In this document: positions 1 to 64,000 of the stretch, in pieces
How the letters are laid out: every line of letters starts with the position of its first letter
Position numbering within the stretch: the first letter of the stretch is position 1
Assembly: GCA_002937505.1 (NCBI GenBank)
Contig: PTJY01000002.1
Coordinates: 186,001 to 250,000, forward strand
DNA length: 64,000 bases
From: Alphaproteobacteria bacterium MarineAlpha12_Bin1
Lineage (GTDB): Bacteria; Pseudomonadota; Alphaproteobacteria; UBA6615
Direction: 5' to 3'
Made by a program: the position numbers and the translations under genes
Notes under the pieces: generated by a model
Databases searched by the model: none
What the model was told of the DNA's origin: nothing
The model's input: only the letters and a program-made list of their open reading frames with translations

Positions 1-581
1 CGTTAATGCACCCTCACATACCAAATTTTTATTATTCAGAAGGCAAAATACCTGATATCTATGGAAATCAGCACGCAAATGTTGCTCCGTATGATAAATT
101 CACCACAAAGACGGTAGAGGTATTCATTGCCGCTCTAAACAATCCTGCATTTAGAAGACTATGTACAGAGCTGGGACAGCCAGATCTTGCTAACGACCCA
201 CGTTTTAAAACTAACCCTGATAGAGTCGCTAATATTAGTGAATTAAGTGATAAGCTTTCATCTTTGATGGTAGACATAGATGGAGAAGATTTGTGCCAGC
301 GGCTTATGTTAAATGGAATTGCGGCAGGACCGGTATATAACACTGCGCAAGTAGTCGAACACCCTCACACCTCACATAGGGATATGTCCGTCAAATTAGA
401 CTGGTATCAGGGTTCCGGAATTCCAATAAAATTTTCCAGAACACCCGGATCAATTCGTTCCACCCCTCCAAGGTTTAGTGAGCATGGAAGAGAAATATTA
501 GCTCAACACGGCTTTAATGAGGATGAAATTGATTCCCTGGCTAAAAATCATGTGTTAGTTGAAGAACGTAAAAAACTCTGA
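1..581 (+). CDS. CaiB/BaiF (family III) CoA-transferase, C-terminal part
   Basis: This is the C-terminal part of a family III acyl-CoA transferase, an enzyme class that moves CoA between carboxylic acids. The reading frame is open to the left edge of the window, so the start and the catalytic Asp region lie outside; about 192 residues are visible. The visible part has the family's typical small-domain segment (FRRLCTELGQPDLANDPRF, then NGIAAGPVYN and a C-terminal PPRFSEHGREIL stretch). It heads a same-strand run with a thioesterase, an oxygenase and gentisate dioxygenase, which suggests that it loads CoA onto an aromatic or related acid. The substrate cannot be read from sequence. The family call is firm and the role is inferred. 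Confidence 0.85.
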   Translation, partial: LMHPHIPNFYYSEGKIPDIYGNQHANVAPYDKFTTKTVEVFIAALNNPAFRRLCTELGQPDLANDPRFKTNPDRVANISELSDKLSSLMVDIDGEDLCQRLMLNGIAAGPVYNTAQVVEHPHTSHRDMSVKLDWYQGSGIPIKFSRTPGSIRSTPPRFSEHGREILAQHGFNEDEIDSLAKNHVLVEERKKL

Positions 582-671
582 TGGTTAAGGCTACACTGTT
601 TGAAGAGGTCTACTCATTATTCTTCAATAGACAATGCTCACGGGAAATAATCCGAAATAAGGCTGCTTTTC

Positions 672-1103
672 ATGTTTAAAAACACCATTAAGATTCCAGT
701 AGAATGGGGACACTGCGATCCCGCGCGTATTGTTTTTTATCCCAATTACTTCAGTTGGTTTGACCAAGCAACAAGGCATTTATTTGATAAGGCCGGCCTA
801 AGTTATGACATTATGCATAACGAATATAAGACTCTGGGATTTCCACTTGTGGACGCACAAGCTGAATTCATTTCTCCTACTTTATTTGGAGATGAAATTG
901 AGGTCACCAGTCATATAAGCAAGTGGTGGAGAAAAACAATAGAAGTTAGCCATGAAATCACCAATGACGGCAAAACGGCGGTTAAAGGCAAGGAAATTAG
1001 AGTTTGGGCAGTAACAGATCCAGATAATCCTCGTAAGTTAAAGACCAAATTAATTCCCGAAGAGTTTAAATTGAAATTTGAAAAGATAAACACCACCGTT
1101 TAG
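672..1103 (+). CDS. 4-hydroxybenzoyl-CoA thioesterase-like hotdog protein
   Basis: This 143-residue protein is a single hotdog domain of the 4-HBT type. Residues 11-24 carry the signature segment GHCDPARIVFYPNY with the catalytic Asp at about residue 16, as in Pseudomonas 4-hydroxybenzoyl-CoA thioesterase; the length is normal for the family. It would hydrolyse an aromatic or other acyl-CoA to the free acid and CoA in the cytoplasm. It lies 90 bases after the CoA-transferase and upstream of a PaaA-like oxygenase and gentisate dioxygenase. Release of gentisate from gentisyl-CoA is therefore a plausible role, but this is inference; other acyl-CoAs are possible. Confidence 0.85.
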   Translation: MFKNTIKIPVEWGHCDPARIVFYPNYFSWFDQATRHLFDKAGLSYDIMHNEYKTLGFPLVDAQAEFISPTLFGDEIEVTSHISKWWRKTIEVSHEITNDGKTAVKGKEIRVWAVTDPDNPRKLKTKLIPEEFKLKFEKINTTV

Positions 1104-1263
1104 GAACACTTACTCTTTTCTCAAAATTAAATGTTATTCTAAAATTATTTCGTAAAGAACAGTACGCCTTTTCAATAAAAAAAAGAGGATTTAATTATTT
1201 AAGGATCATAAACAAGCCAAAATCTACTATTAAGAGATAGCGTTTTATAGGAAGAGAGTTTTA

Positions 1264-2292
1264 ATGAGTTTCTCTGTTAATATCAGGCAATTTAAGACCT
1301 CAATCGACGTTGAAATGGGGGAAACCATCTTAAGCGCAGCCTTAAAATCGGGAGTTCAGTTCCCTCATGGCTGCCAGTCGGGAAATTGCGGTGCCTGCAA
1401 GTCCCGCCTTTTTTCGGGAGACATTCAAATGTCGCCATACTCAGATTTTGCGCTCACAAAAGAAGAAAAAGAGTCTGGTTTAATACTTGCTTGTCGTTCG
1501 GTCCCCTGGAGTGATTGTGATCTAGCATATCTGGAACAAGATGATCTAGTTACTTTTCCGATCCGTAAACTAAATTGCACAGTCAAAGAAATACAACAAT
1601 TCACCCATGATATAGTTCGGATCTTTCTTGGTATAGATAGTGGTGGTCCATTTAACTTCGCTGCTGGTCAATATGCTAAAGTTTCTTTTGATAAATTTCC
1701 TCCACGGGATTATTCTATGGCTAGTTTACCAGCAGATGATTTTCTTGAATTTCATATCCGTCAGATTTCAGGGGGATTAACGAGTACACATGCTAATAAA
1801 AAATTAATCGTAGGTGAAACGGTTAGTTTGGAAGGCCCATTCGGGGTTTCCTACTTTAGGGAAAACCATACTGGTCCGTTAATAGCAATAGGTGGTGGCT
1901 CAGGCCTGGCACCAATAAAGTCGATCGTGGAAACAGCTCTTGAAAAAAATCGGAAACAACCAATACATCTTTATTTTGGAGCAAGAGACACCAGAGATGT
2001 TTACCTTGAAAGTCACTTCTTAAATCTAGAAAACAAACATGAAAACTTTACTTATACTTGTGTTTTATCAGAACCAAAAGAACTCACGAAATACCGCACA
2101 GGTCACCTTTTCGAAGCAGTTAGTGATGATTTTAATAGCTTAGACGGGGCTAAGGCCTATTTAGCAGGTCCTCCTATAATGGTAGAAACATGCATAAAAA
2201 AATTATGTGAGCTTGGCATTAGACAAGATGATTGTCATGCTGACGCGTTTTATACTGAAGCTGAAAAAGCAAAATTGGAGGTGCTTACGTGA
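1264..2292 (+). CDS. [2Fe-2S] ferredoxin / FAD-NAD(P)H oxidoreductase (oxygenase reductase component)
   Basis: This 342-residue reductase has an N-terminal plant-type ferredoxin domain followed by an FNR-like module. Cluster ligands are visible as C37, C42, C45 and C77. A flavin-binding RDYSMAS motif lies near residue 150 and a nucleotide-binding GGGSGLAPIKS loop near residue 220. The order matches reductases of aromatic-ring oxygenases (BenC, PaaE and related types). It would pass electrons from NAD(P)H to the diiron oxygenase encoded at 3254. A Shine-Dalgarno-like GGAAGAGAG precedes the ATG, and the 3' end overlaps the next gene by four bases, so the two are probably translationally coupled. 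Confidence 0.88.
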   Translation: MSFSVNIRQFKTSIDVEMGETILSAALKSGVQFPHGCQSGNCGACKSRLFSGDIQMSPYSDFALTKEEKESGLILACRSVPWSDCDLAYLEQDDLVTFPIRKLNCTVKEIQQFTHDIVRIFLGIDSGGPFNFAAGQYAKVSFDKFPPRDYSMASLPADDFLEFHIRQISGGLTSTHANKKLIVGETVSLEGPFGVSYFRENHTGPLIAIGGGSGLAPIKSIVETALEKNRKQPIHLYFGARDTRDVYLESHFLNLENKHENFTYTCVLSEPKELTKYRTGHLFEAVSDDFNSLDGAKAYLAGPPIMVETCIKKLCELGIRQDDCHADAFYTEAEKAKLEVLT

Positions 2293-3233
2293 ATAACTTT
2301 AATCAACTCCAAGGACGCGTGGCCATAGTATCTGGTGGAGCACGTGGAATTGGGCTAGCAATAGTTAAAACACTTGCTTCTCAAGGAGTAAAAGTTGTAA
2401 TTGCCGATAATGGAAGCAACATAAATGGTACAAATTTCGAAATTGATTTCGTCAAAAAAATTGCGGATGAACTAGGCCCTAATGTAATTGCAATTCCCCG
2501 ATCAGTCTCTAAGTCTGCAGACGCAAAGTACATTGTAGACTTCACCAATAATGAATTGGGTGGAGTTGATATATTAGTTAATAATGCTGCTATAATAAGA
2601 GACAGTTTTATTTTTAAGGGTGAACCAGATGATTTCGATTCAGTTTTAAGAACTAATTTATCTGGAGCCTGGTATTTGACCAACTCAGTAGCACCGATTA
2701 TGCGGCAGCAAACAAAGGAAGGTCGAGGCGGTGAACCATACAATTGGGGGCGTATAATCAACATAACATCGACAGCGGGATTTTATGGAAATTTTGGGCA
2801 ATCACCATATGCTAGTTCTAAGTCTGGTATGCTAGGCTTAATGCGCACAACAGCGATGGACCTAAACCGTGCAGGCATCACTTGTAATTCAATTGCGCCG
2901 TTTGCTGCTACTCGAGTAACCGAGACAATTAAGCCTGCTAATGATGAACAGTCGAGTTATAAGGAACGAGCTTTGAAAATCTCTCCTAAGCATGTAGCAA
3001 TCGTAGTGGCATGGCTTTGTTCAGAAAAGAGTCAACAAATCACCGGACAGCTTTTCGGCGTTCGAGGTAGAGAGGTTTTTTTATTTTCTCAACCTAGACC
3101 AGTGGCTAAAATTACCTCAGATGCAGACTGGGAAATAGATTCACTTGATGAGTCAGCTAGCAGATCATTCTCTGCGTTATATACAGATTTAAAAACCGAT
3201 TTAGAAGAGTTCAGTTCTGAGCCAAAAGTTTAG
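2289..3233 (+). CDS. Short-chain dehydrogenase/reductase, MFE-2-like
   Basis: This is a classical-fold SDR of 314 residues. The cofactor loop SGGARGIG starts at residue 15, NNAAI is near residue 98, and the catalytic residues are S161, Y174 and K178. The C-terminal GREVFLFSQPRPV stretch resembles the 3-hydroxyacyl-CoA dehydrogenase part of peroxisomal-type multifunctional enzymes, which fits a CoA-thioester substrate. The start overlaps the reductase stop (GTGA). Within the cluster it could oxidise or re-aromatise the product of the diiron oxygenase; that is an inference from position only. Confidence 0.85.
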   Translation: MNNFNQLQGRVAIVSGGARGIGLAIVKTLASQGVKVVIADNGSNINGTNFEIDFVKKIADELGPNVIAIPRSVSKSADAKYIVDFTNNELGGVDILVNNAAIIRDSFIFKGEPDDFDSVLRTNLSGAWYLTNSVAPIMRQQTKEGRGGEPYNWGRIINITSTAGFYGNFGQSPYASSKSGMLGLMRTTAMDLNRAGITCNSIAPFAATRVTETIKPANDEQSSYKERALKISPKHVAIVVAWLCSEKSQQITGQLFGVRGREVFLFSQPRPVAKITSDADWEIDSLDESASRSFSALYTDLKTDLEEFSSEPKV

Positions 3234-3253
3234 TCATCAAAAGAGTAATAAAA

Positions 3254-3970
3254 ATGATTATGACACCAGGAGATAAAGTCGAAACAGTAAGCGAATTTTC
3301 AATAGCACCAGAAGAATATCGTCAGGCTGTTGAGAAGATAGTAATTAGTCATGCAATAAATGAACTATACGGTGCTCAGGTTTTTGATGAACCAGCAATA
3401 GCGCTCGCGCCAACTCCTTACTCAAAATGGCTAACATGTAGAGTAGCTATGGAAGAATATGGCCACCATGTAAGATTTAGAGACTTAGGTAATGAAATTG
3501 GAATTTCTCCAGAGAGAATGGTCCCTAGTAATACAAAAAAACCACTTTCAATATTTGAATTTCCCCTCAAAACCTGGGAAGAGTTTTGTGTTATCAAGTT
3601 ATTGGCTGATCTTGCAGAAATTATACAAGTAGAAGATTTAGCACTTTGCAGCTTCCTACCCCTTCGGAATCTTTCTAGAATGACAATGCCAGAAGAACGC
3701 TTTCACGCCCAATTCGGAAAAGATTTTTGTACTGAAATATGTCAATCAGAAGAAGGAAAAAAGAAAGTACAGGATGCAATTAATAGATATTTTCCGATGC
3801 TGCCATCTTTCTTTGGTCGCCCAAATTCTAAAAATAATGAAATTTACCGAAAATGGTCTATCAAACAAAGGAAAAACGAAGAAATGCTAGAAGATTACAT
3901 GAAACGGACGAAAGAGTTGGTTGAAGAACTTGGTCTAACCTTGCCAACCGTAACCGGAGCCAAGCTCTAA
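3254..3970 (+). CDS. PaaA/PaaC-family diiron oxygenase subunit
   Basis: This 238-residue, largely helical protein fits the phenylacetyl-CoA epoxidase (Phenylacetic acid catabolic protein) family. Carboxylate and His ligands for two irons can be read as E37, E68 with H71 in EEYGHH, E122 or E127, and E148 with H151 in EERFH. In the characterised Paa system PaaA is catalytic and works with PaaB, PaaC, PaaD and the reductase PaaE. Here only one such subunit is visible, with a reductase two genes upstream. It probably epoxidises or hydroxylates an aryl-CoA. The missing partners could lie left of the window, or this could be a one-subunit variant. Confidence 0.8.
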   Translation: MIMTPGDKVETVSEFSIAPEEYRQAVEKIVISHAINELYGAQVFDEPAIALAPTPYSKWLTCRVAMEEYGHHVRFRDLGNEIGISPERMVPSNTKKPLSIFEFPLKTWEEFCVIKLLADLAEIIQVEDLALCSFLPLRNLSRMTMPEERFHAQFGKDFCTEICQSEEGKKKVQDAINRYFPMLPSFFGRPNSKNNEIYRKWSIKQRKNEEMLEDYMKRTKELVEELGLTLPTVTGAKL

Positions 3971-4003
3971 GCCCTATTACTCTATGGTTAATGGGAGAAA
4001 AAA

Positions 4004-5047
4004 ATGATCAGTGCAGATATAAGACCCGATCTAGAACCATATTATACTCAAGAGCTTGACCCTAAAAACCTTGCGCCTTTGTGGGAGGTCCTTCCCGGGA
4101 TAGCAAAAAAATCGCCCGAAAGCTCTTGTAAGCCGTTTATTTGGCATTATGAAAGTTTACGTGAAACACTGCTTAAATCGGCAGAATTGATAACTGCTGA
4201 AGAAGCTGAAAGGAGAGTTCTTATCTTAGAGAATCCTGGAATGCGTGGGCGTTTTCGAATTACAACGGCTCTTTTTGCAGGATTACAGTTAATTATGCCA
4301 GGCGAAGTTGCACCAGCCCACCGACATACCCAAGCAGCCTTGCGCTTTATAGTTGAAGGTAGCGGTGCTTATACGGCAGTAAATGGAGAACGAACCAATA
4401 TGGAAGAGGGTGACTTTGTTATAACCCCAGCTTGGACCTGGCACGATCACGGCAATGAAAGCAAGGAACCAATGGTTTGGATGGATGGTCTAGATATTCC
4501 GATTATAGAAACACTAGATGCAACCTTTGCAGAAAAATACAACGATAAATATCAAGTGCCCAGTAGGCCAGAGGGTGATTCATTGGCGCGTTTTGGCTCG
4601 GGCATGCTGCCAGTGGATTATTATGAAAAAGGCACAGTTTCAAAGGTTTTTAACTACCCTTATGCCAGAACTAGAGAGGCGCTAGAAACGATGCGTAAAT
4701 CTGAAGAATGGGATCCGTGCCACGGTCTAAAGCTCAGATTTGTTAATCCTGAAACTGGTGATTCCGCCATGCCAACCATTGGCACCAATATGCAGCTTTT
4801 ACCCAAAGGGTTCGAAACATCATCTTATCGATCAAGTGATGCTTGTGTATTTAGCATTGTTGAAGGATCAGGTGAGACCCATTTAGGGAATCAGGTTTAT
4901 AAGTGGTCGAAACGTGACACCTTTGTTGTTCCTAGCTGGCTTCCAGTAAAACATGTAGCTAATGAGGATGCAGTACTATTCAGTTTTTCTGATAAGCCTG
5001 TACAACTAATGGTAGGCGTCTGGCGTGAGGATCGTGGTAATTTATAA
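4004..5047 (+). CDS. Gentisate 1,2-dioxygenase
   Basis: This bicupin protein of 347 residues has the normal length for gentisate 1,2-dioxygenase. That enzyme cleaves gentisate (2,5-dihydroxybenzoate) with O2 to maleylpyruvate using Fe(II). Metal-ligand candidates in the first cupin are H106 and H108 (APAHRHTQ) and H147/H149 (WTWHDHG), close to the known H104/H106/H145 of the E. coli enzyme. The second, degenerate cupin lies at about 265-335. It stands in a CoA-thioester oxidation cluster, which points to gentisate as the end product of that upper pathway. No maleylpyruvate isomerase or hydrolase gene is visible in the window. Confidence 0.88.
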   Translation: MISADIRPDLEPYYTQELDPKNLAPLWEVLPGIAKKSPESSCKPFIWHYESLRETLLKSAELITAEEAERRVLILENPGMRGRFRITTALFAGLQLIMPGEVAPAHRHTQAALRFIVEGSGAYTAVNGERTNMEEGDFVITPAWTWHDHGNESKEPMVWMDGLDIPIIETLDATFAEKYNDKYQVPSRPEGDSLARFGSGMLPVDYYEKGTVSKVFNYPYARTREALETMRKSEEWDPCHGLKLRFVNPETGDSAMPTIGTNMQLLPKGFETSSYRSSDACVFSIVEGSGETHLGNQVYKWSKRDTFVVPSWLPVKHVANEDAVLFSFSDKPVQLMVGVWREDRGNL

Positions 5048-5596
5048 ATGGCTATCGAATCACTGGCCCTAAGTCGATTTACTAATCAAATAGAATCTGC
5101 ACCATGGTTTTCTTCTTTGGGAAAGGACCTGACGCTCGAAGAAACTGATTATGCCAGTAGGTATATTAAATCGATAGGACTTGAGGTGGTAAAAGTAGGA
5201 AAAATAGCCTCATGGGTAAAAGCAGAAAATTTGATTAAAGCGCCTGACTGGAGTGAGAGTTGGTGGGTCGCCGAAGAGCAAGAAAGGAAAAGCCTAACTT
5301 CTTTTGCAGAAAAGAAATATGGTAGAGAAAACTTATTTGAGTCTCTAAGTTACATTAGTAATTTCGTGTCAAATATTGTGCATGGTGCTGCAGCCATTTC
5401 AGCAGCGCAAGAGGGAGTGGCTAATTCGGGACTGATACGAGCCGCAGCTGGATCAGCAACTTTAGCCTCCCATCAGGCGGCTTTGGAAATTTTAGTCAAC
5501 AAACGTGCTACTGGACCATTTATATCAAAATATCGACTATTCGAGTCAGGTCATTGGCCATTATGCCTGAACAGTAAAGTGTTTTATATTTTTTGA
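5048..5596 (+). CDS. Unrecognised 182-residue protein of the gentisate cluster
   Basis: The family is not recognised. The gene begins directly at the gentisate dioxygenase stop (TAAATG), so it is almost certainly co-translated. The protein has no obvious signal peptide. It is helical in character, with an acidic helix containing WWVAEEQERKSL near residues 74-85 and an Ala-rich stretch near 112-146. The acidic helix distantly recalls the EENRHG helix of ferritin-like diiron proteins, but the His is absent, so this may be coincidence. The C-terminus is Trp/Phe-rich (GHWPLCLNSKVFYIF). It could be a small accessory subunit of the oxygenase at 3254; no function is claimed. Confidence 0.6.
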   Translation: MAIESLALSRFTNQIESAPWFSSLGKDLTLEETDYASRYIKSIGLEVVKVGKIASWVKAENLIKAPDWSESWWVAEEQERKSLTSFAEKKYGRENLFESLSYISNFVSNIVHGAAAISAAQEGVANSGLIRAAAGSATLASHQAALEILVNKRATGPFISKYRLFESGHWPLCLNSKVFYIF

Positions 5597-5621
5597 AACA
5601 TTCAAGGAAGAGAAATGAAAT

Positions 5622-7025
5622 ATGGTTCAAAAGAGAGATTGCAGACCCTTTTTGCAACCTAAAAGCGTAGCTGTTGTAGGGGCTAGTGAGCGCTTATCCA
5701 GTTCTGGTGGAGCGGTCTTGCGAAACATAATTTCATCAAAATTTCCAGGAGATGTGATCCCTGTAACTCCCAAGAACGAGAAAGTTTTAGGAATCACTAG
5801 TGTCAAATCCTTGTTAGAACTCAGTACCCCTGCTGAACTAGTTGTTATTGTCGTAAGACCCGATCTTATACTTGATATAGTTGATGAAGCCGCAATCTCC
5901 GGCCACAAAAACCTTATGATACTACCAGGTGGATTTAGTGAGGCAGGCCCAGTAGGGCAAGTTCGGGAGTCAGAACTTCTTAGAAAAACAGATGCTGCTG
6001 GTATTACTGTTTTTGGCCCGAATTCAGCAGGTTGTATTCATCTAAATAAACATTCACCATTTGCTGCAACTTTCCTTCGTGATTTACCACTAGGAGGAGG
6101 AATAGCATTAATTTCACAGTCAGGAGCTATATCTGAAGAAATAATAGCGACCGGTAATAAAAACAGCTTACCAATAAGTACCGTCATATCCGTTGGTAAT
6201 GCTGTTCATCTTGAGGTTATAGATTATTTAGAATTCCTCGGAGAACAAGACACATGTAGTTGTATTTTGCTTTATATGGAATCTGTAAACAATATTAAGA
6301 ATTTTGAACGAGTAGCTCGTAAAATTACGAAAAAAAAACCAGTGGTCGCTCTTATCGGGGGTCGAACAATGGAAGGGGGTCATGCGGTTCGCAACCACAC
6401 CGGAGGGTTGGCTATGACAGATTCTGAGGCAGTATCTTTCATGCAAAAATGCGGTATAATACGCGTGAAAAGTCTTCGTCAATTAATGTTAGCGGCTAAA
6501 GGTTTTGGTTTCTTTCCACAAGGTATAGGGAATAGGATACTTCTTTTCTCTAACTCGGGAGGACCCGGCGTAATAACAACGGACCATTTAATTGATAATA
6601 ATCTAAAAATGCCTCCTTTACCCAAAGAATACTCTCGTGACTTAAAAAATCTTTTACCTCCCGAAGCAGCTGTTTCAAATCCGATTGATATGCTTGCTGA
6701 CGCCAGAGAAGACCGTTTCGAAGCTGCATTTCTCTCTGCTCTAAAACATTGCAAAAATGAATATGATGCTATTTTAATGATACATGTTGTTCCGTTTATG
6801 GTAGACGCCAATCCTGTAATCAATGTAATGTCTTCATTAGCTAAAAAAGCCTCTTTTCCTGTATTTCATAGCATGATGGGAACGTTAGAAAATAAAATTG
6901 AATGGTTTACAAAAATGGAAAATTCAGGAGTTGCTATGTTCGAGAATTCCGAAGATATGGCAGAATCAGCAAGTATTCTTGCCCAATATCCCCTTCTGAA
7001 AAGCAGTAAAGAAAAAACCTTCTAA
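5622..7025 (+). CDS. ADP-forming acyl-CoA synthetase-like protein (CoA-binding alpha part only)
   Basis: This 467-residue protein has a CoA-binding Rossmann domain at about 1-130, then a succinyl-CoA-synthetase-like domain (SQSGAISEEI near residue 165) and a CoA-ligase domain. The phosphohistidine region is present as VRNHTGGLAM with H259. The ATP-grasp beta domain that normally drives thioester formation in NDP-forming acyl-CoA synthetases is absent from this protein and from the following gene. It is the last gene of the aromatic cluster and may help activate the acid substrate if a beta partner exists elsewhere. An AAGGAAGAGAA ribosome site about ten bases upstream supports the ATG chosen. 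Confidence 0.78.
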   Translation: MVQKRDCRPFLQPKSVAVVGASERLSSSGGAVLRNIISSKFPGDVIPVTPKNEKVLGITSVKSLLELSTPAELVVIVVRPDLILDIVDEAAISGHKNLMILPGGFSEAGPVGQVRESELLRKTDAAGITVFGPNSAGCIHLNKHSPFAATFLRDLPLGGGIALISQSGAISEEIIATGNKNSLPISTVISVGNAVHLEVIDYLEFLGEQDTCSCILLYMESVNNIKNFERVARKITKKKPVVALIGGRTMEGGHAVRNHTGGLAMTDSEAVSFMQKCGIIRVKSLRQLMLAAKGFGFFPQGIGNRILLFSNSGGPGVITTDHLIDNNLKMPPLPKEYSRDLKNLLPPEAAVSNPIDMLADAREDRFEAAFLSALKHCKNEYDAILMIHVVPFMVDANPVINVMSSLAKKASFPVFHSMMGTLENKIEWFTKMENSGVAMFENSEDMAESASILAQYPLLKSSKEKTF

Positions 7026-7076
7026 TTTTCTCCAAAAACTATCTCTATAAAACCATAGAAAAGAAACGAGTCTAAG

Positions 7077-7523
7077 TTGGTAGCTATCACAAAGAGCCCT
7101 AAAGTTAATTGGTTGCAGCCAGGAAAATGGAAAAAAGCATCATATAATACTTTGTGGTGTCTTTTAGGTTGTTCAATTGGTGATTTGGGCACCATCGCTT
7201 ATTTTCAATTTACTGGAACTCATTGGCCAACACTGATAATTATGTGTCTAGCAATAGTAATGGGCCTTCTAACTTCTATTCTATTAGAAACAATTGTTCT
7301 CAGCAAACAAATGACCATTAGCACGGCGTTAAGAACAGCTTTAGGCATGTCTATGATATCCATGGTTTCTATGGAGGTTGCTATGAATCTCATGGATGTA
7401 CTGCTAATGGGAGGAGCAGTATTAACCTGGTGGGTCATTCCCATAATGCTCGCCGCAGGTTTCATAACCCCACTCCCGTACAACTACTGGCGCTTGGAAG
7501 TTCTTGGAAAAGCCTGCCATTAG
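7077..7523 (+). CDS. DUF4396-type integral membrane protein
   Basis: This 148-residue hydrophobic protein has about four membrane spans. Motifs recall the DUF4396 family: LLGCSIGDLGTI near residue 30, SMEVAMNLMD near 100, and a C-terminal PLPYNYWRLEVLGKACH. The paired Gly/Asp and Met/Asn motifs inside the membrane are characteristic, but no function is established for the family. The best start is a TTG with only a weak ribosome site, 51 bases after the preceding gene. It may be transcribed with the aromatic cluster or may simply be the last gene before the convergent LLM gene. Confidence 0.75.
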   Translation: MVAITKSPKVNWLQPGKWKKASYNTLWCLLGCSIGDLGTIAYFQFTGTHWPTLIIMCLAIVMGLLTSILLETIVLSKQMTISTALRTALGMSMISMVSMEVAMNLMDVLLMGGAVLTWWVIPIMLAAGFITPLPYNYWRLEVLGKACH

Positions 7524-7565
7524 AATGATTTAATTAATTTACAACATAGTCTTCTGTAGCCCTAC

Positions 7566-8612
7566 TTAAAATTTAGAAATCACTTCTTCAGAAAAAAGAG
7601 TAATAGATTTTCTAGCTAAATGTAGTGGCATATCAAAAAAATTTACTTGTAAGGAAGCAATGTCAAAATCACCTACTTGGTCCTTATAGCTTTTAATCTG
7701 ATCACATATCTGACTTGGTGTACCCACCCAGGCCGCGCCCTTTTCTAATTGGCTTTCAAATGATTCTTTAGCTAAATCCTTAATGAGTTGCCTGTAACCA
7801 GGATAATCAGAAGAAGCCTGATTGAGCCAATCTGAACCAGCATTAACAAGAGTCTTAAGATAATTATTAATTCTTGATTGGGAGAGATCAATTGCCTCTC
7901 TCTCATCAGGCCAACAGAACATATGAAAAGCCAGCATAACAGTTCCATTACCCTTGTGGCCGGCCGACTTCCAAGCTTCTCTATACAGGCCTATTAGCTC
8001 CGACATTTTTCCTCCGGACAAAGGAATTGCCATTATGGCATAGCCTGATTTCCCGGCTTCCTGAAACGATTGGGGGGTGGCAAATGCCGCTATATAAAAT
8101 GGAGGATGAGGCCTCTGAGTAGGCCTAGGGTAGGAGGTGGTCGGAGGAAATTTATGAAATTCACCATTTGAAGAAAAATCTTCTGTTTTCAGTAAGCCCT
8201 TTATTTGTTCAATACCTTCAGAAAAACGGCCCTTACTTTCGTCCAAAGAAACCCCAAATCGAGCAAACTCGTGGGGCATAAAAGCACGAGCAAATCCCAC
8301 ATCTAACCTACCTGAAGATATTGCGTCTAGCATACCAATTTCACCCGCCAGCTTTAGAGGGTTATTAAAAACCGGAAGGATAGCTCCTGTTACCAAACGA
8401 GCTTTTTTCGTCTTCTGTGATGCAGCGGCCAAAAATAACATTGGGTTGGGACTGTAACCACCATATGCATGAAAATAATGTTCTACAATACGGACATGCG
8501 AATAACCCAATTCATCAGCACAGCCAACCAGTGACAAGCATTCTTCAAAATATTTATCAGCGGGTTTTATTTCAGGACCAACACATGGAAAGAACTGCAT
8601 TCCAAATTTCAT
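7566..8612 (-). CDS. LLM-class (luciferase-like) flavin-dependent oxidoreductase
   Basis: This 348-residue protein belongs to the bacterial-luciferase-like superfamily, F420- or FMNH2-dependent TIM-barrel oxidoreductases. It starts MKFGMQFFPCVGPE, has HVRIVEHYFHAYGGYSPNP at about 38-56 (the usual EHHF region), and DVGFARAFMPHEFARFG at 103-119 matches the phosphate-binding region. The substrate is unknown; relatives attack sulfonates, nitriloacetate-type compounds and aromatics using a partner flavin reductase. It is transcribed convergently with the preceding membrane gene and divergently from the binding protein at 8801. Confidence 0.88.
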   Translation of the reverse strand: MKFGMQFFPCVGPEIKPADKYFEECLSLVGCADELGYSHVRIVEHYFHAYGGYSPNPMLFLAAASQKTKKARLVTGAILPVFNNPLKLAGEIGMLDAISSGRLDVGFARAFMPHEFARFGVSLDESKGRFSEGIEQIKGLLKTEDFSSNGEFHKFPPTTSYPRPTQRPHPPFYIAAFATPQSFQEAGKSGYAIMAIPLSGGKMSELIGLYREAWKSAGHKGNGTVMLAFHMFCWPDEREAIDLSQSRINNYLKTLVNAGSDWLNQASSDYPGYRQLIKDLAKESFESQLEKGAAWVGTPSQICDQIKSYKDQVGDFDIASLQVNFFDMPLHLARKSITLFSEEVISKF

Positions 8613-8800
8613 AATAACCTCATTAATCTACAATAGAAGTAATGGGTTTTAACATTAGCATTTAAAACTTTTAGGAAGAGCATGAATCAAAACCCAGGTG
8701 ACTGTATACTAATTGACAATCTTCGAAAAACTACTATCAGCTGTTGACCAATCTTAACGTCTTAACACAAGCTATAGAAAAATATTAATGGGAAAAACAT

Positions 8801-9724
8801 ATGTCTGATATTACTACTATAAAAATTATTGAATTTCCTAGTACTGGGCTACTTCCACATCATATAGCTGATGAAAAAGGATTTTTTTATGAAGAAGGTC
8901 TAGATATTGAAATTACCGCAACACCTAACTCCGTTTTTCAAATAACAAATTTAATTGATGGTAATTTTCATATTGCCGGTACAGCATTAGATAACATTAT
9001 AGCCTATCAGGAAGGACAGGGCGTAACAGAGCTATCACGTGATCCAGACTTGTTCGCTTTTATGGGCGCTTCTCAGGTGAACTTAAGCCTGGTAGTTCAA
9101 AAAGAATTTATTAACTACCAAGACCTTAAGGGGCAGAGCCTCGCTGTAGATGCATTATCCACAGGTTTCGCCTTTATGCTGCGCGAAATGCTCGAAATAA
9201 ATGGATTAAATCCTAATGAATATGAGTTAGTTCCCGTAGGGGCCACTAAGGCCCGTCTTGAATCTTTGGTCGAAGGAAAACATGCAGGAGCCTTATTGAA
9301 CCCTCCGTTTACAGAGGCGGGTGAATCTGCCGGGCTTAGAGTTATTGACAACAGCCAGAAATGTCTTCCCCCATGCCAAATTGGGGTGATGGCAGCATGT
9401 AAAAGCTGGGCTGAAAATAATACAGAGACACTGAGAGCTTTTATTAGGGCTGAGCTAAAAGCGATCAAATGGGCGACTGAGCCAGCCAACATAGACGAAA
9501 CAGTAAATATATTAGAGAGAAACATACCCGGCATGAGCAACAGTGATGCGAAAAGCGCAATGAAAATAATGCTTGACCCTAATCTCGGGCTAGCAAATAG
9601 TTATAGGATTAACGAGGAAGGCGTGGCTTTTATCCTCGCTTTGAGAAGTAAATATGGAGAACCTAAAAAGAAGTTGGTAGACCCGACACGCTATATCGAT
9701 TTGTCTTATGGTAATCTCCTTTGA
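8801..9724 (+). CDS. NMT1/THI5-like substrate-binding protein lacking a signal peptide
   Basis: This 307-residue protein has a periplasmic-binding-protein type II fold of the NMT1/THI5-like (SsuA/TauA) kind. Typical segments are LLPHHIADEKGFFYEEGLDI near the N-terminus, DLKGQSLAVDALSTGFAF near 109-126, and a downstream GKHAGALLNPPF. The N-terminus (MSDITTIKIIEF) has no hydrophobic leader and no lipobox, unlike the second NMT1-like protein in this window (16435). No ABC permease or ATPase adjoins it. It may act in the cytoplasm, as a sensor or as an enzyme in the manner of THI5, or an export signal may have been lost. Confidence 0.82.
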   Translation: MSDITTIKIIEFPSTGLLPHHIADEKGFFYEEGLDIEITATPNSVFQITNLIDGNFHIAGTALDNIIAYQEGQGVTELSRDPDLFAFMGASQVNLSLVVQKEFINYQDLKGQSLAVDALSTGFAFMLREMLEINGLNPNEYELVPVGATKARLESLVEGKHAGALLNPPFTEAGESAGLRVIDNSQKCLPPCQIGVMAACKSWAENNTETLRAFIRAELKAIKWATEPANIDETVNILERNIPGMSNSDAKSAMKIMLDPNLGLANSYRINEEGVAFILALRSKYGEPKKKLVDPTRYIDLSYGNLL

Positions 9725-9811
9725 ACTTCTCTGATTCAGTTTTTCGAATGATATATATTTTTACATATAGTTTTTATTGGACCAAGAAATCAGATTGCTA
9801 GGAAGGATGAT

Positions 9812-10669
9812 ATGATAAAAATTAGTGGGTTCCGCTATTGCAGATTGGGCACCGCAAATCTTAGTGAAACGATCAAGTTTGCTACTGAAATCATTGGACT
9901 TGAACTAGTTGATCAAAAAGACGGTTTCGCGTACTTAAGGTGTGATGATAGTGACCATAACGTCGTTTACTTTCAGGGCGATCCCGAGGATCACACGATA
10001 GGCCTTTCCCTGGATACATTTGAAGAACTTGATGCAGCTGAAAGTAGATTGGAAGCCATCGGCCGTCCTGTATATAGAGGCACTGATTCAGAGGCAGAGG
10101 CCAGACGGTGCATGGGATATATAAACTTTAAAGATACAAGTGGTAATTCTATAGACCTTAGTGTTAGGCCCTTTGCATCAGGAACAAGGTATTTTCCTTC
10201 AAGGGATGCGGGAATAACTGAATTCAGCCACATAGGACTAAGAGTAACTGACCCGAGGGAAGCTGAGAAATTTTGGTCGCAGGAGTTTAATTTTAGGACT
10301 AGTGATTGGATTGGTTGGTCAGCACTTATGACATTCGATGAAGTGCACCACCGCTACGCCCTATTTCCTTCTAATAAACCCGGGATACAACATGTTAATT
10401 TTCAGGTGGCTGAAACGGATGATATAATGAAATCAAACTACTTCCTCCGTGATCGCCAGGTGCGTATCCAAGCAGGGCCCGGCAGGCATTCTTTATCAGG
10501 AGCTAGATTTGTTTACTATTATGGCCCAGATAACATGATATATGAATATTCTTGTGGGGTTCGGATGGTCGACGAAAACTGGGAGCCACGCCAATTTCCT
10601 ATTAATGAAGCCTCTTTCTGCGCTTGGGGCTCCAAACCAGATCTAGACATTCTAGAATCAGAAAGTTAA
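9812..10669 (+). CDS. Type I extradiol ring-cleavage dioxygenase (VOC superfamily)
   Basis: This protein of 285 residues is built from two vicinal-oxygen-chelate domains, like 2,3-dihydroxybiphenyl or catechol 2,3-dioxygenases. The C-terminal domain keeps all three Fe(II) ligands: H140 (EFSHIGL), H194 (IQHVNFQ) and E245 (IYEYSCG). It should therefore be catalytically competent in meta-cleavage of a catechol-type ring. The N-terminal domain is the usual structural copy. It follows the NMT1-like protein by 87 bases on the same strand. With the gentisate dioxygenase it makes a second ring-cleaving enzyme within 6 kb, which supports an aromatic-degradation region. Confidence 0.87.
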   Translation: MIKISGFRYCRLGTANLSETIKFATEIIGLELVDQKDGFAYLRCDDSDHNVVYFQGDPEDHTIGLSLDTFEELDAAESRLEAIGRPVYRGTDSEAEARRCMGYINFKDTSGNSIDLSVRPFASGTRYFPSRDAGITEFSHIGLRVTDPREAEKFWSQEFNFRTSDWIGWSALMTFDEVHHRYALFPSNKPGIQHVNFQVAETDDIMKSNYFLRDRQVRIQAGPGRHSLSGARFVYYYGPDNMIYEYSCGVRMVDENWEPRQFPINEASFCAWGSKPDLDILESES

Positions 10670-10696
10670 TTGATGGTCTTTGTCTTTTCTCTCTAA

Positions 10697-11557
10697 CTAA
10701 TCTGTATTTCGGATTTTGTTACATTTTCTGACGACCATCCACATATTGTCGCTTAAATAGAAATGATCGGTTAAACTAAATTTCTCTACTTGAAATCCAA
10801 CACTCTCAACCATTGCTCGCAAACTCTCTGGTGTAAAGTAGTTTACATGGCCAGGAAACCGAAACCCACACCAACGGTTACCCATCAATTTTCGATTAAA
10901 GCTAGCATAATTAGGAACTTTTATGATTGCTGCCCCACCCGGACTAAGTGCAGACCACGCGCTACCTAATAAAACTAGCGGCTCCCTTTCATGCTCTAAA
11001 AACGACCTCATTATTATCCCACTCATGGATTCTTTTTTTATCTCAGATAACCCTTCAATCGCAGAAGCAGCAAAAATTTTACCCCCTCGAGAAGAAAGTC
11101 TCTCAGAGGCCTGACGTGCAAGATCTTCAGATATTTCAATTCCAAACGGTTGATATATTTCAGGTAAACCTGCCAGATAATCGCCAACACCGCATCCAAT
11201 ATCTACAACAGGTCCAGGAGGAAAATAAACTTTAATACGTTTTGCTAATTTATTCGGTTTTCGTATTAACCATCGCCTAAATTTCTTCCAAACTCTAGAA
11301 AAATGATACGTGAAAGGAAATTCTTGTTTCATCCTTATACTACGGTCACCATGGTTTCGTTCCCAAGCGAACTCACTTACTAAAGCTTCATATCCTGGAG
11401 GATTTTCAAGGTATACAAACTCACAGATAGAACAACTTTTCAATTTCCATTGCTTCCAAGAATAAGTGAGAGCTGGTGAGTTAGAATTAACTGTGCCACA
11501 CTTAGGGCAATCTCTGGTTGCATAAGAATAACCATCGTCTTTTTTCTCGTTTATCAT
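10697..11557 (-). CDS. Zinc-ribbon class I SAM-dependent methyltransferase
   Basis: This 286-residue protein starts with a zinc-ribbon formed by C17/C20 and C42/C45 and continues with a class I methyltransferase fold whose SAM loop is VVDIGCGVGDYL near residue 120. The architecture resembles methyltransferases that act in sugar or surface-polysaccharide modification (Methyltransf_23 type with a zinc-binding N-terminus). The substrate is unknown. It is divergent from the MsbA-like exporter at 11649 with about 90 bases between, so the two may share a control region and act on one surface molecule; that link is inference. Confidence 0.82.
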   Translation of the reverse strand: MINEKKDDGYSYATRDCPKCGTVNSNSPALTYSWKQWKLKSCSICEFVYLENPPGYEALVSEFAWERNHGDRSIRMKQEFPFTYHFSRVWKKFRRWLIRKPNKLAKRIKVYFPPGPVVDIGCGVGDYLAGLPEIYQPFGIEISEDLARQASERLSSRGGKIFAASAIEGLSEIKKESMSGIIMRSFLEHEREPLVLLGSAWSALSPGGAAIIKVPNYASFNRKLMGNRWCGFRFPGHVNYFTPESLRAMVESVGFQVEKFSLTDHFYLSDNMWMVVRKCNKIRNTD

Positions 11558-11648
11558 ATCTGCTTCTAATGAGTTTATTTGATATCAATCATCTATCACC
11601 GCTTAAAGGAAAAGGCTAGATGGCATTTTATAGTAGAGAAATCTAACT

Positions 11649-13403
11649 TTGATTGAAAAAGAAAACACAAAATACTTAATTGGTCGCCTATGGCGTGATT
11701 GGCTTCGATCTCAAATAATTCGTATTTCTGGGGCAGTTTTTTTTATGGTGGTTGTCGCCGCCACCTCAGCACTATATCCAAAAGTCATCGAATTAGCTGT
11801 TGATATGTTAGCTGACTCTGACAAAAGAGTATTAACGTTATTACCGGCTGCAATAATTATTATAACATTCATCCGTGGAATAGCATCATATAGCCAAAGT
11901 GTGCTCAATCAATCAATGTCGTTGCGTGTTATAGCCGAACTACAAAAATCGATGTTTTCTAAGCTTATGTATGCAGACATGGAAATGATGCAAGATACAA
12001 AAACTGGAAATCTGATATCCCGTTTTACGAATGACGTAAATTTGATGAGGGATGCTCTCTCTCGCACACTTACTGTATTAGGACGCGAGTCTCTGACCGC
12101 GATTGCATTAATTGGAATGATGTTCCATCTTGATTGGATTTTAGCGCTTATTGTGGTTATCACGTTTCCATTGGCCGGTCGACCCATCCTCCGATTAGGT
12201 CGAAGATTACGGCGAGCCTCAACCAACGTTCAAACCAGTCTCGGATCTCTTACCGCTACCTTGGCTCAATCATTTAATGGCATAAGGTTAATTAAAGCCT
12301 ATGGAATGGAGAAACAACAGAACCAACAGTCAGAATGGCTTTTTGATGAAGTGTATAGACTGATTATGAAGACAGTAAAGGGTCGTGCCCGTGCACAACC
12401 AATATTGGAAACTTTAGGAGGATTTTGTGTGGCGCTGGTTCTAGCTTATGGCGGCTTAAGAGTAATTTCAGGATCCGGTACTTTAGGGGAATTTGTAGGA
12501 TTCCTCTCAGCAGCAATAATGTTATTACAGCCTATCCGAAGCATCGGAAATTTTAACGCAAACCTACAAGAAGGTCTCGCAGCTGTAAAACGAACATTTG
12601 ATCTTCTAGACACTGAACCAAAAATAACAGACAATCACAAGGCCATAATTCTTAACAAAGCAAAAGGCAACATAGAACTTATCGATGTTTCTTTTTCATA
12701 TGAAAATAGCAGACCAGTACTTGACGGGATTTCCATAAATATTAATGAGGGGCAAACGATTGCTCTCGTAGGCCCCAGTGGAGCAGGTAAATCCACAATA
12801 TTAAATTTGATTCCGCGTTTTTACGACACCGACTCGGGATCTGTTAAAATCGATGGGCACGACGTTAAAAATGTAACTACAGCTAGTTTAAGAGATCAAA
12901 TCTCACTTGTAAGCCAAGACATTACTTTATTTAATTTATCAATAGAAGATAACATACGTTTCGGAGATTCCTCAGCGGATTTAGAAAAAATACAAAATGT
13001 AGCAAAAAATGCCGCTGCTCATGATTTTATAATTAACCTCCCTAATGGATACGATACAATTGTCGGAGAACAAGGAACCAATTTGTCAGGTGGTGAAAGA
13101 CAGCGTATAGCCATAGCACGTGCAATGCTAAAAAACGCCCCTATATTACTATTTGATGAGGCCACAAGCTCTCTGGATGCAGAATCAGAATTTCTTGTGC
13201 ATAACGCTATAAAACGGTTATCCGAAGGACGAACTACTATAGTTATTGCGCATCGCCTTTCAACAGTGATGGCAGCCGACAAAATTTACGTTATGAACGA
13301 AGGTAAGATTGTTGAACATGGTAAGCACAATGAACTTATTACAAAAGATGGTCTGTATTCTCGTTTCGCCCAAATTCAATTTCAATACATAAAAAAAATC
13401 TGA
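11649..13403 (+). CDS. ABC exporter, MsbA/lipid-type (fused membrane and ATPase domains)
   Basis: This 584-residue half-transporter has a six-helix ABC membrane domain at about 1-315 and an ATPase domain at about 340-584. It shows Walker A GPSGAGKST near residue 378, the signature LSGGERQRIAIARA, Walker B ILLFDEATSSLD, and the H-loop IVIAHRLST. Length and architecture match MsbA and related exporters that form homodimers in the inner membrane and flip lipids or drugs. The only reasonable start is a TTG at 11649, and the ribosome site is weak. The cargo cannot be inferred; the divergent methyltransferase is the only contextual hint. Confidence 0.9.
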   Translation: MIEKENTKYLIGRLWRDWLRSQIIRISGAVFFMVVVAATSALYPKVIELAVDMLADSDKRVLTLLPAAIIIITFIRGIASYSQSVLNQSMSLRVIAELQKSMFSKLMYADMEMMQDTKTGNLISRFTNDVNLMRDALSRTLTVLGRESLTAIALIGMMFHLDWILALIVVITFPLAGRPILRLGRRLRRASTNVQTSLGSLTATLAQSFNGIRLIKAYGMEKQQNQQSEWLFDEVYRLIMKTVKGRARAQPILETLGGFCVALVLAYGGLRVISGSGTLGEFVGFLSAAIMLLQPIRSIGNFNANLQEGLAAVKRTFDLLDTEPKITDNHKAIILNKAKGNIELIDVSFSYENSRPVLDGISININEGQTIALVGPSGAGKSTILNLIPRFYDTDSGSVKIDGHDVKNVTTASLRDQISLVSQDITLFNLSIEDNIRFGDSSADLEKIQNVAKNAAAHDFIINLPNGYDTIVGEQGTNLSGGERQRIAIARAMLKNAPILLFDEATSSLDAESEFLVHNAIKRLSEGRTTIVIAHRLSTVMAADKIYVMNEGKIVEHGKHNELITKDGLYSRFAQIQFQYIKKI

Positions 13404-13618
13404 TTTCTTTTAATTATTCGAAAACTTAAATCTTTTTAACTAATTAATCACTATAGGTATAAGGAAAAAAATTAATATTTTAAAAGAGCTGGATTGAAGC
13501 TTAAGGTGATATAAGGTCCTTTACTAACCGCAAATAAAAAGGTTGAATTGGGCATCTCGCTGAGTAGCCATAAAGACCAATAGCAGACTGGTATTAAAAT
13601 AAAGCAAGGAAATTAAGT

Positions 13619-14422
13619 ATGACAAAAGAAAACCCCCAGACGGTTTATAACAACTCTAGATTCCGAGTAGTTGACTATAATTTCGATATGTTCATTGGCC
13701 CAGCAGCAGGTGAACAGTTCAAAGATTTTACATTGACCGACCTTGAAAGTAGAGAAGAAGTTAAGCTATCTGATTTTTCTGGAAAATGGTTGGTTATTGA
13801 AACCGCTTCATCAACTTGTTCTATGTACACAAAAAACATTGTAACAATGAAAGACGTCGTAAAAAAATATCCTGACGTTGAGTTTATTACTGTATACGTT
13901 CGCGAAGCTCACCCAGGAGAAAGATTAGGTCCACACAAATCTATGGATGATAAATTTGGAGCTGCCAAAAGAATCGGACCTCGTTACGGTGAGTTTCGAA
14001 AAGTTTTAGTAGATAATTTAGATGGGGATTTTCACCGAGCCTATGGAGCCATGCCCAACGTTGTGTATATTATAAGGCCCGATGGCAAAATTCATTATCG
14101 CTGTAATTGGGCAGCTCCGCATCTGATAGAAAAGGCTCTTGATGATCGTGAAAGCTTTCACACTATAGAAAACGCTCCTACGGCTGAATTACGTGCCTCC
14201 AGGGCAATGCCTCACATGATAAGAACTATGTGGACAGGCGGATTTGTTGCTTTATACGATTTTTTCAAAGGTGCTCCTCTTACAGTAGCAAAACACGTGA
14301 AAGTCGATGCCTACTACGCAAAACATGGTCGATTTAAAAATCAACCAGTTTCCGACTCAGAGATGCAGGCAAGAATTAACGAATCAGATGGAACTAAGCC
14401 CAACAATCAAGCAGCAGAATAA
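13619..14422 (+). CDS. Deiodinase/redoxin-family protein with Cys in place of Sec
   Basis: This 267-residue thioredoxin-fold protein resembles the T4 deiodinase / peroxiredoxin-like redoxins. The active-site segment ETASSTCSMYTKN places C67 where animal iodothyronine deiodinases have selenocysteine. The motif TVYVREAHPGE near residues 91-101 matches the deiodinase YxxEAHP element. The Cys codon is TGT, so no selenocysteine machinery is needed. A C-terminal extension of about 80 residues follows the fold. A thiol-dependent reductase or reductive-dehalogenation role is possible. The gene stands alone, 215 bases after the exporter, and ends at a clear intrinsic terminator. Confidence 0.8.
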   Translation: MTKENPQTVYNNSRFRVVDYNFDMFIGPAAGEQFKDFTLTDLESREEVKLSDFSGKWLVIETASSTCSMYTKNIVTMKDVVKKYPDVEFITVYVREAHPGERLGPHKSMDDKFGAAKRIGPRYGEFRKVLVDNLDGDFHRAYGAMPNVVYIIRPDGKIHYRCNWAAPHLIEKALDDRESFHTIENAPTAELRASRAMPHMIRTMWTGGFVALYDFFKGAPLTVAKHVKVDAYYAKHGRFKNQPVSDSEMQARINESDGTKPNNQAAE

Positions 14423-14457
14423 TAAATTTTAATATAACAAATTTTTAAACATTCTAG

Positions 14458-14489
14458 CGACTGGCTTCTTTAATTGGCCAGTCGTTTTT
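14458..14489 (+). terminator. Intrinsic terminator after the deiodinase-like gene
   Basis: An 8-bp stem CGACTGGC/GCCAGTCG with an eleven-base loop is followed directly by TTTTTCTTT on the + strand, 36 bases after the stop codon of the deiodinase-like gene. This is a standard Rho-independent terminator shape. Confidence 0.85.
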
Positions 14490-14561
14490 CTTTACAAGAA
14501 TTACATGAAAAAAGAAAACTGAGCTAAAGAAATTTATAAATAGCGGTTTCTGAATAAATCC

Positions 14562-15119
14562 TTATTTTCGTTTTTTTGTTTTGCTCAAAGAATCAATAAT
14601 GAATTGGTACATTTCTGTTTTTGATTGTTCAATAAAACTACCGCCACCAGTATTTATTGAGAAATCGCTTTTTTTAGGAACCTCATAAGGATTTGAATCT
14701 GAGTATCCGACTAAATCAGTTATTAGACCATTATCGGCCGAAGAATAGAGTCCTTTAGGATCTCTCTCTTTTAAACTTTCAAGATCTGTTTTTATGTATA
14801 TTAATCGAAAGTTTGCACCTAATTTAGTTCTTACAGCTACTCTCGCTTCCTCATAGGGGCTAATTACAGAAACAATAACAACGTCAAATAAATTTTTGTA
14901 CTCTACGCATATGTTGGCAATACCCAAATTATTTTTCATCACATCATCACGACTAAAACCTAATTTTTTTTTATATTTTTTTCTAACGTCATCACCGTCA
15001 ATAACCAAAACTTTTAAATCAATATCTGTGAGCATTTGTTCAACTGCTCTTGAAAGAGTCGTTTTTCCCGACCCCGACATGCCAGTAAGCCAAATAAATA
15101 GTGCGTCACATGTTTTCAT
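14562..15119 (-). CDS. cysC: Adenylylsulfate kinase-like protein
   Basis: This 185-residue P-loop kinase resembles APS kinase, which phosphorylates adenylyl sulfate to PAPS. Walker A is GMSGSGKT at 13-20. VIDGDDVRKKY and LGFSRDDVMKNN follow the family pattern, and ISPYEEAR and RDPKGLY are the later conserved boxes. It lies four bases downstream of the short pyruvate-kinase-like gene on the same strand, so the two are probably one unit. No ATP sulfurylase or PAPS reductase gene is nearby, so a role outside assimilatory sulfate reduction, such as modifying a surface sugar, is possible. Confidence 0.82.
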   Translation of the reverse strand: MKTCDALFIWLTGMSGSGKTTLSRAVEQMLTDIDLKVLVIDGDDVRKKYKKKLGFSRDDVMKNNLGIANICVEYKNLFDVVIVSVISPYEEARVAVRTKLGANFRLIYIKTDLESLKERDPKGLYSSADNGLITDLVGYSDSNPYEVPKKSDFSINTGGGSFIEQSKTEMYQFIIDSLSKTKKRK

Positions 15120-15123
15120 TGAG

Positions 15124-16134
15124 CTAAGATCCCTCGATTATTTTTTTTAACGAGAGTTTAGGGCTCCATGCAGAGTATTCTCTGATAATTGCATTAATAA
15201 TATCGACAGATTCAGTTGGATACTTGCCTATAGCAGTCTCTGCTGCCAAGACTAACCCTCTAGCGCCCATCAACAGCGTGCTAGCCACATCATTAGCCTC
15301 TGCCCTGGTTGGTCCCTTATTTACGGTCATAGATTCGAGTAAATTAGTAGCCACATAAACTGGAACTTCAAATTTGTTCGCGAAAGAGATAATCCTTCTC
15401 TGCAAAAAAGGAATCTTTTCTATTGAAACTTCTCTAGATAAGTCGCCTCGGTCTATTAAAATCTGCTGAACTAAAGGAAGAATTTCTTTAAGATTTAAAA
15501 CACCTTCAATACTTTCTATTTTGGCTATTAAATTTTTCTCTCCGATAATTTTTCTAACAGCTCTTACGTCATCAGCTCTATTGGTGAATGAGAGAGCAAA
15601 GTTTTCTATACCTTTATCGATACCAATTCTAAATGCAGCTTCATCTTTGGGTGTAATAGCAGGCAAATGGATTGTCTTGTTAATGGTTACGGCTTTATTG
15701 CTACCGACATGTCCTTCATGAATAACTTTACAAGTAACTATATCCTTTTCCAACTTTATTACTTTTAAACAAACAGAATTAAAATCTATCCTTATTTCGT
15801 CACCCATTGATAATTGATCAAACACAGATGCTGGAGTTAATGAAATAATTTTTTCATTTCCCACCTTTTTATCTCTACTGATGGAGACTAAATTATTTAA
15901 ACCGTATTTAACAGATTCACTCACCATCGAACCATTTCTTACCTGAGCTCCCTCACTATCAATGCAAATAGGAACTCCTGACCAAGAACGGATTTTATCA
16001 ATTAAAGCGTCAACTTCTTCTATATTTGTGTGTGATAAGTTTATTCTAAATAGACTCACACCTCTTTGTTCTAGGCCCTCAACAGTTTTTTTATTCAGGG
16101 AAGTGGGGCCTAAAGTTGTTAGTACTTTTATCAT
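15124..16134 (-). CDS. Short pyruvate kinase-like protein lacking the C-terminal regulatory domain
   Basis: This protein of 336 residues covers the TIM-barrel A domain and the inserted B domain of pyruvate kinase but ends where the regulatory C domain would begin; ordinary enzymes have about 470-480 residues. FRINLSH at 29-35, the catalytic-lysine segment IAKIESIEG (K205), IDRGDL at 228-232 and GPTRAEANDVA are conserved. The usual LDTKGPEIR is changed to IDSEGAQVR (58-66), losing its Lys. It precedes the APS-kinase-like gene by four bases. Activity on phosphoenolpyruvate is likely but altered substrate use cannot be excluded. A normal pyruvate kinase may exist elsewhere. Confidence 0.82.
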   Translation of the reverse strand: MIKVLTTLGPTSLNKKTVEGLEQRGVSLFRINLSHTNIEEVDALIDKIRSWSGVPICIDSEGAQVRNGSMVSESVKYGLNNLVSISRDKKVGNEKIISLTPASVFDQLSMGDEIRIDFNSVCLKVIKLEKDIVTCKVIHEGHVGSNKAVTINKTIHLPAITPKDEAAFRIGIDKGIENFALSFTNRADDVRAVRKIIGEKNLIAKIESIEGVLNLKEILPLVQQILIDRGDLSREVSIEKIPFLQRRIISFANKFEVPVYVATNLLESMTVNKGPTRAEANDVASTLLMGARGLVLAAETAIGKYPTESVDIINAIIREYSAWSPKLSLKKIIEGS

Positions 16135-16220
16135 CGTTTAATATTTTTTTGTTATCTAATTTAGTGTTTTTACAAGTAGTGGTTTCGAGACATAAAAACA
16201 ATTCCGAATCTTAAAAAAAA

Positions 16221-16290
16221 TGGTGTCCCCGGCAGGACTCGAACCTGCTACCTTCAGATTAGAAATAAGTGTATCCATCCTATTACACCT
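16221..16290 (-). pseudogene. tRNA-Arg 3'-half remnant (UCU anticodon loop), att-like
   Basis: On the - strand, 45 bases at 16265-16221 read as the 3' half of a tRNA: anticodon loop TTTCTAA (UCU, Arg), TCTGA half-stem, a T-arm GCAGG-TTCGAGT-CCTGC, acceptor strand CGGGGAC and CCA. The matching 5' acceptor strand and a proper D arm are missing. Upstream, 16283-16264 carries a 20-base stretch shared with the second remnant at 21976, with one mismatch. This is the picture left when an integrating element displaces a tRNA 3' end. Confidence 0.65.
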
Positions 16291-16380
16291 TGATGTTTTT
16301 AAAGGTATATCTGAATTGTTTAGATAAAAACATATATGTGGTAGATACTGATATTTAATATTAATATAAATTTTTTGAAT

Positions 16381-16410
16381 AAAAATGGGCTGTCCTTAGG
16401 ACAGCCCATT
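16381..16410 (-). terminator. Intrinsic terminator of the ABC transporter operon
   Basis: A 12-bp perfect stem AATGGGCTGTCC/GGACAGCCCATT with a three-base loop (16384-16410) is followed on the - strand by a T-run. It lies 25 bases after the stop of the binding protein gene, the last gene of the operon. Confidence 0.88.
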
Positions 16411-16434
16411 TAAACTTATAATGCTATAAAACTG

Positions 16435-17517
16435 CTATTTCCATTTGGACTTATCAGTATATTTAGCATTCTTTGGATCAGCCATCCATGCACGTGCTTC
16501 TGCCATTACTTCAGCTTTATCGAAATCATTAGCACAACCAATGAAATCATTACTAATGAATGAATTGACATCATATTTCTTATCAATTGCTCCGATCATG
16601 AGCATGTCTTTCATTACGCCTTTCCAAGCAGCTTCATCAACATGACCAATTTTGCCAGACTTTCCTGTGTCAGCGTTAATCTGGAGATCGTCAACTGCAT
16701 CTAGATACTTGTAACCGAAGGCAGCATCTTCCCACTCATGTGGTACGCCATCTGGATGACGAGACATAGAAGCAACTATCTCTATGTCTTGTGTACCAAC
16801 GTAAACAGCCTTTGAGTAAGCGCGGAAGAACCCACAAAGTGGTTTTTTTAGTTCATCCATTCTCTTCTCTAACATAGCATAAGTGTTTGCTGGCGCATTT
16901 TTAGCCGATTTAGGAGTGATATCCCGTATAGGAATTCCACGTGCCTCTAAAGCTGCTAAATCATTAATAGAGCCTGCGAATGCAGCTGCAGTACCCTTCA
17001 AAAATACGTTAGCTAGTGTAGGACCGGCGTCGCCAACGATTACAGTTTTAATACCCTTGGCATCAGAACCAGCATGAGCCATAGCAACAGCTAGAGATGC
17101 TGCATCACGATCACTCGCTAGTCCTACAGTCTTACCTTTTAATTCGGTAACTGACTGAATTGGGCTATCCTTAGCAACAAATACTCCTTCTGGAGCTCCA
17201 AGCATAACCGTATAAACAGTTTTTGTTCCTACACCTTCATTTTTTGCTTGAAAGGTCTGAGGGCCATCCAACATAGCTAGGTCAGCATTACCATTCGTCA
17301 AGAATGCAACGTATGGAACAGAAGTATCACCATTAAGTAATTTAAGCTCAACTCCTTCTTCCTCATAATAGCCAAGAACACGAGCAACATGCAGACCATA
17401 GAAGCCCATAGTTCCATTATTTGGCTGAATTAGCGTCAGTTTGGTACCAGCATTCGCAACACCCGAAGCTACCAGCATACCTACTAGAGACGCGGTTAAA
17501 AGTGCTTTTCGTAACAT
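16435..17517 (-). CDS. NMT1/THI5-like ABC transporter periplasmic binding protein
   Basis: This is a secreted solute-binding protein of about 360 residues. The start is taken at the ATG at 17517, which has a GAGGGAGAAGAA ribosome site and opens a clean signal peptide (MLRKALLTASLVG..., cleavage after ANA). Family segments are GFYGLHVARVLGYYEEEGVEL, DLAMLDGP, and SVTELKGKTVGLASD. It is the last gene of an operon with two permeases and an ATPase, the layout of sulfonate, nitrate or thiamine-precursor uptake systems. The ligand cannot be told from sequence; no thiamine riboswitch was recognised nearby. A strong terminator follows. Confidence 0.88.
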   Translation of the reverse strand: MLRKALLTASLVGMLVASGVANAGTKLTLIQPNNGTMGFYGLHVARVLGYYEEEGVELKLLNGDTSVPYVAFLTNGNADLAMLDGPQTFQAKNEGVGTKTVYTVMLGAPEGVFVAKDSPIQSVTELKGKTVGLASDRDAASLAVAMAHAGSDAKGIKTVIVGDAGPTLANVFLKGTAAAFAGSINDLAALEARGIPIRDITPKSAKNAPANTYAMLEKRMDELKKPLCGFFRAYSKAVYVGTQDIEIVASMSRHPDGVPHEWEDAAFGYKYLDAVDDLQINADTGKSGKIGHVDEAAWKGVMKDMLMIGAIDKKYDVNSFISNDFIGCANDFDKAEVMAEARAWMADPKNAKYTDKSKWK

Positions 17518-17601
17518 ACTTTCTTCTCCCTCTTGGTTAACGGACGCAACAATCGTCCAACGATACGGCACAGACATTTATATGCCGCTTACTAAAACAA
17601 A

Positions 17602-18477
17602 CTACATAGGAATATTCCCATGATCTCGGCGCCACTTAGCGGCGCGTTTTCTTGAAACAGAGTTTAATCTTGAATCTCTTTTCCAAAATACAACTCTGTA
17701 GTCAAGTATCTCCATAATTGTAAATAGCATCAAACCCATTGCTGCCATGGTTAATAAAGTTGCAAAGGAACCATCAATCTGAAGTTTGAACGCAAACCTC
17801 TGCATTAGAATACCCACACCAGCAGTAGCAGAGACGAACTCCGCAACAATTGTGCCTAATAAGGCCCCAGTTAGTGCAAGCTTCAAACCAGCAACAATCA
17901 TGGGAATAGCATTTGGGAATTGTAACTTCCAAAAATAATCTCTTTTGGATGCCCCCATAGACCGGAATAAATCACTTCCATCCTCATCAGTTCTTGTTAG
18001 CGCCGTTAATGTATTAACGAACGGAGGAAAGAAACATACAAGAGCCGCCAGGGCAATTTTTGAGCTCCAACCGAAGCCAAACCAGGCAATAATCATAGGT
18101 GTCACAGCAATTCCAGGTGTTACACTAAAAATTACTGCGTATGGGGCTATATAACGCCTAAAAACTGGGCTAAAAGCCGCAGAAACGGCAAGGCTAATAC
18201 CTATTGTAATTCCAATAAAAAAGCCAATCGTAGCTTCAGCTAGAGTGGTGTAAAAATGATAGTAAATTTTGCCGCTGATAAAAAACAAATCAACTAATTG
18301 CGCCCATATCAAACTAGGCCATGGCAATATATATTTATTCAGTTGGCCATTCTGTCCAAGTATTTCCCAAAGGCCAATTATTAACGCAAAGGTGACAATA
18401 TGCTTCACAGAGGATCTTAAAGCTTTTACATACCTTTTATTGACATTATTTTCTGGTTCCAGAGAAGTGGTAGTCAT
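17602..18477 (-). CDS. ABC transporter permease (SsuC/TauC type), second copy
   Basis: This 291-residue BPD-type permease has about six membrane helices and the EAA-like loop around residues 185-210 (FRSMGASKRDYFWKLQFPNA). Its ATG overlaps the stop of the upstream permease (TAATG), showing translational coupling. With the other permease at 18477-19361 it probably forms a heterodimeric channel, as both differ clearly in sequence while keeping the same motif set (PFVNTLT, LKLALTGALLGTIVAEF). Systems of this family often use one permease gene, so the pair is mildly unusual. Confidence 0.88.
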   Translation of the reverse strand: MTTTSLEPENNVNKRYVKALRSSVKHIVTFALIIGLWEILGQNGQLNKYILPWPSLIWAQLVDLFFISGKIYYHFYTTLAEATIGFFIGITIGISLAVSAAFSPVFRRYIAPYAVIFSVTPGIAVTPMIIAWFGFGWSSKIALAALVCFFPPFVNTLTALTRTDEDGSDLFRSMGASKRDYFWKLQFPNAIPMIVAGLKLALTGALLGTIVAEFVSATAGVGILMQRFAFKLQIDGSFATLLTMAAMGLMLFTIMEILDYRVVFWKRDSRLNSVSRKRAAKWRRDHGNIPM

Positions 18478-19361
18478 TATTGCCCCCCCGTCCCAGATAC
18501 CTGTTTATTAATTATACCAGCAAATTCAGAAGCTCTGCGTTTACTTTTCCTTTGCATTAAATCCTCACTATGCCAGTAGATAATGCGATAATTCATTATT
18601 TCAATTGATCGAAAAAGAACAAAGGCAAATACGGTAATAGATAATAAGGTGGAGAAAGCATAGTCCATATTAAGAGTAATTACATATCGCCGCATCATGA
18701 CACCGAGGCCAACATCAGCTTGTATAAACTCAGCAACTAAAGCACCAGCAAATGCCCCAGCGGCAGCGAGTTTTAATCCCGCCGATATGAGCGGCATAGC
18801 GTTAGGAACCATTAGTTTAAAAAATATCTGTTTTTTTGAAGCTCGGCAGGAACGGAATAACTCTTCCGATTCTTCATCTATCTGCATGAGGCCGGTCATC
18901 GTATTAACAAATGGCCCGAAGAAACATACCAATGCCGCAAGTGCAATAGCAGAGCCATACCCAAAGCCTAACCAACCCACAAATATAGGTCCGACAGCAA
19001 TACGAGGCATTGCCTCAACTAAAATAATGTAGGGCTTTAAATAATCACGAAAACCTGTATGTAATGCAGCTCCAATAGCCAAACCCATACCAATTGCTGT
19101 ACCAATTAAAAAGCCACCCATCGCTTTTGCAAATGTAGCAGCCAAATGTTCCCAAACGGTGGCCTTAAGAAAGAAAATTTGTAACATTCCTTCGGCTATT
19201 CTAGTAGGGCGAGGGAACATCAAAGGATCAGCAAGACCCATGCGATTAGCTAACTCCCATACGCTCATTAAAACAAGAAAAATAGCAAAATGCTTGGGAA
19301 CAAAGCGCCAAGTATTTTCCCTATCTGGTACGTAGGTAACTTCTGAAGTCTCTGCAGTCAT
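18477..19361 (-). CDS. ABC transporter permease (SsuC/TauC type), first copy
   Basis: This 294-residue inner-membrane permease has about six spans and the cytoplasmic loop LFRSCRASKKQIFFKLMVPNA, which contacts the ATPase. The start overlaps the ATPase stop by an ATGA arrangement and the end overlaps the next permease start. It is paralogous to that permease. The last codons run through a seven-base cytosine run (+ strand 18482-18488). Its partner ATPase is the chimeric gene at 19358. Confidence 0.88.
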   Translation of the reverse strand: MTAETSEVTYVPDRENTWRFVPKHFAIFLVLMSVWELANRMGLADPLMFPRPTRIAEGMLQIFFLKATVWEHLAATFAKAMGGFLIGTAIGMGLAIGAALHTGFRDYLKPYIILVEAMPRIAVGPIFVGWLGFGYGSAIALAALVCFFGPFVNTMTGLMQIDEESEELFRSCRASKKQIFFKLMVPNAMPLISAGLKLAAAGAFAGALVAEFIQADVGLGVMMRRYVITLNMDYAFSTLLSITVFAFVLFRSIEIMNYRIIYWHSEDLMQRKSKRRASEFAGIINKQVSGTGGQ

Positions 19362-20215
19362 ACATAACTTCCTAGAATATTCCGAACTTCAGATTCTATT
19401 TTATTAAATTCTGGTGTTAGCTGTAGTTCTAATGATCGTGGTCTTTCAAAGGGGACTTCTACTATTCTCGCTAGCTTACCAGGTCTTGGTGTCATTACCA
19501 TGACCTCATCTGCAAGAAATATTGCTTCAGCTATATTATGGGTGACAAATAAACTTGTTGTAGCGGTCCCATCTACGATATTCATTAATTCTATGTTAAG
19601 GCGTTCGCGGGTGAATTCATCAAGAGCGCCAAATGGCTCATCTAATAGAAGAATATCAGCTCCAGTTTGCAATAAACGAGCTAATGCAACACGCTGTTGC
19701 ATGCCACCTGATAATTGGCGAGGAAAATGAAACTCAAAGTCTTTTAGGCCAACGAGATGCAGCGCCTGAATTGCCCTACTACGATCCTCATCAGTAATTT
19801 TACCTGCAAGCTCAGATGGGAGTAGGACATTTTCTATCGCCGTACGCCATTCCAAAAGAACTGGCTTCTGGAACATCATACCAATATCAGTCCGTGGATC
19901 AGTAACTTCATTTTCTCTTACTTTGACTGAACCTGATGTTTTCTCAATTAGTCCCGCTACTAGTCTCAATAGCGTGGACTTTCCGCAACCACTAGGTCCA
20001 ACCAAAGATATGAAGTCACCCTCATTAATTTTAAATGATGCCCCCTGAAGAGCAATCACCTCCTCACTAAAAGCTTTAGTTAGTGCGTTTGCTTCTATTA
20101 CAACATCACTATTTGTGGCACTCTGTTTAGAGACCGCTTCACTGACTACAGATTCAGTTTGCGTCTTATCAATCCCTGCACCTTCTGCTCTGTGCCCCTT
20201 CAAACTTTCAACCAT
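19358..20215 (-). CDS. ABC transporter ATPase with a chimeric N-terminus
   Basis: The core, about residues 37-285, is an SsuB/TauB-type ATPase: Walker A LVGPSGCGKST, signature LSGGMQQRVALARLL, Walker B ILLLDEPFGALD, H-loop LFVTHNIAEA. The first 22 residues (MVESLKGHRAEGAGIDKTQTES) closely copy the last residues of the adjacent CorC/HlyC protein and derive from a duplicated segment of its gene. The ATG corresponds to an ATA (Ile) codon in the parent copy. An AAGGA within the former coding sequence lies nine bases upstream and can serve as ribosome site. Residues 23-36 are not typical of the family either. No later ATG exists before the ATPase core. Confidence 0.87.
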   Translation of the reverse strand: MVESLKGHRAEGAGIDKTQTESVVSEAVSKQSATNSDVVIEANALTKAFSEEVIALQGASFKINEGDFISLVGPSGCGKSTLLRLVAGLIEKTSGSVKVRENEVTDPRTDIGMMFQKPVLLEWRTAIENVLLPSELAGKITDEDRSRAIQALHLVGLKDFEFHFPRQLSGGMQQRVALARLLQTGADILLLDEPFGALDEFTRERLNIELMNIVDGTATTSLFVTHNIAEAIFLADEVMVMTPRPGKLARIVEVPFERPRSLELQLTPEFNKIESEVRNILGSYV

Positions 20216-20648
20216 AAATCGATATCCTTGATCCTCTTAGGTGGAACCTTCCTCAGGAATTCGTCGTAATTTTCTCATCAGCAAACCAGAAACCGTGTGG
20301 GTCTTAGCCGCCAGTGATGCCAAACCATGCGCCATCCAATGATGGCCTTCTTCGGTAGCAGGAAATACCTGCTCCGTCAAGATTCAGTTTGCGTCTTATC
20401 AATCCTTACACGTTCTGCTCTGCGCCCCTTCAAACTTTCAACTATAAATCGATATCCTTGATCCTCTACGATGTCACCTTCCTCAGGAATTCGTCGTAAT
20501 ATTCTCATCAGGAAACCAGAAACCGTGTGGGCCTTATACGAATCAGGAATGGAATAATCAGTTAAGCGTTCTACATCCGCCAGTGATGCCAAACCATGCG
20601 CCATCCAATGATCGCCTTCTTCGGTAACGGGAAACACCTGCTCCGTCA
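20151..20648. repeat. Tandem partial duplication of the corC-like 3' end
   Basis: Two head-to-tail copies are present: 20151-20380 (230 bases) and 20381-20648 (268 bases). Both begin GATTCAGTTTGCGTCTTATC and end at CTCCGTCA. The left copy has lost 39 bases (13 codons in frame) and carries point changes, including a TAA at 20239-20237 in the former frame and the ATA-to-ATG change that starts the ATPase gene. The right copy is the functional end of the CorC/HlyC gene, whose TGA stop at 20379-20377 is formed exactly at the copy junction. Confidence 0.92.
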
Positions 20649-21690
20649 CATCAGTTTCATCAGCGATCTCACCCACAATTTCTTCTAATAAATCCTCTAG
20701 AGTTACGATACCAACGAATGAACCATATTCATCAATAATACAGGCCATATGCGCTCTCTCCTGACGCATTTGATCGAATAATCTTGATACCTTTTGAGTT
20801 TCAGGAACAATCAAAGGTTCACGTAAATAGCTACTTAGGTCCTTCCATGGCTCTTGTTCTCCCTCAAGTAAAGCCCTCGTCAAATCTACCATCAAAACAA
20901 CACCCAGTAGATCTTCGTTTTGTCCTTCAACCAGAGGATAACGAGAATGACCTTTTTCTCGCATGACTTGCAGATTAGTCTTAACAGGAGCATCCGCTCG
21001 CAAGACATCCGATTCGATCCTAGGAATCATAACGCTGGCAACTGACCGCTCATCAAACTCAAATACATTTTGAATCATCTCTGCTGTATCACTTTGCAAT
21101 TTTCCATGTTCGGTTGACACATCTACCAGTGTCCGGATTTCATCATCAGATAGAATCTCCATATGTCCTTCCTCGGATATACCCATAAGGACTAAAATTG
21201 CCCTAGAGGCCTTATTCAGGACCCAGGTAAGTGGAAAAAACAGCCAATAAGAAAACTGTAATGGATAAGCAATTAATAATGATACTGGTTCGGCTTTGCG
21301 AATTGCCCAAGTCTTAGGAACCTGTTCACCTATAACAATATGAAACGAGGAAAATGTCAAAAAACCTATAAGAAAAGAAATCGAATGAAGTGTTTCATCA
21401 CTTAAACCCATTGGGGCTAATAAGGGTTCAAGTAATGCAGCTACTGTTGGTTCACCAACCCAACCCAAACCCAGAGAAGCCATCGTTATTCCTAACTGAC
21501 AGTTAGCTAGATAGCCGTCTATATGTTTTATCATGTGAAGACTAAGCTTAGCTGCACCACCTCTAGTTTCCGCTAAATTTTCAATACGAAAACCTTTGGC
21601 TTTTACAAGCGCAAACTCAGCTGCAACATAAAATCCGTTAGCTACAAGCAGCAAAAAAGCTACAAATAAATTAGCTCCCGCACTTTCCAT
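20377..21690 (-). CDS. CorC/HlyC-CNNM-type transporter-associated protein
   Basis: This 437-residue protein has an N-terminal CNNM/DUF21 membrane domain (about 1-190, three to four helices, with GEQVPKTWAIRKAEP), a CBS-domain pair at about 205-335 (IDEYGSFVGIVTLEDLLEEI) and a CorC_HlyC domain at about 350-425 (ILRRIPEEGDIVEDQGYRF). Family members are linked to Mg2+/Co2+ efflux. Its stop codon is created by the junction of a tandem duplication, so the natural C-terminus may once have been different. The gene heads the same-strand run that leads into the ABC transporter operon. Confidence 0.9.
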   Translation of the reverse strand: MESAGANLFVAFLLLVANGFYVAAEFALVKAKGFRIENLAETRGGAAKLSLHMIKHIDGYLANCQLGITMASLGLGWVGEPTVAALLEPLLAPMGLSDETLHSISFLIGFLTFSSFHIVIGEQVPKTWAIRKAEPVSLLIAYPLQFSYWLFFPLTWVLNKASRAILVLMGISEEGHMEILSDDEIRTLVDVSTEHGKLQSDTAEMIQNVFEFDERSVASVMIPRIESDVLRADAPVKTNLQVMREKGHSRYPLVEGQNEDLLGVVLMVDLTRALLEGEQEPWKDLSSYLREPLIVPETQKVSRLFDQMRQERAHMACIIDEYGSFVGIVTLEDLLEEIVGEIADETDVTEQVFPVTEEGDHWMAHGLASLADVERLTDYSIPDSYKAHTVSGFLMRILRRIPEEGDIVEDQGYRFIVESLKGRRAERVRIDKTQTES

Positions 21691-21975
21691 AATTTTTTAT
21701 AATCCTCATATAATGAATATTCATAAGCATACAAATGCTTAGCCCATGTAGTAAGCTTTACGTAAAATAAAATATTGAACTAAATAGAAATTAAACCTTA
21801 CCTTATAACTACATTATTAAATTTTAATGGCTATTTCAACAAGAGGTTATGAGCTCTACCTTTCTCACACTTAATCCTGACTTTACCACTAGATATATCT
21901 ACTTTCATCGCAATCTATTCCCTATTCTCTATATGGGAGATCGACATGATATGAGAGATTTAACTCTCATGAAAG
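21691..21975. other. Intergenic stretch with a short palindrome
   Basis: No gene is supported here. The only structure seen is ATGAGAG-atttaa-CTCTCAT at 21951-21970, next to the second tRNA remnant; it has no T-run and could be an operator, a weak terminator or part of an attachment site. The upstream region of the CorC/HlyC gene (21691-21840) is very AT-rich and may hold its promoter, but no clear -35/-10 pair could be assigned. Confidence 0.35.
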
Positions 21976-22045
21976 TGGTCTCCTCGGCAGGACTCGAACC
22001 TGCTACCTTTGTATTAGGAATAAGTGTGTCCATCCTATGACATAT
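21976..22045 (-). pseudogene. tRNA-Arg 3'-half remnant (CCU anticodon loop), att-like
   Basis: On the - strand the sequence from 22020 to 21976 contains anticodon loop TTCCTAA (CCU), an intact T arm GCAGG-TTCGAGT-CCTGC, acceptor strand CGAGGAG and CCA. That acceptor strand is exactly complementary to the 5' acceptor strand CTCCTCG of the intact tRNA-Arg at 23744-23820, yet no 5' half is present here. The preceding bases (22038-22019) repeat the arm found beside the 16.2-kb remnant. This fits a displaced 3' end of tRNA-Arg(CCU) left by site-specific integration. Confidence 0.68.
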
Positions 22046-22108
22046 TAGATTTCCCTTTGTTTTCTACAACTTATGATGCCTCTTATTATAGATTGACTGT
22101 ATTTTGGT

Positions 22109-22134
22109 ATTCACATAATAGTTATTTTGTGAAT
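22109..22134. promoter_or_regulatory. Inverted repeat at the left edge of the GC-rich insert
   Basis: ATTCACA and TGTGAAT form a perfect 7-bp inverted repeat separated by 12 bases, lying just before base composition switches from AT-rich to GC-rich. It has the form of an operator or a recombinase-binding site. No neighbouring promoter could be assigned. Confidence 0.35.
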
Positions 22135-22193
22135 GGAGATTGTGATGTAAACTCGTTGTGCACGATCATCTCCGAACATATCGGAATAGACCG

Positions 22194-22391
22194 TCAGTCC
22201 GTCGTCCCTTCTCGTGCGCGTGCAATGCACGTCGCTACTTCCGCATCGCACAGGTCGAGCAGGTCATCCAGGGTGTGCAATGGCCCGAAGTCGGCACACA
22301 GGCGCGTCACGTTTACGAAGTCATTCTGTTCGTGGTGCTGGGCAACAACGACGGCTTCACCGCCGGCCAGAGCGGATCCTAATTTGAGCAT
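22194..22391 (-). CDS. Short GC-rich reading frame after the MBL gene, possibly a fragment
   Basis: This 65-codon frame begins with an ATG that overlaps the end of the MBL-fold gene and shares its GC-rich codon use. The predicted peptide (GGEAVVVAQHHEQNDFVNVT..., then LHTLDDLLDLCDAEVAT) looks protein-like but matches no family I recognise. It ends close to the composition boundary, so it may be a truncated remnant of a longer donor gene or a small genuine gene. Confidence 0.35.
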   Translation of the reverse strand: MLKLGSALAGGEAVVVAQHHEQNDFVNVTRLCADFGPLHTLDDLLDLCDAEVATCIARAREGTTD

Positions 22392-23353
22392 TTGTCGAAA
22401 ACCTCGTTGTAGTTGCAGTCGGCGTCGACATGGCGTCGGGGCGAACCTGCGGGGTGCTCGTCGAGGTAGTCGTAGACAACCCCGAGACTTTCGACCTGGA
22501 TCGCCGGCGCGATAAGTCCCAGCCCCGGGGGTTTGTCCGGGTCACCGCGATAGGGCGAACGGAGCGAGCGGTCGAAGCAGTCGCCCTCGGCCATGACGCG
22601 CTCACGTGACCACCCCTGACGTTTCCAGTCGCGCACGGAATCGACGAGTGTGTGCAATCCGTCTCTGGCCGATTGCAACGTGTCCCGCTGGAACGGATCG
22701 CCGTGGCCCGGTACATACCAATCGACGTCGAGCGCCTCCAGCAGGCCAAGCGTCTGGAACCAGGCCCAGGGGTCGCAAGATTGTGCGGCCGGTGCGCAGG
22801 TGCCCGGGAACACGGCGTCCGCGACGAAGGCCACGCGATCGTCCACGGCATGCACGATCGACGAACCGCGCGTATGTCCCGGGGCCTCAATCACGACGAA
22901 CCGTTTTCCCCCAAGCGTAAATGACAACCGCTTGGTGTAGGTCATGTCCGGATGGCGGACCTCGAAACTGTCGACCAGCGCATCGGAGAAGAATTGGTTG
23001 CGTCCCCAGCCGCGCAATGTTTTGCGCATTTCTACAGTCGACCCGCTCGCGCCGACCGCGAGTTCCTCTGCCGTGATCTCGGACGAGATCAGGACGCTCG
23101 CACCCAGCATCGAACAACATGCGCAATGGTCCTCATGGTGTTCGCACAGAATGTGGAATTTGACGGGGACGCGCGTTTCGATGAATTCGCGCCACTGGAG
23201 CGCGGAGGCCGGCGCCATCGGTCCGTCGATCGCCACCGCGCCTTCGTCGGTGATGACTACACCGCTGACGGGGTAAGTGACGAACGCATATGCGTCTCCC
23301 ATCTTAAAAAGACGCGGATCATTCTCTTCGAGAGGTGGCAGGGGATCTGGCAT
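22379..23353 (-). CDS. Metallo-beta-lactamase-fold hydrolase with altered first metal motif
   Basis: This 324-residue protein has an MBL-fold layout: a beta-rich N-terminus with VVITDEGAVAIDGP, a metal motif at 71-76, EAPGHTRGSS near 160, VADAVFPG, and VPGHGDP near 215. The usual HxHxDH motif reads E-H-H-E-D-H at 71-76, so the first zinc-ligand His is Glu while H73, D75 and H76 remain. A C-terminal helical part of about 100 residues follows. Codon use is GC-rich, unlike every neighbour, which implies transfer from a high-GC donor. Substrate unknown; the class includes glyoxalase II, lactonases and dehalogenase-like enzymes. Confidence 0.82.
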   Translation of the reverse strand: MPDPLPPLEENDPRLFKMGDAYAFVTYPVSGVVITDEGAVAIDGPMAPASALQWREFIETRVPVKFHILCEHHEDHCACCSMLGASVLISSEITAEELAVGASGSTVEMRKTLRGWGRNQFFSDALVDSFEVRHPDMTYTKRLSFTLGGKRFVVIEAPGHTRGSSIVHAVDDRVAFVADAVFPGTCAPAAQSCDPWAWFQTLGLLEALDVDWYVPGHGDPFQRDTLQSARDGLHTLVDSVRDWKRQGWSRERVMAEGDCFDRSLRSPYRGDPDKPPGLGLIAPAIQVESLGVVYDYLDEHPAGSPRRHVDADCNYNEVFDKCSN

Positions 23354-23373
23354 AATTCTACCTGAGTCGTTGA

Positions 23374-23523
23374 TTAATTGAGTCTATACTCAATATCAGA
23401 GTGCCCAGATAGATTCAACATCTCGGCTGGACGCTGGGCCTCGTGTAGCTCACGAAATGCCACATGTTCGCGGCGCGTCACATCGCCGGGCGTTCGCTTG
23501 CCAAACTTCGGCAGATAAAATCC
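23374..23523 (-). pseudogene. C-terminal gene fragment in the GC-rich insert
   Basis: On the - strand an open frame without a start runs from the insert edge to a TAA at 23376-23374, just before the MBL gene. About 45 codons are visible (LPKFGKRTPGDVTRREHVAF, then RELHEAQRPAEML) with GC-rich codon use through most of the length. It reads like the C-terminus of a donor gene cut off at the boundary. The family is not recognised. Confidence 0.45.
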
Positions 23524-23743
23524 TTATTAATGTTAGTGAAGGTAAATACCCATAGGTGTTTAAAATTATTCCCACTGGGAATAATAGTTCTGATTATCTG
23601 ATTTTTAGATTAATCAAATAATCAATTAATCAATCATTAGTTATTCTTACTATCACCCAAAAACCACTCTCTGGACACATACTACCCAATAATTTTGGAA
23701 TAGAGTTTAGTATATCTTAGATAAGAAAATAGGGTGGAATAAA

Positions 23744-23820
23744 TGGCCTCCTCGGTAGGATTCGAACCTACGACATCTTCATTAGGAATGAAGCACTCTA
23801 TCCAACTGAGCTACGAGGAG
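23744..23820 (-). tRNA. tRNA-Arg (anticodon CCU)
   Basis: A complete 77-base cloverleaf on the - strand: acceptor CTCCTCG/CGAGGAG, D arm with AGCTCAGTTGGATAGAGT, anticodon stem CTTCA/TGAAG with loop TTCCTAA (anticodon CCU, reads AGG), T arm GTAGG-TTCGAAT-CCTAC, and an encoded CCA. Its 3' end faces the GC-rich insert and the two displaced tRNA 3' halves, the normal geometry of a tRNA used as an integration site. Confidence 0.95.
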
Positions 23821-23974
23821 ACTCTATGATTTCATACTCTCTTTTAGTAATATTGTTCAAGTTTTAAGATATTATAATATTCACAAATCGTTCACATAAA
23901 GTATTTTAACAAAAGTGTAGGTTGTAAGCACTTGATTTTATTGAATGATTTCAACACCAAGGATGGATTAATTT

Positions 23975-24013
23975 ATTAGGTATCTGATACTCTATCCTGA
24001 TAGCTACGGAGAC
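23975..24013 (-). pseudogene. tRNA-Arg 5'-half remnant
   Basis: On the - strand 24013-23975 reads as a tRNA 5' half: acceptor GTCTCCG, TA, D arm with AGCT...GGATAGAGT, half anticodon stem TCAGA and loop TACCTAA ending where the 3' halves begin. Its acceptor strand can pair with CGGGGAC of the 16.2-kb 3' half in all seven positions, one as G-U, and its TCAGA pairs with that half's TCTGA. Position 33 is A instead of the invariant U, so it is not functional. It lies 154 bases beyond the intact tRNA-Arg. Confidence 0.55.
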
Positions 24014-24056
24014 GCAAAACCAACTGAACTATAACGAAAGAATACAAAAAATAATA

Positions 24057-24974
24057 ATGAATTTAAAAGTAAGTGTGAAATCTTCAACTCTAGGTTTTAT
24101 TGCTGGAATATTCGCATTGATAACAACAGTAGCAATGCTACTTGCGGGACGTATCGGAGCTACCGGTGACGTCCTGACAATTTGGGATTTAGCAGGAATA
24201 AGACATGGAATAGCAGCAATACTTGCAATCCCATTAATAATTTACAGCAAGCCATGGCATATGAAGCTAAGCCAATATTTAGTTTCTTCCATTTTTGGCG
24301 GAGCGCCTTTTGTTTTACTTTTGTTTGGTGGCATGGTTTATGCTCCAGTTTCACACGCTGGCATTTTTATGAATGGTACTCTTCCTTTAGCAGCTACAGT
24401 TATTGCCTGGTTTTGGCTAAAAGAAAAACCTAATTCCTGGCAAGCTTTGGGAATAATAATAATTCTTGTAGGAATGAGTTTAGTTATATGGCAGGCAGTA
24501 CCAGAAATAAGGTCAGATTATTGGATAGGGCATCTTTTGTTTGTAGCATCCGGAATCTGGTTTTCTGTCTGGTATGTTTCTATTCGTGCTTGGAAACTAA
24601 CTGTAATACAAACCCTTTGTTCCTTGCTCGTTTTTAACGCAGTTTTTTATACTCCAATTTGGCTAATTTTTCTTCCTAGCGGACTATCCACAGCTCCAAT
24701 TAAGGATATTACTTTACAAGTAATTGTGCATGGTGTGTTCGGTGCTTTTTTAGCAGTTTTTGGTCATGCCTATGCTGCACGCACTATAGGACCGATGAAA
24801 CAGTCAGCAATAATGGCTGGAGCGCCAATTCTAGCTCTAATAATTTCTGTTCCACTACTTGGAGAAGTAGCAACATCTTTAGATGTTACTGGGGCTATAA
24901 TAGTAACTTTTGGTATTCTACTCGTAGTTGGCATACGCTTAAACTACCCCAACTTTTGCACCAAAAACAAATAA
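24057..24974 (+). CDS. EamA/DMT-family permease
   Basis: This 305-residue membrane protein has about ten helices in two homologous EamA halves. Features are the N-terminal AGRIGATGDVLTIWDLAGIRHG segment, FGGMVYAPVSHAGIFMNGT near residue 90, and AARTIGPMKQSAIMAGAPI near 240-258. The family exports or imports small metabolites such as amino acids and nucleosides; the cargo is unknown. It is clearly related to the permeases at 49970 and 50908 (shared ARTIG and SGAP/MAGAP segments). It stands alone between the tRNA region and the convergent folB gene. Confidence 0.88.
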   Translation: MNLKVSVKSSTLGFIAGIFALITTVAMLLAGRIGATGDVLTIWDLAGIRHGIAAILAIPLIIYSKPWHMKLSQYLVSSIFGGAPFVLLLFGGMVYAPVSHAGIFMNGTLPLAATVIAWFWLKEKPNSWQALGIIIILVGMSLVIWQAVPEIRSDYWIGHLLFVASGIWFSVWYVSIRAWKLTVIQTLCSLLVFNAVFYTPIWLIFLPSGLSTAPIKDITLQVIVHGVFGAFLAVFGHAYAARTIGPMKQSAIMAGAPILALIISVPLLGEVATSLDVTGAIIVTFGILLVVGIRLNYPNFCTKNK

Positions 24975-25020
24975 GTTTGTATGTCTGTTGTCTTATGATT
25001 GGCCTAAACAGTGATGTCTT

Positions 25021-25458
25021 TTAACTTTCTAACTTAAGGTTATTTTCACTAAAACGAACTACTTCACACCCTACTCCTTCACAATCTTCGTAAACATCAG
25101 TTTTTTCACTAGAAACTCTAACGGCCGCGATTTCATTAAATTCAAGACATAAATCTGCTATTTCTTCTACAAGAGTCTCTTGTAAATTTATATGACGACC
25201 CCTAATGAGATAATGAATTGAGTCTCTCACAAGATCATAGTCAAACACTTCAGCTATACTGTCTCTAGATGGTGCCTCTTCTGTTGCCATATAAATTGTT
25301 ATGTTGATAAGGACTTTCTGTGATTGCCCAATTTCATCATCATTAATCCCAATGTTAACCTGAACTTCTAAATTACGAAAAAAAAGTTTGCGTACAAAAG
25401 AACGTGCCTCTAGTAATTTTTGTTCAACAATATCGGTAATAAGGGCATAATTATTCAT
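25021..25458 (-). CDS. folB: Dihydroneopterin aldolase/FolB-like
   Basis: This 145-residue protein is of the FolB/FolX tunnelling fold. Conserved parts are the N-terminal NIGINDDEIGQSQ (residues 36-48), the segment EVFDYDLVRDSI, RHINLQETLVEEIADLCL and a late SSEKTDVY. FolB converts 7,8-dihydroneopterin to 6-hydroxymethyldihydropterin and glycolaldehyde in folate synthesis. It begins three bases after the stop of a FolM-like SDR, so the two pterin genes form a unit. The N-terminus is about 25 residues longer than usual. Confidence 0.85.
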   Translation of the reverse strand: MNNYALITDIVEQKLLEARSFVRKLFFRNLEVQVNIGINDDEIGQSQKVLINITIYMATEEAPSRDSIAEVFDYDLVRDSIHYLIRGRHINLQETLVEEIADLCLEFNEIAAVRVSSEKTDVYEDCEGVGCEVVRFSENNLKLES

Positions 25459-25461
25459 TCT

Positions 25462-26265
25462 CTATTTTTCTTCTTTTTTTATGGAAAATTCATAACCTTC
25501 TTCTAAATACATTACATCACGCTCACTGCCAATGAGATGCTGACCGCCATCCACTAACAACACTTCTCCAGTAATACTTTTAGCGGAAATTAAATATTTT
25601 ATAGCGCTGGTTACATCCTCCTTAGTAGCACCTCGCCTCAATGGAGTTCTGCCATGAACTGAGGAAAATTGCTCAAAGGTCTGATCCCCACTTGGCAGAA
25701 TTAGGCCGGGTGCAACTGCACATACCCTTATTTTTGGCCCTAAGGCCATAGCTAACATCGTTGTCAGGCCACTAAGCGCGTATTTAGATAAGCTATAACT
25801 AAGAAAGTCCGGGTTTGGATTGACCAGTTTCTGATCTAATAAATTAATTATTATGCCTTCTGTTCCTTCTACAAGAGATTTAGCAAACGCTTGAGAGATT
25901 AAAACTGGCGCTCTAATGTTTACTGCCATAATTGAATCAAAAGTATCAGCAGTAATTGTCAATATGTCATCAGGTGCAAACAATGACGCGTTGTTGATGA
26001 GACAGCCTAATCCACCAGAAACCTGCGCTGATTCATCGATTAGATTACTAATTGCCTCAGGCTTTTTTAAATCCCCATAAATAGCAGAAGCTTTACCTCC
26101 CCTTTCTTGAATTTCGGCTACCGTTTGTAACGCTTCCTTTTCTGATCTCTGGTAGTGCACTATTACATGCCAACCCTGTTCTGCTAGACCAAGAGAAATA
26201 GAACGACCTATTCTTTTTGCCGCACCTGTCACAAGAGCTCCATTGTTTTCCTTCGATTTAGTCAT
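25462..26265 (-). CDS. SDR, pteridine reductase/FolM-like
   Basis: This 267-residue SDR has the cofactor loop TGAAKRIGR, where the Lys-Arg pair is typical of pteridine reductases and dihydromonapterin reductase FolM. NNASLF, LLDQK and the catalytic YSLSKYAL complete the pattern. The coding start overlaps the upstream iminopeptidase stop (ATGA), and folB follows after three bases. A pterin reductase next to a dihydroneopterin aldolase strongly supports a pterin/folate role. Confidence 0.82.
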   Translation of the reverse strand: MTKSKENNGALVTGAAKRIGRSISLGLAEQGWHVIVHYQRSEKEALQTVAEIQERGGKASAIYGDLKKPEAISNLIDESAQVSGGLGCLINNASLFAPDDILTITADTFDSIMAVNIRAPVLISQAFAKSLVEGTEGIIINLLDQKLVNPNPDFLSYSLSKYALSGLTTMLAMALGPKIRVCAVAPGLILPSGDQTFEQFSSVHGRTPLRRGATKEDVTSAIKYLISAKSITGEVLLVDGGQHLIGSERDVMYLEEGYEFSIKKEEK

Positions 26266-27212
26266 CTAATCTGTTTCATCGTTTCAGTTGCCGCGATGAG
26301 CGCATCACGCGTTCCTGGCTCAAAAGCCGAATGACCGGCGTCGTTGATAATTTTATATTCCGCTTCTGGCCATAAAGAAGCAAGATTGTCTGCCGTTATC
26401 GGCGGACAAACCATATCATAACGACCTTGTATGATTATGCCAGGCAAGTGCTTAATAATATCCATGTTTTTAATTAGAGCGCCGTGTTCAAGAAAAGCGT
26501 TATTAGCTAAGTAATGCGCCTCCAGTCTTGCCAAGGCCAATATAACATCGTTCTTTGACAGAAACGAGAAACTTTGTTCATTACCTCGCAGAGAGGAGCA
26601 TGACGCTTCATATTCGGCCCACGCTTTGGCTGCAGGTAAGTTAATTTCGGGGTTGGAGCTATCTAGTCTCCGTTTATAAGCAGACAACAAATCACATCGT
26701 TCACTCTCAGATACCTCATTGACAAATTTTTTCCATTCCTTAGGGAAGAAATGAGACATTCCGGTTAGAAACCACTCCACTTCTTCAGGGCTACAGAGAA
26801 AAATACCACGTAAAATCAACCCTTTGCATCTCTCAACATGCGATTGAGCATAAGCTAAAGCCAGAGTACTCCCCCATGAACCTCCAAAAAGAAACCATTT
26901 TTCAATAAAAAAATACTCTCGCAGGCGCTCCATATCCGCAACCAAATGCTGAGTAGTGTTAGATAATATTGAGCCAATAGGCGTAGACTTTCCGGCGCCT
27001 CTCTGATCAAACAATATAATTCTATAATGCGTTGGATCAAAAAACCTCCGATGTATAGACGACGTTCCTGCACCTGGGCCACCATGTAAAAAAACTATTG
27101 GTTCCCCGTTAGGATTTCCTGACTGCTCCCAATACATCACATGCCCATCACTGAGTTTAAGCTCACCTATTTCATAAGGACTAATTTCTGGAAACAAATC
27201 TCTATGAGCCAA
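26262..27212 (-). CDS. pip: Proline iminopeptidase
   Basis: This is an alpha/beta-hydrolase of 316 residues. The oxyanion segment HGGPGAGTSS at about 43-52 and FDQRGAGKSTP are diagnostic for prolyl iminopeptidase. The nucleophile elbow is GGSWGST, with Asp in GRYDMVCPP near residue 264 and His in DAGHSAFEP near 292. It removes N-terminal proline from peptides in the cytoplasm. The 3' end overlaps the SDR start, so it is the first gene of a three-gene unit with the pterin genes; no functional tie is evident. Confidence 0.92.
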   Translation of the reverse strand: MAHRDLFPEISPYEIGELKLSDGHVMYWEQSGNPNGEPIVFLHGGPGAGTSSIHRRFFDPTHYRIILFDQRGAGKSTPIGSILSNTTQHLVADMERLREYFFIEKWFLFGGSWGSTLALAYAQSHVERCKGLILRGIFLCSPEEVEWFLTGMSHFFPKEWKKFVNEVSESERCDLLSAYKRRLDSSNPEINLPAAKAWAEYEASCSSLRGNEQSFSFLSKNDVILALARLEAHYLANNAFLEHGALIKNMDIIKHLPGIIIQGRYDMVCPPITADNLASLWPEAEYKIINDAGHSAFEPGTRDALIAATETMKQIR

Positions 27213-27406
27213 GGCTTCCTCTTAATTAATTAATAAATGTGAAATGCTCAATCACTAGGTAAGTTAAAAAATGATAAGACCATAATTAACAAACGTAGCA
27301 TAAAGATATCATGCTAATCTAATCAGTTTTTTCTGCTTTGGTAGGCAAATATGTTAGAGTTTGTTATGTAAGCATCGCAGAAGACAAATATAATTTAGAG
27401 CTTTAT

Positions 27407-27928
27407 TTATGCAGCAGTTCTCATCAGAGTTTCTAGCTTATCTACAGCAATCTCATGTTCAATTTCTTCAACTGCGGCAAACTCTCTAGCTAGTCTATCC
27501 AATGCCACTTGGTACATTTGCCGCTCTGAATATGATTGCTCTGGTTGATCTTCATTACGATGCAACTCTCGTACAACTTCGGCGATAGCGATTGGGTCAC
27601 CCGAATTTATCTTCGCTTCGTACTCTTGTGCACGCCTACTCCACATTGTGCGCTTGACCCGCACTCTTCCTTTAAGGGTTTTAAGAGCAGAATCTATAAC
27701 TTTACTATCAGAAAGCTTTCTAAGACCTGATTCTTTAACCTTTGCTATCGGCACCCTGAGTATCATTCTCTCTTTTTCAAAGTTAACGACAAACAATTTC
27801 AGCTTCTGTCCAGAAATTTCGCGATTTTCGACCCCAGTTACCATGCCTACTCCATGGGTTGGATATACTACATAATCCCCTTCTTTAAATTCTAACTTTT
27901 GAATTACTTTTTTTTTCTTTGCTACCAC
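27407..27928 (-). CDS. CarD family transcriptional regulator
   Basis: This 173-residue CarD/CdnL protein has an RNA-polymerase-interacting Tudor-like domain at about 10-70 (GDYVVYPTHGVGMVTGVENR, LFVVNFEKERMILRVPI) and a helical DNA-binding part with MWSRRAQEYEAKINSGD near 94-110. In alphaproteobacteria CdnL-type CarD stabilises open complexes at housekeeping promoters, including rRNA promoters. It lies downstream of fdxA, a neighbour seen widely in the class, but an intrinsic terminator separates them, so it probably has its own promoter. Confidence 0.93.
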   Translation of the reverse strand: MVAKKKKVIQKLEFKEGDYVVYPTHGVGMVTGVENREISGQKLKLFVVNFEKERMILRVPIAKVKESGLRKLSDSKVIDSALKTLKGRVRVKRTMWSRRAQEYEAKINSGDPIAIAEVVRELHRNEDQPEQSYSERQMYQVALDRLAREFAAVEEIEHEIAVDKLETLMRTAA

Positions 27929-28043
27929 GTACTTTACCTATCCTAAAAGATATTTTCGTCATCAATATTAACCACAGCGGTAACGCCTGCTGAGTTTAAA
28001 TTAAATTTTCAGATTAAATTCACCTAACAATGCTAAGCGTGTA

Positions 28044-28076
28044 ATAAAAAAAAGCTAATAAAAACCCAAATTAGCT
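28044..28076 (-). terminator. Intrinsic terminator after fdxA
   Basis: AGCTAAT/ATTAGCT form a 7-bp stem with a ten-base loop (28053-28076). On the - strand it is followed by an eight- to nine-base T-run. It lies about 110 bases after the fdxA stop and before the carD start. Confidence 0.78.
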
Positions 28077-28187
28077 CACCTTATGACCTTGATTACGCTA
28101 ACACAAAATTACATTAATTAATAGACAGAGCGGATCTTATGATTCATGACCGATATGAATGGTAGAAACGATTAGATATTTCTTATT

Positions 28188-28526
28188 TCACGCTTCCTGA
28201 CCAGGATTAGCACTAAAGTGATTTTTAAATTTGTCTGTTTCGTCCTTATAAGCGTCAGCATCAGGTAAGGGATCAGACTTAACTGTCAAATTAGGCCATA
28301 ACTCTGAATATTCTCGGTTAAGCTCCAACCATTTATCAGCTTCAGGCTCAACATCAGGTATAATTGCCTCAGCGGGGCACTCCGGTTCACATACCCCACA
28401 GTCTATACACTCATCTGGGTGAATCACTAACATATTTTCACCTTCGTAAAAACAGTCTACTGGACAAACTTCAACGCAGTCAGTGTACTTGCATTTTATA
28501 CAAGCCTCGGTCACCACGTATGGCAT
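28188..28526 (-). CDS. fdxA: 7Fe ferredoxin FdxA
   Basis: This 112-residue ferredoxin has cysteines at 9, 12, 17, 21, 25, 40, 43, 46 and 50. By comparison with Azotobacter ferredoxin I, C9, C17 and C50 bind a [3Fe-4S] cluster and C21, C40, C43 and C46 a [4Fe-4S] cluster. The segments [19 protein letters not shown] and [13 protein letters not shown] are near-perfect for the family. It is a cytoplasmic low-potential electron carrier. It lies between a TerB-like gene and carD. Confidence 0.95.
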
Positions 28527-28640
28527 TTTTAATTCCTTCCTTAAAATACATCTTGACGTTTTATTAAAATCTTAACGTCCTAAAAATGTTCTACTAAAAA
28601 ATACAAGTAATTCAACTAATAAAAGCTAAAAAATTCTTTA

Positions 28641-29108
28641 CTACATACTGGGCTGTGAATTGCTAACTACCCGCTTGCGTGCTTCACCACTTTCCCTATC
28701 ACTAACGTAGAGCAGGCCAGAAACGCGTCGCAAGAGGTTTGATTCATGATCGTGAACTTTCCCATCTGCATAGACCACATGCCACAGCATCTCAATCATT
28801 TCAATTCTTTCTTCATGATCAAACTGATCACGAATTAAGCTTGTAAATTTAGATATCTCTACTGCATTCTCCGCCACTTGTTCTGCTAGCTCAACAACGG
28901 AAATTACTTCCTCCTCAGATAAATCAAACCTAGAACGTATCAAATCAATAATAGAAGCGTATTCATGATTATCAATATTATCATCCATACGTGCCGCTTC
29001 AATCAAAATAACAGAAGAGGCTAAGTGCAGCTCATTAACTGAGTGCTTTTTATTAGCCTCGTGATTAGTTGATTTAGGCCCAAATAATTTTTTTAAACTA
29101 TCTAACAT
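28641..29108 (-). CDS. TerB-like (tellurite-resistance-type) helical protein
   Basis: This 155-residue, all-helical protein fits the TerB/DjlA-N fold. It has acidic motifs typical of these metal-binding domains: EAARMDDNIDNHEYASI near residues 36-52 and YADGKVHDHESNLLRR near 112-127. There are no membrane segments or DnaJ domain. The function of stand-alone TerB proteins is not settled. It sits between the S4 protein and fdxA. Confidence 0.82.
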   Translation of the reverse strand: MLDSLKKLFGPKSTNHEANKKHSVNELHLASSVILIEAARMDDNIDNHEYASIIDLIRSRFDLSEEEVISVVELAEQVAENAVEISKFTSLIRDQFDHEERIEMIEMLWHVVYADGKVHDHESNLLRRVSGLLYVSDRESGEARKRVVSNSQPSM

Positions 29109-29154
29109 CTTTTCTGGTTTACACAGGATTCGCCTCTACAACAAGGCTACAATA

Positions 29155-29544
29155 TCATTTAAACGGATCATTTAATTGATCAATGGCCCGCCGTTCCCTT
29201 TTAGTGGGACGCCCGGAACCAGCTGCACGAATACCTGTGCTATTGCTTGTCTTATTTCTTAATGTTTTATCAGAGCCAGATAGATCTTGATAGAGGTTTT
29301 TAGCCTCACTAAATGGCCCCCTTCTCGTTCCCACTGAAATAACCCTAATTATCAAAATTCTTTTCCTTAAAATAAATGATAAAACATCCTCTGGTTTCAA
29401 CAGGTGATTGGGCTTGGCAACCAGTTCTCGGTTAACACGGATATTTCCTTCACGACAAAACTTATTTGCTTGAGTTCGGGTTTTACAAAACCGTGCAAAC
29501 CATAACCACTTGTCTAGCCTGACTGTATCAACTGAGTTCTTCAT
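29155..29544 (-). CDS. S4-domain RNA-binding protein (Hsp15-like)
   Basis: This protein of about 129 residues has an N-terminal S4 domain, VRLDKWLWFARFCKTRTQAN followed by GNIRVNRELVAKP, as in the ribosome-recycling heat-shock protein Hsp15/HslR. The rest is basic and probably disordered (GRPTKRERRAID). The ATG at 29544 is chosen because it lies just after the helicase stop and gives the usual spacing to the S4 motif; a TTG at 29580 would overlap the helicase by 26 bases. The helicase and S4 genes adjoin in many alphaproteobacteria. Confidence 0.87.
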   Translation of the reverse strand: MKNSVDTVRLDKWLWFARFCKTRTQANKFCREGNIRVNRELVAKPNHLLKPEDVLSFILRKRILIIRVISVGTRRGPFSEAKNLYQDLSGSDKTLRNKTSNSTGIRAAGSGRPTKRERRAIDQLNDPFK

Positions 29545-29554
29545 TTTTTCATTG

Positions 29555-32065
29555 TCACTCTGATCGAGAATAAGATCCAAAGCCTTTTAATATTGCAAAA
29601 GGTGAATCTGAGCCTTTGGTTTGAAGCTTTCTTATTTTAGTTTTGTGTCGTAAACCCCTCTTCTTAGATTTATTTCTACTAACAATTAGCTTTTCCTCCG
29701 ATTTATTAACCGAATAACCAAAACCTCTTAATAAATTAGCGAAATCATTAGGACTAGCTCCTATTGAATTCAACATTTTCGAAGGCACAGAAAAGGGACC
29801 GTTTCGACTTAATCCTCTTACATCTGCTAGCAGTCTCTCTAATAGATCTACGCGTACAGCTAGTGGTAAAGACGGATAGAACCCTAAAACCCTATACCAA
29901 TCTGACGATACTCCTGTTTGATACGTCAATGAAGTGGCGCCCCCATCCGGTATTTCAGTGGGTAGTTCTGCACTGCTAAAAACAGAATAAAGTAAACCCT
30001 TTAAGGACATTAATTTGCCTTTGAGTAGTTTTGGCATATAGATTGTTACAACTCCAATCCTAACTCCCGAATTAGCTAGTATTTTTCTCTCTTCAACACT
30101 TAACTTTGATTTTTGAACAGAGATTTCTGACTGATTACAACAACCCAGCCCTTCGGTTAGTCTATATACAACCCCCCTTATTTCGCCCATGAATTTAAGC
30201 TCATTTAACCTTACTAATGGCAACATTTGCTCACTTAAATAGTTTCTTAACCATGCTGTCAAACGCAGTCGCAATTGTTCACGTTCGGGATTCTCAATAA
30301 GATCACTGGGAAGTATCTCTAAGTTCGGGCGCAGAATACTAGCGCCTTTTGTCAGTCTAGCTATAGGATGATTATTCCAGTTAATCTCACCTGTTTTGAT
30401 ATTAAGTGAAAAATTATTGTCTTTTGAGGATTCTATTTTAGATACTCTTTCAGCAATTGCTTCTCGAATCACCCTATTTACAGCACCTAATAGGTGAGGA
30501 TTCGTTAATATAGATTTATCGTTTGGAACAAAATTAAATCCTTCCAACCACCCGACCTCATTACCTTCAACTGTTATTTTTCCGTCTGCGGACAGCCCTG
30601 CCAATAAAGGTTCACGGTCCCTAAGTCTTCGTACTAATACGGCAGTCTCCCTATCAACAAAACGTTGAGTTAAGCAACCATGGAGTGCGTCAGAGAGTTT
30701 ATTTTCAAGTTCATTTGTCTTTTGCTGCCATCCAGCAGAATCTTCTAACCACTCACTTCGATGCGAAACATATGTCCAAGTTCTAACTGCCGCAATTCTG
30801 GAAGTGAGAGTATCGATATCTCCATCAATTCTATTGAGACGATTAAATGCTCGATTTATATATTCGGGTGGTATTCGGCATTTAGCAGTCATTAAAAATT
30901 TATATATTCTTCTAACAAGCCTTAGGTGAGATCCACTAAGATCCCCTGCAAAATCAGGGATCCGACAAACTTCCCATAACAGTCTGACAGCTTCTGGACT
31001 TGTCGCCATATCCATAATATCGGGAGCTGAAATACAGGCCATTAGGGCGCCATAATCATCCGAAACCCTCACTCGCCTGAGCTCGTTAGTTGGTGGTGAA
31101 GTCTCTAGACTTCGTTTTAACGAAATCGGAGAACTAAAATCTAACTTATTGGACCTCCAAAAAAGGGAATACAAGGAATCAAATGAATGATTTTCCAAAG
31201 ACTCTATAAGCTCATCATCAAATGGTCCTAGATCTGCTGTAGGACCAAAGGTGCCATCAGACATAAAGCGACCTGCTCGCCCTGCTATTTGAGCAATTTC
31301 ACTGGGCAGCAAATAGCGAAAATTATTTCCGTCAAACTTTCTAACTGATGAGAAAGCGACGTGATCTATGCCCATATTTAGACCCATTCCAATAGCATCT
31401 GAAGCTACCAAATAGTCAACTTCACCTGCTTCATATAAAGCGACCTGGGCATTTCTAGTTCTAGGGCTTAAAGCTCCGAGAACAACCGCAGCCCCACCCC
31501 TTTGACGACGTAATAATTCGGCGATTCCATAGACGTTTGCCGCCGAAAAAGCGACTACCGCTGTCCGCGGCGGTAACCTGGTAATTTTTTTATGACCACT
31601 ATATTGCAATCTTGAAAACCTTTCCCGATGTAAAAAAGTAATTTCGGGTACTAATTTTCGTAAAATCGAGGCCATTGTATGCGCCCCTAAAAAAAGAGTT
31701 TCTTCTATACCTCGTGCCCCAAGCAAACGTTCAGTGAATATGTGACCTCTCTCAGGATCAGAACAAAGCTGTATCTCATCTATAGCCAGAAAAGAGACCT
31801 TCTTATCCATAGGCATAGATTCTACGGTGCAAAGATAAAATCGTGGATTATCGGGTATAATTCGTTCCTCACCTGTGATTAATGCGACCGAACCTTTTCC
31901 TTTCAAGCCAACGACCCTGTCATAGTTTTCTCTAGCCAGTAGTCGTAAAGGAAAGCCGATCATGCCTGTTGCATGACCTAACATGCGATCAATAGCATAA
32001 TGCGTCTTTCCTGTATTTGTTGGGCCTAGAACAGCTTTTACTGACCCTGGTTTAGAATATATCAT
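29555..32065 (-). CDS. SUV3/MgpS-like DEAD-box helicase-related protein
   Basis: This 836-residue protein is related to mitochondrial SUV3 RNA helicases. Motif I is GPTNTGKTHY at 14-23, followed by LLARENYDR. The DExH-type box is AIDEIQLCSDPERGHI near 95, and motif VI is QIAGRAGRFMSDG near 260. A long C-terminal region without clear motifs follows. It probably unwinds structured RNA in the cytoplasm. The gene starts divergently from htpG. Confidence 0.88.
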   Translation of the reverse strand: MIYSKPGSVKAVLGPTNTGKTHYAIDRMLGHATGMIGFPLRLLARENYDRVVGLKGKGSVALITGEERIIPDNPRFYLCTVESMPMDKKVSFLAIDEIQLCSDPERGHIFTERLLGARGIEETLFLGAHTMASILRKLVPEITFLHRERFSRLQYSGHKKITRLPPRTAVVAFSAANVYGIAELLRRQRGGAAVVLGALSPRTRNAQVALYEAGEVDYLVASDAIGMGLNMGIDHVAFSSVRKFDGNNFRYLLPSEIAQIAGRAGRFMSDGTFGPTADLGPFDDELIESLENHSFDSLYSLFWRSNKLDFSSPISLKRSLETSPPTNELRRVRVSDDYGALMACISAPDIMDMATSPEAVRLLWEVCRIPDFAGDLSGSHLRLVRRIYKFLMTAKCRIPPEYINRAFNRLNRIDGDIDTLTSRIAAVRTWTYVSHRSEWLEDSAGWQQKTNELENKLSDALHGCLTQRFVDRETAVLVRRLRDREPLLAGLSADGKITVEGNEVGWLEGFNFVPNDKSILTNPHLLGAVNRVIREAIAERVSKIESSKDNNFSLNIKTGEINWNNHPIARLTKGASILRPNLEILPSDLIENPEREQLRLRLTAWLRNYLSEQMLPLVRLNELKFMGEIRGVVYRLTEGLGCCNQSEISVQKSKLSVEERKILANSGVRIGVVTIYMPKLLKGKLMSLKGLLYSVFSSAELPTEIPDGGATSLTYQTGVSSDWYRVLGFYPSLPLAVRVDLLERLLADVRGLSRNGPFSVPSKMLNSIGASPNDFANLLRGFGYSVNKSEEKLIVSRNKSKKRGLRHKTKIRKLQTKGSDSPFAILKGFGSYSRSE

Positions 32066-32117
32066 GACTACCCAATCAATTGTCTGGCAGTATAATGCAA
32101 TAAGTATATATGCAGAC

Positions 32118-32146
32118 CTTGCAGGATTGTATTTGTATACTCATAT
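32118..32146 (+). promoter_or_regulatory. Possible RpoH (heat-shock) promoter of htpG
   Basis: CTTG at 32118-32121 and CTCATAT at 32140-32146 resemble the heat-shock sigma-32 elements CTTG and CYTAT of alphaproteobacteria, with an 18-base gap, upstream of the htpG start at 32189. The match is partial; gene identity adds to the plausibility. Confidence 0.4.
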
Positions 32147-32188
32147 GTGAGCACAAAGATAATATAAATCAATATAATAGAGATAATA

Positions 32189-34096
32189 ATGAGCACTTCT
32201 GCAAAAGATAAAACTGAAAATTTAGACGGAAAACATAATTTTCAAGCTGAAGTCACACGACTTTTAGATATCGTTGCTCGTTCACTTTATAGTGAAAAGG
32301 AAATCTTCCTGCGAGAACTAGTATCAAATGCTTCTGATGCCTGTGATAAGCTAAGATATGAGACATTGACTAATCCTTCATTGGTTGAAGGAGATTCAGA
32401 GCTTAGAATAATCATTTCATATGACAGCAAGAAAAGGATCCTATCTATCACCGATAACGGTATTGGTATGAGTAATCAGGAACTTATTGATAATCTAGGA
32501 ACTATAGCTAGGTCTGGTACTGCAGCTTTCGTTGAAAATATTGAGCAGTCAGATGATGTAAGTAGTAATTTAATTGGTCAATTTGGTGTAGGTTTTTATT
32601 CTGCCTTTATGGTTGCAGATAATGTGCTAGTTACTAGCCGTCGAGCAGGATCAGAAGCGGGAGGGATATGGGAAAGTGACGGCAAAGGTAGCTTCACAAT
32701 AACAGAAACTGAAAAGGCTGATAAACGAGGCACTACGGTAGAACTTCATCTATCAAAAAATGAAAAAGAATTTTTGGATGATTCTCGCATAATTAATATT
32801 ATTAAAACTTATTCAGATCACATTTCCATCCCTATTATTTTGCGTAAAGAAGATAACACCGAGGAACAGATAAATTCCGCTTCTGCGCTTTGGACGCGAC
32901 CAAGCAACGAAATCTCAGAAGACAATTATAAAGAGTTTTATAATCATATTGGGCGGATGTACGATCAACCTTGGATGACCATACACAATCGAGTAGAAGG
33001 AAAAATTGAGTACACTAACTTATTATTTATACCTTCAAGCCAACCCTTTGATCTATTCCAACCAGACCGCAAAACCAACATTAAACTATACGTTCGGAGG
33101 GTTTTCATAACTGATGATTGTGAAGAGTTGATTCCAGCCTGGCTTAGATTCGTTAGAGGCCTTGTTGACTCAGAGGACTTACCACTAAACATTAGTCGTG
33201 AAATGCTCCAGCATAATCCTGTTTTAACAAAGATCAAAGCTGGGTTGGTTAAAAGGATAATTAGAGAACTCAAGAAAAAGATTAAAAAAGATCCAGAAGG
33301 TTATCTTTCATTTTGGGGTAACTTCGGAGCTGTTTTAAAAGAAGGTCTGTATGAGTCAGAGGAATACAGAAAGGACCTTCTGGAAATTTCTAAATTTCCT
33401 TCAACTGATAAAGAAAACCTGATTACCTTAGCCGAATACGTTTCTGACATGGCAGAAGGGCAAGAAGACATATTTTATTTTTCGGGGTCAAATTTAGAGG
33501 CAGTCTCCTCTTCACCTCAACTAGAGGCTTTCAGAAAAAAGAAAATAAATGTTTTGCTAATGGTAGATCCAGTAGACGAATTCTGGCTTCCCACAATAAA
33601 TGAATATGATGGTAAAAAATTCCGTTCCGTTAGTCGTGGCGATATAGAGATTGACAAAATTGGAAGTTACCAAGAAACCAAAAAAGATAATACGGCCAAA
33701 GATAATGAAAACTTATCTAGTTTAACCGCTTTACTTAAAATAACCCTAGTTGATGCAGTTAAAGATGTTAGAGAAAGTAATCGACTAACCGACAGCGCTG
33801 TTTGCCTAGTAGCCGATGAGGATGATATGGACATGCATTTAGAGCGCCTACTTCGCCAACACAAACAAGTCGAAACTGCCTCTAAGAGGATTCTTGAAAT
33901 AAACCCTACGCATCCGATGATACTAGATTTAGCAAAAACAGTGAGCAAAAAAGGTACCGCTGCCACAGCAGAGCTAGAAGACGTAGCCTGGCTATTACTA
34001 GATCAAGCACTAATTATTGAAGGGGAATCTCCTCCTGACCCTGGCGCTTTTGCTCAACGCATGTCGAGCATTATAGGCAAGGGATTAAATGAATAA
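32189..34096 (+). CDS. htpG: Molecular chaperone HtpG (Hsp90)
   Basis: This 635-residue bacterial Hsp90 has full length. The N-terminal GHKL ATPase domain contains EIFLRELVSNASDACDKLRY near 36-55, DNGIGM and GQFGVGFYSAF. The middle domain carries the catalytic Arg region NISREMLQ near 335, and a C-terminal dimerisation domain is present. It folds clients in the cytoplasm in an ATP-dependent way. It is divergent from the helicase gene, and its upstream region contains heat-shock-promoter-like elements. It is convergent with acnA. Confidence 0.95.
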   Translation: MSTSAKDKTENLDGKHNFQAEVTRLLDIVARSLYSEKEIFLRELVSNASDACDKLRYETLTNPSLVEGDSELRIIISYDSKKRILSITDNGIGMSNQELIDNLGTIARSGTAAFVENIEQSDDVSSNLIGQFGVGFYSAFMVADNVLVTSRRAGSEAGGIWESDGKGSFTITETEKADKRGTTVELHLSKNEKEFLDDSRIINIIKTYSDHISIPIILRKEDNTEEQINSASALWTRPSNEISEDNYKEFYNHIGRMYDQPWMTIHNRVEGKIEYTNLLFIPSSQPFDLFQPDRKTNIKLYVRRVFITDDCEELIPAWLRFVRGLVDSEDLPLNISREMLQHNPVLTKIKAGLVKRIIRELKKKIKKDPEGYLSFWGNFGAVLKEGLYESEEYRKDLLEISKFPSTDKENLITLAEYVSDMAEGQEDIFYFSGSNLEAVSSSPQLEAFRKKKINVLLMVDPVDEFWLPTINEYDGKKFRSVSRGDIEIDKIGSYQETKKDNTAKDNENLSSLTALLKITLVDAVKDVRESNRLTDSAVCLVADEDDMDMHLERLLRQHKQVETASKRILEINPTHPMILDLAKTVSKKGTAATAELEDVAWLLLDQALIIEGESPPDPGAFAQRMSSIIGKGLNE

Positions 34097-34108
34097 AAAG
34101 TCTATAAA

Positions 34109-34130
34109 AGCAGAAGGTGCATCTTCTGTT
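34109..34130. terminator. Probable shared terminator between htpG and acnA
   Basis: AGCAGAAG-gtgcat-CTTCTGTT forms a stem of about eight pairs with one G-U, in the 41 bases between the convergent htpG and acnA stops. The T-runs on both strands are short, so efficiency is uncertain. Confidence 0.45.
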
Positions 34131-34137
34131 AAAAACA

Positions 34138-36816
34138 CTAAGCAACCTCTTTAATCATGTTACGGAGCACATATTGGAGGATTCCTCCATGGAGATAATA
34201 GTCAACCTCATCTTGGGTGTCGATGCGGCATAACAAAGGAATTTCTCGAGTGGAATTGTCCAAATAGGTAATTTTACACATTAAGTCCATTCTCGGCAAA
34301 ATACCTTTTTCAAGCCCCGTTAGATCAATTATTTCTGTCCCATCTAAACCAAGATTTTCACGCCCAAGCCCATCTTTAAACTGTAAAGGTAAAACGCCCA
34401 TGCCCACAAGATTTGATCGGTGTATTCTTTCAAAGCTCTCTACTATTACTGCTTTGACGCCCAGTAATCGAGTACCTTTTGCCGCCCAATCTCTGCTGGA
34501 CCCAGTACCATACTCTTTTCCTCCTATAACAACGAGCGGTACCTGTTCTTTTTGATAACGTATAGCAGCATCATATACTGATAAAATATCTCCAGAGGGA
34601 TAGTGTTTTGTAATTCCACCTTCTGTACCTGATGCCATTTCATTACGAATCCGGATATTTGCAAAAGTACCCCGCATCATGACTTCGTGATTGCCTCTTC
34701 TAGAGCCAAAAGAATTAAAATCAATTGGCCTAACTTGATGCATTTTTAGATAATCTCCTGCAGGACCGTCTTCTTTTATAGAGCCTGCAGGAGAAATGTG
34801 ATCAGTAGTGACGCTATCTGAAAGAATCATAAGTGGTCTCGCGCCATAAATGTCAGATGCTTGATCAGGTTCGGAAGACATGTTTTCAAAAAAACTTGGA
34901 TGTCTTACATAAGTCGATCCGTCATTCCATTCATAGGTCAATCCACTAGCAACTTTAATACCCTTCCACATCTCATCACCTGAAAAAACATTTCCATATC
35001 TGTTACGAAACATCTCAGGACTTAGAACAGACTCTAAAACATTAGAAATCTCTTCATTCGTAGGCCAAATATCTTTCAGAAATACTGGCTCACCCGCCTC
35101 ATCTTTTCCTAAAGCGTCTGTAACCAAATCTATATTAAAAGAGCCTGCCAAAGCGTAAGCTACAACTAGTGGTGGCGAGGCAAGATAGTTTAACTTAGTA
35201 AGAGGGTGAACTCTCCCCTCAAAGTTCCTGTTTCCAGACAAAATGGCACCAACACCAATATCCCCCTTGATGACTGCATCATGTATCTCAGGAGCTAATG
35301 GCCCTGAATTACCAATACATGAAGTGCATCCATAACCAACTAAATTAAAACCTAACTCATCAAGAGGCTGTTGTAGATCCGCTGCCAAAAGGTAGTCTGT
35401 TACAACCTGGCTTCCAGGCGCTAAAGATGTTTTTACCCAGGGTTTAGTTTTAAGACCCTTTTCTCGTGCTTTCTTTGCCAAAAGACCTGCCGCAACCAGC
35501 ACAGATGGATTAGAAGTATTAGTACAACTCGTAATTGCAGCAATAACTATAGCTCCAGGCTCTATTGAAAAGTCTTTTTCTGATACTTTGATCCCAGTGC
35601 CAGCTCCCATTTCGTTAAGCGCTTTTTCTGCGCTATCAACCATTGCAGATAAGGAGACACGGTCTTGAGGACGCTTGGGCCCAGCTAATGATGGTTCAAC
35701 TCTAGAGATATCTAGCTCTAGGGTGTCAGAGTAAACAGGATCAAGGGTGCTTTCATCCCGCCACATACCTTGCACTTTTGAGTAAGCCTCAACTAAATCA
35801 ACTTGTTCATCTGACCTGCCAGTAAATCTGAGGTATCGCAGTGTTTCTGAATCAACAGGAAAAATTCCACATGTAGCACCATACTCAGGTGCCATATTGG
35901 AAACAGTAGCCCGATCTGCCAAAGATAAGTGGTTTAACCCTTCACCATAAAACTCAACAAATTTTCCTACCACTCCCTTTTTCCTCAGCATCTCCGTTAC
36001 TGTCAACACTAGATCTGTTGCAGTCATGCCCTCCTTTAAAGAGCCTGTTAGTTTAAATCCTACAACCTCTGGAATCAGCATTGATATTGGTTGTCCGAGC
36101 ATAGCTGCTTCCGCTTCTATACCTCCCACTCCCCAACCAAGTACTCCCATGCCATTAACCATGGTTGTATGGCTATCTGTACCAATCACGGTATCAGGAT
36201 AAACAAGGTTCATACCTTCATAATTCTCTAACCAAACTGTCTTTGCTAAGTATTCTAAGTTGACCTGATGACAAATACCGGTACCCGGAGGTACAACCCT
36301 AAAATTATCAAACGCAGCCTGACCCCATCTGAGAAACTCATATCTTTCTTTGTTTCTTTCGAATTCAATATCTACATTTTCTTTAAAGGAGTTATCTGTG
36401 CCAAAGCTATCTACCATTACGGAGTGATCTATTACCAAGTCTACTGGCGACAAAGGGTTAATTAATTGAGGATCTCCGTTAAGGTTTTGCACCGCTTCAC
36501 GCATTGCAGCCAAATCAACAACGGCAGGCACCCCTGTAAAGTCCTGTAATAGTACACGGGCTGGCCGATAAGAGATTTCTCGATCCGATTTACGAAACTG
36601 CTGCCATTTAACAACTGACTCTATATCCTCTACTGACACAGATTTTCCATCCTCAAAACGAAGAAGGTTCTCCATGAGAACCTTTAATGAGTAAGGAAGT
36701 TGAGATATGTCTCCATACCTAGTACTAACTGCATCTAAACTAAAATATTTATAATGCACTCCTTTCACCTCTAGGCTACGCAGCGCTTTTAAGGAGTCTT
36801 GACCCATTGAAGGCAT
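34138..36816 (-). CDS. acnA: Aconitate hydratase A
   Basis: This 892-residue enzyme is the AcnA/IRP-type aconitase of the TCA cycle, interconverting citrate and isocitrate. Cluster cysteines are visible in ITSCTNTSNPS near residue 430 and GCTSCIGNSGPL near 495; the [4Fe-4S] loop is intact. The swivel domain has YGTGSSRDWAAKG near residue 770 and ERIHRSNLVGMGVLPL. The first Met with a normal N-terminus (SLKALRSLEVKG) was used. A 263-base AT-rich gap separates it from the divergent ccmA. Confidence 0.96.
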   Translation of the reverse strand: MPSMGQDSLKALRSLEVKGVHYKYFSLDAVSTRYGDISQLPYSLKVLMENLLRFEDGKSVSVEDIESVVKWQQFRKSDREISYRPARVLLQDFTGVPAVVDLAAMREAVQNLNGDPQLINPLSPVDLVIDHSVMVDSFGTDNSFKENVDIEFERNKERYEFLRWGQAAFDNFRVVPPGTGICHQVNLEYLAKTVWLENYEGMNLVYPDTVIGTDSHTTMVNGMGVLGWGVGGIEAEAAMLGQPISMLIPEVVGFKLTGSLKEGMTATDLVLTVTEMLRKKGVVGKFVEFYGEGLNHLSLADRATVSNMAPEYGATCGIFPVDSETLRYLRFTGRSDEQVDLVEAYSKVQGMWRDESTLDPVYSDTLELDISRVEPSLAGPKRPQDRVSLSAMVDSAEKALNEMGAGTGIKVSEKDFSIEPGAIVIAAITSCTNTSNPSVLVAAGLLAKKAREKGLKTKPWVKTSLAPGSQVVTDYLLAADLQQPLDELGFNLVGYGCTSCIGNSGPLAPEIHDAVIKGDIGVGAILSGNRNFEGRVHPLTKLNYLASPPLVVAYALAGSFNIDLVTDALGKDEAGEPVFLKDIWPTNEEISNVLESVLSPEMFRNRYGNVFSGDEMWKGIKVASGLTYEWNDGSTYVRHPSFFENMSSEPDQASDIYGARPLMILSDSVTTDHISPAGSIKEDGPAGDYLKMHQVRPIDFNSFGSRRGNHEVMMRGTFANIRIRNEMASGTEGGITKHYPSGDILSVYDAAIRYQKEQVPLVVIGGKEYGTGSSRDWAAKGTRLLGVKAVIVESFERIHRSNLVGMGVLPLQFKDGLGRENLGLDGTEIIDLTGLEKGILPRMDLMCKITYLDNSTREIPLLCRIDTQDEVDYYLHGGILQYVLRNMIKEVA

Positions 36817-37079
36817 AAACGGTTTCCCTCTACTGTGCCTAATTAAAGGCGTTTAGATAAATTAACCAACTAGAATATTAATGACGTTATATGGCAAAGA
36901 GAGGCAATCGCCAAGCGCGGCAAAGCATCACTATTAATAAATTATTCGATAGAATATTTTTTTAAAAAAAGTTTTTCAATTACTGTTTTATCTAATATCA
37001 ATAACATTAAACAATTAAGCTTAAACAAATGCTACAATTAGTGTATTGCAAGAAATCTAAGAACAATTGGTAGGCGGCA

Positions 37080-37724
37080 ATGCAGTCCCTTAAAATAAAA
37101 AACCTAGAATGTAATAGGAACGGTCGCACCATATTCACTGGAGTATCCTTTGATGTTACTCCAGGCCGTATACTGCTATTATCTGGTAAAAACGGTAGCG
37201 GCAAAACTAGTCTTTTAAGAATATTAGCAGGTTTTATGCCCCCTACAACAGGCAGCGTAGTCTGGGAAGATAAAAAATTCACTGATAAAAGGCAAAGAGA
37301 GCTCCCCTCTGTTCTATATATTGGTCATTCAAACCCGGTTAAGCTTGGATTAACTGTAAAAGAAAATCTAATCTTCTGGGCTAAAATTTTTGGGCATGGA
37401 ACAGGCGTTGATGCGGCACTTGATCAATTCGGCATAAGTAATCATTCTGAAGTACCAGCTAGTTATCTATCGGAAGGACAAAGACGCCGACTTACCCTAG
37501 CCCGGCTTGCATTGGATCAGCCTATCTCGGCCCTTCCAAGCCTATGGTTATTGGATGAACCTACATGGGGGCTTGATCCAGAAGCAGTAAAAACTCTTTC
37601 TAACCTTACCATTGATCATGTTAAAAATCAGGGAATGGCAATCATTTCAACACACGGAAGTATTCTTGATAAATATTTAGCCTCAAGTTCTGATCGTTAC
37701 AGTCTCACGGAGAACATTTTTTGA
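37080..37724 (+). CDS. ccmA: Heme exporter ATP-binding protein CcmA
   Basis: This 214-residue ABC ATPase has Walker A SGKNGSGKTSLLR near residue 36, the CcmA-type signature SEGQRRRLTLARL and Walker B LWLLDEPTWGLD. With CcmB and CcmC it releases haem-loaded CcmE in System I cytochrome c maturation. It starts the ccm operon; the stop overlaps the TTG start of ccmB. Confidence 0.93.
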   Translation: MQSLKIKNLECNRNGRTIFTGVSFDVTPGRILLLSGKNGSGKTSLLRILAGFMPPTTGSVVWEDKKFTDKRQRELPSVLYIGHSNPVKLGLTVKENLIFWAKIFGHGTGVDAALDQFGISNHSEVPASYLSEGQRRRLTLARLALDQPISALPSLWLLDEPTWGLDPEAVKTLSNLTIDHVKNQGMAIISTHGSILDKYLASSSDRYSLTENIF

Positions 37725-38386
37725 ACTATCTGGGTCTGGTCATAATTAAGGATGTAAAACTTGCTCTGCAAGGAGTAAGTGATACAGGAATGACTTTCGT
37801 GTTTTTATTGCTTGCCTGTACTTTGTTTCAATTCAGTATAGGACCAGACCAAGCTTTACTAATGAAAGTAGGAGGTGGTGTGATATGGGTTGTCGCATTG
37901 TTAGCTACAATACTTAGTCTTGAAAGGTTATTTATCACTGACTTTGAAGATGGCACTCTAGAACAATATTTTTTATCCCCCGTATCACTAGTTTTTTTTG
38001 CTATAGCTAAAGCTATTAGTCACTGGCTAACAACTGGATTACTTGTGATAATCTCTGCACCATTAATTGCTGTACTTTACAACCTACCAAGTGAAATTTT
38101 TCTTCCGTTAGTCCTTTCTATGTTCATTGGAACACCTATTCTTAGCCTTATAGGGACTTTGGGAGCAGCATTAACTTTAGGAGCCAGCCGCAGCGGGGTC
38201 TTGATGCCACTAATAATATTGCCCCTTTATGTTCCAGTTTTAATTTTTGGATCATTAGTTATTTACAACGCCATGTATGGACATAGCTATAACAGTCTTT
38301 TGATGGTCCTTATCGGCCTACTTTTGATTACTTCAGCGCTTGCTCCATGGGCTACTGCTTATGCACTTAGACAGGCTATTGAATAA
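37721..38386 (+). CDS. ccmB: Heme exporter membrane protein CcmB
   Basis: This 221-residue protein with six predicted membrane helices has the CcmB pattern FEDGTLEQYFLSP near residue 75 and LTLGASRSGVLMPLIILPLYVPV beginning near 148. It is the permease partner of CcmA. The start is a TTG overlapping the ccmA stop (TTGA), so coupled translation is expected. Confidence 0.93.
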   Translation: MNYLGLVIIKDVKLALQGVSDTGMTFVFLLLACTLFQFSIGPDQALLMKVGGGVIWVVALLATILSLERLFITDFEDGTLEQYFLSPVSLVFFAIAKAISHWLTTGLLVIISAPLIAVLYNLPSEIFLPLVLSMFIGTPILSLIGTLGAALTLGASRSGVLMPLIILPLYVPVLIFGSLVIYNAMYGHSYNSLLMVLIGLLLITSALAPWATAYALRQAIE

Positions 38387-38416
38387 TATTCAATCAAGAC
38401 AAAAAAGAGACAACTT

Positions 38417-39136
38417 GTGATCAATTACTTTGCAAACCCCAGTCGATTTTTAAAAATGACAGAGAAACTGCTACCATGGCTAGTTCGATTGACCATATTA
38501 TTTTTTATTGTCGGAATTTATTTTGGCCTTTTCTATTCTCCTGCTGATTATCAACAGGGAGATACGGTTAGGATTATGTATGTCCATGTGCCAGCGGCTT
38601 GGATGGCCCTTGCATGCTACGTCTTTATTGCAACTATGGGTGCCTTATCACTGGTATACAAGCATCCATTAGCAGGGTTAGCAGCCAAATCGGCAGCTCC
38701 AATTGGAGCAAGCTTTACTATTATAGTTATTATCACCGGTAGTTTGTGGGGTAAACCAATATGGGGAGCTTGGTGGGTATGGGATGCTCGTCTCTCATCG
38801 GTTCTGGTTTTGTTTTTTTTGTATTTAGGCCATATCGCCCTAAGCTATTCATTTGAAAACCCTTCACGGGGAAATAAAGCTTCTGCAATTTTAGCTTTGG
38901 TAGGCTTGGTCAATATCCCAATAATAAAATTCTCAGTAGATTGGTGGAATACGCTTCACCAACCAGCAAGCATAACCCGCTTTGACGCTCCAGCGATTGA
39001 TCCCTCTATGCTCATTCCTTTAATTATTATGGCATTAGCTTTTTTTCTGTATTTTATTACAGTTTTGCTGGTTAGAATAAAATCAGAACTAACCTCCCAG
39101 AAAATAAAATCTCTAAATATTAAAATGATAAAATGA
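38417..39136 (+). CDS. ccmC: Heme exporter/handling protein CcmC
   Basis: This 239-residue protein has six helices and carries the haem-handling WWD domain (WGAWWVWDARLSS near residue 116). Flanking conserved His are in MYVHVPAAWMA and NTLHQPASI. CcmC attaches haem to CcmE at the periplasmic face. The start is GTG. The 3' end overlaps the start of a cytochrome c gene (ATGA), an arrangement that is not part of the standard operon. Confidence 0.94.
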   Translation: MINYFANPSRFLKMTEKLLPWLVRLTILFFIVGIYFGLFYSPADYQQGDTVRIMYVHVPAAWMALACYVFIATMGALSLVYKHPLAGLAAKSAAPIGASFTIIVIITGSLWGKPIWGAWWVWDARLSSVLVLFFLYLGHIALSYSFENPSRGNKASAILALVGLVNIPIIKFSVDWWNTLHQPASITRFDAPAIDPSMLIPLIIMALAFFLYFITVLLVRIKSELTSQKIKSLNIKMIK

Positions 39137-39561
39137 CTTTTTTTTCGATCAAAAAAAACAAATTATTTTATAAAATATTACGTTTAAAAATAGTAATTAT
39201 ACTGTCTCTAATTGTCACTTTAAATCAAAGCGACTCAGAAGGGTTCAAAAAAGACGGAGAAAAGCTTTTTAAATTACATTGCTCTGCCTGTCATTCTGTT
39301 AAAAGGGGAGATAAAGATAAGGTTGGCCCGAATCTCTATGGAATATATGGTTCCACGGCTGGTACACAGTCATACAGTTTTCAAGACCGATACTCATCTT
39401 CCATTAAACAGTCAAAGGTTGTTTGGGATAGCAAGTCTCTTGATTTATTCTTGAAGAACCCTAGAGACTTTATACCGAAAACAAAAATGACATTTGTTGG
39501 TCTTAGAAAAACATCAGATCGAAACAGTTTGATTGAATATTTAAGGAGTCTGGATCAATAA
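39133..39561 (+). CDS. Class I c-type cytochrome inserted in the ccm operon
   Basis: This 142-residue protein has one N-terminal hydrophobic segment (LRLKIVIILSLIVTL), which is either a signal or an anchor, then a cytochrome c domain with haem site CSACH near residue 53, the loop GPNLYGIYG and an axial Met in TKMTFVG near residue 118. It resembles cytochrome c2/c552-type electron carriers. The ATG overlaps the ccmC stop, so it is translated with the maturation genes; ccmD follows after 173 bases. Confidence 0.88.
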   Translation: MTFFSIKKNKLFYKILRLKIVIILSLIVTLNQSDSEGFKKDGEKLFKLHCSACHSVKRGDKDKVGPNLYGIYGSTAGTQSYSFQDRYSSSIKQSKVVWDSKSLDLFLKNPRDFIPKTKMTFVGLRKTSDRNSLIEYLRSLDQ

Positions 39562-39734
39562 GTTCGCCCTATTATTTCGTTATAATTATCAACAAAATTT
39601 AAAATTGGTGCGACAAAATCTCTATTTGAAAATTTTGTCTTTTCCCAAAAAAATTATAAAAATTAGTGTATATATCTTTTGTAAACATTATAGATGCGTT
39701 TTAATACTCAACTTACCCCAAAAGAGCCAAGACA

Positions 39735-39923
39735 ATGGATGAATTTAATAGCTTTCTAAACATGGGTGGCTACGCAAGCTTTGTCTGGTCATCAATCGGA
39801 TTTACAGCATTTGTATTAATTTTATTCGCAATTATAAGCACTCGCCAGCTAAGAAAGAGAGAAGAAAAACTACAAACTCTTATTAATAAAATAAAAGATT
39901 CAAATAAGGGCTCAAAAAATTGA
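39735..39923 (+). CDS. ccmD: CcmD-like small membrane protein
   Basis: This 62-residue protein has a single membrane helix (SSIGFTAFVLILFAIIS) followed by a charged tail (RQLRKREEKLQ). The N-terminal FLNMGGYASFVWSS is the usual CcmD signature. CcmD stabilises the CcmABC-CcmE complex. The stop overlaps the TTG start of ccmE. Confidence 0.88.
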   Translation: MDEFNSFLNMGGYASFVWSSIGFTAFVLILFAIISTRQLRKREEKLQTLINKIKDSNKGSKN

Positions 39924-40363
39924 AACGCAAGAATCAGCGTTTGATTTTATTATTTTTAGCGCTAGTTCTTACATCATCCGGCGCAACGCTTATATTAATA
40001 GCATTAGAAGATAATCTAGTTTATTTCTATACACCAACTGATGTTAAAACTAAAAATTCTGCCATCAGCGGTAATTTCAGGCTAGGAGGAATAGTTTTAA
40101 AAGGAAGCATACGCGAATTTGGTACTGTAACCAAATTTGGCGTAACGGACTTAAAAAGCACATTGTTTGTAAGATATGAAGGGGTTTTACCCGATCTTTT
40201 TAGAGAAGAACAGGGCATAGTTGCTGAGGGTTCTTTGAGTCCGAATGGTGTTTTTATAGCAACAAATATTCTCGCCAAACATGACGAGAATTACATGCCA
40301 AAAGAGGTGTCAGAAGCTCTAAAAAAATCTGGCCGTTGGAAAGATACAAAACCAAAAAAGTAA
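39920..40363 (+). CDS. ccmE: Cytochrome c maturation haem chaperone CcmE
   Basis: This 147-residue protein has an N-terminal membrane anchor and an OB-fold periplasmic domain. The covalent-haem His lies in LAKHDENYMP (near residue 117), the canonical HxxxY motif. FRLGGIV near residue 52 and RYEGVLPDLFREEQG are further family blocks. The TTG start overlaps the ccmD stop. Confidence 0.93.
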   Translation: MKRKNQRLILLFLALVLTSSGATLILIALEDNLVYFYTPTDVKTKNSAISGNFRLGGIVLKGSIREFGTVTKFGVTDLKSTLFVRYEGVLPDLFREEQGIVAEGSLSPNGVFIATNILAKHDENYMPKEVSEALKKSGRWKDTKPKK

Positions 40364-40384
40364 CAGAAGGATGAAAATTAGCCA

Positions 40385-42358
40385 GTGATACCCGAAATAG
40401 GCCAATTCGTTCTTCTTTTAGCTTTATTGGTTGCAGGAGTGCAGTCATTTATACCATTAATCGGCGCCTCGAAAAAGAACACTGCTTTAATGAAGACAGG
40501 GTCTAGTATGGCGCTCACGCAATTTTTTTTGATATTAATTGCGTTTTTTACACTTACTTACGCCTTCGTAGCATCCGATTTCTCAGTCTACTTGGTATTT
40601 AAAAATAGTCATTCATTAAAACCAATGATCTACAAAATCAGTGGAGTGTGGGGCAATCACGAAGGATCAATGCTTTTGTGGGTACTGATTCTTGCTCTTT
40701 TCGGAGCTGCGGTAGCAGTTTTTGCAAATAATTTGCCGTCGACCTTAAAGGCGAGAGTACTAAGTATTCAGGCAATGATAGGCTGTTGTTTCATGTCCTT
40801 TATTGTCTTTACCTCAAATCCCTTTGACCGTCTCGACCCTCCCCCCTTAAATGGGTTGGGTTTAAACCCAATCCTCCAGGACCCTGGTTTAGCCTTTCAT
40901 CCCCCATTACTTTATCTGGGCTATGTCGGTTTTTCAGTTACATTTTCTTTTGCCATCGCAGGTCTTTTGGAAGAGGAAGTCGACGGATCATGGGGAAAAT
41001 GGGTCAGACCCTGGGTAATAGCCGCTTGGACATCTCTCACTGCTGGGATAATTTTGGGAAGTTGGTGGGCTTACTACGAGTTAGGTTGGGGCGGTTGGTG
41101 GTTTTGGGATCCAGTCGAAAACGCTAGTTTTATGCCCTGGCTGTTCGGAACTGCTTTATTGCATTCAGTTATAGTGATAGAAAAACGCAATACACTCAAA
41201 ATTTGGGCGTTATTATTAGCTATTTTAACATTCTTTTTATGCCTACTCGGCACTTTTCTTGTTCGATCAGGAGTTTTAACTTCAGTACACGCTTTCGCTT
41301 CAGATCCAGAGCGAGGCATTTTTATACTTACGATACTCTTATTCGCCGTGGGAGGGGCTCTCTTATTGTTTGCCCTAAAGGCCCCGAGAATAACTAGCCA
41401 TGTTTCATTCTCATTTTTCAGCCGCGAGAGTGCAATTATACTTAATAACTTAATCCTAACTTTCGCAAGCGTCACAATTCTTTTGGGCACCCTTTACCCC
41501 CTTATTTTGGAAGCTATTACAGGTGGCACCAACCGTGTATCAGTTGGACCCCCATATTTTAACCTAACTTTCGTTCCAATAATGATACCTTTATTAATTG
41601 CAATTTCGTTTGGACCCCTACTAGCATGGAAGAATGATCGTTTGGCTGTTATAGCTAATAAGCTTAAGTTTGCCTTCATTAGCGCATTAGTAGCAGCAAT
41701 TATTACTTATATAAAAGTTCCTGATGGTCCAATCCTAGCCCCTATTGCCATAGGTCTGGCCATCTGGGTTGCTGCAGGTTCTCTAACTGAATGGGCAATG
41801 AGAGCTAAATTATTTGATAAACCGTTTGATATCACTAATCTAAAGTTTAGTTATTTTGTAAGAGCCTTAAGTGGCATGACCTTGGCACATCTGGGTCTTT
41901 CAGTACTTATTATCGGCATCACAGGATCTTCTGCATGGCAAAACGAGCTTATAACGTCCCTTTCTGTAGGTGAATCAAAACAGTTCAAAGAGTACACAAT
42001 AACTTTAGAGAAAATAGAATATCTTAGCGGCCCTAACTATAAAGTTGAAAGAGGTCACTTATTAATAACAAAGCCAAATGGAGGGACATTAAACTTTAAA
42101 CCTGAAAAAAGGTTTTTTCCTCTTTCGGGACAAACTACCACCGAGGCATCTATAAAAACTACTCTATTAACCGACTTATATGCTGTTCTGGGAGAATCAA
42201 AAAATCATCGAAAGTCAGGAAAGAAATGGACATTACGGTTTTTTATTAACCCTCTAGTTCCATGGATTTGGATTGGTGCAGTTTTGATGGTTTTTGGCGG
42301 ACTTGTTTCTCTAATGAACCCAAGACATTGGATAGCTGGTAACAATTCAAGCAAATAG
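40385..42358 (+). CDS. ccmF: Haem lyase subunit CcmF
   Basis: This 657-residue membrane protein has many helices. It has the WGNHEGSMLLWV segment near residue 94 and the periplasmic WWD domain GWGGWWFWDPVENASFMPWL near 236-255. CcmF and CcmH ligate haem to apocytochrome c. A GTG codon is the likely start. Length is normal for alphaproteobacteria. Confidence 0.95.
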   Translation: MIPEIGQFVLLLALLVAGVQSFIPLIGASKKNTALMKTGSSMALTQFFLILIAFFTLTYAFVASDFSVYLVFKNSHSLKPMIYKISGVWGNHEGSMLLWVLILALFGAAVAVFANNLPSTLKARVLSIQAMIGCCFMSFIVFTSNPFDRLDPPPLNGLGLNPILQDPGLAFHPPLLYLGYVGFSVTFSFAIAGLLEEEVDGSWGKWVRPWVIAAWTSLTAGIILGSWWAYYELGWGGWWFWDPVENASFMPWLFGTALLHSVIVIEKRNTLKIWALLLAILTFFLCLLGTFLVRSGVLTSVHAFASDPERGIFILTILLFAVGGALLLFALKAPRITSHVSFSFFSRESAIILNNLILTFASVTILLGTLYPLILEAITGGTNRVSVGPPYFNLTFVPIMIPLLIAISFGPLLAWKNDRLAVIANKLKFAFISALVAAIITYIKVPDGPILAPIAIGLAIWVAAGSLTEWAMRAKLFDKPFDITNLKFSYFVRALSGMTLAHLGLSVLIIGITGSSAWQNELITSLSVGESKQFKEYTITLEKIEYLSGPNYKVERGHLLITKPNGGTLNFKPEKRFFPLSGQTTTEASIKTTLLTDLYAVLGESKNHRKSGKKWTLRFFINPLVPWIWIGAVLMVFGGLVSLMNPRHWIAGNNSSK

Positions 42359-42392
42359 CACATCATCGATTATAATATCTGAGCCTACTAAA

Positions 42393-42959
42393 ATGGACAT
42401 ACACAATCAGAAAATAAAACGCATTTTATTAACGCTTCCCATTCTCTTTTTTGTCGTATTAATAGGTATTCTAGCGCTTTTAACTTTAGAAACCAGAGAA
42501 GGGCGTGATCCTTCTATAGTGCCTTCAGCACTTATCGGGAAGAAAGCGCCAACAATTAATTTACCGGCCATATCTGATGATATTCCAGGTGGCTTTACCA
42601 GGGATGATCTCCTTGGACGAGTTACTATATTAAATGTCTTTGCATCTTGGTGCGCCCCCTGCCTTATTGAGCATAAACAAATAGAAAAACTCTCAGAAAT
42701 TGGCATACCTGTCTTCGCAATCAACCACCATGACAAAGTGACTGATGTAACTTTATGGCTTAAAAAACACGGAAATCCATACGAAGCAATTGGTTTTGAC
42801 CCAGATGGTAGAGCAAGTATTGAATGGGGTGTTTCAGGAGTTCCTGAGACATATATAATCAACGCGAATGGATTCATTACCTATAAACACAGTGGCCCGA
42901 TAACAAAAAGCGTTCTAAAGAAAAAAATTCTTCCAGAACTGGAAAAGGCGAAGAAGTAA
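42393..42959 (+). CDS. ccmG: Thiol:disulfide oxidoreductase CcmG/DsbE
   Basis: This 188-residue membrane-anchored thioredoxin has its active site in NVFASWCAPCLIEH (near residues 81-90, CAPC) and the GVSGVPETYIINANG cis-Pro loop. It keeps apocytochrome CXXCH thiols reduced in the periplasm. The stop overlaps the ccmH start (TAATG). Confidence 0.94.
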   Translation: MDIHNQKIKRILLTLPILFFVVLIGILALLTLETREGRDPSIVPSALIGKKAPTINLPAISDDIPGGFTRDDLLGRVTILNVFASWCAPCLIEHKQIEKLSEIGIPVFAINHHDKVTDVTLWLKKHGNPYEAIGFDPDGRASIEWGVSGVPETYIINANGFITYKHSGPITKSVLKKKILPELEKAKK

Positions 42960-43414
42960 TGAATGCATTAACTATGATAAAAATCATAACTTTGTTTATT
43001 TTATTGTCATCCGGAACAAACTTAAAGGCATTCGCTGTTGAGCCAGGAGAGATATTAAGCAATCCAAAGCTAGAAGCAAGGGCAAGATCAATAACAAAAG
43101 GCCTCCGCTGCATCGTATGCCAGAACCAGTCAATAGACGACTCAAATGCTAGTGTTGCTCGAGATATGAGACTCCTAGTAAGAGAGAGGTTGATTGCCGG
43201 AGATAACAATAAACAAGTAGTTGACTACATCGTTGAACGTTACGGAGACTATGTTTTGCTTCGTCCTCCATTTCAAACAAATACTCTAGCGCTATGGATC
43301 GGCCCACCATTCTTAGCTTTGATAATACTCTTTATCATAATTAGGTTTCTAATAACCCAACGCAATCAATCGAAATCAAGCTCTGATCATTTAACCTTTT
43401 CTGATAGCGAGTGA
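42959..43414 (+). CDS. ccmH: Cytochrome c maturation protein CcmH (CcmL)
   Basis: This 151-residue protein has a signal or anchor at the N-terminus, the redox motif LRCIVCQNQSIDDSNA (RCxxC near residue 50), YGDYVLLRPPF and a C-terminal membrane helix. This is the short CcmH type; the TPR part is encoded separately by ccmI downstream. It takes part in apocytochrome thiol handling and haem ligation with CcmF. Confidence 0.93.
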   Translation: MNALTMIKIITLFILLSSGTNLKAFAVEPGEILSNPKLEARARSITKGLRCIVCQNQSIDDSNASVARDMRLLVRERLIAGDNNKQVVDYIVERYGDYVLLRPPFQTNTLALWIGPPFLALIILFIIIRFLITQRNQSKSSSDHLTFSDSE

Positions 43415-43524
43415 GAAAAAATGAAGCATTTGAAAGCAAGCATGACGCTGAGAGTAGAAATTATATTAGTGTTAAAATAGATTTTTAATTTGTACCTTAA
43501 TACTTTTACGAATGAAATAAACAG

Positions 43525-44082
43525 ATGATTTTTTGGTTTATAATAACAAGTGTTACACTAATTACACTCATAGTTTCCTTGTGGCCAATTTGGGCAAAAG
43601 GTCTTGATTTCACAAATAAAAGAAATGACAAAACCAAATTATATATTAATCGACTTAATGAATTAGAAAATGAGTTAGAGGATGGATTAATTGTAGAGGG
43701 GAAAAACGAATTTACTAGTGCAGAAATAATGATGAGTTTGTCTGATAACTTATTGGTTAATAATCAGGGGAAACAAAAAACCTCTAATATTAGGTATATC
43801 GCATTAGCGTTAATTATTGTTTTTGTTATTGCCTGCACGACTTGGTCACTCTATTTCAATTACGGGTCTCCAGAACTTTCCAGAAAATCCAGGACTCACC
43901 ATACTAATGAGATAATTCACCCACAAAAAATTTTAATGGCTGCTTTAAGGGCACAAAAGAAAGGGGATCTGGAACTAGCACTGGTTTATTTTCAACAATT
44001 AAAAAACGTATCCCCAAAAAACAGCAAGGCTTACGAACTTATAAATAAAGCAATAGATAAAACTTTGCTGAAAAATGATTGA
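43525..44082 (+). CDS. ccmI: CcmI-like cytochrome c biogenesis protein, short form
   Basis: This 185-residue protein has two membrane helices flanking a cytoplasmic acidic loop ([14 protein letters not shown]), the CcmI N-terminal pattern. A short helical periplasmic tail with one TPR-like unit ([18 protein letters not shown]) follows, against the several repeats found in CcmI proteins of about 400 residues. CcmI captures apocytochrome for the ligase. The 3' end overlaps the following frame. Confidence 0.8.
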
Positions 44083-44140
44083 AAATACAGCCTACCCTAA
44101 TCCAATTAGGATAGGACTAATAAATATAATGCGGGGAAAA

Positions 44141-44428
44141 ATGATAAAAAAGTTAAGTAATACGGAGCAATCTAAAGCTCTGAAGAAATTAAATGGTTGG
44201 AGCAAGACCGAAGATAGAGAAGCTATTTTTAAAACTTTTTCTTTTAAAGACTTCAATGAGGCTTTTGGTTTTATGAGTCGAGCGGCACTGAAAGCAGAAC
44301 AAATCAATCATCATCCAGAATGGTTCAACGTATGGAACAGAGTCGAAGTAACACTCTCTACTCATGACGCAAATGGTTTAACAGTTCTAGATATAGAACT
44401 TGCAGAGTTTATGGATGATTTAGTCTAA
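44141..44428 (+). CDS. phhB: Pterin-4a-carbinolamine dehydratase
   Basis: This protein of about 95 residues has the PCD/DCoH pattern: an initial [19 protein letters not shown], then [20 protein letters not shown] with the catalytic His pair, and a final [15 protein letters not shown]. It dehydrates 4a-hydroxytetrahydrobiopterin. The ATG at 44141 is chosen because GGGGAAAA precedes it and the family N-terminus starts here; an ATG at 44075 would add 22 atypical residues. No phenylalanine hydroxylase gene is in the window. Confidence 0.9.
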
Positions 44429-44458
44429 CCAGTTTCTAAGTCCATCCAAGAAGGTATC

Positions 44459-44482
44459 CCCTAGTGAACTAGGTTATTTTAA
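44459..44482 (+). terminator. Probable intrinsic terminator after phhB
   Basis: CCTAG-TGAA-CTAGG forms a short stem with a tight four-base loop, followed by TTATTTT on the + strand, about 30 bases after the phhB stop. Confidence 0.55.
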
Positions 44483-44497
44483 AATATCATCCTTTTT

Positions 44498-45259
44498 CTA
44501 TCGGGCCGCCATCCGGAGAGCGCCGTCTAAGCGAATTACTTCACCGTTAATCAAAACATTTTCGCATAAATGCAAAACTAACTTTGCATAATCCTCAGGG
44601 GTCCCAAGTCGCTTAGGAAACTCGGGTTGTTTGGAAAGACTTTCATGAGCTTCCGGTGGTAGACCGGCCATCATGGGAGTGTCAATTAGTCCCGGCGAAA
44701 TTGTATTTACACGAATTCCACTACGTGCAAGCTCTCTTGCTGCTACAATATTAAGTGCAACTATTCCTCCCTTGGATGATGAATAAGCCGCTTGTCCTAT
44801 TTGACCTTCGTAAGCCGCTACTGATGCTGTATTAATAATTAAACCGCGTTCATTGTCTTCCATTGGATCAGCATCCTGCATATCTGCAGCGATTAATCTA
44901 ATCATATTAAAAGTACCTATCAAATTTACTTTAATTACAGCTTCATAATCCTCCAGCGGTAATGGTCCATTTCGGTTAACTATTCTACCCGGTGTAGCAA
45001 TACCTGCACAATTAATCAGCAACTGTGCTATACCATTAGCCTCTTTAGCTTCACCAACTGCCTTTACTGCACTCTCCGAGCTGGTAACATCACATTCTAT
45101 AGCTACACCTCCACACTCGGCCGCAACCTCCCTGGCACCTTCAAGATTCAAATCCAAAACAGCTATTTTTGCTCCTTCTTTGGCAAGCACCCTAGCACAC
45201 TCAGCTCCTATGCCTGATCCACCACCTGTGATGACTGCAGCCAAACCATCCACATTCAT
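44498..45259 (-). CDS. SDR, 3-hydroxyacyl-CoA dehydrogenase type II-like
   Basis: This 253-residue classical SDR has cofactor loop GGGSGIGAE at 11-19, NCAGIATPGRI near 83, catalytic Tyr in AAYSSSKGG and SPGLIDTPMM near 190. The GRIVNRNGPLPLEDY segment recalls HSD17B10/type II 3-hydroxyacyl-CoA dehydrogenases of beta-oxidation. It lies 74 bases downstream of an LLM oxidoreductase on the same strand. Confidence 0.87.
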   Translation of the reverse strand: MNVDGLAAVITGGGSGIGAECARVLAKEGAKIAVLDLNLEGAREVAAECGGVAIECDVTSSESAVKAVGEAKEANGIAQLLINCAGIATPGRIVNRNGPLPLEDYEAVIKVNLIGTFNMIRLIAADMQDADPMEDNERGLIINTASVAAYEGQIGQAAYSSSKGGIVALNIVAARELARSGIRVNTISPGLIDTPMMAGLPPEAHESLSKQPEFPKRLGTPEDYAKLVLHLCENVLINGEVIRLDGALRMAAR

Positions 45260-45333
45260 AATAATCTCCCTAAGTACAATTTATAGTATACGTTCTATGA
45301 TAACGGCTTAAAGAATAAATAATAATATAAAAA

Positions 45334-46419
45334 CTACTCCGCAGCCTGCATAGGCTTAGGAACATTAACACCAGCTAACGGACCAACTTCTTTTTCGATA
45401 AGAGGAACAACTTCATCTCCAAATCTACGAATTGACCTCATAGCAACCTCATGATCAGTATTACCCATTGTCATATAAAGAGCTATATGACACGAGCCCA
45501 CTCTCTTGATCTCATCAGACAAGCACTCTGCTACGGCAGCAGGATCCCCGATCGGGTTCCAGGAAATTATTTCTTCAGGAGTCATTTCCCCAGAGAATGA
45601 CTCTTCCGGTAACCAAGCCTCTGGAATATCTTTCTGCCCTCGGCGTAAATATCTCGACAGTCTAATCTGGTACAGAGCATTTTCAGCAAAGCCTTTCGCT
45701 TCGTCCTTATCATCAGTAACCATACAATAACGAAGAGTGCAAAATTTTAAGTCAGATGCCCTTAACCCTTCACTAAGCCAAGTTTCCTCTGCCTCTTCTC
45801 TTATGCGTAACAACGTTTCATTACTTTCTCCAAAGCCAGAAACAAATATAGGGAAGTCCCCCCGTGCAGCACGTCGCTGTGAATTTTGACTATTACCAGC
45901 AATCCAAATCGGTGGTCTCGGTTGCTGTATTGGACGAGCCGCAAAAGGAGTCTTGGGCATATCTAAATATTTTCCGTGAAATTCAAAACTCTCTTGACCG
46001 AGTCCTTCACTGATAAATTTAACCCACTCATCAGTTGCTTCTCGAGACTCCTCTAAACTAGTGCCGAATCTTAACAACTCATGAGCTTGATAGCCACTTC
46101 CAAGACCGATAATGAGACGACCTTCGGAGAGATTATCCGCAAACGCCAATTCCCCGAGGAGGCGGGGAGGCTGGTACAGTGCAGGTAATATGACAGAAGT
46201 GCCAAGTTTTATCCTTAAAGTTTGAGGAGCCACATGGCCAATCATTAGCAAAGGTGAAGGCGGCAATGAGTAATTTGAAAAATGATGTTCAGTAAACCAT
46301 GCAATATTAAAGCCCGCTGTTTCGGCTGCTTGAACTTGTTCAACTGTGTTTGTAATCAAAGATTCTACCGTCTGGGATCGATCCCTTCTGTTCATTAGAT
46401 TAAAAATTCCAAAGTCCAT
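45334..46419 (-). CDS. LLM-class flavin-dependent oxidoreductase
   Basis: This 361-residue luciferase-like protein starts MDFGIFNLMNRRDRS, with AWFTEHHFSNYSLPPSP near 40-56 and LIIGLGSGYQAHELLRFG near 102-119. It is a second, distant relative of the LLM protein at 7566. The substrate is unknown. Same-strand neighbours are two EamA permeases upstream and an SDR downstream, so the block may handle one imported or exported compound; that is inference. Confidence 0.88.
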   Translation of the reverse strand: MDFGIFNLMNRRDRSQTVESLITNTVEQVQAAETAGFNIAWFTEHHFSNYSLPPSPLLMIGHVAPQTLRIKLGTSVILPALYQPPRLLGELAFADNLSEGRLIIGLGSGYQAHELLRFGTSLEESREATDEWVKFISEGLGQESFEFHGKYLDMPKTPFAARPIQQPRPPIWIAGNSQNSQRRAARGDFPIFVSGFGESNETLLRIREEAEETWLSEGLRASDLKFCTLRYCMVTDDKDEAKGFAENALYQIRLSRYLRRGQKDIPEAWLPEESFSGEMTPEEIISWNPIGDPAAVAECLSDEIKRVGSCHIALYMTMGNTDHEVAMRSIRRFGDEVVPLIEKEVGPLAGVNVPKPMQAAE

Positions 46420-46506
46420 GTAGCGTCTCCTAAAAGAATTTATTAACCTCTAACCGACAACCTTCTGTCAACCTGAACGGGCAAGGTTCATAAGACTATT
46501 TTGAAA

Positions 46507-47388
46507 TTAGTCATCTAAAGCTGCCTTTCGTACAATGTAAATTGCGCTCATAGTAATTATTAAAGCACCAACAATAGAAATACCATCTGGTATTTCTCCG
46601 AAAGTAAAAAAAGCAATTAGTGCTATAAAAGGTAGCCTCAAATAGTCCAGAGGTGCAACAAGGGAAGCTTCAGCTAAAGCGAATGCTTTACTGGTAAAGA
46701 CAATACCCAAAGTGCCTAGACAACCCATTGCAGCAGAATAGATAAGAATACCCCAACTAGGTACAGTCCATACAGGAATAGCGGCTATGGCAAGCACAAA
46801 GGCAGCCCATATCGTTTGATAAATTGTAATTGTCGTTGTTGTTTCAGTCGAGCTAAGTCTCTTGACACAAATAAACCAGAAAGCCAGCAAGAAAGCTCCA
46901 ATAATAGGGAAAATGCTTACCAATTTAATATCTAAAAACCCTGGCCGTAAAATAACCAAAACTCCAATGAATCCTATGCCTGTAGCAGTCCAACGAGAAA
47001 ATTTAACCTTTTCCCTAAGAAAAAATGCCGCGATTATGGTAGTAAATAAGGGGGCGGTAAAGTTAAGTGCAGTGGCTTCCGCCATAGGCATATTAGATAA
47101 GGCAATAAAGAAAAAGACTGTCATAATAACTGTTAAAAGAGCAGTAACAAAATGCAAGCCATGTCGTTTAGTGCGAAGAGCGGAACCGCGTTTTGAAACT
47201 ATAAAAGGTAACATTAGTGGCAGAGCCCAAAGAAACCTGAGCGCAGATGTTTCTAGAGGATGTAGTTCCTGTGCAACTATCCGCACAAGGCTATGATTAA
47301 AAGCCAAAGATGCCGCTCCACAGACCATATATGACGCCGCCCAAATTGCATTATTCAGATCATTAGAAGCGTTTTTATTATCTATCAC
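46507..47388 (-). CDS. EamA/DMT-family permease
   Basis: This 293-residue protein has about ten membrane helices in two EamA repeats. Characteristic segments are LHPLETSALRFLWALPLMLP near the N-terminus, MPMAEATALNFTAPLFTTI near 99-117 and LAEASLVAPLDYLRLPF near 238-254. It is closely related to the permease just upstream at 47396 (shared LNFTAPLF and APLD-RLPF/RLLF motifs), so the two look like a tandem duplication, eight bases apart. Substrate unknown. Confidence 0.9.
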   Translation of the reverse strand: MIDNKNASNDLNNAIWAASYMVCGAASLAFNHSLVRIVAQELHPLETSALRFLWALPLMLPFIVSKRGSALRTKRHGLHFVTALLTVIMTVFFFIALSNMPMAEATALNFTAPLFTTIIAAFFLREKVKFSRWTATGIGFIGVLVILRPGFLDIKLVSIFPIIGAFLLAFWFICVKRLSSTETTTTITIYQTIWAAFVLAIAAIPVWTVPSWGILIYSAAMGCLGTLGIVFTSKAFALAEASLVAPLDYLRLPFIALIAFFTFGEIPDGISIVGALIITMSAIYIVRKAALDD

Positions 47389-47395
47389 ATCTTTC

Positions 47396-48304
47396 TCAAC
47401 TTTTTTTACTCTCGGCTTTTGCTTCGTGACGAGCTATGTAAACAGCTGAGCCTGCTATAATTACTGCTCCCAGGGCGGACCAGAAGTCAGGCACTTCAGA
47501 AAACCAAATAAAACCAATCCCTGCCGCAAATAATAACCTTACAAAATCCAGAGGGGCTATAGCTGTCATTTCAGCTATAGCCATTGCACGTGTAAGCAGT
47601 AAGTGAGCAAGGGTAGCTAGAAGACCACATAATACTAAAGCCCCGAGAATAGTCCATGACGGAGTTTGCCAGACAAAAACTGCAGGAACAAAACTAACCA
47701 AAGAAGTAAAAAAACTGAATGTTAAGACCACTATACGAGCATTATCTTGTTGTGAAATTATTCTAATTATAATCATATTACAGGCTATAGCCGCAGCGCT
47801 CCCTATTGACAGTAGAGCGCCCAAAGACACTACCTCCAATCCAGGTCGTAACATTATTATTACCCCTAAAAAACCCAACCCGCATGCCAACCAACGGCGG
47901 AAACGAACAATTTCATGTAAAATAAATGGAGCCATCATGGTAGCAAATAGTGGAGCAGTAAAATTTAGAGCAACTGCTTCGCCTACAGGCAAAAGGGCTA
48001 ACGCACTAGACCATAAAAGCGTTCCAAACCCAGATATTATTCCTCGAAGAATGTGTAGCTTAGGCCGCTTAATTCGAAAACTTCCCAATCCGGTTCCCAC
48101 AACCAATGGCAACATAAACAAAAAACCGCTAAAGGATCTTAAAAATGCCGCCTCAAAAGGATGGACCTCACGAGTAGCAAACCGAATAAGACCCGCAGTT
48201 ATGGCAAAAAAGCAAGCAGATAGCACCATATAGCTTGCTCCACGCAAGGAATTTGGAAGTTTAGCTTGGTGTCTGGAAAGAGATAATTTCATACATAATA
48301 ACAT
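47396..48304 (-). CDS. EamA/DMT-family permease with hairpin-bearing leader
   Basis: This permease of 302 residues has about ten helices and the same motif set as its neighbour (GEAVALNFTAPLFATMMAP; AIAPLDFVRLLF). Two ATG codons, at 48304 and 48292, could start it; neither has a recognisable ribosome site. A strong hairpin followed by a T-run ends immediately before the first ATG. The pair of permeases may export the same compound class as rhizobial and marine EamA proteins, but the cargo is not deducible. Confidence 0.88.
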   Translation of the reverse strand: MLLCMKLSLSRHQAKLPNSLRGASYMVLSACFFAITAGLIRFATREVHPFEAAFLRSFSGFLFMLPLVVGTGLGSFRIKRPKLHILRGIISGFGTLLWSSALALLPVGEAVALNFTAPLFATMMAPFILHEIVRFRRWLACGLGFLGVIIMLRPGLEVVSLGALLSIGSAAAIACNMIIIRIISQQDNARIVVLTFSFFTSLVSFVPAVFVWQTPSWTILGALVLCGLLATLAHLLLTRAMAIAEMTAIAPLDFVRLLFAAGIGFIWFSEVPDFWSALGAVIIAGSAVYIARHEAKAESKKS

Positions 48305-48335
48305 AAAAAATTGCAGGCATTTAGAAAATGCCTGC
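48305..48335 (-). promoter_or_regulatory. Terminator-like hairpin directly before a start codon
   Basis: GCAGGCATTT/AAATGCCTGC form a perfect 10-bp stem with a three-base loop (48313-48335). On the - strand it is followed by TTTTTT, which runs straight into the ATG of the EamA permease. No upstream - strand gene needs a terminator here. It may be a transcription attenuator, or the mRNA may be leaderless and start inside. Confidence 0.55.
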
Positions 48336-48529
48336 CAGGCTTAGATAAATAAGTTAAATGGATGATACTAATAACACGGTTTATTTACGCCAACTAAACA
48401 AAATAGACTTTCATACTTTACTCAATAAGTTGACATAGAGACTTGCAAGTTGTTTATCAGATAAATATTCTTGGCTCAGTCATAATAGAATAATTTTTAG
48501 ACCCAAGAAAGTATTGCCGGGGTAATAAT

Positions 48530-49237
48530 ATGAGTGAATCTAAAAAAGTTTTTTCAGACGCTAAATCAGCATTAGATGGACTGCTGTCTGATGGCATGAC
48601 TATTCTTGCAGGGGGCTTCGGTTTATGTGGTATCCCTGAACATATGATAGTCGCCATAAGAGAATCAGGTGTTCAAAATCTCACAGTCGCATCCAATAAC
48701 TGTGGTATAGACGACTTTGGTCTCGGGCTATTGCTACAAACCAAACAAATAAAAAAAATGATTTCATCCTATGTTGGTGAAAATAAGCTTTTTGAAGAAC
48801 AATTTCTAAACGGAGACTTAGAACTAGAGTTTAATCCGCAAGGCACATTAGCCGAAAGATGCAGGGCAGGGGGTGCGGGTATCCCTGCATTCTATACCAA
48901 GACAGGTGTGGGAACTGTAATCTCTGATGGAAAAGAAACCAGAGACTTTGATGGAGAAACTTATCTAATGGAGCGCGCCTTGACTGGTGATTTAGCGATA
49001 GTAACCGCCTGGAAGGGGGATAAAGCAGGAAATCTGGTTTTTAGAAAAACGGCTCGTAACTTCAATGCGCCTATGGCAACAGCTGGCAAAGTTTGTGTGG
49101 TAGAAGTAGAACAACTAGTGGAAGTGGGAGAAATTGAGCCCGATCAAATACACTTGCCCGGAATTTACGTTGATCGGGTTTTCGAGGGTCAAAGTTTTGA
49201 AAAAAGAATAGAACGGCGTACAATTAGAGAAACTTAA
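48530..49237 (+). CDS. 3-oxoacid CoA-transferase subunit A
   Basis: This 235-residue protein is a family I CoA-transferase alpha subunit, with MTILAGGFGLCGIPEHMI near residues 23-40 and GNLVFRKTARNFN near 165. It normally pairs with the beta subunit to move CoA from succinyl-CoA to acetoacetate or another 3-oxoacid. The beta gene follows directly. The gene is divergent from the EamA permease pair. Confidence 0.92.
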   Translation: MSESKKVFSDAKSALDGLLSDGMTILAGGFGLCGIPEHMIVAIRESGVQNLTVASNNCGIDDFGLGLLLQTKQIKKMISSYVGENKLFEEQFLNGDLELEFNPQGTLAERCRAGGAGIPAFYTKTGVGTVISDGKETRDFDGETYLMERALTGDLAIVTAWKGDKAGNLVFRKTARNFNAPMATAGKVCVVEVEQLVEVGEIEPDQIHLPGIYVDRVFEGQSFEKRIERRTIRET

Positions 49238-49270
49238 TTAATATTGAGACGAAAATTAAGGAGATATTTG

Positions 49271-49900
49271 ATGGCGTGGACTAGGGATCAAATGTGCGAA
49301 CGAGCAGCACTAGAACTTGAGGATGGGTTTTACGTTAATTTAGGGATAGGTATGCCAACCCTTGTTGCTAACTACATCCCCGAGAGTATGACCGTAACTT
49401 TTCAATCGGAAAACGGAATGCTTGGCATGGGTCCCTTTCCCTTAGACAACGAAGTTGATGCTGACCTGATAAACGCAGGAAAACAAACTATAACTGAGTT
49501 ACCTGAATCAGTTTATTTCGATAGTGCTACCTCTTTTGCTATGATACGCGGAGGGCATATAGACCTATCAATACTTGGTGCACTTCAGGTAGCACAGAAC
49601 GGCGATTTAGCTAACTGGATGATACCTGGAAAAATGGTTAAAGGTATGGGCGGGGCTATGGATTTAGTAGCAGGCGTTCGACGGGTCATAGTTTTAATGG
49701 ACCATAATGCCAAAGATGGTTCGCCAAAGCTTCTAAAAGAATGCGATTTACCTCTCACAGGGGCTGGAGTTGTCAATACGGTAATAACCGATCTAGGTCT
49801 GTTCGAAGTTAAAGGTGGACAATTATATCTTTCAGAATTGGCTCCAAATACTTCACTTGATGAGATTCGTGATCGTACTGAGGCCGAATTCATTCAATGA
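49271..49900 (+). CDS. 3-oxoacid CoA-transferase subunit B
   Basis: This 209-residue beta subunit has the catalytic Glu in FQSENGMLGMGPFP near residues 43-56, the GLG-type segment GIGMPTLVANYIP and GGAMDLVAGVRRVIVLMDH. The ATG at 49271 is chosen because AAGGAG lies eight bases upstream, giving the family's usual N-terminus; a TTG at 49244 has no such site. Together with subunit A it forms a SCOT-type enzyme. Confidence 0.92.
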   Translation: MAWTRDQMCERAALELEDGFYVNLGIGMPTLVANYIPESMTVTFQSENGMLGMGPFPLDNEVDADLINAGKQTITELPESVYFDSATSFAMIRGGHIDLSILGALQVAQNGDLANWMIPGKMVKGMGGAMDLVAGVRRVIVLMDHNAKDGSPKLLKECDLPLTGAGVVNTVITDLGLFEVKGGQLYLSELAPNTSLDEIRDRTEAEFIQ

Positions 49901-49969
49901 CATTTATTTATTCGATATGACCTAAGCTAAAAGGTCTGTGTAAAGATGACGACAGTGCGGTATTAAAGA

Positions 49970-50902
49970 ATGACTGCGTCGATACGTAATGAGTCGTTGT
50001 TTGGATTAGTAGCTGGACTATTAGTGCTTTTCATATTTTCTGGTACTTTAGTTGTATCCAGAATTGGAGCAATTAGTTCACTAACTATATATGACGTGGC
50101 AGCTTTAAGGTTTGGCGTAGCCGCGTTATGTGTTCTTCCATTTATATACAAGGTCTCTTGGATAAACCTTACCTGGTATCGGGCATTTGTTTTAGCAGTT
50201 ATCGGTGGTGCAATTTTCGCTCTATTTCTACTGGGTGGATTTATCTACGCACCAGTAGCCGATGGTGGAATAATCGTTAATGGCACGATGCCAATTTTTG
50301 CTGCTATTTTCACTTGGTTTATATTTGGAGAAGGTATTGGACGCTGGCGTATTGCAGGGATATCTTTAATTGTTATTGGTGTCGCAGCAACTGGGTGGGA
50401 TGCATTAGAGTTTGGCGTCCCAGGTCAATGGAAAGGACATCTTCTATTTCTTGGAGCTGCTGCCTTTAATTCTGCTTTTCTAACCGCCGTTAGAGGCTGG
50501 AAAATTGGTGCGCTTGAGTCACTTGTTGCAGTGATGGGTCTAAATTCGTTAATTTACTTACCTATCTGGTGGCTTTTCTTGCCTTCAAATATAACAGGGG
50601 CTCCGCTTCAAGAAATCCTGTTACAAGGAATCTATCAGGGGATAGTAGCCGCCTTTGTCGCGGGTTTTATGATAGCCTATGCCGCTCGAACCATCGGATC
50701 GACACACCAAGCAGCAATTATGTCAGGCGCTCCCTCCTTAGCACTTCTTTTAGCAATTCCCTTACTAGGCGAGATACCTACTTTGCTCAGTATATTAGGG
50801 GTTATAATTGTAACTCTTGGTATTCTAGTAACTTTGGGACCCAATCTATTAAAAAGCTCTATCTCGAATATTTCAAAATCTAATAAAAATATTAAATCAT
50901 AA
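49970..50902 (+). CDS. EamA/DMT-family permease
   Basis: This 310-residue protein has ten predicted helices. Motifs shared with the permease at 24057 include RIGAISSLTIYDVAALRFG, FIYAPVADGGIIVNGT and AARTIGSTHQAAIMSGAPS. It is followed after five bases by another permease of the same subgroup. Cargo unknown. Confidence 0.9.
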   Translation: MTASIRNESLFGLVAGLLVLFIFSGTLVVSRIGAISSLTIYDVAALRFGVAALCVLPFIYKVSWINLTWYRAFVLAVIGGAIFALFLLGGFIYAPVADGGIIVNGTMPIFAAIFTWFIFGEGIGRWRIAGISLIVIGVAATGWDALEFGVPGQWKGHLLFLGAAAFNSAFLTAVRGWKIGALESLVAVMGLNSLIYLPIWWLFLPSNITGAPLQEILLQGIYQGIVAAFVAGFMIAYAARTIGSTHQAAIMSGAPSLALLLAIPLLGEIPTLLSILGVIIVTLGILVTLGPNLLKSSISNISKSNKNIKS

Positions 50903-50907
50903 TAGCA

Positions 50908-51813
50908 GTGAATAATACTCAATCAGAATATCTAGTTGGATTAATCTTCGGATTATCCGTTCCATTTATATGGGGCGCATGGATAGTAATTTCCCGTTTT
51001 GGCGTCATCACTTCTCTTAACGCTTATGACATAACTGCACTAAGAGTGGGAGTTGCTAGCCTAATAGTACTTCCTATCGTATTAACTCGCGGATTAAGCG
51101 GATTAAGTGTAAAGCGTTCTATAATTTTTTCTATAGGAGTTGGAGCGCCTTTTGCCCTTACGTCGTTTTTAGGGATGAGTTTAGCCCCTGTTGCTCATGC
51201 TGGAGTGCTAACTAACGGCAGTATTCCAATATTCACTGCTATACTCGCTCTGATCTTTTTGAAACAGAGATTCAGTAAGAAACGTTTTTTTGCAGTACTG
51301 ATAATCATTTTTGGAGGACTCTGTATAGGTGGTGATAGTATGCTATCTAGCGCCTCATACACTCTATTTTTAGGTGATCTTTTACTAATTTCCTCTGGAG
51401 CACTATTTGCACTTTATTTGACGGCATTAGACAAATGGAAGCCAGAGGTTATTCAGACGATAGTAGCGGTTCCTGTGATAAGCGCTGTTGTTTATTTACC
51501 AATCTGGATATTATTTTTACCCTCAAAACTTATGGATTTTAGTGATTTTCCTCCCTGGTCTGATATTGCTTTGCAGGCAGGGTTTCAAGGCGTTATCGCT
51601 AGCTTTATTGTTGTAATGCTTCTAACTCGAGCTACGCGGTCTATTGGTGCAACAACCGTTGCAATCTTACTATCAGGAGCTCCAGCTCTAGCTGTTTTAC
51701 TTGGCGTCTTAATGCTTGATGAAAACCCTTCAACACTTTCCTGGGCAGGTGTGTCAATTGCCACTGTGGGTATGATATTGGCAGTAAAGAATGAGCCCAA
51801 GAAAATATTATAG
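50908..51813 (+). CDS. EamA/DMT-family permease (tandem copy)
   Basis: This 301-residue permease starts at GTG. Motifs parallel those of its upstream neighbour: RFGVITSLNAYDITALRVG, SLAPVAHAGVLTNGS and TRSIGATTVAILLSGAPAL. Sequence divergence between the pair is large, so duplication is old. The two might form a heterodimer, but single-gene EamA proteins usually act alone. Confidence 0.9.
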   Translation: MNNTQSEYLVGLIFGLSVPFIWGAWIVISRFGVITSLNAYDITALRVGVASLIVLPIVLTRGLSGLSVKRSIIFSIGVGAPFALTSFLGMSLAPVAHAGVLTNGSIPIFTAILALIFLKQRFSKKRFFAVLIIIFGGLCIGGDSMLSSASYTLFLGDLLLISSGALFALYLTALDKWKPEVIQTIVAVPVISAVVYLPIWILFLPSKLMDFSDFPPWSDIALQAGFQGVIASFIVVMLLTRATRSIGATTVAILLSGAPALAVLLGVLMLDENPSTLSWAGVSIATVGMILAVKNEPKKIL

Positions 51814-51818
51814 GGAAA

Positions 51819-53078
51819 TCAAGTTTTTATATTTCTCAATACCATCCGATTTATACTGTTCATCACACGATAAAGACGCTCAAACTGATTTTTGAAATCT
51901 TGCCACTCAAGATCTGATCTTCTTTTACAAATAACTGAATAAATCTTATCCAAATCTCTATTACCATCGCAAAGTTCAATCATGGCCCTTGCCAATGGAG
52001 GGACAGACATATCTATTTTGTGACCCTCATTAATAACATTGATAACCCCCCCCCCAGGCGTCTGTTTTGCTGCCTCGGTAGTATCGACGCCAACAAGCAC
52101 CGGAACTGTGCTAGCATCATCAAGCGTAGGCTCACTCACTGGATTAGTTTTCTTTACCAGATAGAAAATGTGTTTTTTGAAGTTACCAAGTAGCTGTTCA
52201 GCAAAAGAAGCTCGTTCCATGTAGTTAAGTTTATTTATTATTTTCTTGAGCTGGGGATCTTTAATTAAAATTAGGGGATCATATCTATAGGGCTCTATAA
52301 AAGTGACTAACCTTAATTTAGCCTCTAGTATTAAACTTTCGATTTGTTTAACAGTATAGGCTCTATCACGTGCGTGGAGAAATAAATCATATATACCGGG
52401 ATCGCCACCCTCCAGATGATCTTGAATCTGACCATTACGATTTAACCAAGAAGTTTCTGGTAAACTCTTAATTAGTTTTTTTGTGAGCAATACTCGTAAC
52501 GCCTCTTCCTCTCCAAAAGGCGCTATAACTCTCATCATTTCTTGAACATGATAAACTCCAAAGCGGCCCAACTCCCCGTAAACCATTGCGCCTATACCTC
52601 CACTTGGGGCGAGAACCTCGACTAACGTATTGAGGCCAAGTTGCGGATCATCTAAATGGTGTAAAACACCACAACAATCAATATAGTCCCAAGGTCCCGG
52701 CAGTATTTTTTTTACGTCAAGAAGAGAGCCCCTCTCAAAGTAAATGTTTTTTAGGCCCCTAACGCTTGCTCTCTTGCGCGCAATTTTTTGACTACTCTCA
52801 CTTAAATCCAAATGCATAACTTGACCAGGAACTGATAAATCTTTCATTTGTTGGGCTATTTGAATTGCCCCGTCTCCTGTGCCTCCACCTGCAACCAGAA
52901 CCGATAACGGCTTAGACAAGTCCATTTTACCACCAAATATATAATGGTTAACTTCTGCTAAACTACTGGGCGATCCAGTTACCAAACGTCTTTTTTCGTC
53001 TTCAGGATCTCTCTCAGGATAAGGATAGCTTTCATATTGAAGCTCTACTAATTTATCAATCTTGGTTCTGTTATTCAT
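51819..53078 (-). CDS. Class I SAM-dependent methyltransferase with a poly-G coding tract
   Basis: This 419-residue protein begins with YESYPYPERDPEDEKRRL and has SAM loop VLVAGGGTGDGAIQIAQQ near residue 60, DLSESSQKIARKRA near 94 and a DxxCxGVLHHLDDP region near 134-144. The N-terminal 220 residues cover the methyltransferase; the C-terminal half has no known motif. At about residue 341 the coding strand has ten consecutive guanines encoding Gly-Gly-Gly, a slippage-prone tract. The substrate is unknown. Confidence 0.84.
   Translation of the reverse strand: MNNRTKIDKLVELQYESYPYPERDPEDEKRRLVTGSPSSLAEVNHYIFGGKMDLSKPLSVLVAGGGTGDGAIQIAQQMKDLSVPGQVMHLDLSESSQKIARKRASVRGLKNIYFERGSLLDVKKILPGPWDYIDCCGVLHHLDDPQLGLNTLVEVLAPSGGIGAMVYGELGRFGVYHVQEMMRVIAPFGEEEALRVLLTKKLIKSLPETSWLNRNGQIQDHLEGGDPGIYDLFLHARDRAYTVKQIESLILEAKLRLVTFIEPYRYDPLILIKDPQLKKIINKLNYMERASFAEQLLGNFKKHIFYLVKKTNPVSEPTLDDASTVPVLVGVDTTEAAKQTPGGGVINVINEGHKIDMSVPPLARAMIELCDGNRDLDKIYSVICKRRSDLEWQDFKNQFERLYRVMNSINRMVLRNIKT
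52046..52055. repeat. Ten-cytosine homopolymer inside a coding region
   Basis: An unbroken C10 on the + strand lies within the methyltransferase gene, in otherwise AT-rich DNA. Loss or gain of one base would shift the last roughly 75 codons. No other run of this length was noticed in the window. Confidence 0.9.
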
Positions 53079-53086
53079 AATTTGTA

Positions 53087-54067
53087 TTAACCATCAATAT
53101 CTATAACTAAACGACCCATTGCTTTTCGGGTCTCAAGAACTGATAAAGCCTCTGGCGCTTCAGATAAGGAGAATTTTTGCGAAACGTGAGGAGAAACCAA
53201 GCCTTCACTATACCACTTAGATAGCTCAGAAAATGATTTTCGAAAGATTTCTGTTTGGTTTGTCCTGTACCATCCCCAGTAAATACCTATTACACTAATA
53301 TTCTTTATAAGAAGATAATTTGCTGGAAAGCTTGGAATATCACCAGCTGCAAACCCAATCACCAAATATCTACCCTGTTGGGCCAATGACCTCATAGCTT
53401 TAAGTGAAAACTCTCCTCCAACTGGGTCATATACCATATCAACCCCTTTGCCATCTGTAACTTCACGCACAACCGACCGCAAATCCTCAGTGAGATAATT
53501 TATTGTATGATCCGCGCCGTAAGACTTAGTTAAATTAAGTTTTTCATCGCTAGAGGCAGCCGCGATTACCTTAGCACCTATGGCTTTTCCGCATTCAATG
53601 GCTGTTAGGCCAACTCCTCCAGCTGCACCTAAAACTAAAAGTGTTTCCCCGGGCTTAAGGTTCCCTCGCTCTTTGAGAGCTAAATGCGAAGTCCCATATG
53701 CAACAGGAAAGACAGCTGCATCAAAATAATCCATACCATCAGGTATGGAAAATATACCGTTTGATGGCACAATAGCCTCCTCAGCAAAAGCTCCTTTACT
53801 TGTTACAGCCATTACCCTTTGACCTACTGATAAATTAGTAACCTCTTCGCCAATTTCTAGAACTTCTCCGGCCCCCTCAAGACCTGGCGAAAAGGGAAAA
53901 TCTGGTTTTTCTTGATATTGGCCCCGTATAAGGACTAAATCAGCGTAATTAACACCGGCTGCACGGACTCTTATCTTTACTTCACCTGCTCCAGGTTCTG
54001 GCGAATCACTTTCTCCTAAAATAAGAGAGTCAGGGTTCCCCCACTCTTTACATAAAATAGCTCGCAT
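53087..54067 (-). CDS. NADPH:quinone oxidoreductase (MDR family, zinc-independent)
   Basis: This 326-residue medium-chain reductase of the QOR type has YADLVLIRGQYQEKPDFPF near 40-58, the nucleotide loop LVLGAAGGVGLTAIECGKA near 143-161 and DPVGGEFSLKAMRS near 213. Catalytic zinc ligands of alcohol dehydrogenases are missing. It would reduce quinones or enoyl-type substrates with NADPH. It lies eight bases upstream of the methyltransferase gene on the same strand. Confidence 0.9.
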   Translation of the reverse strand: MRAILCKEWGNPDSLILGESDSPEPGAGEVKIRVRAAGVNYADLVLIRGQYQEKPDFPFSPGLEGAGEVLEIGEEVTNLSVGQRVMAVTSKGAFAEEAIVPSNGIFSIPDGMDYFDAAVFPVAYGTSHLALKERGNLKPGETLLVLGAAGGVGLTAIECGKAIGAKVIAAASSDEKLNLTKSYGADHTINYLTEDLRSVVREVTDGKGVDMVYDPVGGEFSLKAMRSLAQQGRYLVIGFAAGDIPSFPANYLLIKNISVIGIYWGWYRTNQTEIFRKSFSELSKWYSEGLVSPHVSQKFSLSEAPEALSVLETRKAMGRLVIDIDG

Positions 54068-54145
54068 TTTATGACCTTTCTTAACTAATCAATACTCTGC
54101 TCAGCTTGCCTTTTGTGTGCTCTCTGTGCAAGTTTCTTGAATATT

Positions 54146-54685
54146 ATGATCAATAATCGCGGATATTTTGGTATAGGCGTTGAAGGCATTTCTAAAGCGA
54201 TGAATGTGGGAGCAATAATGCGCACCGCTCACGCATTTGGAGCAAGCTTTGCCTTTACAGTGGATGCTATATATCCCAAGTCAGATATTTGGAAATCCGA
54301 CACTTCTAAATCTCAAGAAAACGTACCTTTGTACGAGTTTGATAACGTAAGCAGTTTACGTTTACCAAAAAACTGTAAGTTGGTTGGAGTTGAGTTCATC
54401 GATGATGCGGTTTCTCTACCTAGCTTTCGGCACCCTTCTCAGTGTGCCTACGTTTTTGGGCCAGAACGTGGCAACCTGTCCGTCGAGTTACTATCTATTT
54501 GCGATCATAAAATTAAGATTCCGACCCAATTCTGTCTAAACGTTTCAATAGCCGCAGCAATTATCATGTATGATAGAACTATAACTTTAGGCCGTCACGC
54601 ACCTCGGCCAGTCAGGCCTGGAAGTCCAACAGAGGTACTACCAATTCACGAATTTGGTGATCCTGTTATAAGACGTAAAAAATAG
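54146..54685 (+). CDS. SpoU/TrmH-family RNA 2'-O-methyltransferase
   Basis: This SPOUT-fold protein of about 179 residues has the three family motifs: VGAIMRTAHAFGA near residue 20, FGPERGNLS near 115 and IPTQFCLNVSIAAAI near 135. It transfers a methyl group from SAM to a ribose 2'-OH in tRNA or rRNA. The ATG at 54146 is preferred over a GTG at 54113, whose extra residues are not family-like. Confidence 0.88.
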   Translation: MINNRGYFGIGVEGISKAMNVGAIMRTAHAFGASFAFTVDAIYPKSDIWKSDTSKSQENVPLYEFDNVSSLRLPKNCKLVGVEFIDDAVSLPSFRHPSQCAYVFGPERGNLSVELLSICDHKIKIPTQFCLNVSIAAAIIMYDRTITLGRHAPRPVRPGSPTEVLPIHEFGDPVIRRKK

Positions 54686-54775
54686 TTTTTCCAATTCTAG
54701 ATAATAACGTCGTTCTCAACAAATGATTCACACTTCGTCTTTACACGTATCGGTCTCTTTTGATAGGACAATGAT

Positions 54776-55306
54776 ATGCAAAAACATAACTCAATAATAA
54801 ATGCTCATTTAGTAATACTCATTGCGGTAATTTCACTATTCATTACCTCCTCACCAACCTTATCAAAGGAACCCAAGGTTATTGGTAAATTCGGCGACTG
54901 GCAAACTTATGTTCGGGGCGAAAAAAAAGATCGCTTTTGTTACATTGTTTCTAAACCAAAAAAAGCAAGCCTTCGTTCCAGAAGAGGGGATATTTTCCTT
55001 ATGGTATGGCATCGCCCAGCCACAAAGGAATTTAATGTAGTTCAAGTCGACGCCGGCTATACCTACAAAAAAAAGTCTGAGGTTAAACTGAAAGTGGGCT
55101 CATCTGAATGGACTCTTTTTACTCGAGGCGGTAACGCCTGGGCCTTAGGAAAAGATGATGCGGCTATAGTAAAAGCCATGCGCAAAGGAATGCGCTTAAC
55201 AATAAGAGGCACGTCAAGTCGAAATAATCCGACAACCGACACCTATTCTCTTAAAGGCGTCACAGCAGCCCATCGCGCGATGAATAAGGCTTGCGGAAGA
55301 AGATAA
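54776..55306 (+). CDS. Invasion-associated locus B (IalB)-like secreted protein
   Basis: This 176-residue protein has a signal peptide (hydrophobic LVILIAVISLFITSS) and the IalB pattern: FGDWQTYVRGEKKDRFCYIV, RRGDIFLMVWHRP, SSEWTLFTRGGNAWALG and a terminal Cys (KACG). These periplasmic proteins are common in free-living alphaproteobacteria as well as Bartonella; their function is unclear. It lies upstream of rlmN, a frequent pairing in the class. Confidence 0.88.
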   Translation: MQKHNSIINAHLVILIAVISLFITSSPTLSKEPKVIGKFGDWQTYVRGEKKDRFCYIVSKPKKASLRSRRGDIFLMVWHRPATKEFNVVQVDAGYTYKKKSEVKLKVGSSEWTLFTRGGNAWALGKDDAAIVKAMRKGMRLTIRGTSSRNNPTTDTYSLKGVTAAHRAMNKACGRR

Positions 55307-55359
55307 ATAATTTAGAAATTTAGTTAAGTGCCCACACAAGAACCAATATTTTGAGTGCT

Positions 55360-56487
55360 ATGACTTTGGCAAACCCAACAAATAAAAATACATCTGTCGA
55401 TTTTCTCGGTGAGAAGTCCATAAACCTTATTGGGATGAGTTTACAACAGATGGAAGCCGAAATGACCGAAATTGGAGAACCATCATTTCGGGCAAGCCAA
55501 CTGTATAAGTGGGTTTATAATCGAGGAGTTACCAATTTTGAAAGCATGACAAATATAGCCAAAACCCTCCGCTCAGAACTGGCTAAACGCTACTTTATTT
55601 CAAGGCCGGCCATTTCTAAAAGCTTAGATTCAATAGACGGAACTCATAAATGGCTAATCAAATTAGCTGATGGAAATGAAATTGAAACTGTTCATATCCC
55701 AGAGAGTGATAGAGGTACTCTGTGTATTTCCAGTCAAATTGGATGTACCTTAAATTGTAAGTTTTGTTATACAGGAACCCAGCGATTAGTCAGGAATCTC
55801 TATCCAGGAGAAATTCTGGAACAGATTATGGTTGCCCGAGACTTTCTCGATGAGTGGCCTTCTGAAGAACGAAAAAGTATTTATGATCGTCAGCTTTCTA
55901 ATATTGTAATGATGGGAATGGGTGAACCATTGTACAATTTTGATAATGTCTCAGCAGCTCTAAAAATTGTTATGGATGGGCAAGGTATTTCTATATCTCG
56001 TAGAAGAATCACTCTGTCCACTGCTGGAGTGGTACCATTTATTCGCCGGTGTGGAGAAGAGCTTGGGGTTGGTCTTGCTGTATCTTTACACGCTGTTCGA
56101 GATGACCTCAGAAATGAAATAGTGCCTATAAATAAAAAATATCCGCTATCAGAACTTATCTCGGCTTGTCGAGACTATCCAGGTTCAAGAAACTCAAGGA
56201 GAATTACTTTTGAGTACGTTATGCTTAAAGGGGTTAATGATAGTCCTGGAGATGCACATGAATTGGTCCGCTTAATATCTGGGATACCCGCAAAGGTTAA
56301 TTTGATTCCCTTTAATCCTTGGCCTAATTCACCATATGAAAGGTCAAGTGAAGAATCGATAGAAAAATTTGCTGCTATAATACGCAATGCTGGCTATCCC
56401 TCTCCTGTTCGCACGCCCCGTGGGGAGGATATAATGGCAGCCTGTGGTCAACTAAAATCAGAAAGTAAACGAGTTTCTAAAAAATAG
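55360..56487 (+). CDS. rlmN: Dual-specificity 23S rRNA/tRNA A2503 methyltransferase RlmN
   Basis: This radical-SAM enzyme of about 375 residues has the cluster motif [15 protein letters not shown] (CxxxCxxC near residue 130) and [12 protein letters not shown]. The second catalytic Cys is in IMAACGQL near residue 362. It methylates C2 of A2503 in 23S rRNA and A37 in some tRNAs. The ATG at 55360 is used; a TTG three codons upstream is also possible. The order ialB-rlmN-argG is typical for alphaproteobacteria. Confidence 0.95.
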
Positions 56488-56583
56488 AAAAGTGGATAAA
56501 CACATAAATTAGTATTCAGTGCGCTTGCCTAGTACGAAAGCAAAGTTATACTCATTCAATAAATTGTTATTTGTTAGATAGTC

Positions 56584-57798
56584 ATGGAAAACAAAATAAA
56601 AAAAATTGTTCTTGCATATTCTGGAGGTTTAGACACCTCTGTCATCTTGAAATGGCTGCAAGAAACCTATGCTTGCGAAGTGGTTACTTTTACTGCTGAT
56701 ATAGGCCAGGGTGAGGAGATTGAACCTGCTCGAGAAAAAGCCCGAGCTCTTGGAGTAAAAGAAATTTATATAGAAGACTTACGAGAAGAGTTCGTGAGTG
56801 ATTATGTGTTTCCAATGATGAGGGCTAATGCTCTATACGAGGGTCTTTACCTTTTAGGAACTTCTATAGCCCGTCCTTTAATAGCAAAAAGGCAGATTGA
56901 GATAGCTGCATTAACGGGAGCCGACGCAGTGTCCCATGGAGCTACTGGAAAAGGAAACGACCAGGTTCGTTTTGAAATGGGTTACTACGGACTTAACCCA
57001 GATATTAAAATAATCGCACCCTGGCGTGAGTGGGACCTAAAATCGAGGTCAAAGCTGATAGAGTTTGCTCAAAATCACCAAATTCCCATTCCCAAGGATA
57101 AAAAAGGAGAGGCTCCATTTTCAGTAGACGCCAACCTTTTGCATATTTCAGCTGAAGGAAAAGCGCTCGAAGATCCATGGTTAGAAGCCGAAGAACACGT
57201 GTTTTCACGAACTGTTTCTCCTGAAGATGCTCCAGACAAACCTCAGTATATAGAAATCGACTTTGAACAGGGAGACCCTGTTAGAATTAATAGTAAGGCC
57301 TTCTCGCCTGCTCAACTTCTTACTGAGCTAAACGAAGTTGGGGGCGCTAATGGAATAGGGAGAGTTGACCTCGTTGAAAATCGATTCGTAGGGATGAAAT
57401 CTAGAGGAATATATGAAACTCCTGGAGGAACTATATTACATACAGCTCATCGAGGAATTGAATCTATTACTTTAGACCGTGAAGCCATGCACCTTAAAGA
57501 CGAGCTAATGCCTAAATATGCTAAGCTAATCTATAATGGGTTTTGGTTTTCTCCTGAACGAGAAATGCTTCAAGCACTTATTGATAATAGCCAACAATCT
57601 GTTTCCGGTACGGTAAGACTTAAATTATACAAAGGAAACGTCCAGGTCGTTGGTCGAAAATCTCCAAATAGCCTATACTCGATTGATCACGTAACCTTTG
57701 AGGATGACCAGGTCTATGATCAGCGCGATGCGGAAGGCTTTATTAAGCTACAAGCCTTACGCTTAAGGCTTGGAAACGCACTAAAAAATAAAGAATAG
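56584..57798 (+). CDS. argG: Argininosuccinate synthase
   Basis: This 404-residue enzyme has the PP-loop ATP motif [16 protein letters not shown] near residue 8 and [13 protein letters not shown] near 120. It joins citrulline and aspartate in arginine synthesis in the cytoplasm. Length and motifs are complete. It is convergent with folD, with only seven bases between. Confidence 0.96.
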
Positions 57799-57805
57799 TT
57801 TTTTT

Positions 57806-58741
57806 CTAATTCCAAATTGGAACTTCAAAACCATTTTGAGAGCATGCTGCACTAACTGTATTGGCTAACAAACAAGCTATAGTGATCGGTCCAACTCCTC
57901 CAGGTACAGGAGTGATACCGCCTACAACATCGATCACTGAATCAAAATCAACATCTCCCACAAGTACAGTATTGTCAGGGTTTTCATTTGTTGGGGCTGG
58001 GATGCGGTTTATGCCTACATCAATAACTGTAGCTCCTGGTTTAACCCAATCGTATTGGACCATGTTTGGGCGCCCTACCGCAGCCACTAAAATATCCGCA
58101 CGACGACAAATCTTTTTTAGGTCTTTCGTCTTTGAATGAGCCACCGTCACAGTGCAGCTTGCATTAATAAGTAGCTGTGCCATGGGTTTACCGACAATGT
58201 TCGACCGCCCCAAAATAACTGCCTCTAGGCCAGACAAGTCACCTAATCTTGATTCCAACAACATCCGACACCCCAACGGGGTACAGGGTATCATTGCGTG
58301 ATTAGATCCAGTAATTTGCCCGATAGATAAACGTCCAGTATTTATTTCATGAAAACCATCTACATCTTTAGCAGGGTCTATAGCCCTAATTATTATGGAT
58401 GAATCTATTTGTCTAGGCAGGGGGAGTTGAACAAGAATTCCATGAGTGAGCGGATCAGCATTCAATTCAGAAACTAAAGATAATAGTTCTTCTTCCGAAC
58501 ATAGTTTCGAAAGCCTGTAGTCTTTTGCTCTTATACCTGCCTTTTCAGCTGCCTGCCCTTTATTACGCACATATATTTGGCTTGCCGGATCATCACCAAC
58601 CAAAACAACAGCTAGTCCAGGAATTAAGCCATGATCTGCTTTGATTATTTTGGTCCTAATTGTAACCTGTTCCCTTAATGACTCAGCAAAAGCTTTACCA
58701 TCAATCACCTTACTGTCAGGTCCTATATTCAAATTACTCAT
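57806..58741 (-). CDS. folD: Bifunctional methylenetetrahydrofolate dehydrogenase/cyclohydrolase FolD
   Basis: This 311-residue enzyme has [14 protein letters not shown] with the catalytic Lys near residue 60, [10 protein letters not shown] near 100, [31 protein letters not shown] near 190 and [14 protein letters not shown] near 275. It interconverts methylene-, methenyl- and formyl-tetrahydrofolate with NADP. It starts the run folD-yggT on the - strand together with the gene upstream. Confidence 0.95.
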
Positions 58742-58823
58742 CCCTTAATTCCTTTTATCATCAATCTTTTTAAAGTTTGAATCACAGTACGCTTATAGAG
58801 GCCCAAAGATTGAAATGGGATCT

Positions 58824-59120
58824 TTAATACATAAAATTATTTTGAATCAGAGAGCGGACAAAAAAGAGAGCCAATAGCAAAATAAATGGGGATAAATCTA
58901 TTCCCCCTATTGTTGGAACAACCGACCTGACACGCTTCAATGGAGGTTCGGTAATACGAAAAAGAAAATTTCCAAGCATATAAATAAATTGATTAGAAGT
59001 GTTTACAACCTTGAGCTGTACTAGCCAAGTTAATGCTACTGAGAGAACCACCGCAAAAGAATAATATGCAATTATTGTATCGATAAGTTGCCAAACTGCC
59101 AGCATTTCAGCACCATTCAC
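58824..59120 (-). CDS. YggT family membrane protein
   Basis: This 98-residue protein has two hydrophobic helices and the YggT pattern: an N-terminal VLSVALTWLVQL, FLFRITEPPLKRVRSVVPTI and DLSPFILLLALFFV. It is thought to be an envelope protein related to osmotic tolerance and division-site organisation in some bacteria. It precedes folD on the - strand with an 80-base gap. Confidence 0.9.
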   Translation of the reverse strand: MNGAEMLAVWQLIDTIIAYYSFAVVLSVALTWLVQLKVVNTSNQFIYMLGNFLFRITEPPLKRVRSVVPTIGGIDLSPFILLLALFFVRSLIQNNFMY

Positions 59121-59330
59121 ATTATTATTGTTAGAAAAAACTCGAAATATTATCTATGACATTAGACATTTGTTGCTATGACTGTCCAGTAACCTATTCC
59201 TTTTATAATAATATTCTTTTAGCTTTTTTCACTATACAAGGAAAACTCTGAATTGCTTGACAGTAGTGATATCGAACAACATATTCATAAATCATAGATT
59301 GATGAAATGGAATCACTCATCACTAGCACT

Positions 59331-59406
59331 GGGGATGTAGCTCAGTTGGGAGAGCGTCTGGTTCGCAATCAGAAGGTCGGCGGTTCGATCCCGCTCATCT
59401 CCACCA
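59331..59406 (+). tRNA. tRNA-Ala (anticodon CGC)
   Basis: A complete 76-base cloverleaf: acceptor GGGGATG/CATCTCC including the G3-U70 pair that marks alanine tRNA, D arm AGCTCAGTTGGGAGAGC, anticodon stem TCTGG/TCAGA with loop TTCGCAA (CGC, reads GCG), T arm GGCGG-TTCGATC-CCGCT and encoded CCA. No 3'-end duplicate was seen nearby, unlike the tRNA-Arg locus. Confidence 0.96.
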
Positions 59407-59522
59407 CCTGCTTACTAAAAAGTGCGTACTCAATGAATATATTATCTTTAGTTCTGATTTTAGAGATGGAGGCCTGAAATTCGCAACTAGTAATTATCAA
59501 AACTTATAATGGAAGTAACATA

Positions 59523-60236
59523 ATGAAGATCGGACAGGGTAATAAGTCATTCTCCCTCTCATTGGCCTACTTACCTATTTGTATTTTTGCGACAATAGTA
59601 ATTGCTAGCTTATTCTCTAGTGCCTTTCATCTTGGTTTCAGACTCCCGGTGATAAGTTTGGGTCTCTTATTCTTTCTGATTTTAGGCGCTTCTTTAATTA
59701 CTAAACAACTCAATTTGGCAACACCACTGGGCACTAGATTAACTATCGTTCACCTTAGTCTTGTTTGTTTACTCGGCGGACTTGCGTATGAAAAATTGAT
59801 TCCTGAATCAGACCTAATGTTGTGGAGTATCACTTTAATTGGCACGACTGCTATAGGCACGCTATTGTTTGATTCCTGGATAACAAAAAAAATCGGCGCT
59901 TCGGGACCATTTAGCAAATGGCTAAACTATTTAAGTGAAACAACAATATTTGTATCCACTTTCTCATTACTGTCTATATTAGAAAAACTCTATTTTTTTG
60001 TGTCAGCAACTAGCATTACAGTTTATATTTTTATGTTTTTTTTATCAGTTTATTGTAATTCCCGAACTTTTTCTTCCTCAAACCATTATTTATATCTTCG
60101 TGGCATTATAGTTATTAGCCTGGTGTTTTCACTTGCACCCAAGCTTTCATCTGCACATTCAGCACTTTTAATAATATTTATTAGTTGTATTTCTCTATTT
60201 TTAGGAATTTACTTTATTTTCAAAGGTAAAATCTAA
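59523..60236 (+). CDS. Unrecognised polytopic membrane protein
   Basis: This 237-residue protein has seven to eight predicted membrane helices and few charged residues outside loops; it has no motif that I can assign. It begins MKIGQGNKSFSLSLAYLP and has a Lys/Ser loop (WITKKIGASGPFSKWLNYLSE) near residue 130. It lies between tRNA-Ala and a Bax-inhibitor-1 gene on the same strand, 139 bases upstream of the latter. Codon use matches the neighbours. Confidence 0.7.
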   Translation: MKIGQGNKSFSLSLAYLPICIFATIVIASLFSSAFHLGFRLPVISLGLLFFLILGASLITKQLNLATPLGTRLTIVHLSLVCLLGGLAYEKLIPESDLMLWSITLIGTTAIGTLLFDSWITKKIGASGPFSKWLNYLSETTIFVSTFSLLSILEKLYFFVSATSITVYIFMFFLSVYCNSRTFSSSNHYLYLRGIIVISLVFSLAPKLSSAHSALLIIFISCISLFLGIYFIFKGKI

Positions 60237-60375
60237 AATCTTATTAATTTTACTAAGATATGTGGCAAAGAGATACCTTTAGGAATTCTTGACTGTTGAT
60301 TTTGTAATAAAAAATCACCATATTCGAGTTATAAAAACCATTATTAAAGACTAAAACTTTGTTAAAGAGGTAAAT

Positions 60376-61119
60376 ATGTCAGACCAATTTAATCACGGCG
60401 TTGTATCAGGAAAAGCGGGAACCGATCAACTAATAGATGAGGGTCTACGCTCACATATGCTGAGGGTTTATAACTATATGGTAACCGGCTTGGCGCTTAC
60501 GGGCGTAATCGCCTATTTTGTTGCTTTCACACCGGCTCTTCTTAGCCTCTTCTACGTTCAAACTCCTCAGGGATATCTATCTACAACTCCATTAGGTTGG
60601 ATAGCTATATTATCCCCTTTGGCTTTTGTTTTGGCTTTGTCCTTTGGCATCAGTCGTATGAAAGCATCGACTGGACAGATTCTTTTTTGGCTATTTGCTG
60701 GGGTAATGGGACTTTCTCTTAGCAACATATTCATAATTTATACAGGAGAAAGTATTGCGCGTGTTTTCTTTATAACAGCCGCAACATTCGCAGCCATGAG
60801 CCTATACGGCTATACGACAAAACGAGACCTAACTGGAATGGGTTCATTCTTAATGATGGGTCTTTTTGGCATTATTATAGCTAGTGTAGTCAACATGTTC
60901 ATAGGGTCGACAATGGTACAATTTGTCGTTTCTGTGCTTGGCGTTCTTATTTTTGTAGGGCTTACCGCACACGATACGCAGAAAATTAAACAAATGTATA
61001 ACTCCTTAGATGATTCTGAGATTGCTGGTAAAAAAGCCATTATGGGAGCCCTTTCCCTATATCTAGACTTTATTAACCTTTTCCTTTTACTATTGCGTTT
61101 GTTTGGAAACCGAAATTAA
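60376..61119 (+). CDS. Bax inhibitor-1/YccA family protein
   Basis: This 247-residue protein has seven helices with the BI-1 pattern: HMLRVYNYMVTGLALTGVI near residue 28, LSNIFIIYTGESIARVF, and near 196-202 a TAHDTQK segment followed by DSEIAGKKAIMGALSLYLDF, which carries the family's pH-sensing Asp pair. Bacterial members act as pH-sensitive calcium leaks or FtsH modulators. It has its own terminator. Confidence 0.93.
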   Translation: MSDQFNHGVVSGKAGTDQLIDEGLRSHMLRVYNYMVTGLALTGVIAYFVAFTPALLSLFYVQTPQGYLSTTPLGWIAILSPLAFVLALSFGISRMKASTGQILFWLFAGVMGLSLSNIFIIYTGESIARVFFITAATFAAMSLYGYTTKRDLTGMGSFLMMGLFGIIIASVVNMFIGSTMVQFVVSVLGVLIFVGLTAHDTQKIKQMYNSLDDSEIAGKKAIMGALSLYLDFINLFLLLLRLFGNRN

Positions 61120-61143
61120 TTTATCGTTTAGTATTATTCAAAA

Positions 61144-61172
61144 ACGCCCGAATGTTTCGGGCGTTTTTTTTG
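61144..61172 (+). terminator. Intrinsic terminator after the Bax-inhibitor-1 gene
   Basis: A 9-bp stem ACGCCCGAA/TTCGGGCGT with a three-base loop is followed by a seven-base T-run, 24 bases after the stop codon. The upstream A-run may let it act on both strands. Confidence 0.92.
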
Positions 61173-61213
61173 TTATAATATAAAAAATCAATCAACTAGA
61201 AATGAGGGCCTGA

Positions 61214-61975
61214 ATGACAAATTTAAAAGATAAAGTTGTTGTTCTAACGGGTGCTAGTCGTGGCATAGGAGCAGCAACAGCGCGGTCACTAGCAAAAGAT
61301 GAACCTATATTAATATTATGCGCACGAACAAAAGCAGCAAATAAAAAAACCATTACTGATGTCGAAAAAATCGGTGCTAAATCAGAAAACCACGGATTCG
61401 ATGTATCAGATCCTTCACAGGTAAATAAATTTGTTGATGATATTATTGAGAGATACGGACGCATAGATGTTCTTATAAACAATGCTGGGACCGGAAAAAT
61501 GGGAAGTGTTAAGGATATTACTCCCGAGGAATTTCTGAAAGTACAGAAAACTAATGTCATGGGTCCCTATAATATGATCTACGCGTCACTACCGTCTATG
61601 CTCACTAATGATTCTGGTATAATTATAAATCTGACTAGTGCCCGAGCTTTTATCCCTGATAAGTTTTATGCTGCTTACTGCTCGTCAAAGGCAGCCCTTT
61701 TATCAATGACACAGTGCCTACATTTTGATTTAAAGAAAACTAATGTAAAAATATTTGCGTTTTCTCCTGGGTTTACCGACACAGATATGGTGCGCGAAAT
61801 TTATTCGAATGACGAATTTCGACAAGCAGCACTAACTGATAGTAATGGTCAATCTCCTGAAAGACCCGCAAAGGTGATTTCTTGGTTGGCTCGAGAGGCG
61901 CCAGAGAATCTAAGAGGACAGCACGTGCAGATTCAATTTAACGATATAAGCCTTAGGTCGGGCCTAGAAAACTAA
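61214..61975 (+). CDS. Short-chain dehydrogenase/reductase
   Basis: This 253-residue classical SDR has TGASRGIGAAT near residue 13, NNAGTGKMG near 90, Ser in NLTSARAF and catalytic YCSSKAA. It resembles 3-oxoacyl reductase-type SDRs, but the substrate is not identifiable. It is convergent with an MFS gene three bases downstream. Confidence 0.88.
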   Translation: MTNLKDKVVVLTGASRGIGAATARSLAKDEPILILCARTKAANKKTITDVEKIGAKSENHGFDVSDPSQVNKFVDDIIERYGRIDVLINNAGTGKMGSVKDITPEEFLKVQKTNVMGPYNMIYASLPSMLTNDSGIIINLTSARAFIPDKFYAAYCSSKAALLSMTQCLHFDLKKTNVKIFAFSPGFTDTDMVREIYSNDEFRQAALTDSNGQSPERPAKVISWLAREAPENLRGQHVQIQFNDISLRSGLEN

Positions 61976-61978
61976 TTG

Positions 61979-63256
61979 TTAAATATCTATGTCTTTTGAT
62001 GGAGGAATATCTTCTGTCCTTCGATAAATTAATACAGCGATAAATAAACTAATTGCAAGCACGGAAAACATTGTTTGATAAGCGATCTCAGGACTTCTAC
62101 CTAATTCATCAGTGGGAAAAAAGCTAACGATTTCTCCTGTAATTACCTGCACGATAAAAACACCAGTCCAAATAAATAAGTTAATAGCGGTAACAGCCCT
62201 GCCTGTATGGGTATCAGGGAATAAAGACCGAGCATGAGCAAAAATTAAACCTGAGAATGATGCAGATAGGCCCAGCAATACAAAAAACCCAGTAACCACA
62301 ATAATCGACTCACTTCTATTAACTGACAATAGGACGAATGATAATGCCATTATTATAGCACCAACTGTTACTACTCCTCGTCTTGTGTCAAAAAGTCGAT
62401 CCAGCGGGCCATAAATTAGAGCTGAAAACAACCAAGCAATCGATAAAACAAAAATAACATTACCCCTATCAATGATATCTAGACCAAAGACGTCGTTGAG
62501 GTAGGGGCCGGTCCAGAGAGCACGAGTAGACAAGAAAGACCCTACCGATACAGATGCAACAGCAGCAAGACCATAAAGCCTGGTATCTGATAAAACTTTA
62601 ATAAGCCCACGGGCTGTTTCTCCCAAAGAAGTAGGTTTTTTATTAGAGTGGGTTGACCCAGGGGGGCGGTCACGAACTACTAACCAGATCACAAAAGATA
62701 AAATAGCAACACCAAAACCAATAAGCTTAAGAGTTTCTCTCCAACCGATTAGAGAACTAGCCCAGGCAAACGGAGTTGCTGATAATAGTAACCCCACACC
62801 ACTAATTGCCACAGCAATTGAGCTCGCAGCTGCTAACCTGTCTCTTGGTACCCAACGCGATAATATAACAATTAGCCCCATATAGACTGGAGCTATTCCG
62901 CATCCGGTAATAAATAATGTCACGATTAATCCTATAGCGCTATAAGAATAGGAAACGCCTAAGATTCCAATAGACGTAATCAATAAAAAACCAGAAATAG
63001 TCTGACGAGGGCCAAAACGGTCAAGAAGAACACCAACTGGAAGCTGCATTAAGGCTGAACCCAAGAATAGAGCTGCGGGCATGCCGCTTAGCTCGGTTAC
63101 GGATAACCCTAGCTCACTTCGTAAATTTGGAGCTATAACCGCAGGAGATGAACGCAGAAACTGGCTTAGCATAAATGCCAAACTTAAAAATGGCGTCATA
63201 ATTGATATAAAAACCAAACGAGTGCGCCAACTCCCATTAATAAACCTACTAGTCAT
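61979..63256 (-). CDS. Major facilitator superfamily transporter
   Basis: This 425-residue protein has twelve predicted helices. The MFS loop motif between helices 2 and 3 is PVGVLLDRFGPRQT near residues 74-87; RWVPRDRLAAASSI and FSGLIFAHARSLFPDTHTGRA match the class of nitrate/oligosaccharide-like permeases. It probably moves a small organic solute. It lies 48 bases downstream of the isomerase/hotdog fusion gene on the same strand. Confidence 0.9.
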   Translation of the reverse strand: MTSRFINGSWRTRLVFISIMTPFLSLAFMLSQFLRSSPAVIAPNLRSELGLSVTELSGMPAALFLGSALMQLPVGVLLDRFGPRQTISGFLLITSIGILGVSYSYSAIGLIVTLFITGCGIAPVYMGLIVILSRWVPRDRLAAASSIAVAISGVGLLLSATPFAWASSLIGWRETLKLIGFGVAILSFVIWLVVRDRPPGSTHSNKKPTSLGETARGLIKVLSDTRLYGLAAVASVSVGSFLSTRALWTGPYLNDVFGLDIIDRGNVIFVLSIAWLFSALIYGPLDRLFDTRRGVVTVGAIIMALSFVLLSVNRSESIIVVTGFFVLLGLSASFSGLIFAHARSLFPDTHTGRAVTAINLFIWTGVFIVQVITGEIVSFFPTDELGRSPEIAYQTMFSVLAISLFIAVLIYRRTEDIPPSKDIDI

Positions 63257-63303
63257 ATCACCCGTCAGCTTTCAGTAAAGTCACCACAATAATACTAGAT
63301 CTA

Positions 63304-64000
63304 TTATTGTTTCCTTAAGTTATAGGGAACTTTAAAAATAGCTGAACAGCGGGCAACAGGGGTTCCATCTGCGCTCACCACACCTTCGACAAAATTCATA
63401 GATGTAGTTCGATTAACGAGATTAGCCTGACACTCAACCCACTGGCTCGCTTTTATTGGGCCTATAAAATCAGTTTCTAGGTGAATCGTTGGTGCCACCC
63501 CATCACTGCCAATCTGAAACATGGCAGTCTTTGCCATCGCCACGTCAACAAAACTAGTAAGCCACCCTCCATGGACTACTTCTCGAGGATTTAAGTGACG
63601 CGCATCAGCCCTGAAACCAAAAGTAATTACTTCATTTCTTACTCGATGAAATAGAGGACCGTTTCTTTCTGTAAAATTACTTAACAGAGGAAAAGGTTTA
63701 TAACCCTTTGGTACTTTTATTTTTCTTTTTAAGTCGTATTCAAGGTGATCTAATCGATCTGCCCCCCAATATGTGTGGCCATCACAAACCACGAACGGGG
63801 CACCAAACATACCATCATCAATAGCCTGACTAAAGTTTCTTTTAAGCGCCTTATGGGCTAGTTTATCATTTTCTGCAGCCTTAATTTCATCAATACTAAT
63901 ATCTAAGTCAAAATGTTTACAGGCGGAGCGTAACTGTCTTGCTGTTCGCACCTCTTTGCCAAGACCAAAATAATGATGATCTACAGCCAGCGCAAAGCGT
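63304..64000 (-). CDS. Fused DsbA/HCCA-isomerase-like and PaaI-type hotdog protein, 5' end outside the window
   Basis: The frame is open to the right edge; about 232 residues are visible. The first visible part (LKRNFSQAIDDGMFGAPFVV, then YWGADRLDHLEYDL) matches the C-terminal end of 2-hydroxychromene-2-carboxylate isomerases of the DsbA/GST-kappa fold. A hotdog domain follows with the PaaI-type motif REVVHGGWLTSFVDVAMAKT near the middle. These parts are normally separate proteins; here they are one continuous frame. HCCA isomerase works in naphthalene-type degradation and PaaI hydrolyses acyl-CoA, so an aromatic-catabolism role is likely but inferred. Confidence 0.82.
   Translation of the reverse strand, partial: RFALAVDHHYFGLGKEVRTARQLRSACKHFDLDISIDEIKAAENDKLAHKALKRNFSQAIDDGMFGAPFVVCDGHTYWGADRLDHLEYDLKRKIKVPKGYKPFPLLSNFTERNGPLFHRVRNEVITFGFRADARHLNPREVVHGGWLTSFVDVAMAKTAMFQIGSDGVAPTIHLETDFIGPIKASQWVECQANLVNRTTSMNFVEGVVSADGTPVARCSAIFKVPYNLRKQ

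Follow-up and report, generated by a model that had tools for sequence, protein, structure and literature searches.

A conserved set of four genes, encoding a BenC-type reductase, a short-chain dehydrogenase (SDR), a single PaaA-like diiron protein, and a 182-residue partner (o182), was found at the start of the 64,000-nucleotide stretch of alphaproteobacterial DNA analyzed here (the window). Its probable role is to convert an aromatic acid, activated as a CoA thioester, to gentisate, one of the usual starting points of aromatic ring cleavage. On balance, we lean toward reading it as a four-component aryl-CoA oxidation module that feeds gentisate 1,2-dioxygenase (GDO). A literature search found no published description of the module and, as far as we found, the set is apparently undescribed so far.

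Gene content and conservation of the locus

All genes named in a preliminary description of this DNA are present on the + strand, closely packed with gaps of -4 to 160 bp (Table 1), and profile searches bore out the same-strand run that it had listed, i.e., CoA-transferase, thioesterase, reductase, SDR, PaaA-like protein, and GDO. The genes for o182 and an acyl-CoA synthetase alpha subunit (ACD alpha) fall within the same span and had gone unmentioned. The CoA-transferase gene is cut by the window edge; the start of the full gene (L003, 13361-14581, 406 aa) lies 640 bp to the left of base 1, and its conservation is limited to near relatives (4/80 loci). The cluster genes are under purifying selection (dN 0.022 and dS 0.40 for the PaaA-like gene, compared with one sister genome), which, together with the synteny across families, rules out a chance neighborhood or decayed genes.

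Table 1. Features of the cluster, with window coordinates
Feature	Position	Strand	Evidence
CoA-transferase class III (CaiB/formyl-CoA type), C-terminal part	1..581	+	PF02515, 101 bits
4HBT-I type hotdog thioesterase	672..1103	+	PF13279/PF03061
Reductase, [2Fe-2S]/FAD/NAD	1264..2292	+	PF00111, PF00970, PF00175
SDR dehydrogenase	2289..3233	+	PF00106, 138.6 bits
PaaA-like diiron protein (238 aa), presumably an oxygenase	3254..3970	+	PF05138, 95 bits (cut-off 28.5)
Gentisate 1,2-dioxygenase (GDO)	4004..5047	+	TIGR02272, 521 bits (cut-off 442)
o182, 182-aa conserved partner, mostly helical fold	5048..5596	+	Adjoins PaaA-like gene in 70/80 loci
Acyl-CoA synthetase (NDP-forming) alpha subunit	5622..7025	+	TIGR02717, 353.9 bits (cut-off 567)

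A search of 84,980 species genomes gave at least 221 relatives of the PaaA-like protein, and 80 loci were kept for neighborhood counts, mostly from Alphaproteobacteria (marine lineages, Reyranella, Enhydrobacter, Vineibacter, and Iodidimonas). The viral contigs searched held no relatives, and a plasmid search gave more distant matches only, the listed ones being ordinary PaaA at ~30% identity. Conservation of the neighborhood in relatives is strong: the PaaA-like gene is accompanied by the reductase in 76, the SDR in 79, and o182 in 70 of the 80 loci. Across these loci, the conserved unit is reductase-SDR-PaaA-like-o182, often joined by GDO, instead of the lone PaaA plus GDO envisaged before. 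In 31/80 loci, GDO is encoded no more than 6 kb from the PaaA-like gene and on its strand, and in many loci from several families it is placed between the PaaA-like gene and o182. In three relatives (L132, L133, and L134), all four components are missing together, with the TRAP transporter and GDO retained.

Other neighbors of the module include a TRAP transporter in many relatives, ACD alpha in 33/80 loci, and fumarylpyruvate-hydrolase-like genes in about 17; maleylpyruvate-isomerase-like genes lie nearby in 4 loci. Hotdog thioesterases were found near the module in 46/80 loci and belong to two different families, 4HBT-I (12 loci) and PaaI (34 loci). A MarR regulator was considered as a sign of a CoA ligand and dropped, its nearest family (Saro_0803) having been studied as a resveratrol-responsive nov1 regulator.

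The PaaA-like protein and its partners

The structure model of the PaaA-like protein (pLDDT 94.7) matched PaaA (3pw8) with a TM score of 0.85 and SSO1313 with 0.83. The diiron ligands claimed for it, E37, E68, H71, E148, and H151, proved invariant in 43/43 aligned members, as are E122 and D119, which occupies the position of PaaA Asp126; the substrate-orienting Phe108 of PaaA is kept as F101. The lysine bridge of PaaA (Lys68 with Glu49, Glu72, and Asp126) is not kept in the 43-member alignment, the Lys68 position being Val in 40 members, Ile in 2, and read as X in one, and that of Glu49 being Asp45. The clade is sharply bounded, with 66 to 95% identity within it, against about 31% at most with ordinary PaaA. 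The protein scores below the TIGR02156 PaaA cut-off (98.9 bits versus 280) and does not match TIGR03225 (BoxB).

The preliminary description had set this single PaaA-like protein against known PaaA systems, which it held to need PaaB, PaaC, and PaaD. No paaB, paaC, or paaD gene was found upstream of the cluster when the sequence left of base 1 was inspected, and the genome has neither PaaB nor another PaaA or PaaC, so that a paaABCDE set hidden upstream or elsewhere is absent. The only other PF05138 protein of the genome is a true BoxB, encoded on C1 away from the cluster. BoxB is a known PaaA relative that acts as a single chain on an aryl-CoA substrate with no structural subunit (PMC4498308), and working without PaaB and PaaC is thus not unprecedented.

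The reductase has an N-terminal [2Fe-2S] domain followed by FAD and NAD domains, which is the order of BenC, GcoB, and TmoF and not that of PaaE. Its best NCBIfam model is BenC (194 bits, under that model's cut-off of 430), its PDB relatives are 5ogx, 1krh, and 4wqm, and at least 97% of the 57 aligned sequences carry the cluster cysteines C37, C42, C45, and C77. The SDR, whose gene overlaps that of the reductase by 4 bp, is of the long type (about 310 aa) and hydroxyacyl-CoA-dehydrogenase-like; its PDB relatives are (3R)-hydroxyacyl-CoA dehydrogenase/17beta-HSD4 domains and long SDRs, with a YGNFGQxxYxxSK stretch in common, and at least 97% of its 72 aligned sequences keep Y174 and K178. GDO is a true gentisate dioxygenase by TIGR02272, with 2d40 as its best PDB match. 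The thioesterase has the 4-hydroxybenzoyl-CoA thioesterases 5wh9 and 1bvq as its best solved relatives and carries Asp16 and Asp31, the active-site residues of the gentisyl-CoA thioesterase BH1999 (PMC516016), making it, by sequence, a candidate gentisyl-CoA thioesterase.

o182 has no PF05138 match. The best match of its structure model (pLDDT 93.9) is the RhsI2 immunity protein at Z 12.3, the next unrelated entry scoring 4.2. A diverged PaaC, our initial expectation for o182, seems unlikely, the confident model having given no match to a PaaC-like fold. Two points count against o182 as a fixed part of the module. It is missing in six loci that have room for it, and it is not strictly module-bound: in several Alphaproteobacteria, copies lie between ftsK-lolA and xthA without a PaaA-like gene. 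In a midpoint-rooted tree, 10 of the 11 module-free copies group as a single clade inside the module-linked ones, although with such a root the direction of the move between the two sites is not proven.

A putative route to gentisate and its alternatives

In the route that we propose, a carboxylic acid would be taken up (in many relatives by a TRAP transporter) and converted to its CoA thioester, whose ring would be oxygenated by the single PaaA-like chain supplied by the BenC-type reductase. The SDR would then make the ring aromatic again by oxidizing the hydroxyl-bearing ring carbon that is beta to the thioester, after which the 4HBT-I thioesterase may release gentisate from gentisyl-CoA for cleavage by GDO. 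The aryl-CoA route to gentisate suggested in the preliminary description is partly supported: GDO, the SDR of the CoA type, and the hotdog thioesterases favor a thioester route, and neither of the two outcomes that would have spoken against it, a full paaABCDE set just upstream and a neighborhood conserved in no relative, was observed. The gene content, the conservation and joint absence of the core, the predicted fold, the iron ligands, and the families of thioesterase and GDO are observations, whereas the CoA thioester substrate, the oxygenation, the SDR step, and the role of o182 are inferred. Against the route stand the loss of PaaA's lysine bridge and the activation step, for which it does not account: AMP-forming CoA ligases are rare near the module (4/80 loci), and ACD alpha lacks a convincing beta subunit in this genome. 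None is linked to it, and the genome has one weak ATP-grasp_5 match only, elsewhere; a role of ACD alpha as the activating enzyme is possible but unproven, and calling it a clear aryl-CoA ligase is unsupported.

Whether gentisate is the end point at all can be judged from the distribution of GDO. It is conceivable, but quite improbable, that the core oxidizes acyl-CoA substrates and has nothing to do with gentisate, and that GDO is its neighbor by chance clustering of catabolic genes, as its position outside the cluster in most loci and its retention with TRAP in some relatives without the module would suggest. However, GDO sits inside the module in many loci, and among 95 relatives a full GDO is present in 15/16 genomes with a member of the PaaA-like clade (in the sixteenth it is cut by the contig end) versus 14/79 without one (p = 9e-9). 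This co-occurrence is not significant within the window's own family (p = 0.3) but holds outside it (4/4 module genomes versus 6/67 others, p = 2e-4), and the nine additional core genomes that were examined all encode a complete GDO, in most cases away from the cluster. With BoxB present in 14/16 module genomes, the co-occurrence partly reflects an aromatic-degrading lifestyle. It also seems unlikely that the module makes gentisate from a compound that is not a CoA thioester, such as a free aromatic acid, with the thioesterase, CoA-transferases, and ACD alpha serving neighboring reactions. Most clusters have no dedicated aryl-CoA ligase, the CoA-transferases are confined to near relatives, and 34/80 loci show no hotdog thioesterase nearby; on the other hand, the closest characterized homologues, PaaA and BoxB, use CoA thioesters, Phe108 is retained, two thioesterase families occur near the module, and the SDR belongs to the hydroxyacyl-CoA type.

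As for which thioester is oxidized, benzoyl-CoA would best explain the SDR, since oxygenation, hydration, and dehydrogenation would account for both new oxygens. This choice is weakened by BoxB in 14/16 module genomes, beside which a second benzoyl-CoA enzyme would be redundant. It is rather doubtful that the PaaA-like protein, reductase, and SDR mirror the Rieske benzoate system with diiron chemistry on a CoA thioester, taking benzoyl-CoA to gentisyl-CoA by ring oxygenation, water addition, and dehydrogenation, with o182 as a component; o182, which shares the fold of a toxin-immunity protein, might then hydrate the epoxide, help to form a complex, or protect the diiron site. A narrower version of our preferred explanation, which we hold as a tentative but serious contender, is that the diiron protein hydroxylates 3-hydroxybenzoyl-CoA or salicylyl-CoA once, giving gentisyl-CoA directly as the diiron counterpart of SdgC, which performs the same step on salicylyl-CoA (PMC13215587, PMC4600096). 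One hydroxylation would be enough with such a substrate, and the SDR would act elsewhere, on a side chain or an upstream precursor; its presence in 79/80 loci, directly before the PaaA-like gene, is then unaccounted for.

If the aryl-CoA reading is true, a common unrecorded route of aromatic degradation may pass as PaaA in annotations, and surveys for phenylacetate based on paaA only could be misled. PaaA-type diiron chemistry could then run without PaaB, PaaC, and the lysine bridge, and could couple to a dehydrogenase and end at gentisate. Should benzoyl-CoA be the substrate, gentisate would join the box route among the aerobic fates of this thioester.

Comparison with known systems

SSO1313 (PDB 4mud, Sulfolobus) is likewise a short PaaA-like protein, but is only 23% identical to that of the window, and we know of no established function for it. 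The benzoate dioxygenase and cis-diol dehydrogenase system BenABCD shares the logic of a BenC-like reductase, an oxygenase, and an SDR; it uses a Rieske oxygenase on the free acid and yields catechol, in contrast to the diiron PaaA-like protein and gentisate here.

Among CoA-linked routes to gentisate, the Phg pathway of Brevibacillus converts 4-hydroxybenzoyl-CoA to gentisyl-CoA by an NIH shift, followed by a thioesterase, using a flavin 1-hydroxylase and an AMP-forming ligase that are both absent from the window cluster. SdgC, the hydroxylase of the Sdg pathway, is also a flavin enzyme. Neither a flavin salicylyl-CoA 5-hydroxylase nor an AMP-forming salicylyl-CoA synthetase was found in the cluster or its flanks, and no flavin aromatic hydroxylase adjoins GDO. 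The Sdg pathway of Streptomyces WA46, from salicylyl-CoA via gentisyl-CoA to gentisate, resembles the proposed route in its CoA linkage, thioester hydrolysis, and GDO (PMC4600096), whereas in the window a diiron protein with an SDR would take the hydroxylation role. For the thioesterase, there is a precedent from 2004: BH1999 of Bacillus halodurans acts on gentisyl-CoA, is a 4HBT-I hotdog protein with Asp16/Asp31 like the window thioesterase, and also lies in a gentisate cluster, but has no diiron module beside it in the source's description (PMC516016).

The BoxAB/BoxC benzoyl-CoA 2,3-epoxidase system also relies on a PaaA relative that acts on an aryl-CoA with no structural subunit (PMC4498308); however, BoxB has about 470 residues, twice the size of the window protein, and works with BoxA and with ring opening by BoxC/D. 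The phenylacetyl-CoA 1,2-epoxidase PaaABCE shares the PF05138 fold, the diiron ligand positions, reductase-fed oxygenation, and the Phe108 equivalent. The window protein differs in having no PaaB or PaaC, in its 238 versus about 310 residues (the C-terminal part is missing), and in the Val/Ile that replaces Lys68 in its clade, and its reductase carries the ferredoxin domain first instead of last as in PaaE (PMC4498308). The window module further adds the SDR and o182, and is associated with gentisate cleavage and not with oxepin ring opening.

The gene run and its surroundings

The window occupies bases 186001 to 250000 of contig 5 in a 2.34-Mb genome whose closest named relatives are alphaproteobacterial MAGs, several of them marine. 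Its first genes, all on the forward strand and separated by gaps of −4 to 160 bp, are in order a class III CoA-transferase (end only), a hotdog thioesterase, a [2Fe-2S]/FAD/NAD reductase, an SDR, a 238-residue PaaA-like diiron protein, a gentisate 1,2-dioxygenase (GDO), a conserved 182-residue protein that we call o182, and an acyl-CoA synthetase alpha subunit. The flank to the left of base 1 carries the CoA-transferase start, a cupin of 132 aa, and two paired class I CoA-transferase genes; beyond these come divergent genes for an acyl-CoA dehydrogenase, a molybdenum hydroxylase, and a GST. The check for paaB, paaC, and paaD in this flank, proposed in the preliminary description, found none of them.

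Coordinates of the gene run and of features in flanking or related stretches
Stretch	Positions	Strand	Feature
Window	1-7025	+	Gene run
Window	5048-5596	+	o182
Window	7566-10669		Luciferase-like monooxygenase, NMT1-like binding protein, extradiol-like protein (names by eye)
L003 (left flank)	3113-5401		762-aa ORF, apparent FAD oxidoreductase/selenophosphate-synthase-like domain fusion (by eye from sequence)
L003 (left flank)	7504-9897		797-aa molybdenum subunit, CO-dehydrogenase/xanthine-dehydrogenase type
L004 (same genome)	7914-10973		BoxB, with a BoxC-like gene just upstream (by position and size)
L042 (one relative)	13772-14968		MhpA-type FAD aromatic hydroxylase directly after the acyl-CoA synthetase alpha gene
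L145	6953-7549		o182 without a PaaA-like gene, ftsK-lolA/xthA site
L151	7805-8443		o182 without a PaaA-like gene, ftsK-lolA/xthA site

The molybdenum subunit adjoins an acyl-CoA dehydrogenase, other subunits not being adjacent, and another stretch, L031, carries two such subunits in tandem. The luciferase-like, NMT1-like, and extradiol-like genes are conserved next to the module within the same genus (L040 and L044).

A conserved core across genomes

Scanning 84,980 species genomes yielded 221 PaaA-like relatives, and 80 loci were retained. The neighborhood proved to be conserved: counting same-strand genes within 6 kb, the SDR was present in 79 loci, the reductase in 76, o182 in 70, the acyl-CoA synthetase alpha gene in 33, and GDO in 31, most commonly in the order reductase-SDR-PaaA-like-(GDO)-o182. 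Hotdog thioesterases of two families were found near 46 of the 80 modules (12 of the 4HBT-I type, as in the window, and 34 others of the PaaI type), a TRAP transporter gene near about 20, a fumarylpyruvate-hydrolase-like gene near about 17, and a maleylpyruvate-isomerase-like gene near 4. Three relatives (L132, L133, and L134) retain the TRAP-GDO arrangement, with a GDO 72% identical to that of the window, but the reductase, SDR, PaaA-like gene, and o182 are all absent, even though o182 is usually found beyond GDO. Here the four genes have naturally been lost together or are jointly absent.

Against the PaaA model, which has a cut-off of 280 bits, the PaaA-like protein reached 98.9 bits. Its homologs in 95 relative genomes fell into two groups with none between, one of 66 to 95% identity in a 16-genome clade and the other, including ordinary PaaA, of at most 31%. 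The AlphaFold2 model (pLDDT 94.7) matched PaaA best (TM 0.85), followed by the short archaeal SSO1313, PaaC, and BoxB, the larger benzoyl-CoA epoxidase. The iron-ligand positions E37, E68, H71, D119, E148, and H151 were invariant in 43 members, and the substrate-orienting Phe108 of PaaA is retained as F101, whereas in the lysine bridge Lys68 is replaced by Val or Ile and Glu49 by Asp45 (residue roles from PMC4498308). Given the sub-cut-off score, the lost lysine bridge, the lack of any PaaB in the genome, and BoxB as its only other PF05138 protein, this protein is a PaaA relative but not PaaA.

o182 had no significant Pfam match, and its confident model (pLDDT 93.9) had no PaaC-like match. Only the RhsI2 immunity protein stood out among the matches (Z 12.3 over 144 residues, against 4.2 for the next unrelated entry), and two o182 members weakly matched the Imm5_like family (best E 5e-4). 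That the predicted fold of a protein from a catabolic cluster resembles a toxin-immunity protein is unexpected, and a common fold does not show a common function. o182 is not strictly required, since it is missing from six loci with room for it. In several Alphaproteobacteria it occurs without a PaaA-like gene, alone, with only GDO, or with only the reductase, mostly between ftsK-lolA and xthA (L144 to L152); it adjoins a module-type reductase in L144 and L152 and GDO in L142. In a midpoint-rooted tree, ten of 11 such copies formed one clade nested among module-linked copies. This pattern would be in keeping with a complete module having eroded at this site, although the position of the root is uncertain.

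A candidate CoA-linked route to gentisate

With 521 bits, the window GDO scores above the cut-off of its family model (442). Of the 95 genomes, 16 have the PaaA-like clade, and 15 of these have a full GDO, a contig end cutting the GDO of the remaining one; among the 79 genomes without the clade the count was 14 (p = 9e-9). When genomes of the window's own family were set aside, the figures were 4/4 versus 6/67 (p = 2e-4), and inside that family no significant difference was seen (p = 0.3). Nine further genomes with the core (Reyranella, Enhydrobacter, Vineibacter, Iodidimonas, Desertibaculum, and others) all had a full GDO, outside the cluster in seven. However, BoxB is likewise enriched in module genomes (14/16 versus 19/79), so part of the co-occurrence reflects an aromatic-degrading lifestyle. 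The window's genome also encodes two maleylacetoacetate/maleylpyruvate isomerase homologs above the cut-off and several FAH-family hydrolases.

The most likely order of events would be uptake of an acid, its activation to the CoA thioester, ring oxygenation by the PaaA-like diiron chain, to which the reductase would supply electrons, rearomatization by the SDR, and thioester hydrolysis to gentisate, which would then pass to GDO. Benzoyl-CoA as the substrate would make oxygenation, hydration, and dehydrogenation redox neutral and use every core enzyme, but it is less likely because BoxB is found in the same genomes; with BoxB and a BoxC-like gene, benzoyl-CoA probably has its own route in the window's genome. 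For 3-hydroxybenzoyl-CoA or salicylyl-CoA one hydroxylation would be enough, but this would leave the SDR without explanation, and the choice among these substrates is not decided by sequence alone.

Several features bear on the CoA link. Among solved structures, the SDR comes closest to long SDRs (about 320 residues) and to the (3R)-hydroxyacyl-CoA dehydrogenase domains found in multifunctional enzyme 2; a YGNFGQxxYxxSK stretch is common to the SDR and these domains. Because the beta carbon of an aryl-CoA is ring carbon C2, an SDR of this type would suit a 2-hydroxy, dearomatized ring. The weak point is CoA activation, since AMP-forming ligases are seldom near (4 of the 80 loci) and there is no clear beta partner for the acyl-CoA synthetase alpha subunit. 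The reductase resembles BenC and GcoB and begins with its ferredoxin domain, an order that differs from that of PaaE (PMC4498308). The nearest solved relatives of the thioesterase are 4-hydroxybenzoyl-CoA thioesterases, and it has Asp16 and Asp31, which are active-site residues of the gentisyl-CoA thioesterase BH1999 (PMC516016). Taken singly, CoA-linked gentisate formation, a gentisyl-CoA thioesterase, and PaaA relatives that work as single chains are already known; their combination with this type of SDR, a BenC/GcoB-like reductase, and o182, and the wide conservation of that combination, did not appear in a limited, open-access literature search.

Follow-up and report, generated by a model that had tools for sequence, protein, structure and literature searches.

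The window analysed here, the whole stretch of 64,000 nucleotides, contains some 1.4 kb of GC-rich DNA with a metallo-beta-lactamase-fold (MBL) gene in AT-rich surroundings, and this raises the question of where such DNA came from, how it was inserted and whether it belongs to the genome at all. The first-pass annotation had taken transfer from a high-GC donor by tRNA-targeted integration as the simplest reading, on condition that a chimeric assembly be excluded first. The sharp change in composition that it described at both ends is borne out: across the edges of the insert GC content moves from 0.31–0.38 to 0.60–0.66 and back to about 0.32, each shift occurring within a few hundred bases, and in a scan of the 64-kb window the GC maximum for a stretch of 1,366 bases (0.602) starts at 22147, against a mean of 0.395 (sd 0.023, maximum 0.444) outside the insert. 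Homology to the DNA of relatives (74–76% nt identity) is limited to 22197–23399, so that both composition edges lie beyond the homologous part; these edges do not coincide with attachment repeats, and the 1.4-kb insert itself has no attachment-site ends. Its position between a tRNA 3′ half (21972–22021) and an intact tRNA-Arg(CCT) (23744–23820) was found as described. The GC-rich stretch is one module within an island of 7.7 kb (16267–23975), and it probably represents the foreign cargo of one module in an island built stepwise at tRNA-Arg(CCT) by site-specific insertion at the tRNA, decay and accretion, in a CIME-like manner.

The split tRNA-Arg(CCT) gene and the layout of the island

The features below are given in window coordinates and, where relevant, in comparison with the sister genome G002 and the more distant congener G001.

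16217–16266, minus strand: 3′ half of the native tRNA-Arg(CCT), displaced, matching that of G002 at 98% identity; synteny with G002 stops
16267–16287, no strand: left arm, adjoining the crossover, with TCCATCCT at 16274–16281, repeated at 22022–22042 (repeats D2 and I1)
16288–20142, minus strand: first segment of module A, an ABC importer with NMT1-type substrate-binding protein, two permeases and ATPase (Pfam NMT1, BPD_transp_1, ABC_tran)
20137–20379, minus strand: duplicated CNNM 3′ end, fused to the ATPase frame at six shared bases, CTTCAC (repeats D1 and D4)
20380–21834, minus strand: second segment of module A, a CNNM/CBS/CorC_HlyC-type gene, 98.1% nt identical to contig C8 of G001
21972–22042, minus strand: a further tRNA 3′ half inside the island, with the left arm, where modules A and B meet (repeat D2)
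22043–22150, no strand: AT-rich left flank of module B, no match among the compared loci
22150–23515, no strand: GC-rich insert, by composition and by homology with three same-family genomes over 22197–23399
22197–22391, minus strand: first 65 codons of a truncated FAA-hydrolase-like gene, by alignment with loci L010–L012
22379–23353, minus strand: intact MBL-fold gene, 324 aa (PF00753; relatives at 79–83% aa identity)
23354–23399, minus strand: region upstream of the MBL gene, conserved with donor-type loci, by alignment with relatives
23516–23743, no strand: AT-rich right flank of module B; 23565–23585 is a terminator-like stem
23744–23820, minus strand: intact tRNA-Arg(CCT) borne by the island; the genome gave no other tRNA-Arg(CCT) match, and the layout is that of G001
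23821–23959, minus strand: spacer upstream of the tRNA, common to G001 and absent from G002
23960–23974, no strand: right arm, with AGGATGGA at 23960–23967, mirror of the left arm (inverted repeat I1)
23975–24018, minus strand: decayed 5′ half of the native tRNA-Arg(CCT), 91% identical to the 5′ half in G002; synteny with G002 restarts at 23975

In G002 the counterparts of window 7625–16266 and 23975–32321 adjoin (88–89% nt identity) and the junction falls inside one intact tRNA-Arg(CCT), which represents the uninterrupted site. Here the native gene is split in the anticodon loop and its halves remain at opposite ends of the island; the 5′ half is not joined to any 3′ half, and a complete tRNA gene stands about 155 bases away. 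tRNA halves or repeats lie at 16217, 21972 and 23740. Direct repeat D2 (71 nt, 87%) has the tRNA half and the arm at both copies, the internal 3′ half (21972–22021) sharing 88% identity with the corresponding half of the intact G002 gene, and this recurrence of half plus arm at 21972–22042 divides the island into module A (16288 to about 21971) and module B (22043 to about 23743), followed by the intact tRNA-Arg(CCT) and the spacer. A tRNA-Arg(CCT)-shaped pattern allowing up to 3 mismatches matches one place here, one in G002 and two in G001, the second of the latter having another anticodon by visual inspection; in this genome the other tRNA-Arg looked at is TCT. The proposal of tRNA-targeted integration is supported, with the correction that the integrated unit is the whole island and not the 1.4-kb insert, the native tRNA halves lying outside the coordinates first reported.

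The two mirrored arms agree in 8/8 bases and each lies 7 bases from a 9-base core; by simple arithmetic, one such match has a chance of 4^-8, or about 1.5e-5. Inverted repeat I1 pairs the left arm region with 23960–23987, and 23960–23998 fits the dyad pattern with 2 mismatches. The 24-base arm-plus-core pattern occurs at exactly two places in the genome and at none in a reversed control. Among 385 genomes of the class (a sample without G001 and G002) only this one has the arm dyad pattern, and the arm pattern is absent from G001 and G002 at up to 3 mismatches. Viral contigs yielded neither the arm nor the spacer pattern, and no active or parent element with such arms was seen among viral contigs and class genomes.

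The right end of the corresponding site in G001 shows the same order, i.e. a decayed 5′ half, an arm, a recognisably similar spacer and an intact tRNA, followed by nitrilase and cupin genes, while a left-side island remnant was not found there. Since the closer relative G002 is uninterrupted and the more distant G001 is interrupted, we infer from these comparisons that insertion took place twice at the same base and was not inherited from a single event; a single inherited insertion with loss in G002 may also have led to this distribution.

The metallo-beta-lactamase gene and its source

The MBL-fold gene had been described as whole and flanked by two broken coding pieces. The gene is indeed whole, and its protein scores 37.6 bits against PF00753 (cut-off 22.7), which places it in the superfamily. 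Of the two pieces, the lower one (22197–22391) holds as the start of an FAA-hydrolase-like gene that is full length in the relatives, the full-length gene at L011 belonging to PF01557, while the 65-codon fragment by itself has no Pfam match. The upper one, a 46-aa frame on the minus strand (23377–23514), is without relatives among the 23 other family genomes searched, and at its lower end it overlaps the aligned stretch upstream of the MBL start, so that it is not supported as a gene piece.

The HxHxDH zinc motif is common in the MBL superfamily, though not universal; here the site reads EHHEDH, glutamate taking the place of the first histidine, and it is the same in all four aligned sequences. 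The dN/dS of the gene against its relatives is 0.08–0.12, a range that marks constraint over the whole divergence and not specifically after transfer. Judging from family and constraint, the cell most likely expresses it as a zinc hydrolase of small molecules. A PDB sequence match (8d2z, E 7e-8) is informative to the level of the MBL superfamily only, matches to NCBIfam all lie far under their cut-offs, and a structure prediction from four sequences reached a mean pLDDT of 41 and was left out of the interpretation.

MBL-family matches at E 0.001 or better are found in 35 of 60 related genomes, this one included, and apart from this genome only G017, G020 and G021 among them carry close relatives of the gene (80–83% identity). 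In 84,980 species genomes, scanned in a way that picks up only close relatives, there are three MBL loci at 79–83%, in the same three genomes. At the DNA level these are about 75% identical, and all three genomes are GC-rich and of the same family. In the relatives the gene has a GC content of 0.64–0.67 and a GC3 of 0.78–0.84; the window copy has 0.62 and 0.73, respectively, and six other genes of the window have a GC3 of 0.26–0.31. Transfer from a GC-rich donor is supported by this donor-like GC and GC3 and by the fact that the sole close relatives found are those three genomes. As to presence in independent genomes of the clade, another proposed check, the insert is whole in 1 of 24 family genomes, this one, and in the comparison of family-genome DNA both G001 and G002 are without it. 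The GC-rich stretch is very probably genuine foreign DNA that brought one intact MBL-fold gene from a GC-rich member of the same family.

At L011 the MBL gene lies inside a cassette of about 3 kb that encodes TetR, MBL, FAA hydrolase and CMD and that aligns end to end with L010 (81%) and L012 (77%), with flanks that differ in each. The L011 cassette starts directly after a tRNA-Ala(CGC), and a near-identical second tRNA-Ala(CGC) stands just past its other end; at L012 a tRNA-Ala(CGC) lies about 3.3 kb past the cassette, and in the L010 locus no tRNA was found near it. With flanks that differ per locus, the cassette seems to be a mobile unit in its own right; in 2 of 3 loci a tRNA-Ala(CGC) lies at or near it. 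In the window it is incomplete, the FAA gene ending after 65 codons and the TetR gene being absent. Relatives of the MBL gene were found neither on phages nor on viral contigs, and plasmids gave one match at only 24% identity. As a side observation, the two tRNA-Ala(CGC) genes that enclose the L011 cassette (7142–10470) are 98% identical over 89 bases.

Module A

The first segment of module A (16288–20142) is 98.3% nt identical to G001:C12:100354–104208. In G001 the two segments are unlinked and lie on different contigs (C12 and C8), whereas here they are joined at CTTCAC with a tandem copy of the CNNM 3′ end, partly deleted, between them. Other stretches compared with G001, besides CNNM, reach 65–76% identity against the 98% of module A. 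Five genes of the module have a dN/dS against G001 of 0.05–0.21, calculated from few changes (23 nonsynonymous and 50 synonymous). The cargo of the island comes from at least two sources. At the native CNNM site of this genome (G000:C5:24069–24149, locus L061) the gene is missing, while G001 and G002 keep it there, and a DNA search of the genome finds CNNM only as the island gene and its partial copy. With the native gene lost and the only CNNM found being in the island, the island looks like a working part of the genome and not like an accident of assembly, an argument that bears more directly on module A than on the GC-rich insert.

Two details of the module may be added. At 19358–20379 the ABC ATPase is without its own start, its frame being continuous with the duplicated CNNM tail, and at 21831–21850 the CNNM end shows an inversion of about 20 bases with respect to G001, possibly a template-switch scar.

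Assembly of the island

The island contains no integrase. Only two PF00589 matches occur in the genome, on contigs C1 and C8 and not on C5, and each of three congeners (3/3) likewise has two, which we take to be the expected XerC and XerD. Six island genes scanned for transfer families gave no match. Nevertheless, a gene broken in its anticodon loop, with an arm and its mirror image at the two ends of the island, points to a tyrosine recombinase. An element of this type, since lost, would have inserted by crossover in the anticodon loop at the mirror-arm site and would have brought a complete tRNA-Arg gene; it would then have lost its own genes while its attachment remnants stayed, at which the module with the MBL gene may later have been added. 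Decay of the native 5′ half would make the island hard to lose by now.

The hallmark of tycheposons is a tyrosine recombinase, which this island does not have. What it shares with the tycheposons of marine bacteria (PMC10872708) is a cargo island at a tRNA gene. In Islander (PMC4383910) 2,083 of 3,919 islands have anticodon-centred sites, and the tRNA-site islands treated there share the position between an intact tRNA and a 3′ fragment (here the intact tDNA at 23744–23820 and 3′ halves at 21972 and 16217, all on the same strand), the crossover in the anticodon loop and the tandem arrangement. They differ in that here the integrase is missing, a 5′ half stays behind as well, and the working tRNA stands apart as a whole gene and is not a visibly restored one. 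The closest known process is the one described for CIMEs and tandem accretion (PMC5704250), in which an element decays to a CIME and more DNA then accretes where an attachment remnant is left: attachment-like repeats are kept (D2), integration and transfer genes are absent and modules are stacked at one site. In contrast to that description, two segments of the cargo here are unlinked in the closest donor genome, and the target tRNA lies in two broken halves while a complete gene sits inside the island. No parent ICE or IME was found among viral contigs and class genomes. In the open literature, searches with the terms used returned no relevant report of a complete replacement tRNA supplied by an island, and none of use on microhomology and islands.

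An assembly chimera, in which contaminating GC-rich DNA was joined into the contig, would be in keeping with edges that are sharp and lie apart from attachment repeats, and with an insert found whole in a single family genome and junctions seen in no second one. However, both edges fall inside the 1.77 kb between two attachment-like repeats, about 0.08% of the 2.34-Mb genome, the genome (12 contigs, of which the source contig C5 has 490,747 bases) is rated 100% complete and 0.06% contaminated, and the closest DNA known for a contaminant is only about 75% identical. This position, the empty site in the sister G002 and the fact that the island carries the only CNNM gene and the only tRNA-Arg(CCT) found in the genome make a chimera very unlikely. 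That the MBL gene is ancestral, kept here and lost in the congeners, accords with the family to which its relatives belong; this account is left with hardly any probability and was ruled out, since GC and GC3 are donor-like rather than host-like and the gene, absent from G001 and G002, sits in an island missing from G002.

The remaining alternatives concern the route. Two ordinary tRNA-island integrations, each restoring the tRNA with its own 3′ half, would need no element bringing a whole tRNA gene, the split then going back to a deletion at a later stage or to a third event. An ordinary second integration into the tRNA of the first island would account for the internal 3′ half and the intact tRNA, and anticodon-centred crossovers are common in Islander (PMC4383910), but the succession of 5′ half, arm and spacer in both this genome and G001 is left unexplained by such events alone, and we regard this route as rather doubtful. 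Fragments could also have entered by transformation, in vesicles or through gene transfer agents and been captured at the tRNA repeats, whether by end joining or by short homology, without a site-specific recombinase. The 6-base junction between two unlinked segments that resemble those of a single congener, the small inversion at the CNNM end and the missing integrase speak for capture; against it, anticodon-loop breaks and mirrored arms at a fixed distance at both ends are the signature of a recombinase, and this route is judged unlikely. Stepwise growth by insertion, decay and accretion remains the reading that we prefer.

On that reading, the locus offers a dissected case of a small bacterial genome gaining genes across a wide GC gap, two modules of cargo, from different donors, having been stacked at a single tRNA gene. 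Should the island tRNA be the cell's only tRNA-Arg(CCT), the island would resist loss even though it needs no toxin for this, which amounts to a simple kind of addiction. Tentatively, and with considerable reserve, one might envisage a family of small integrase-less elements in this genus that break the host's only tRNA-Arg(CCT) in the anticodon loop, supply a complete spare by which, after decay of the broken halves, the island becomes locked in, and act as a landing pad for end-joined DNA from several species.

Among the compared loci, the AT-rich flanks of module B show likeness to G001 in about 74 bases, which resemble two near-identical places there, and in about 39 bases beside the tRNA, which resemble its tRNA flank; the remaining flank DNA has no source match among these loci. 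The 74-base stretch, with a terminator-like palindrome, lies at 23558–23631 in the window and recurs in G001 at L059 (3794–3857) and L060 (3301–3364), and both of these near-identical copies stand shortly after an MBL-family match.
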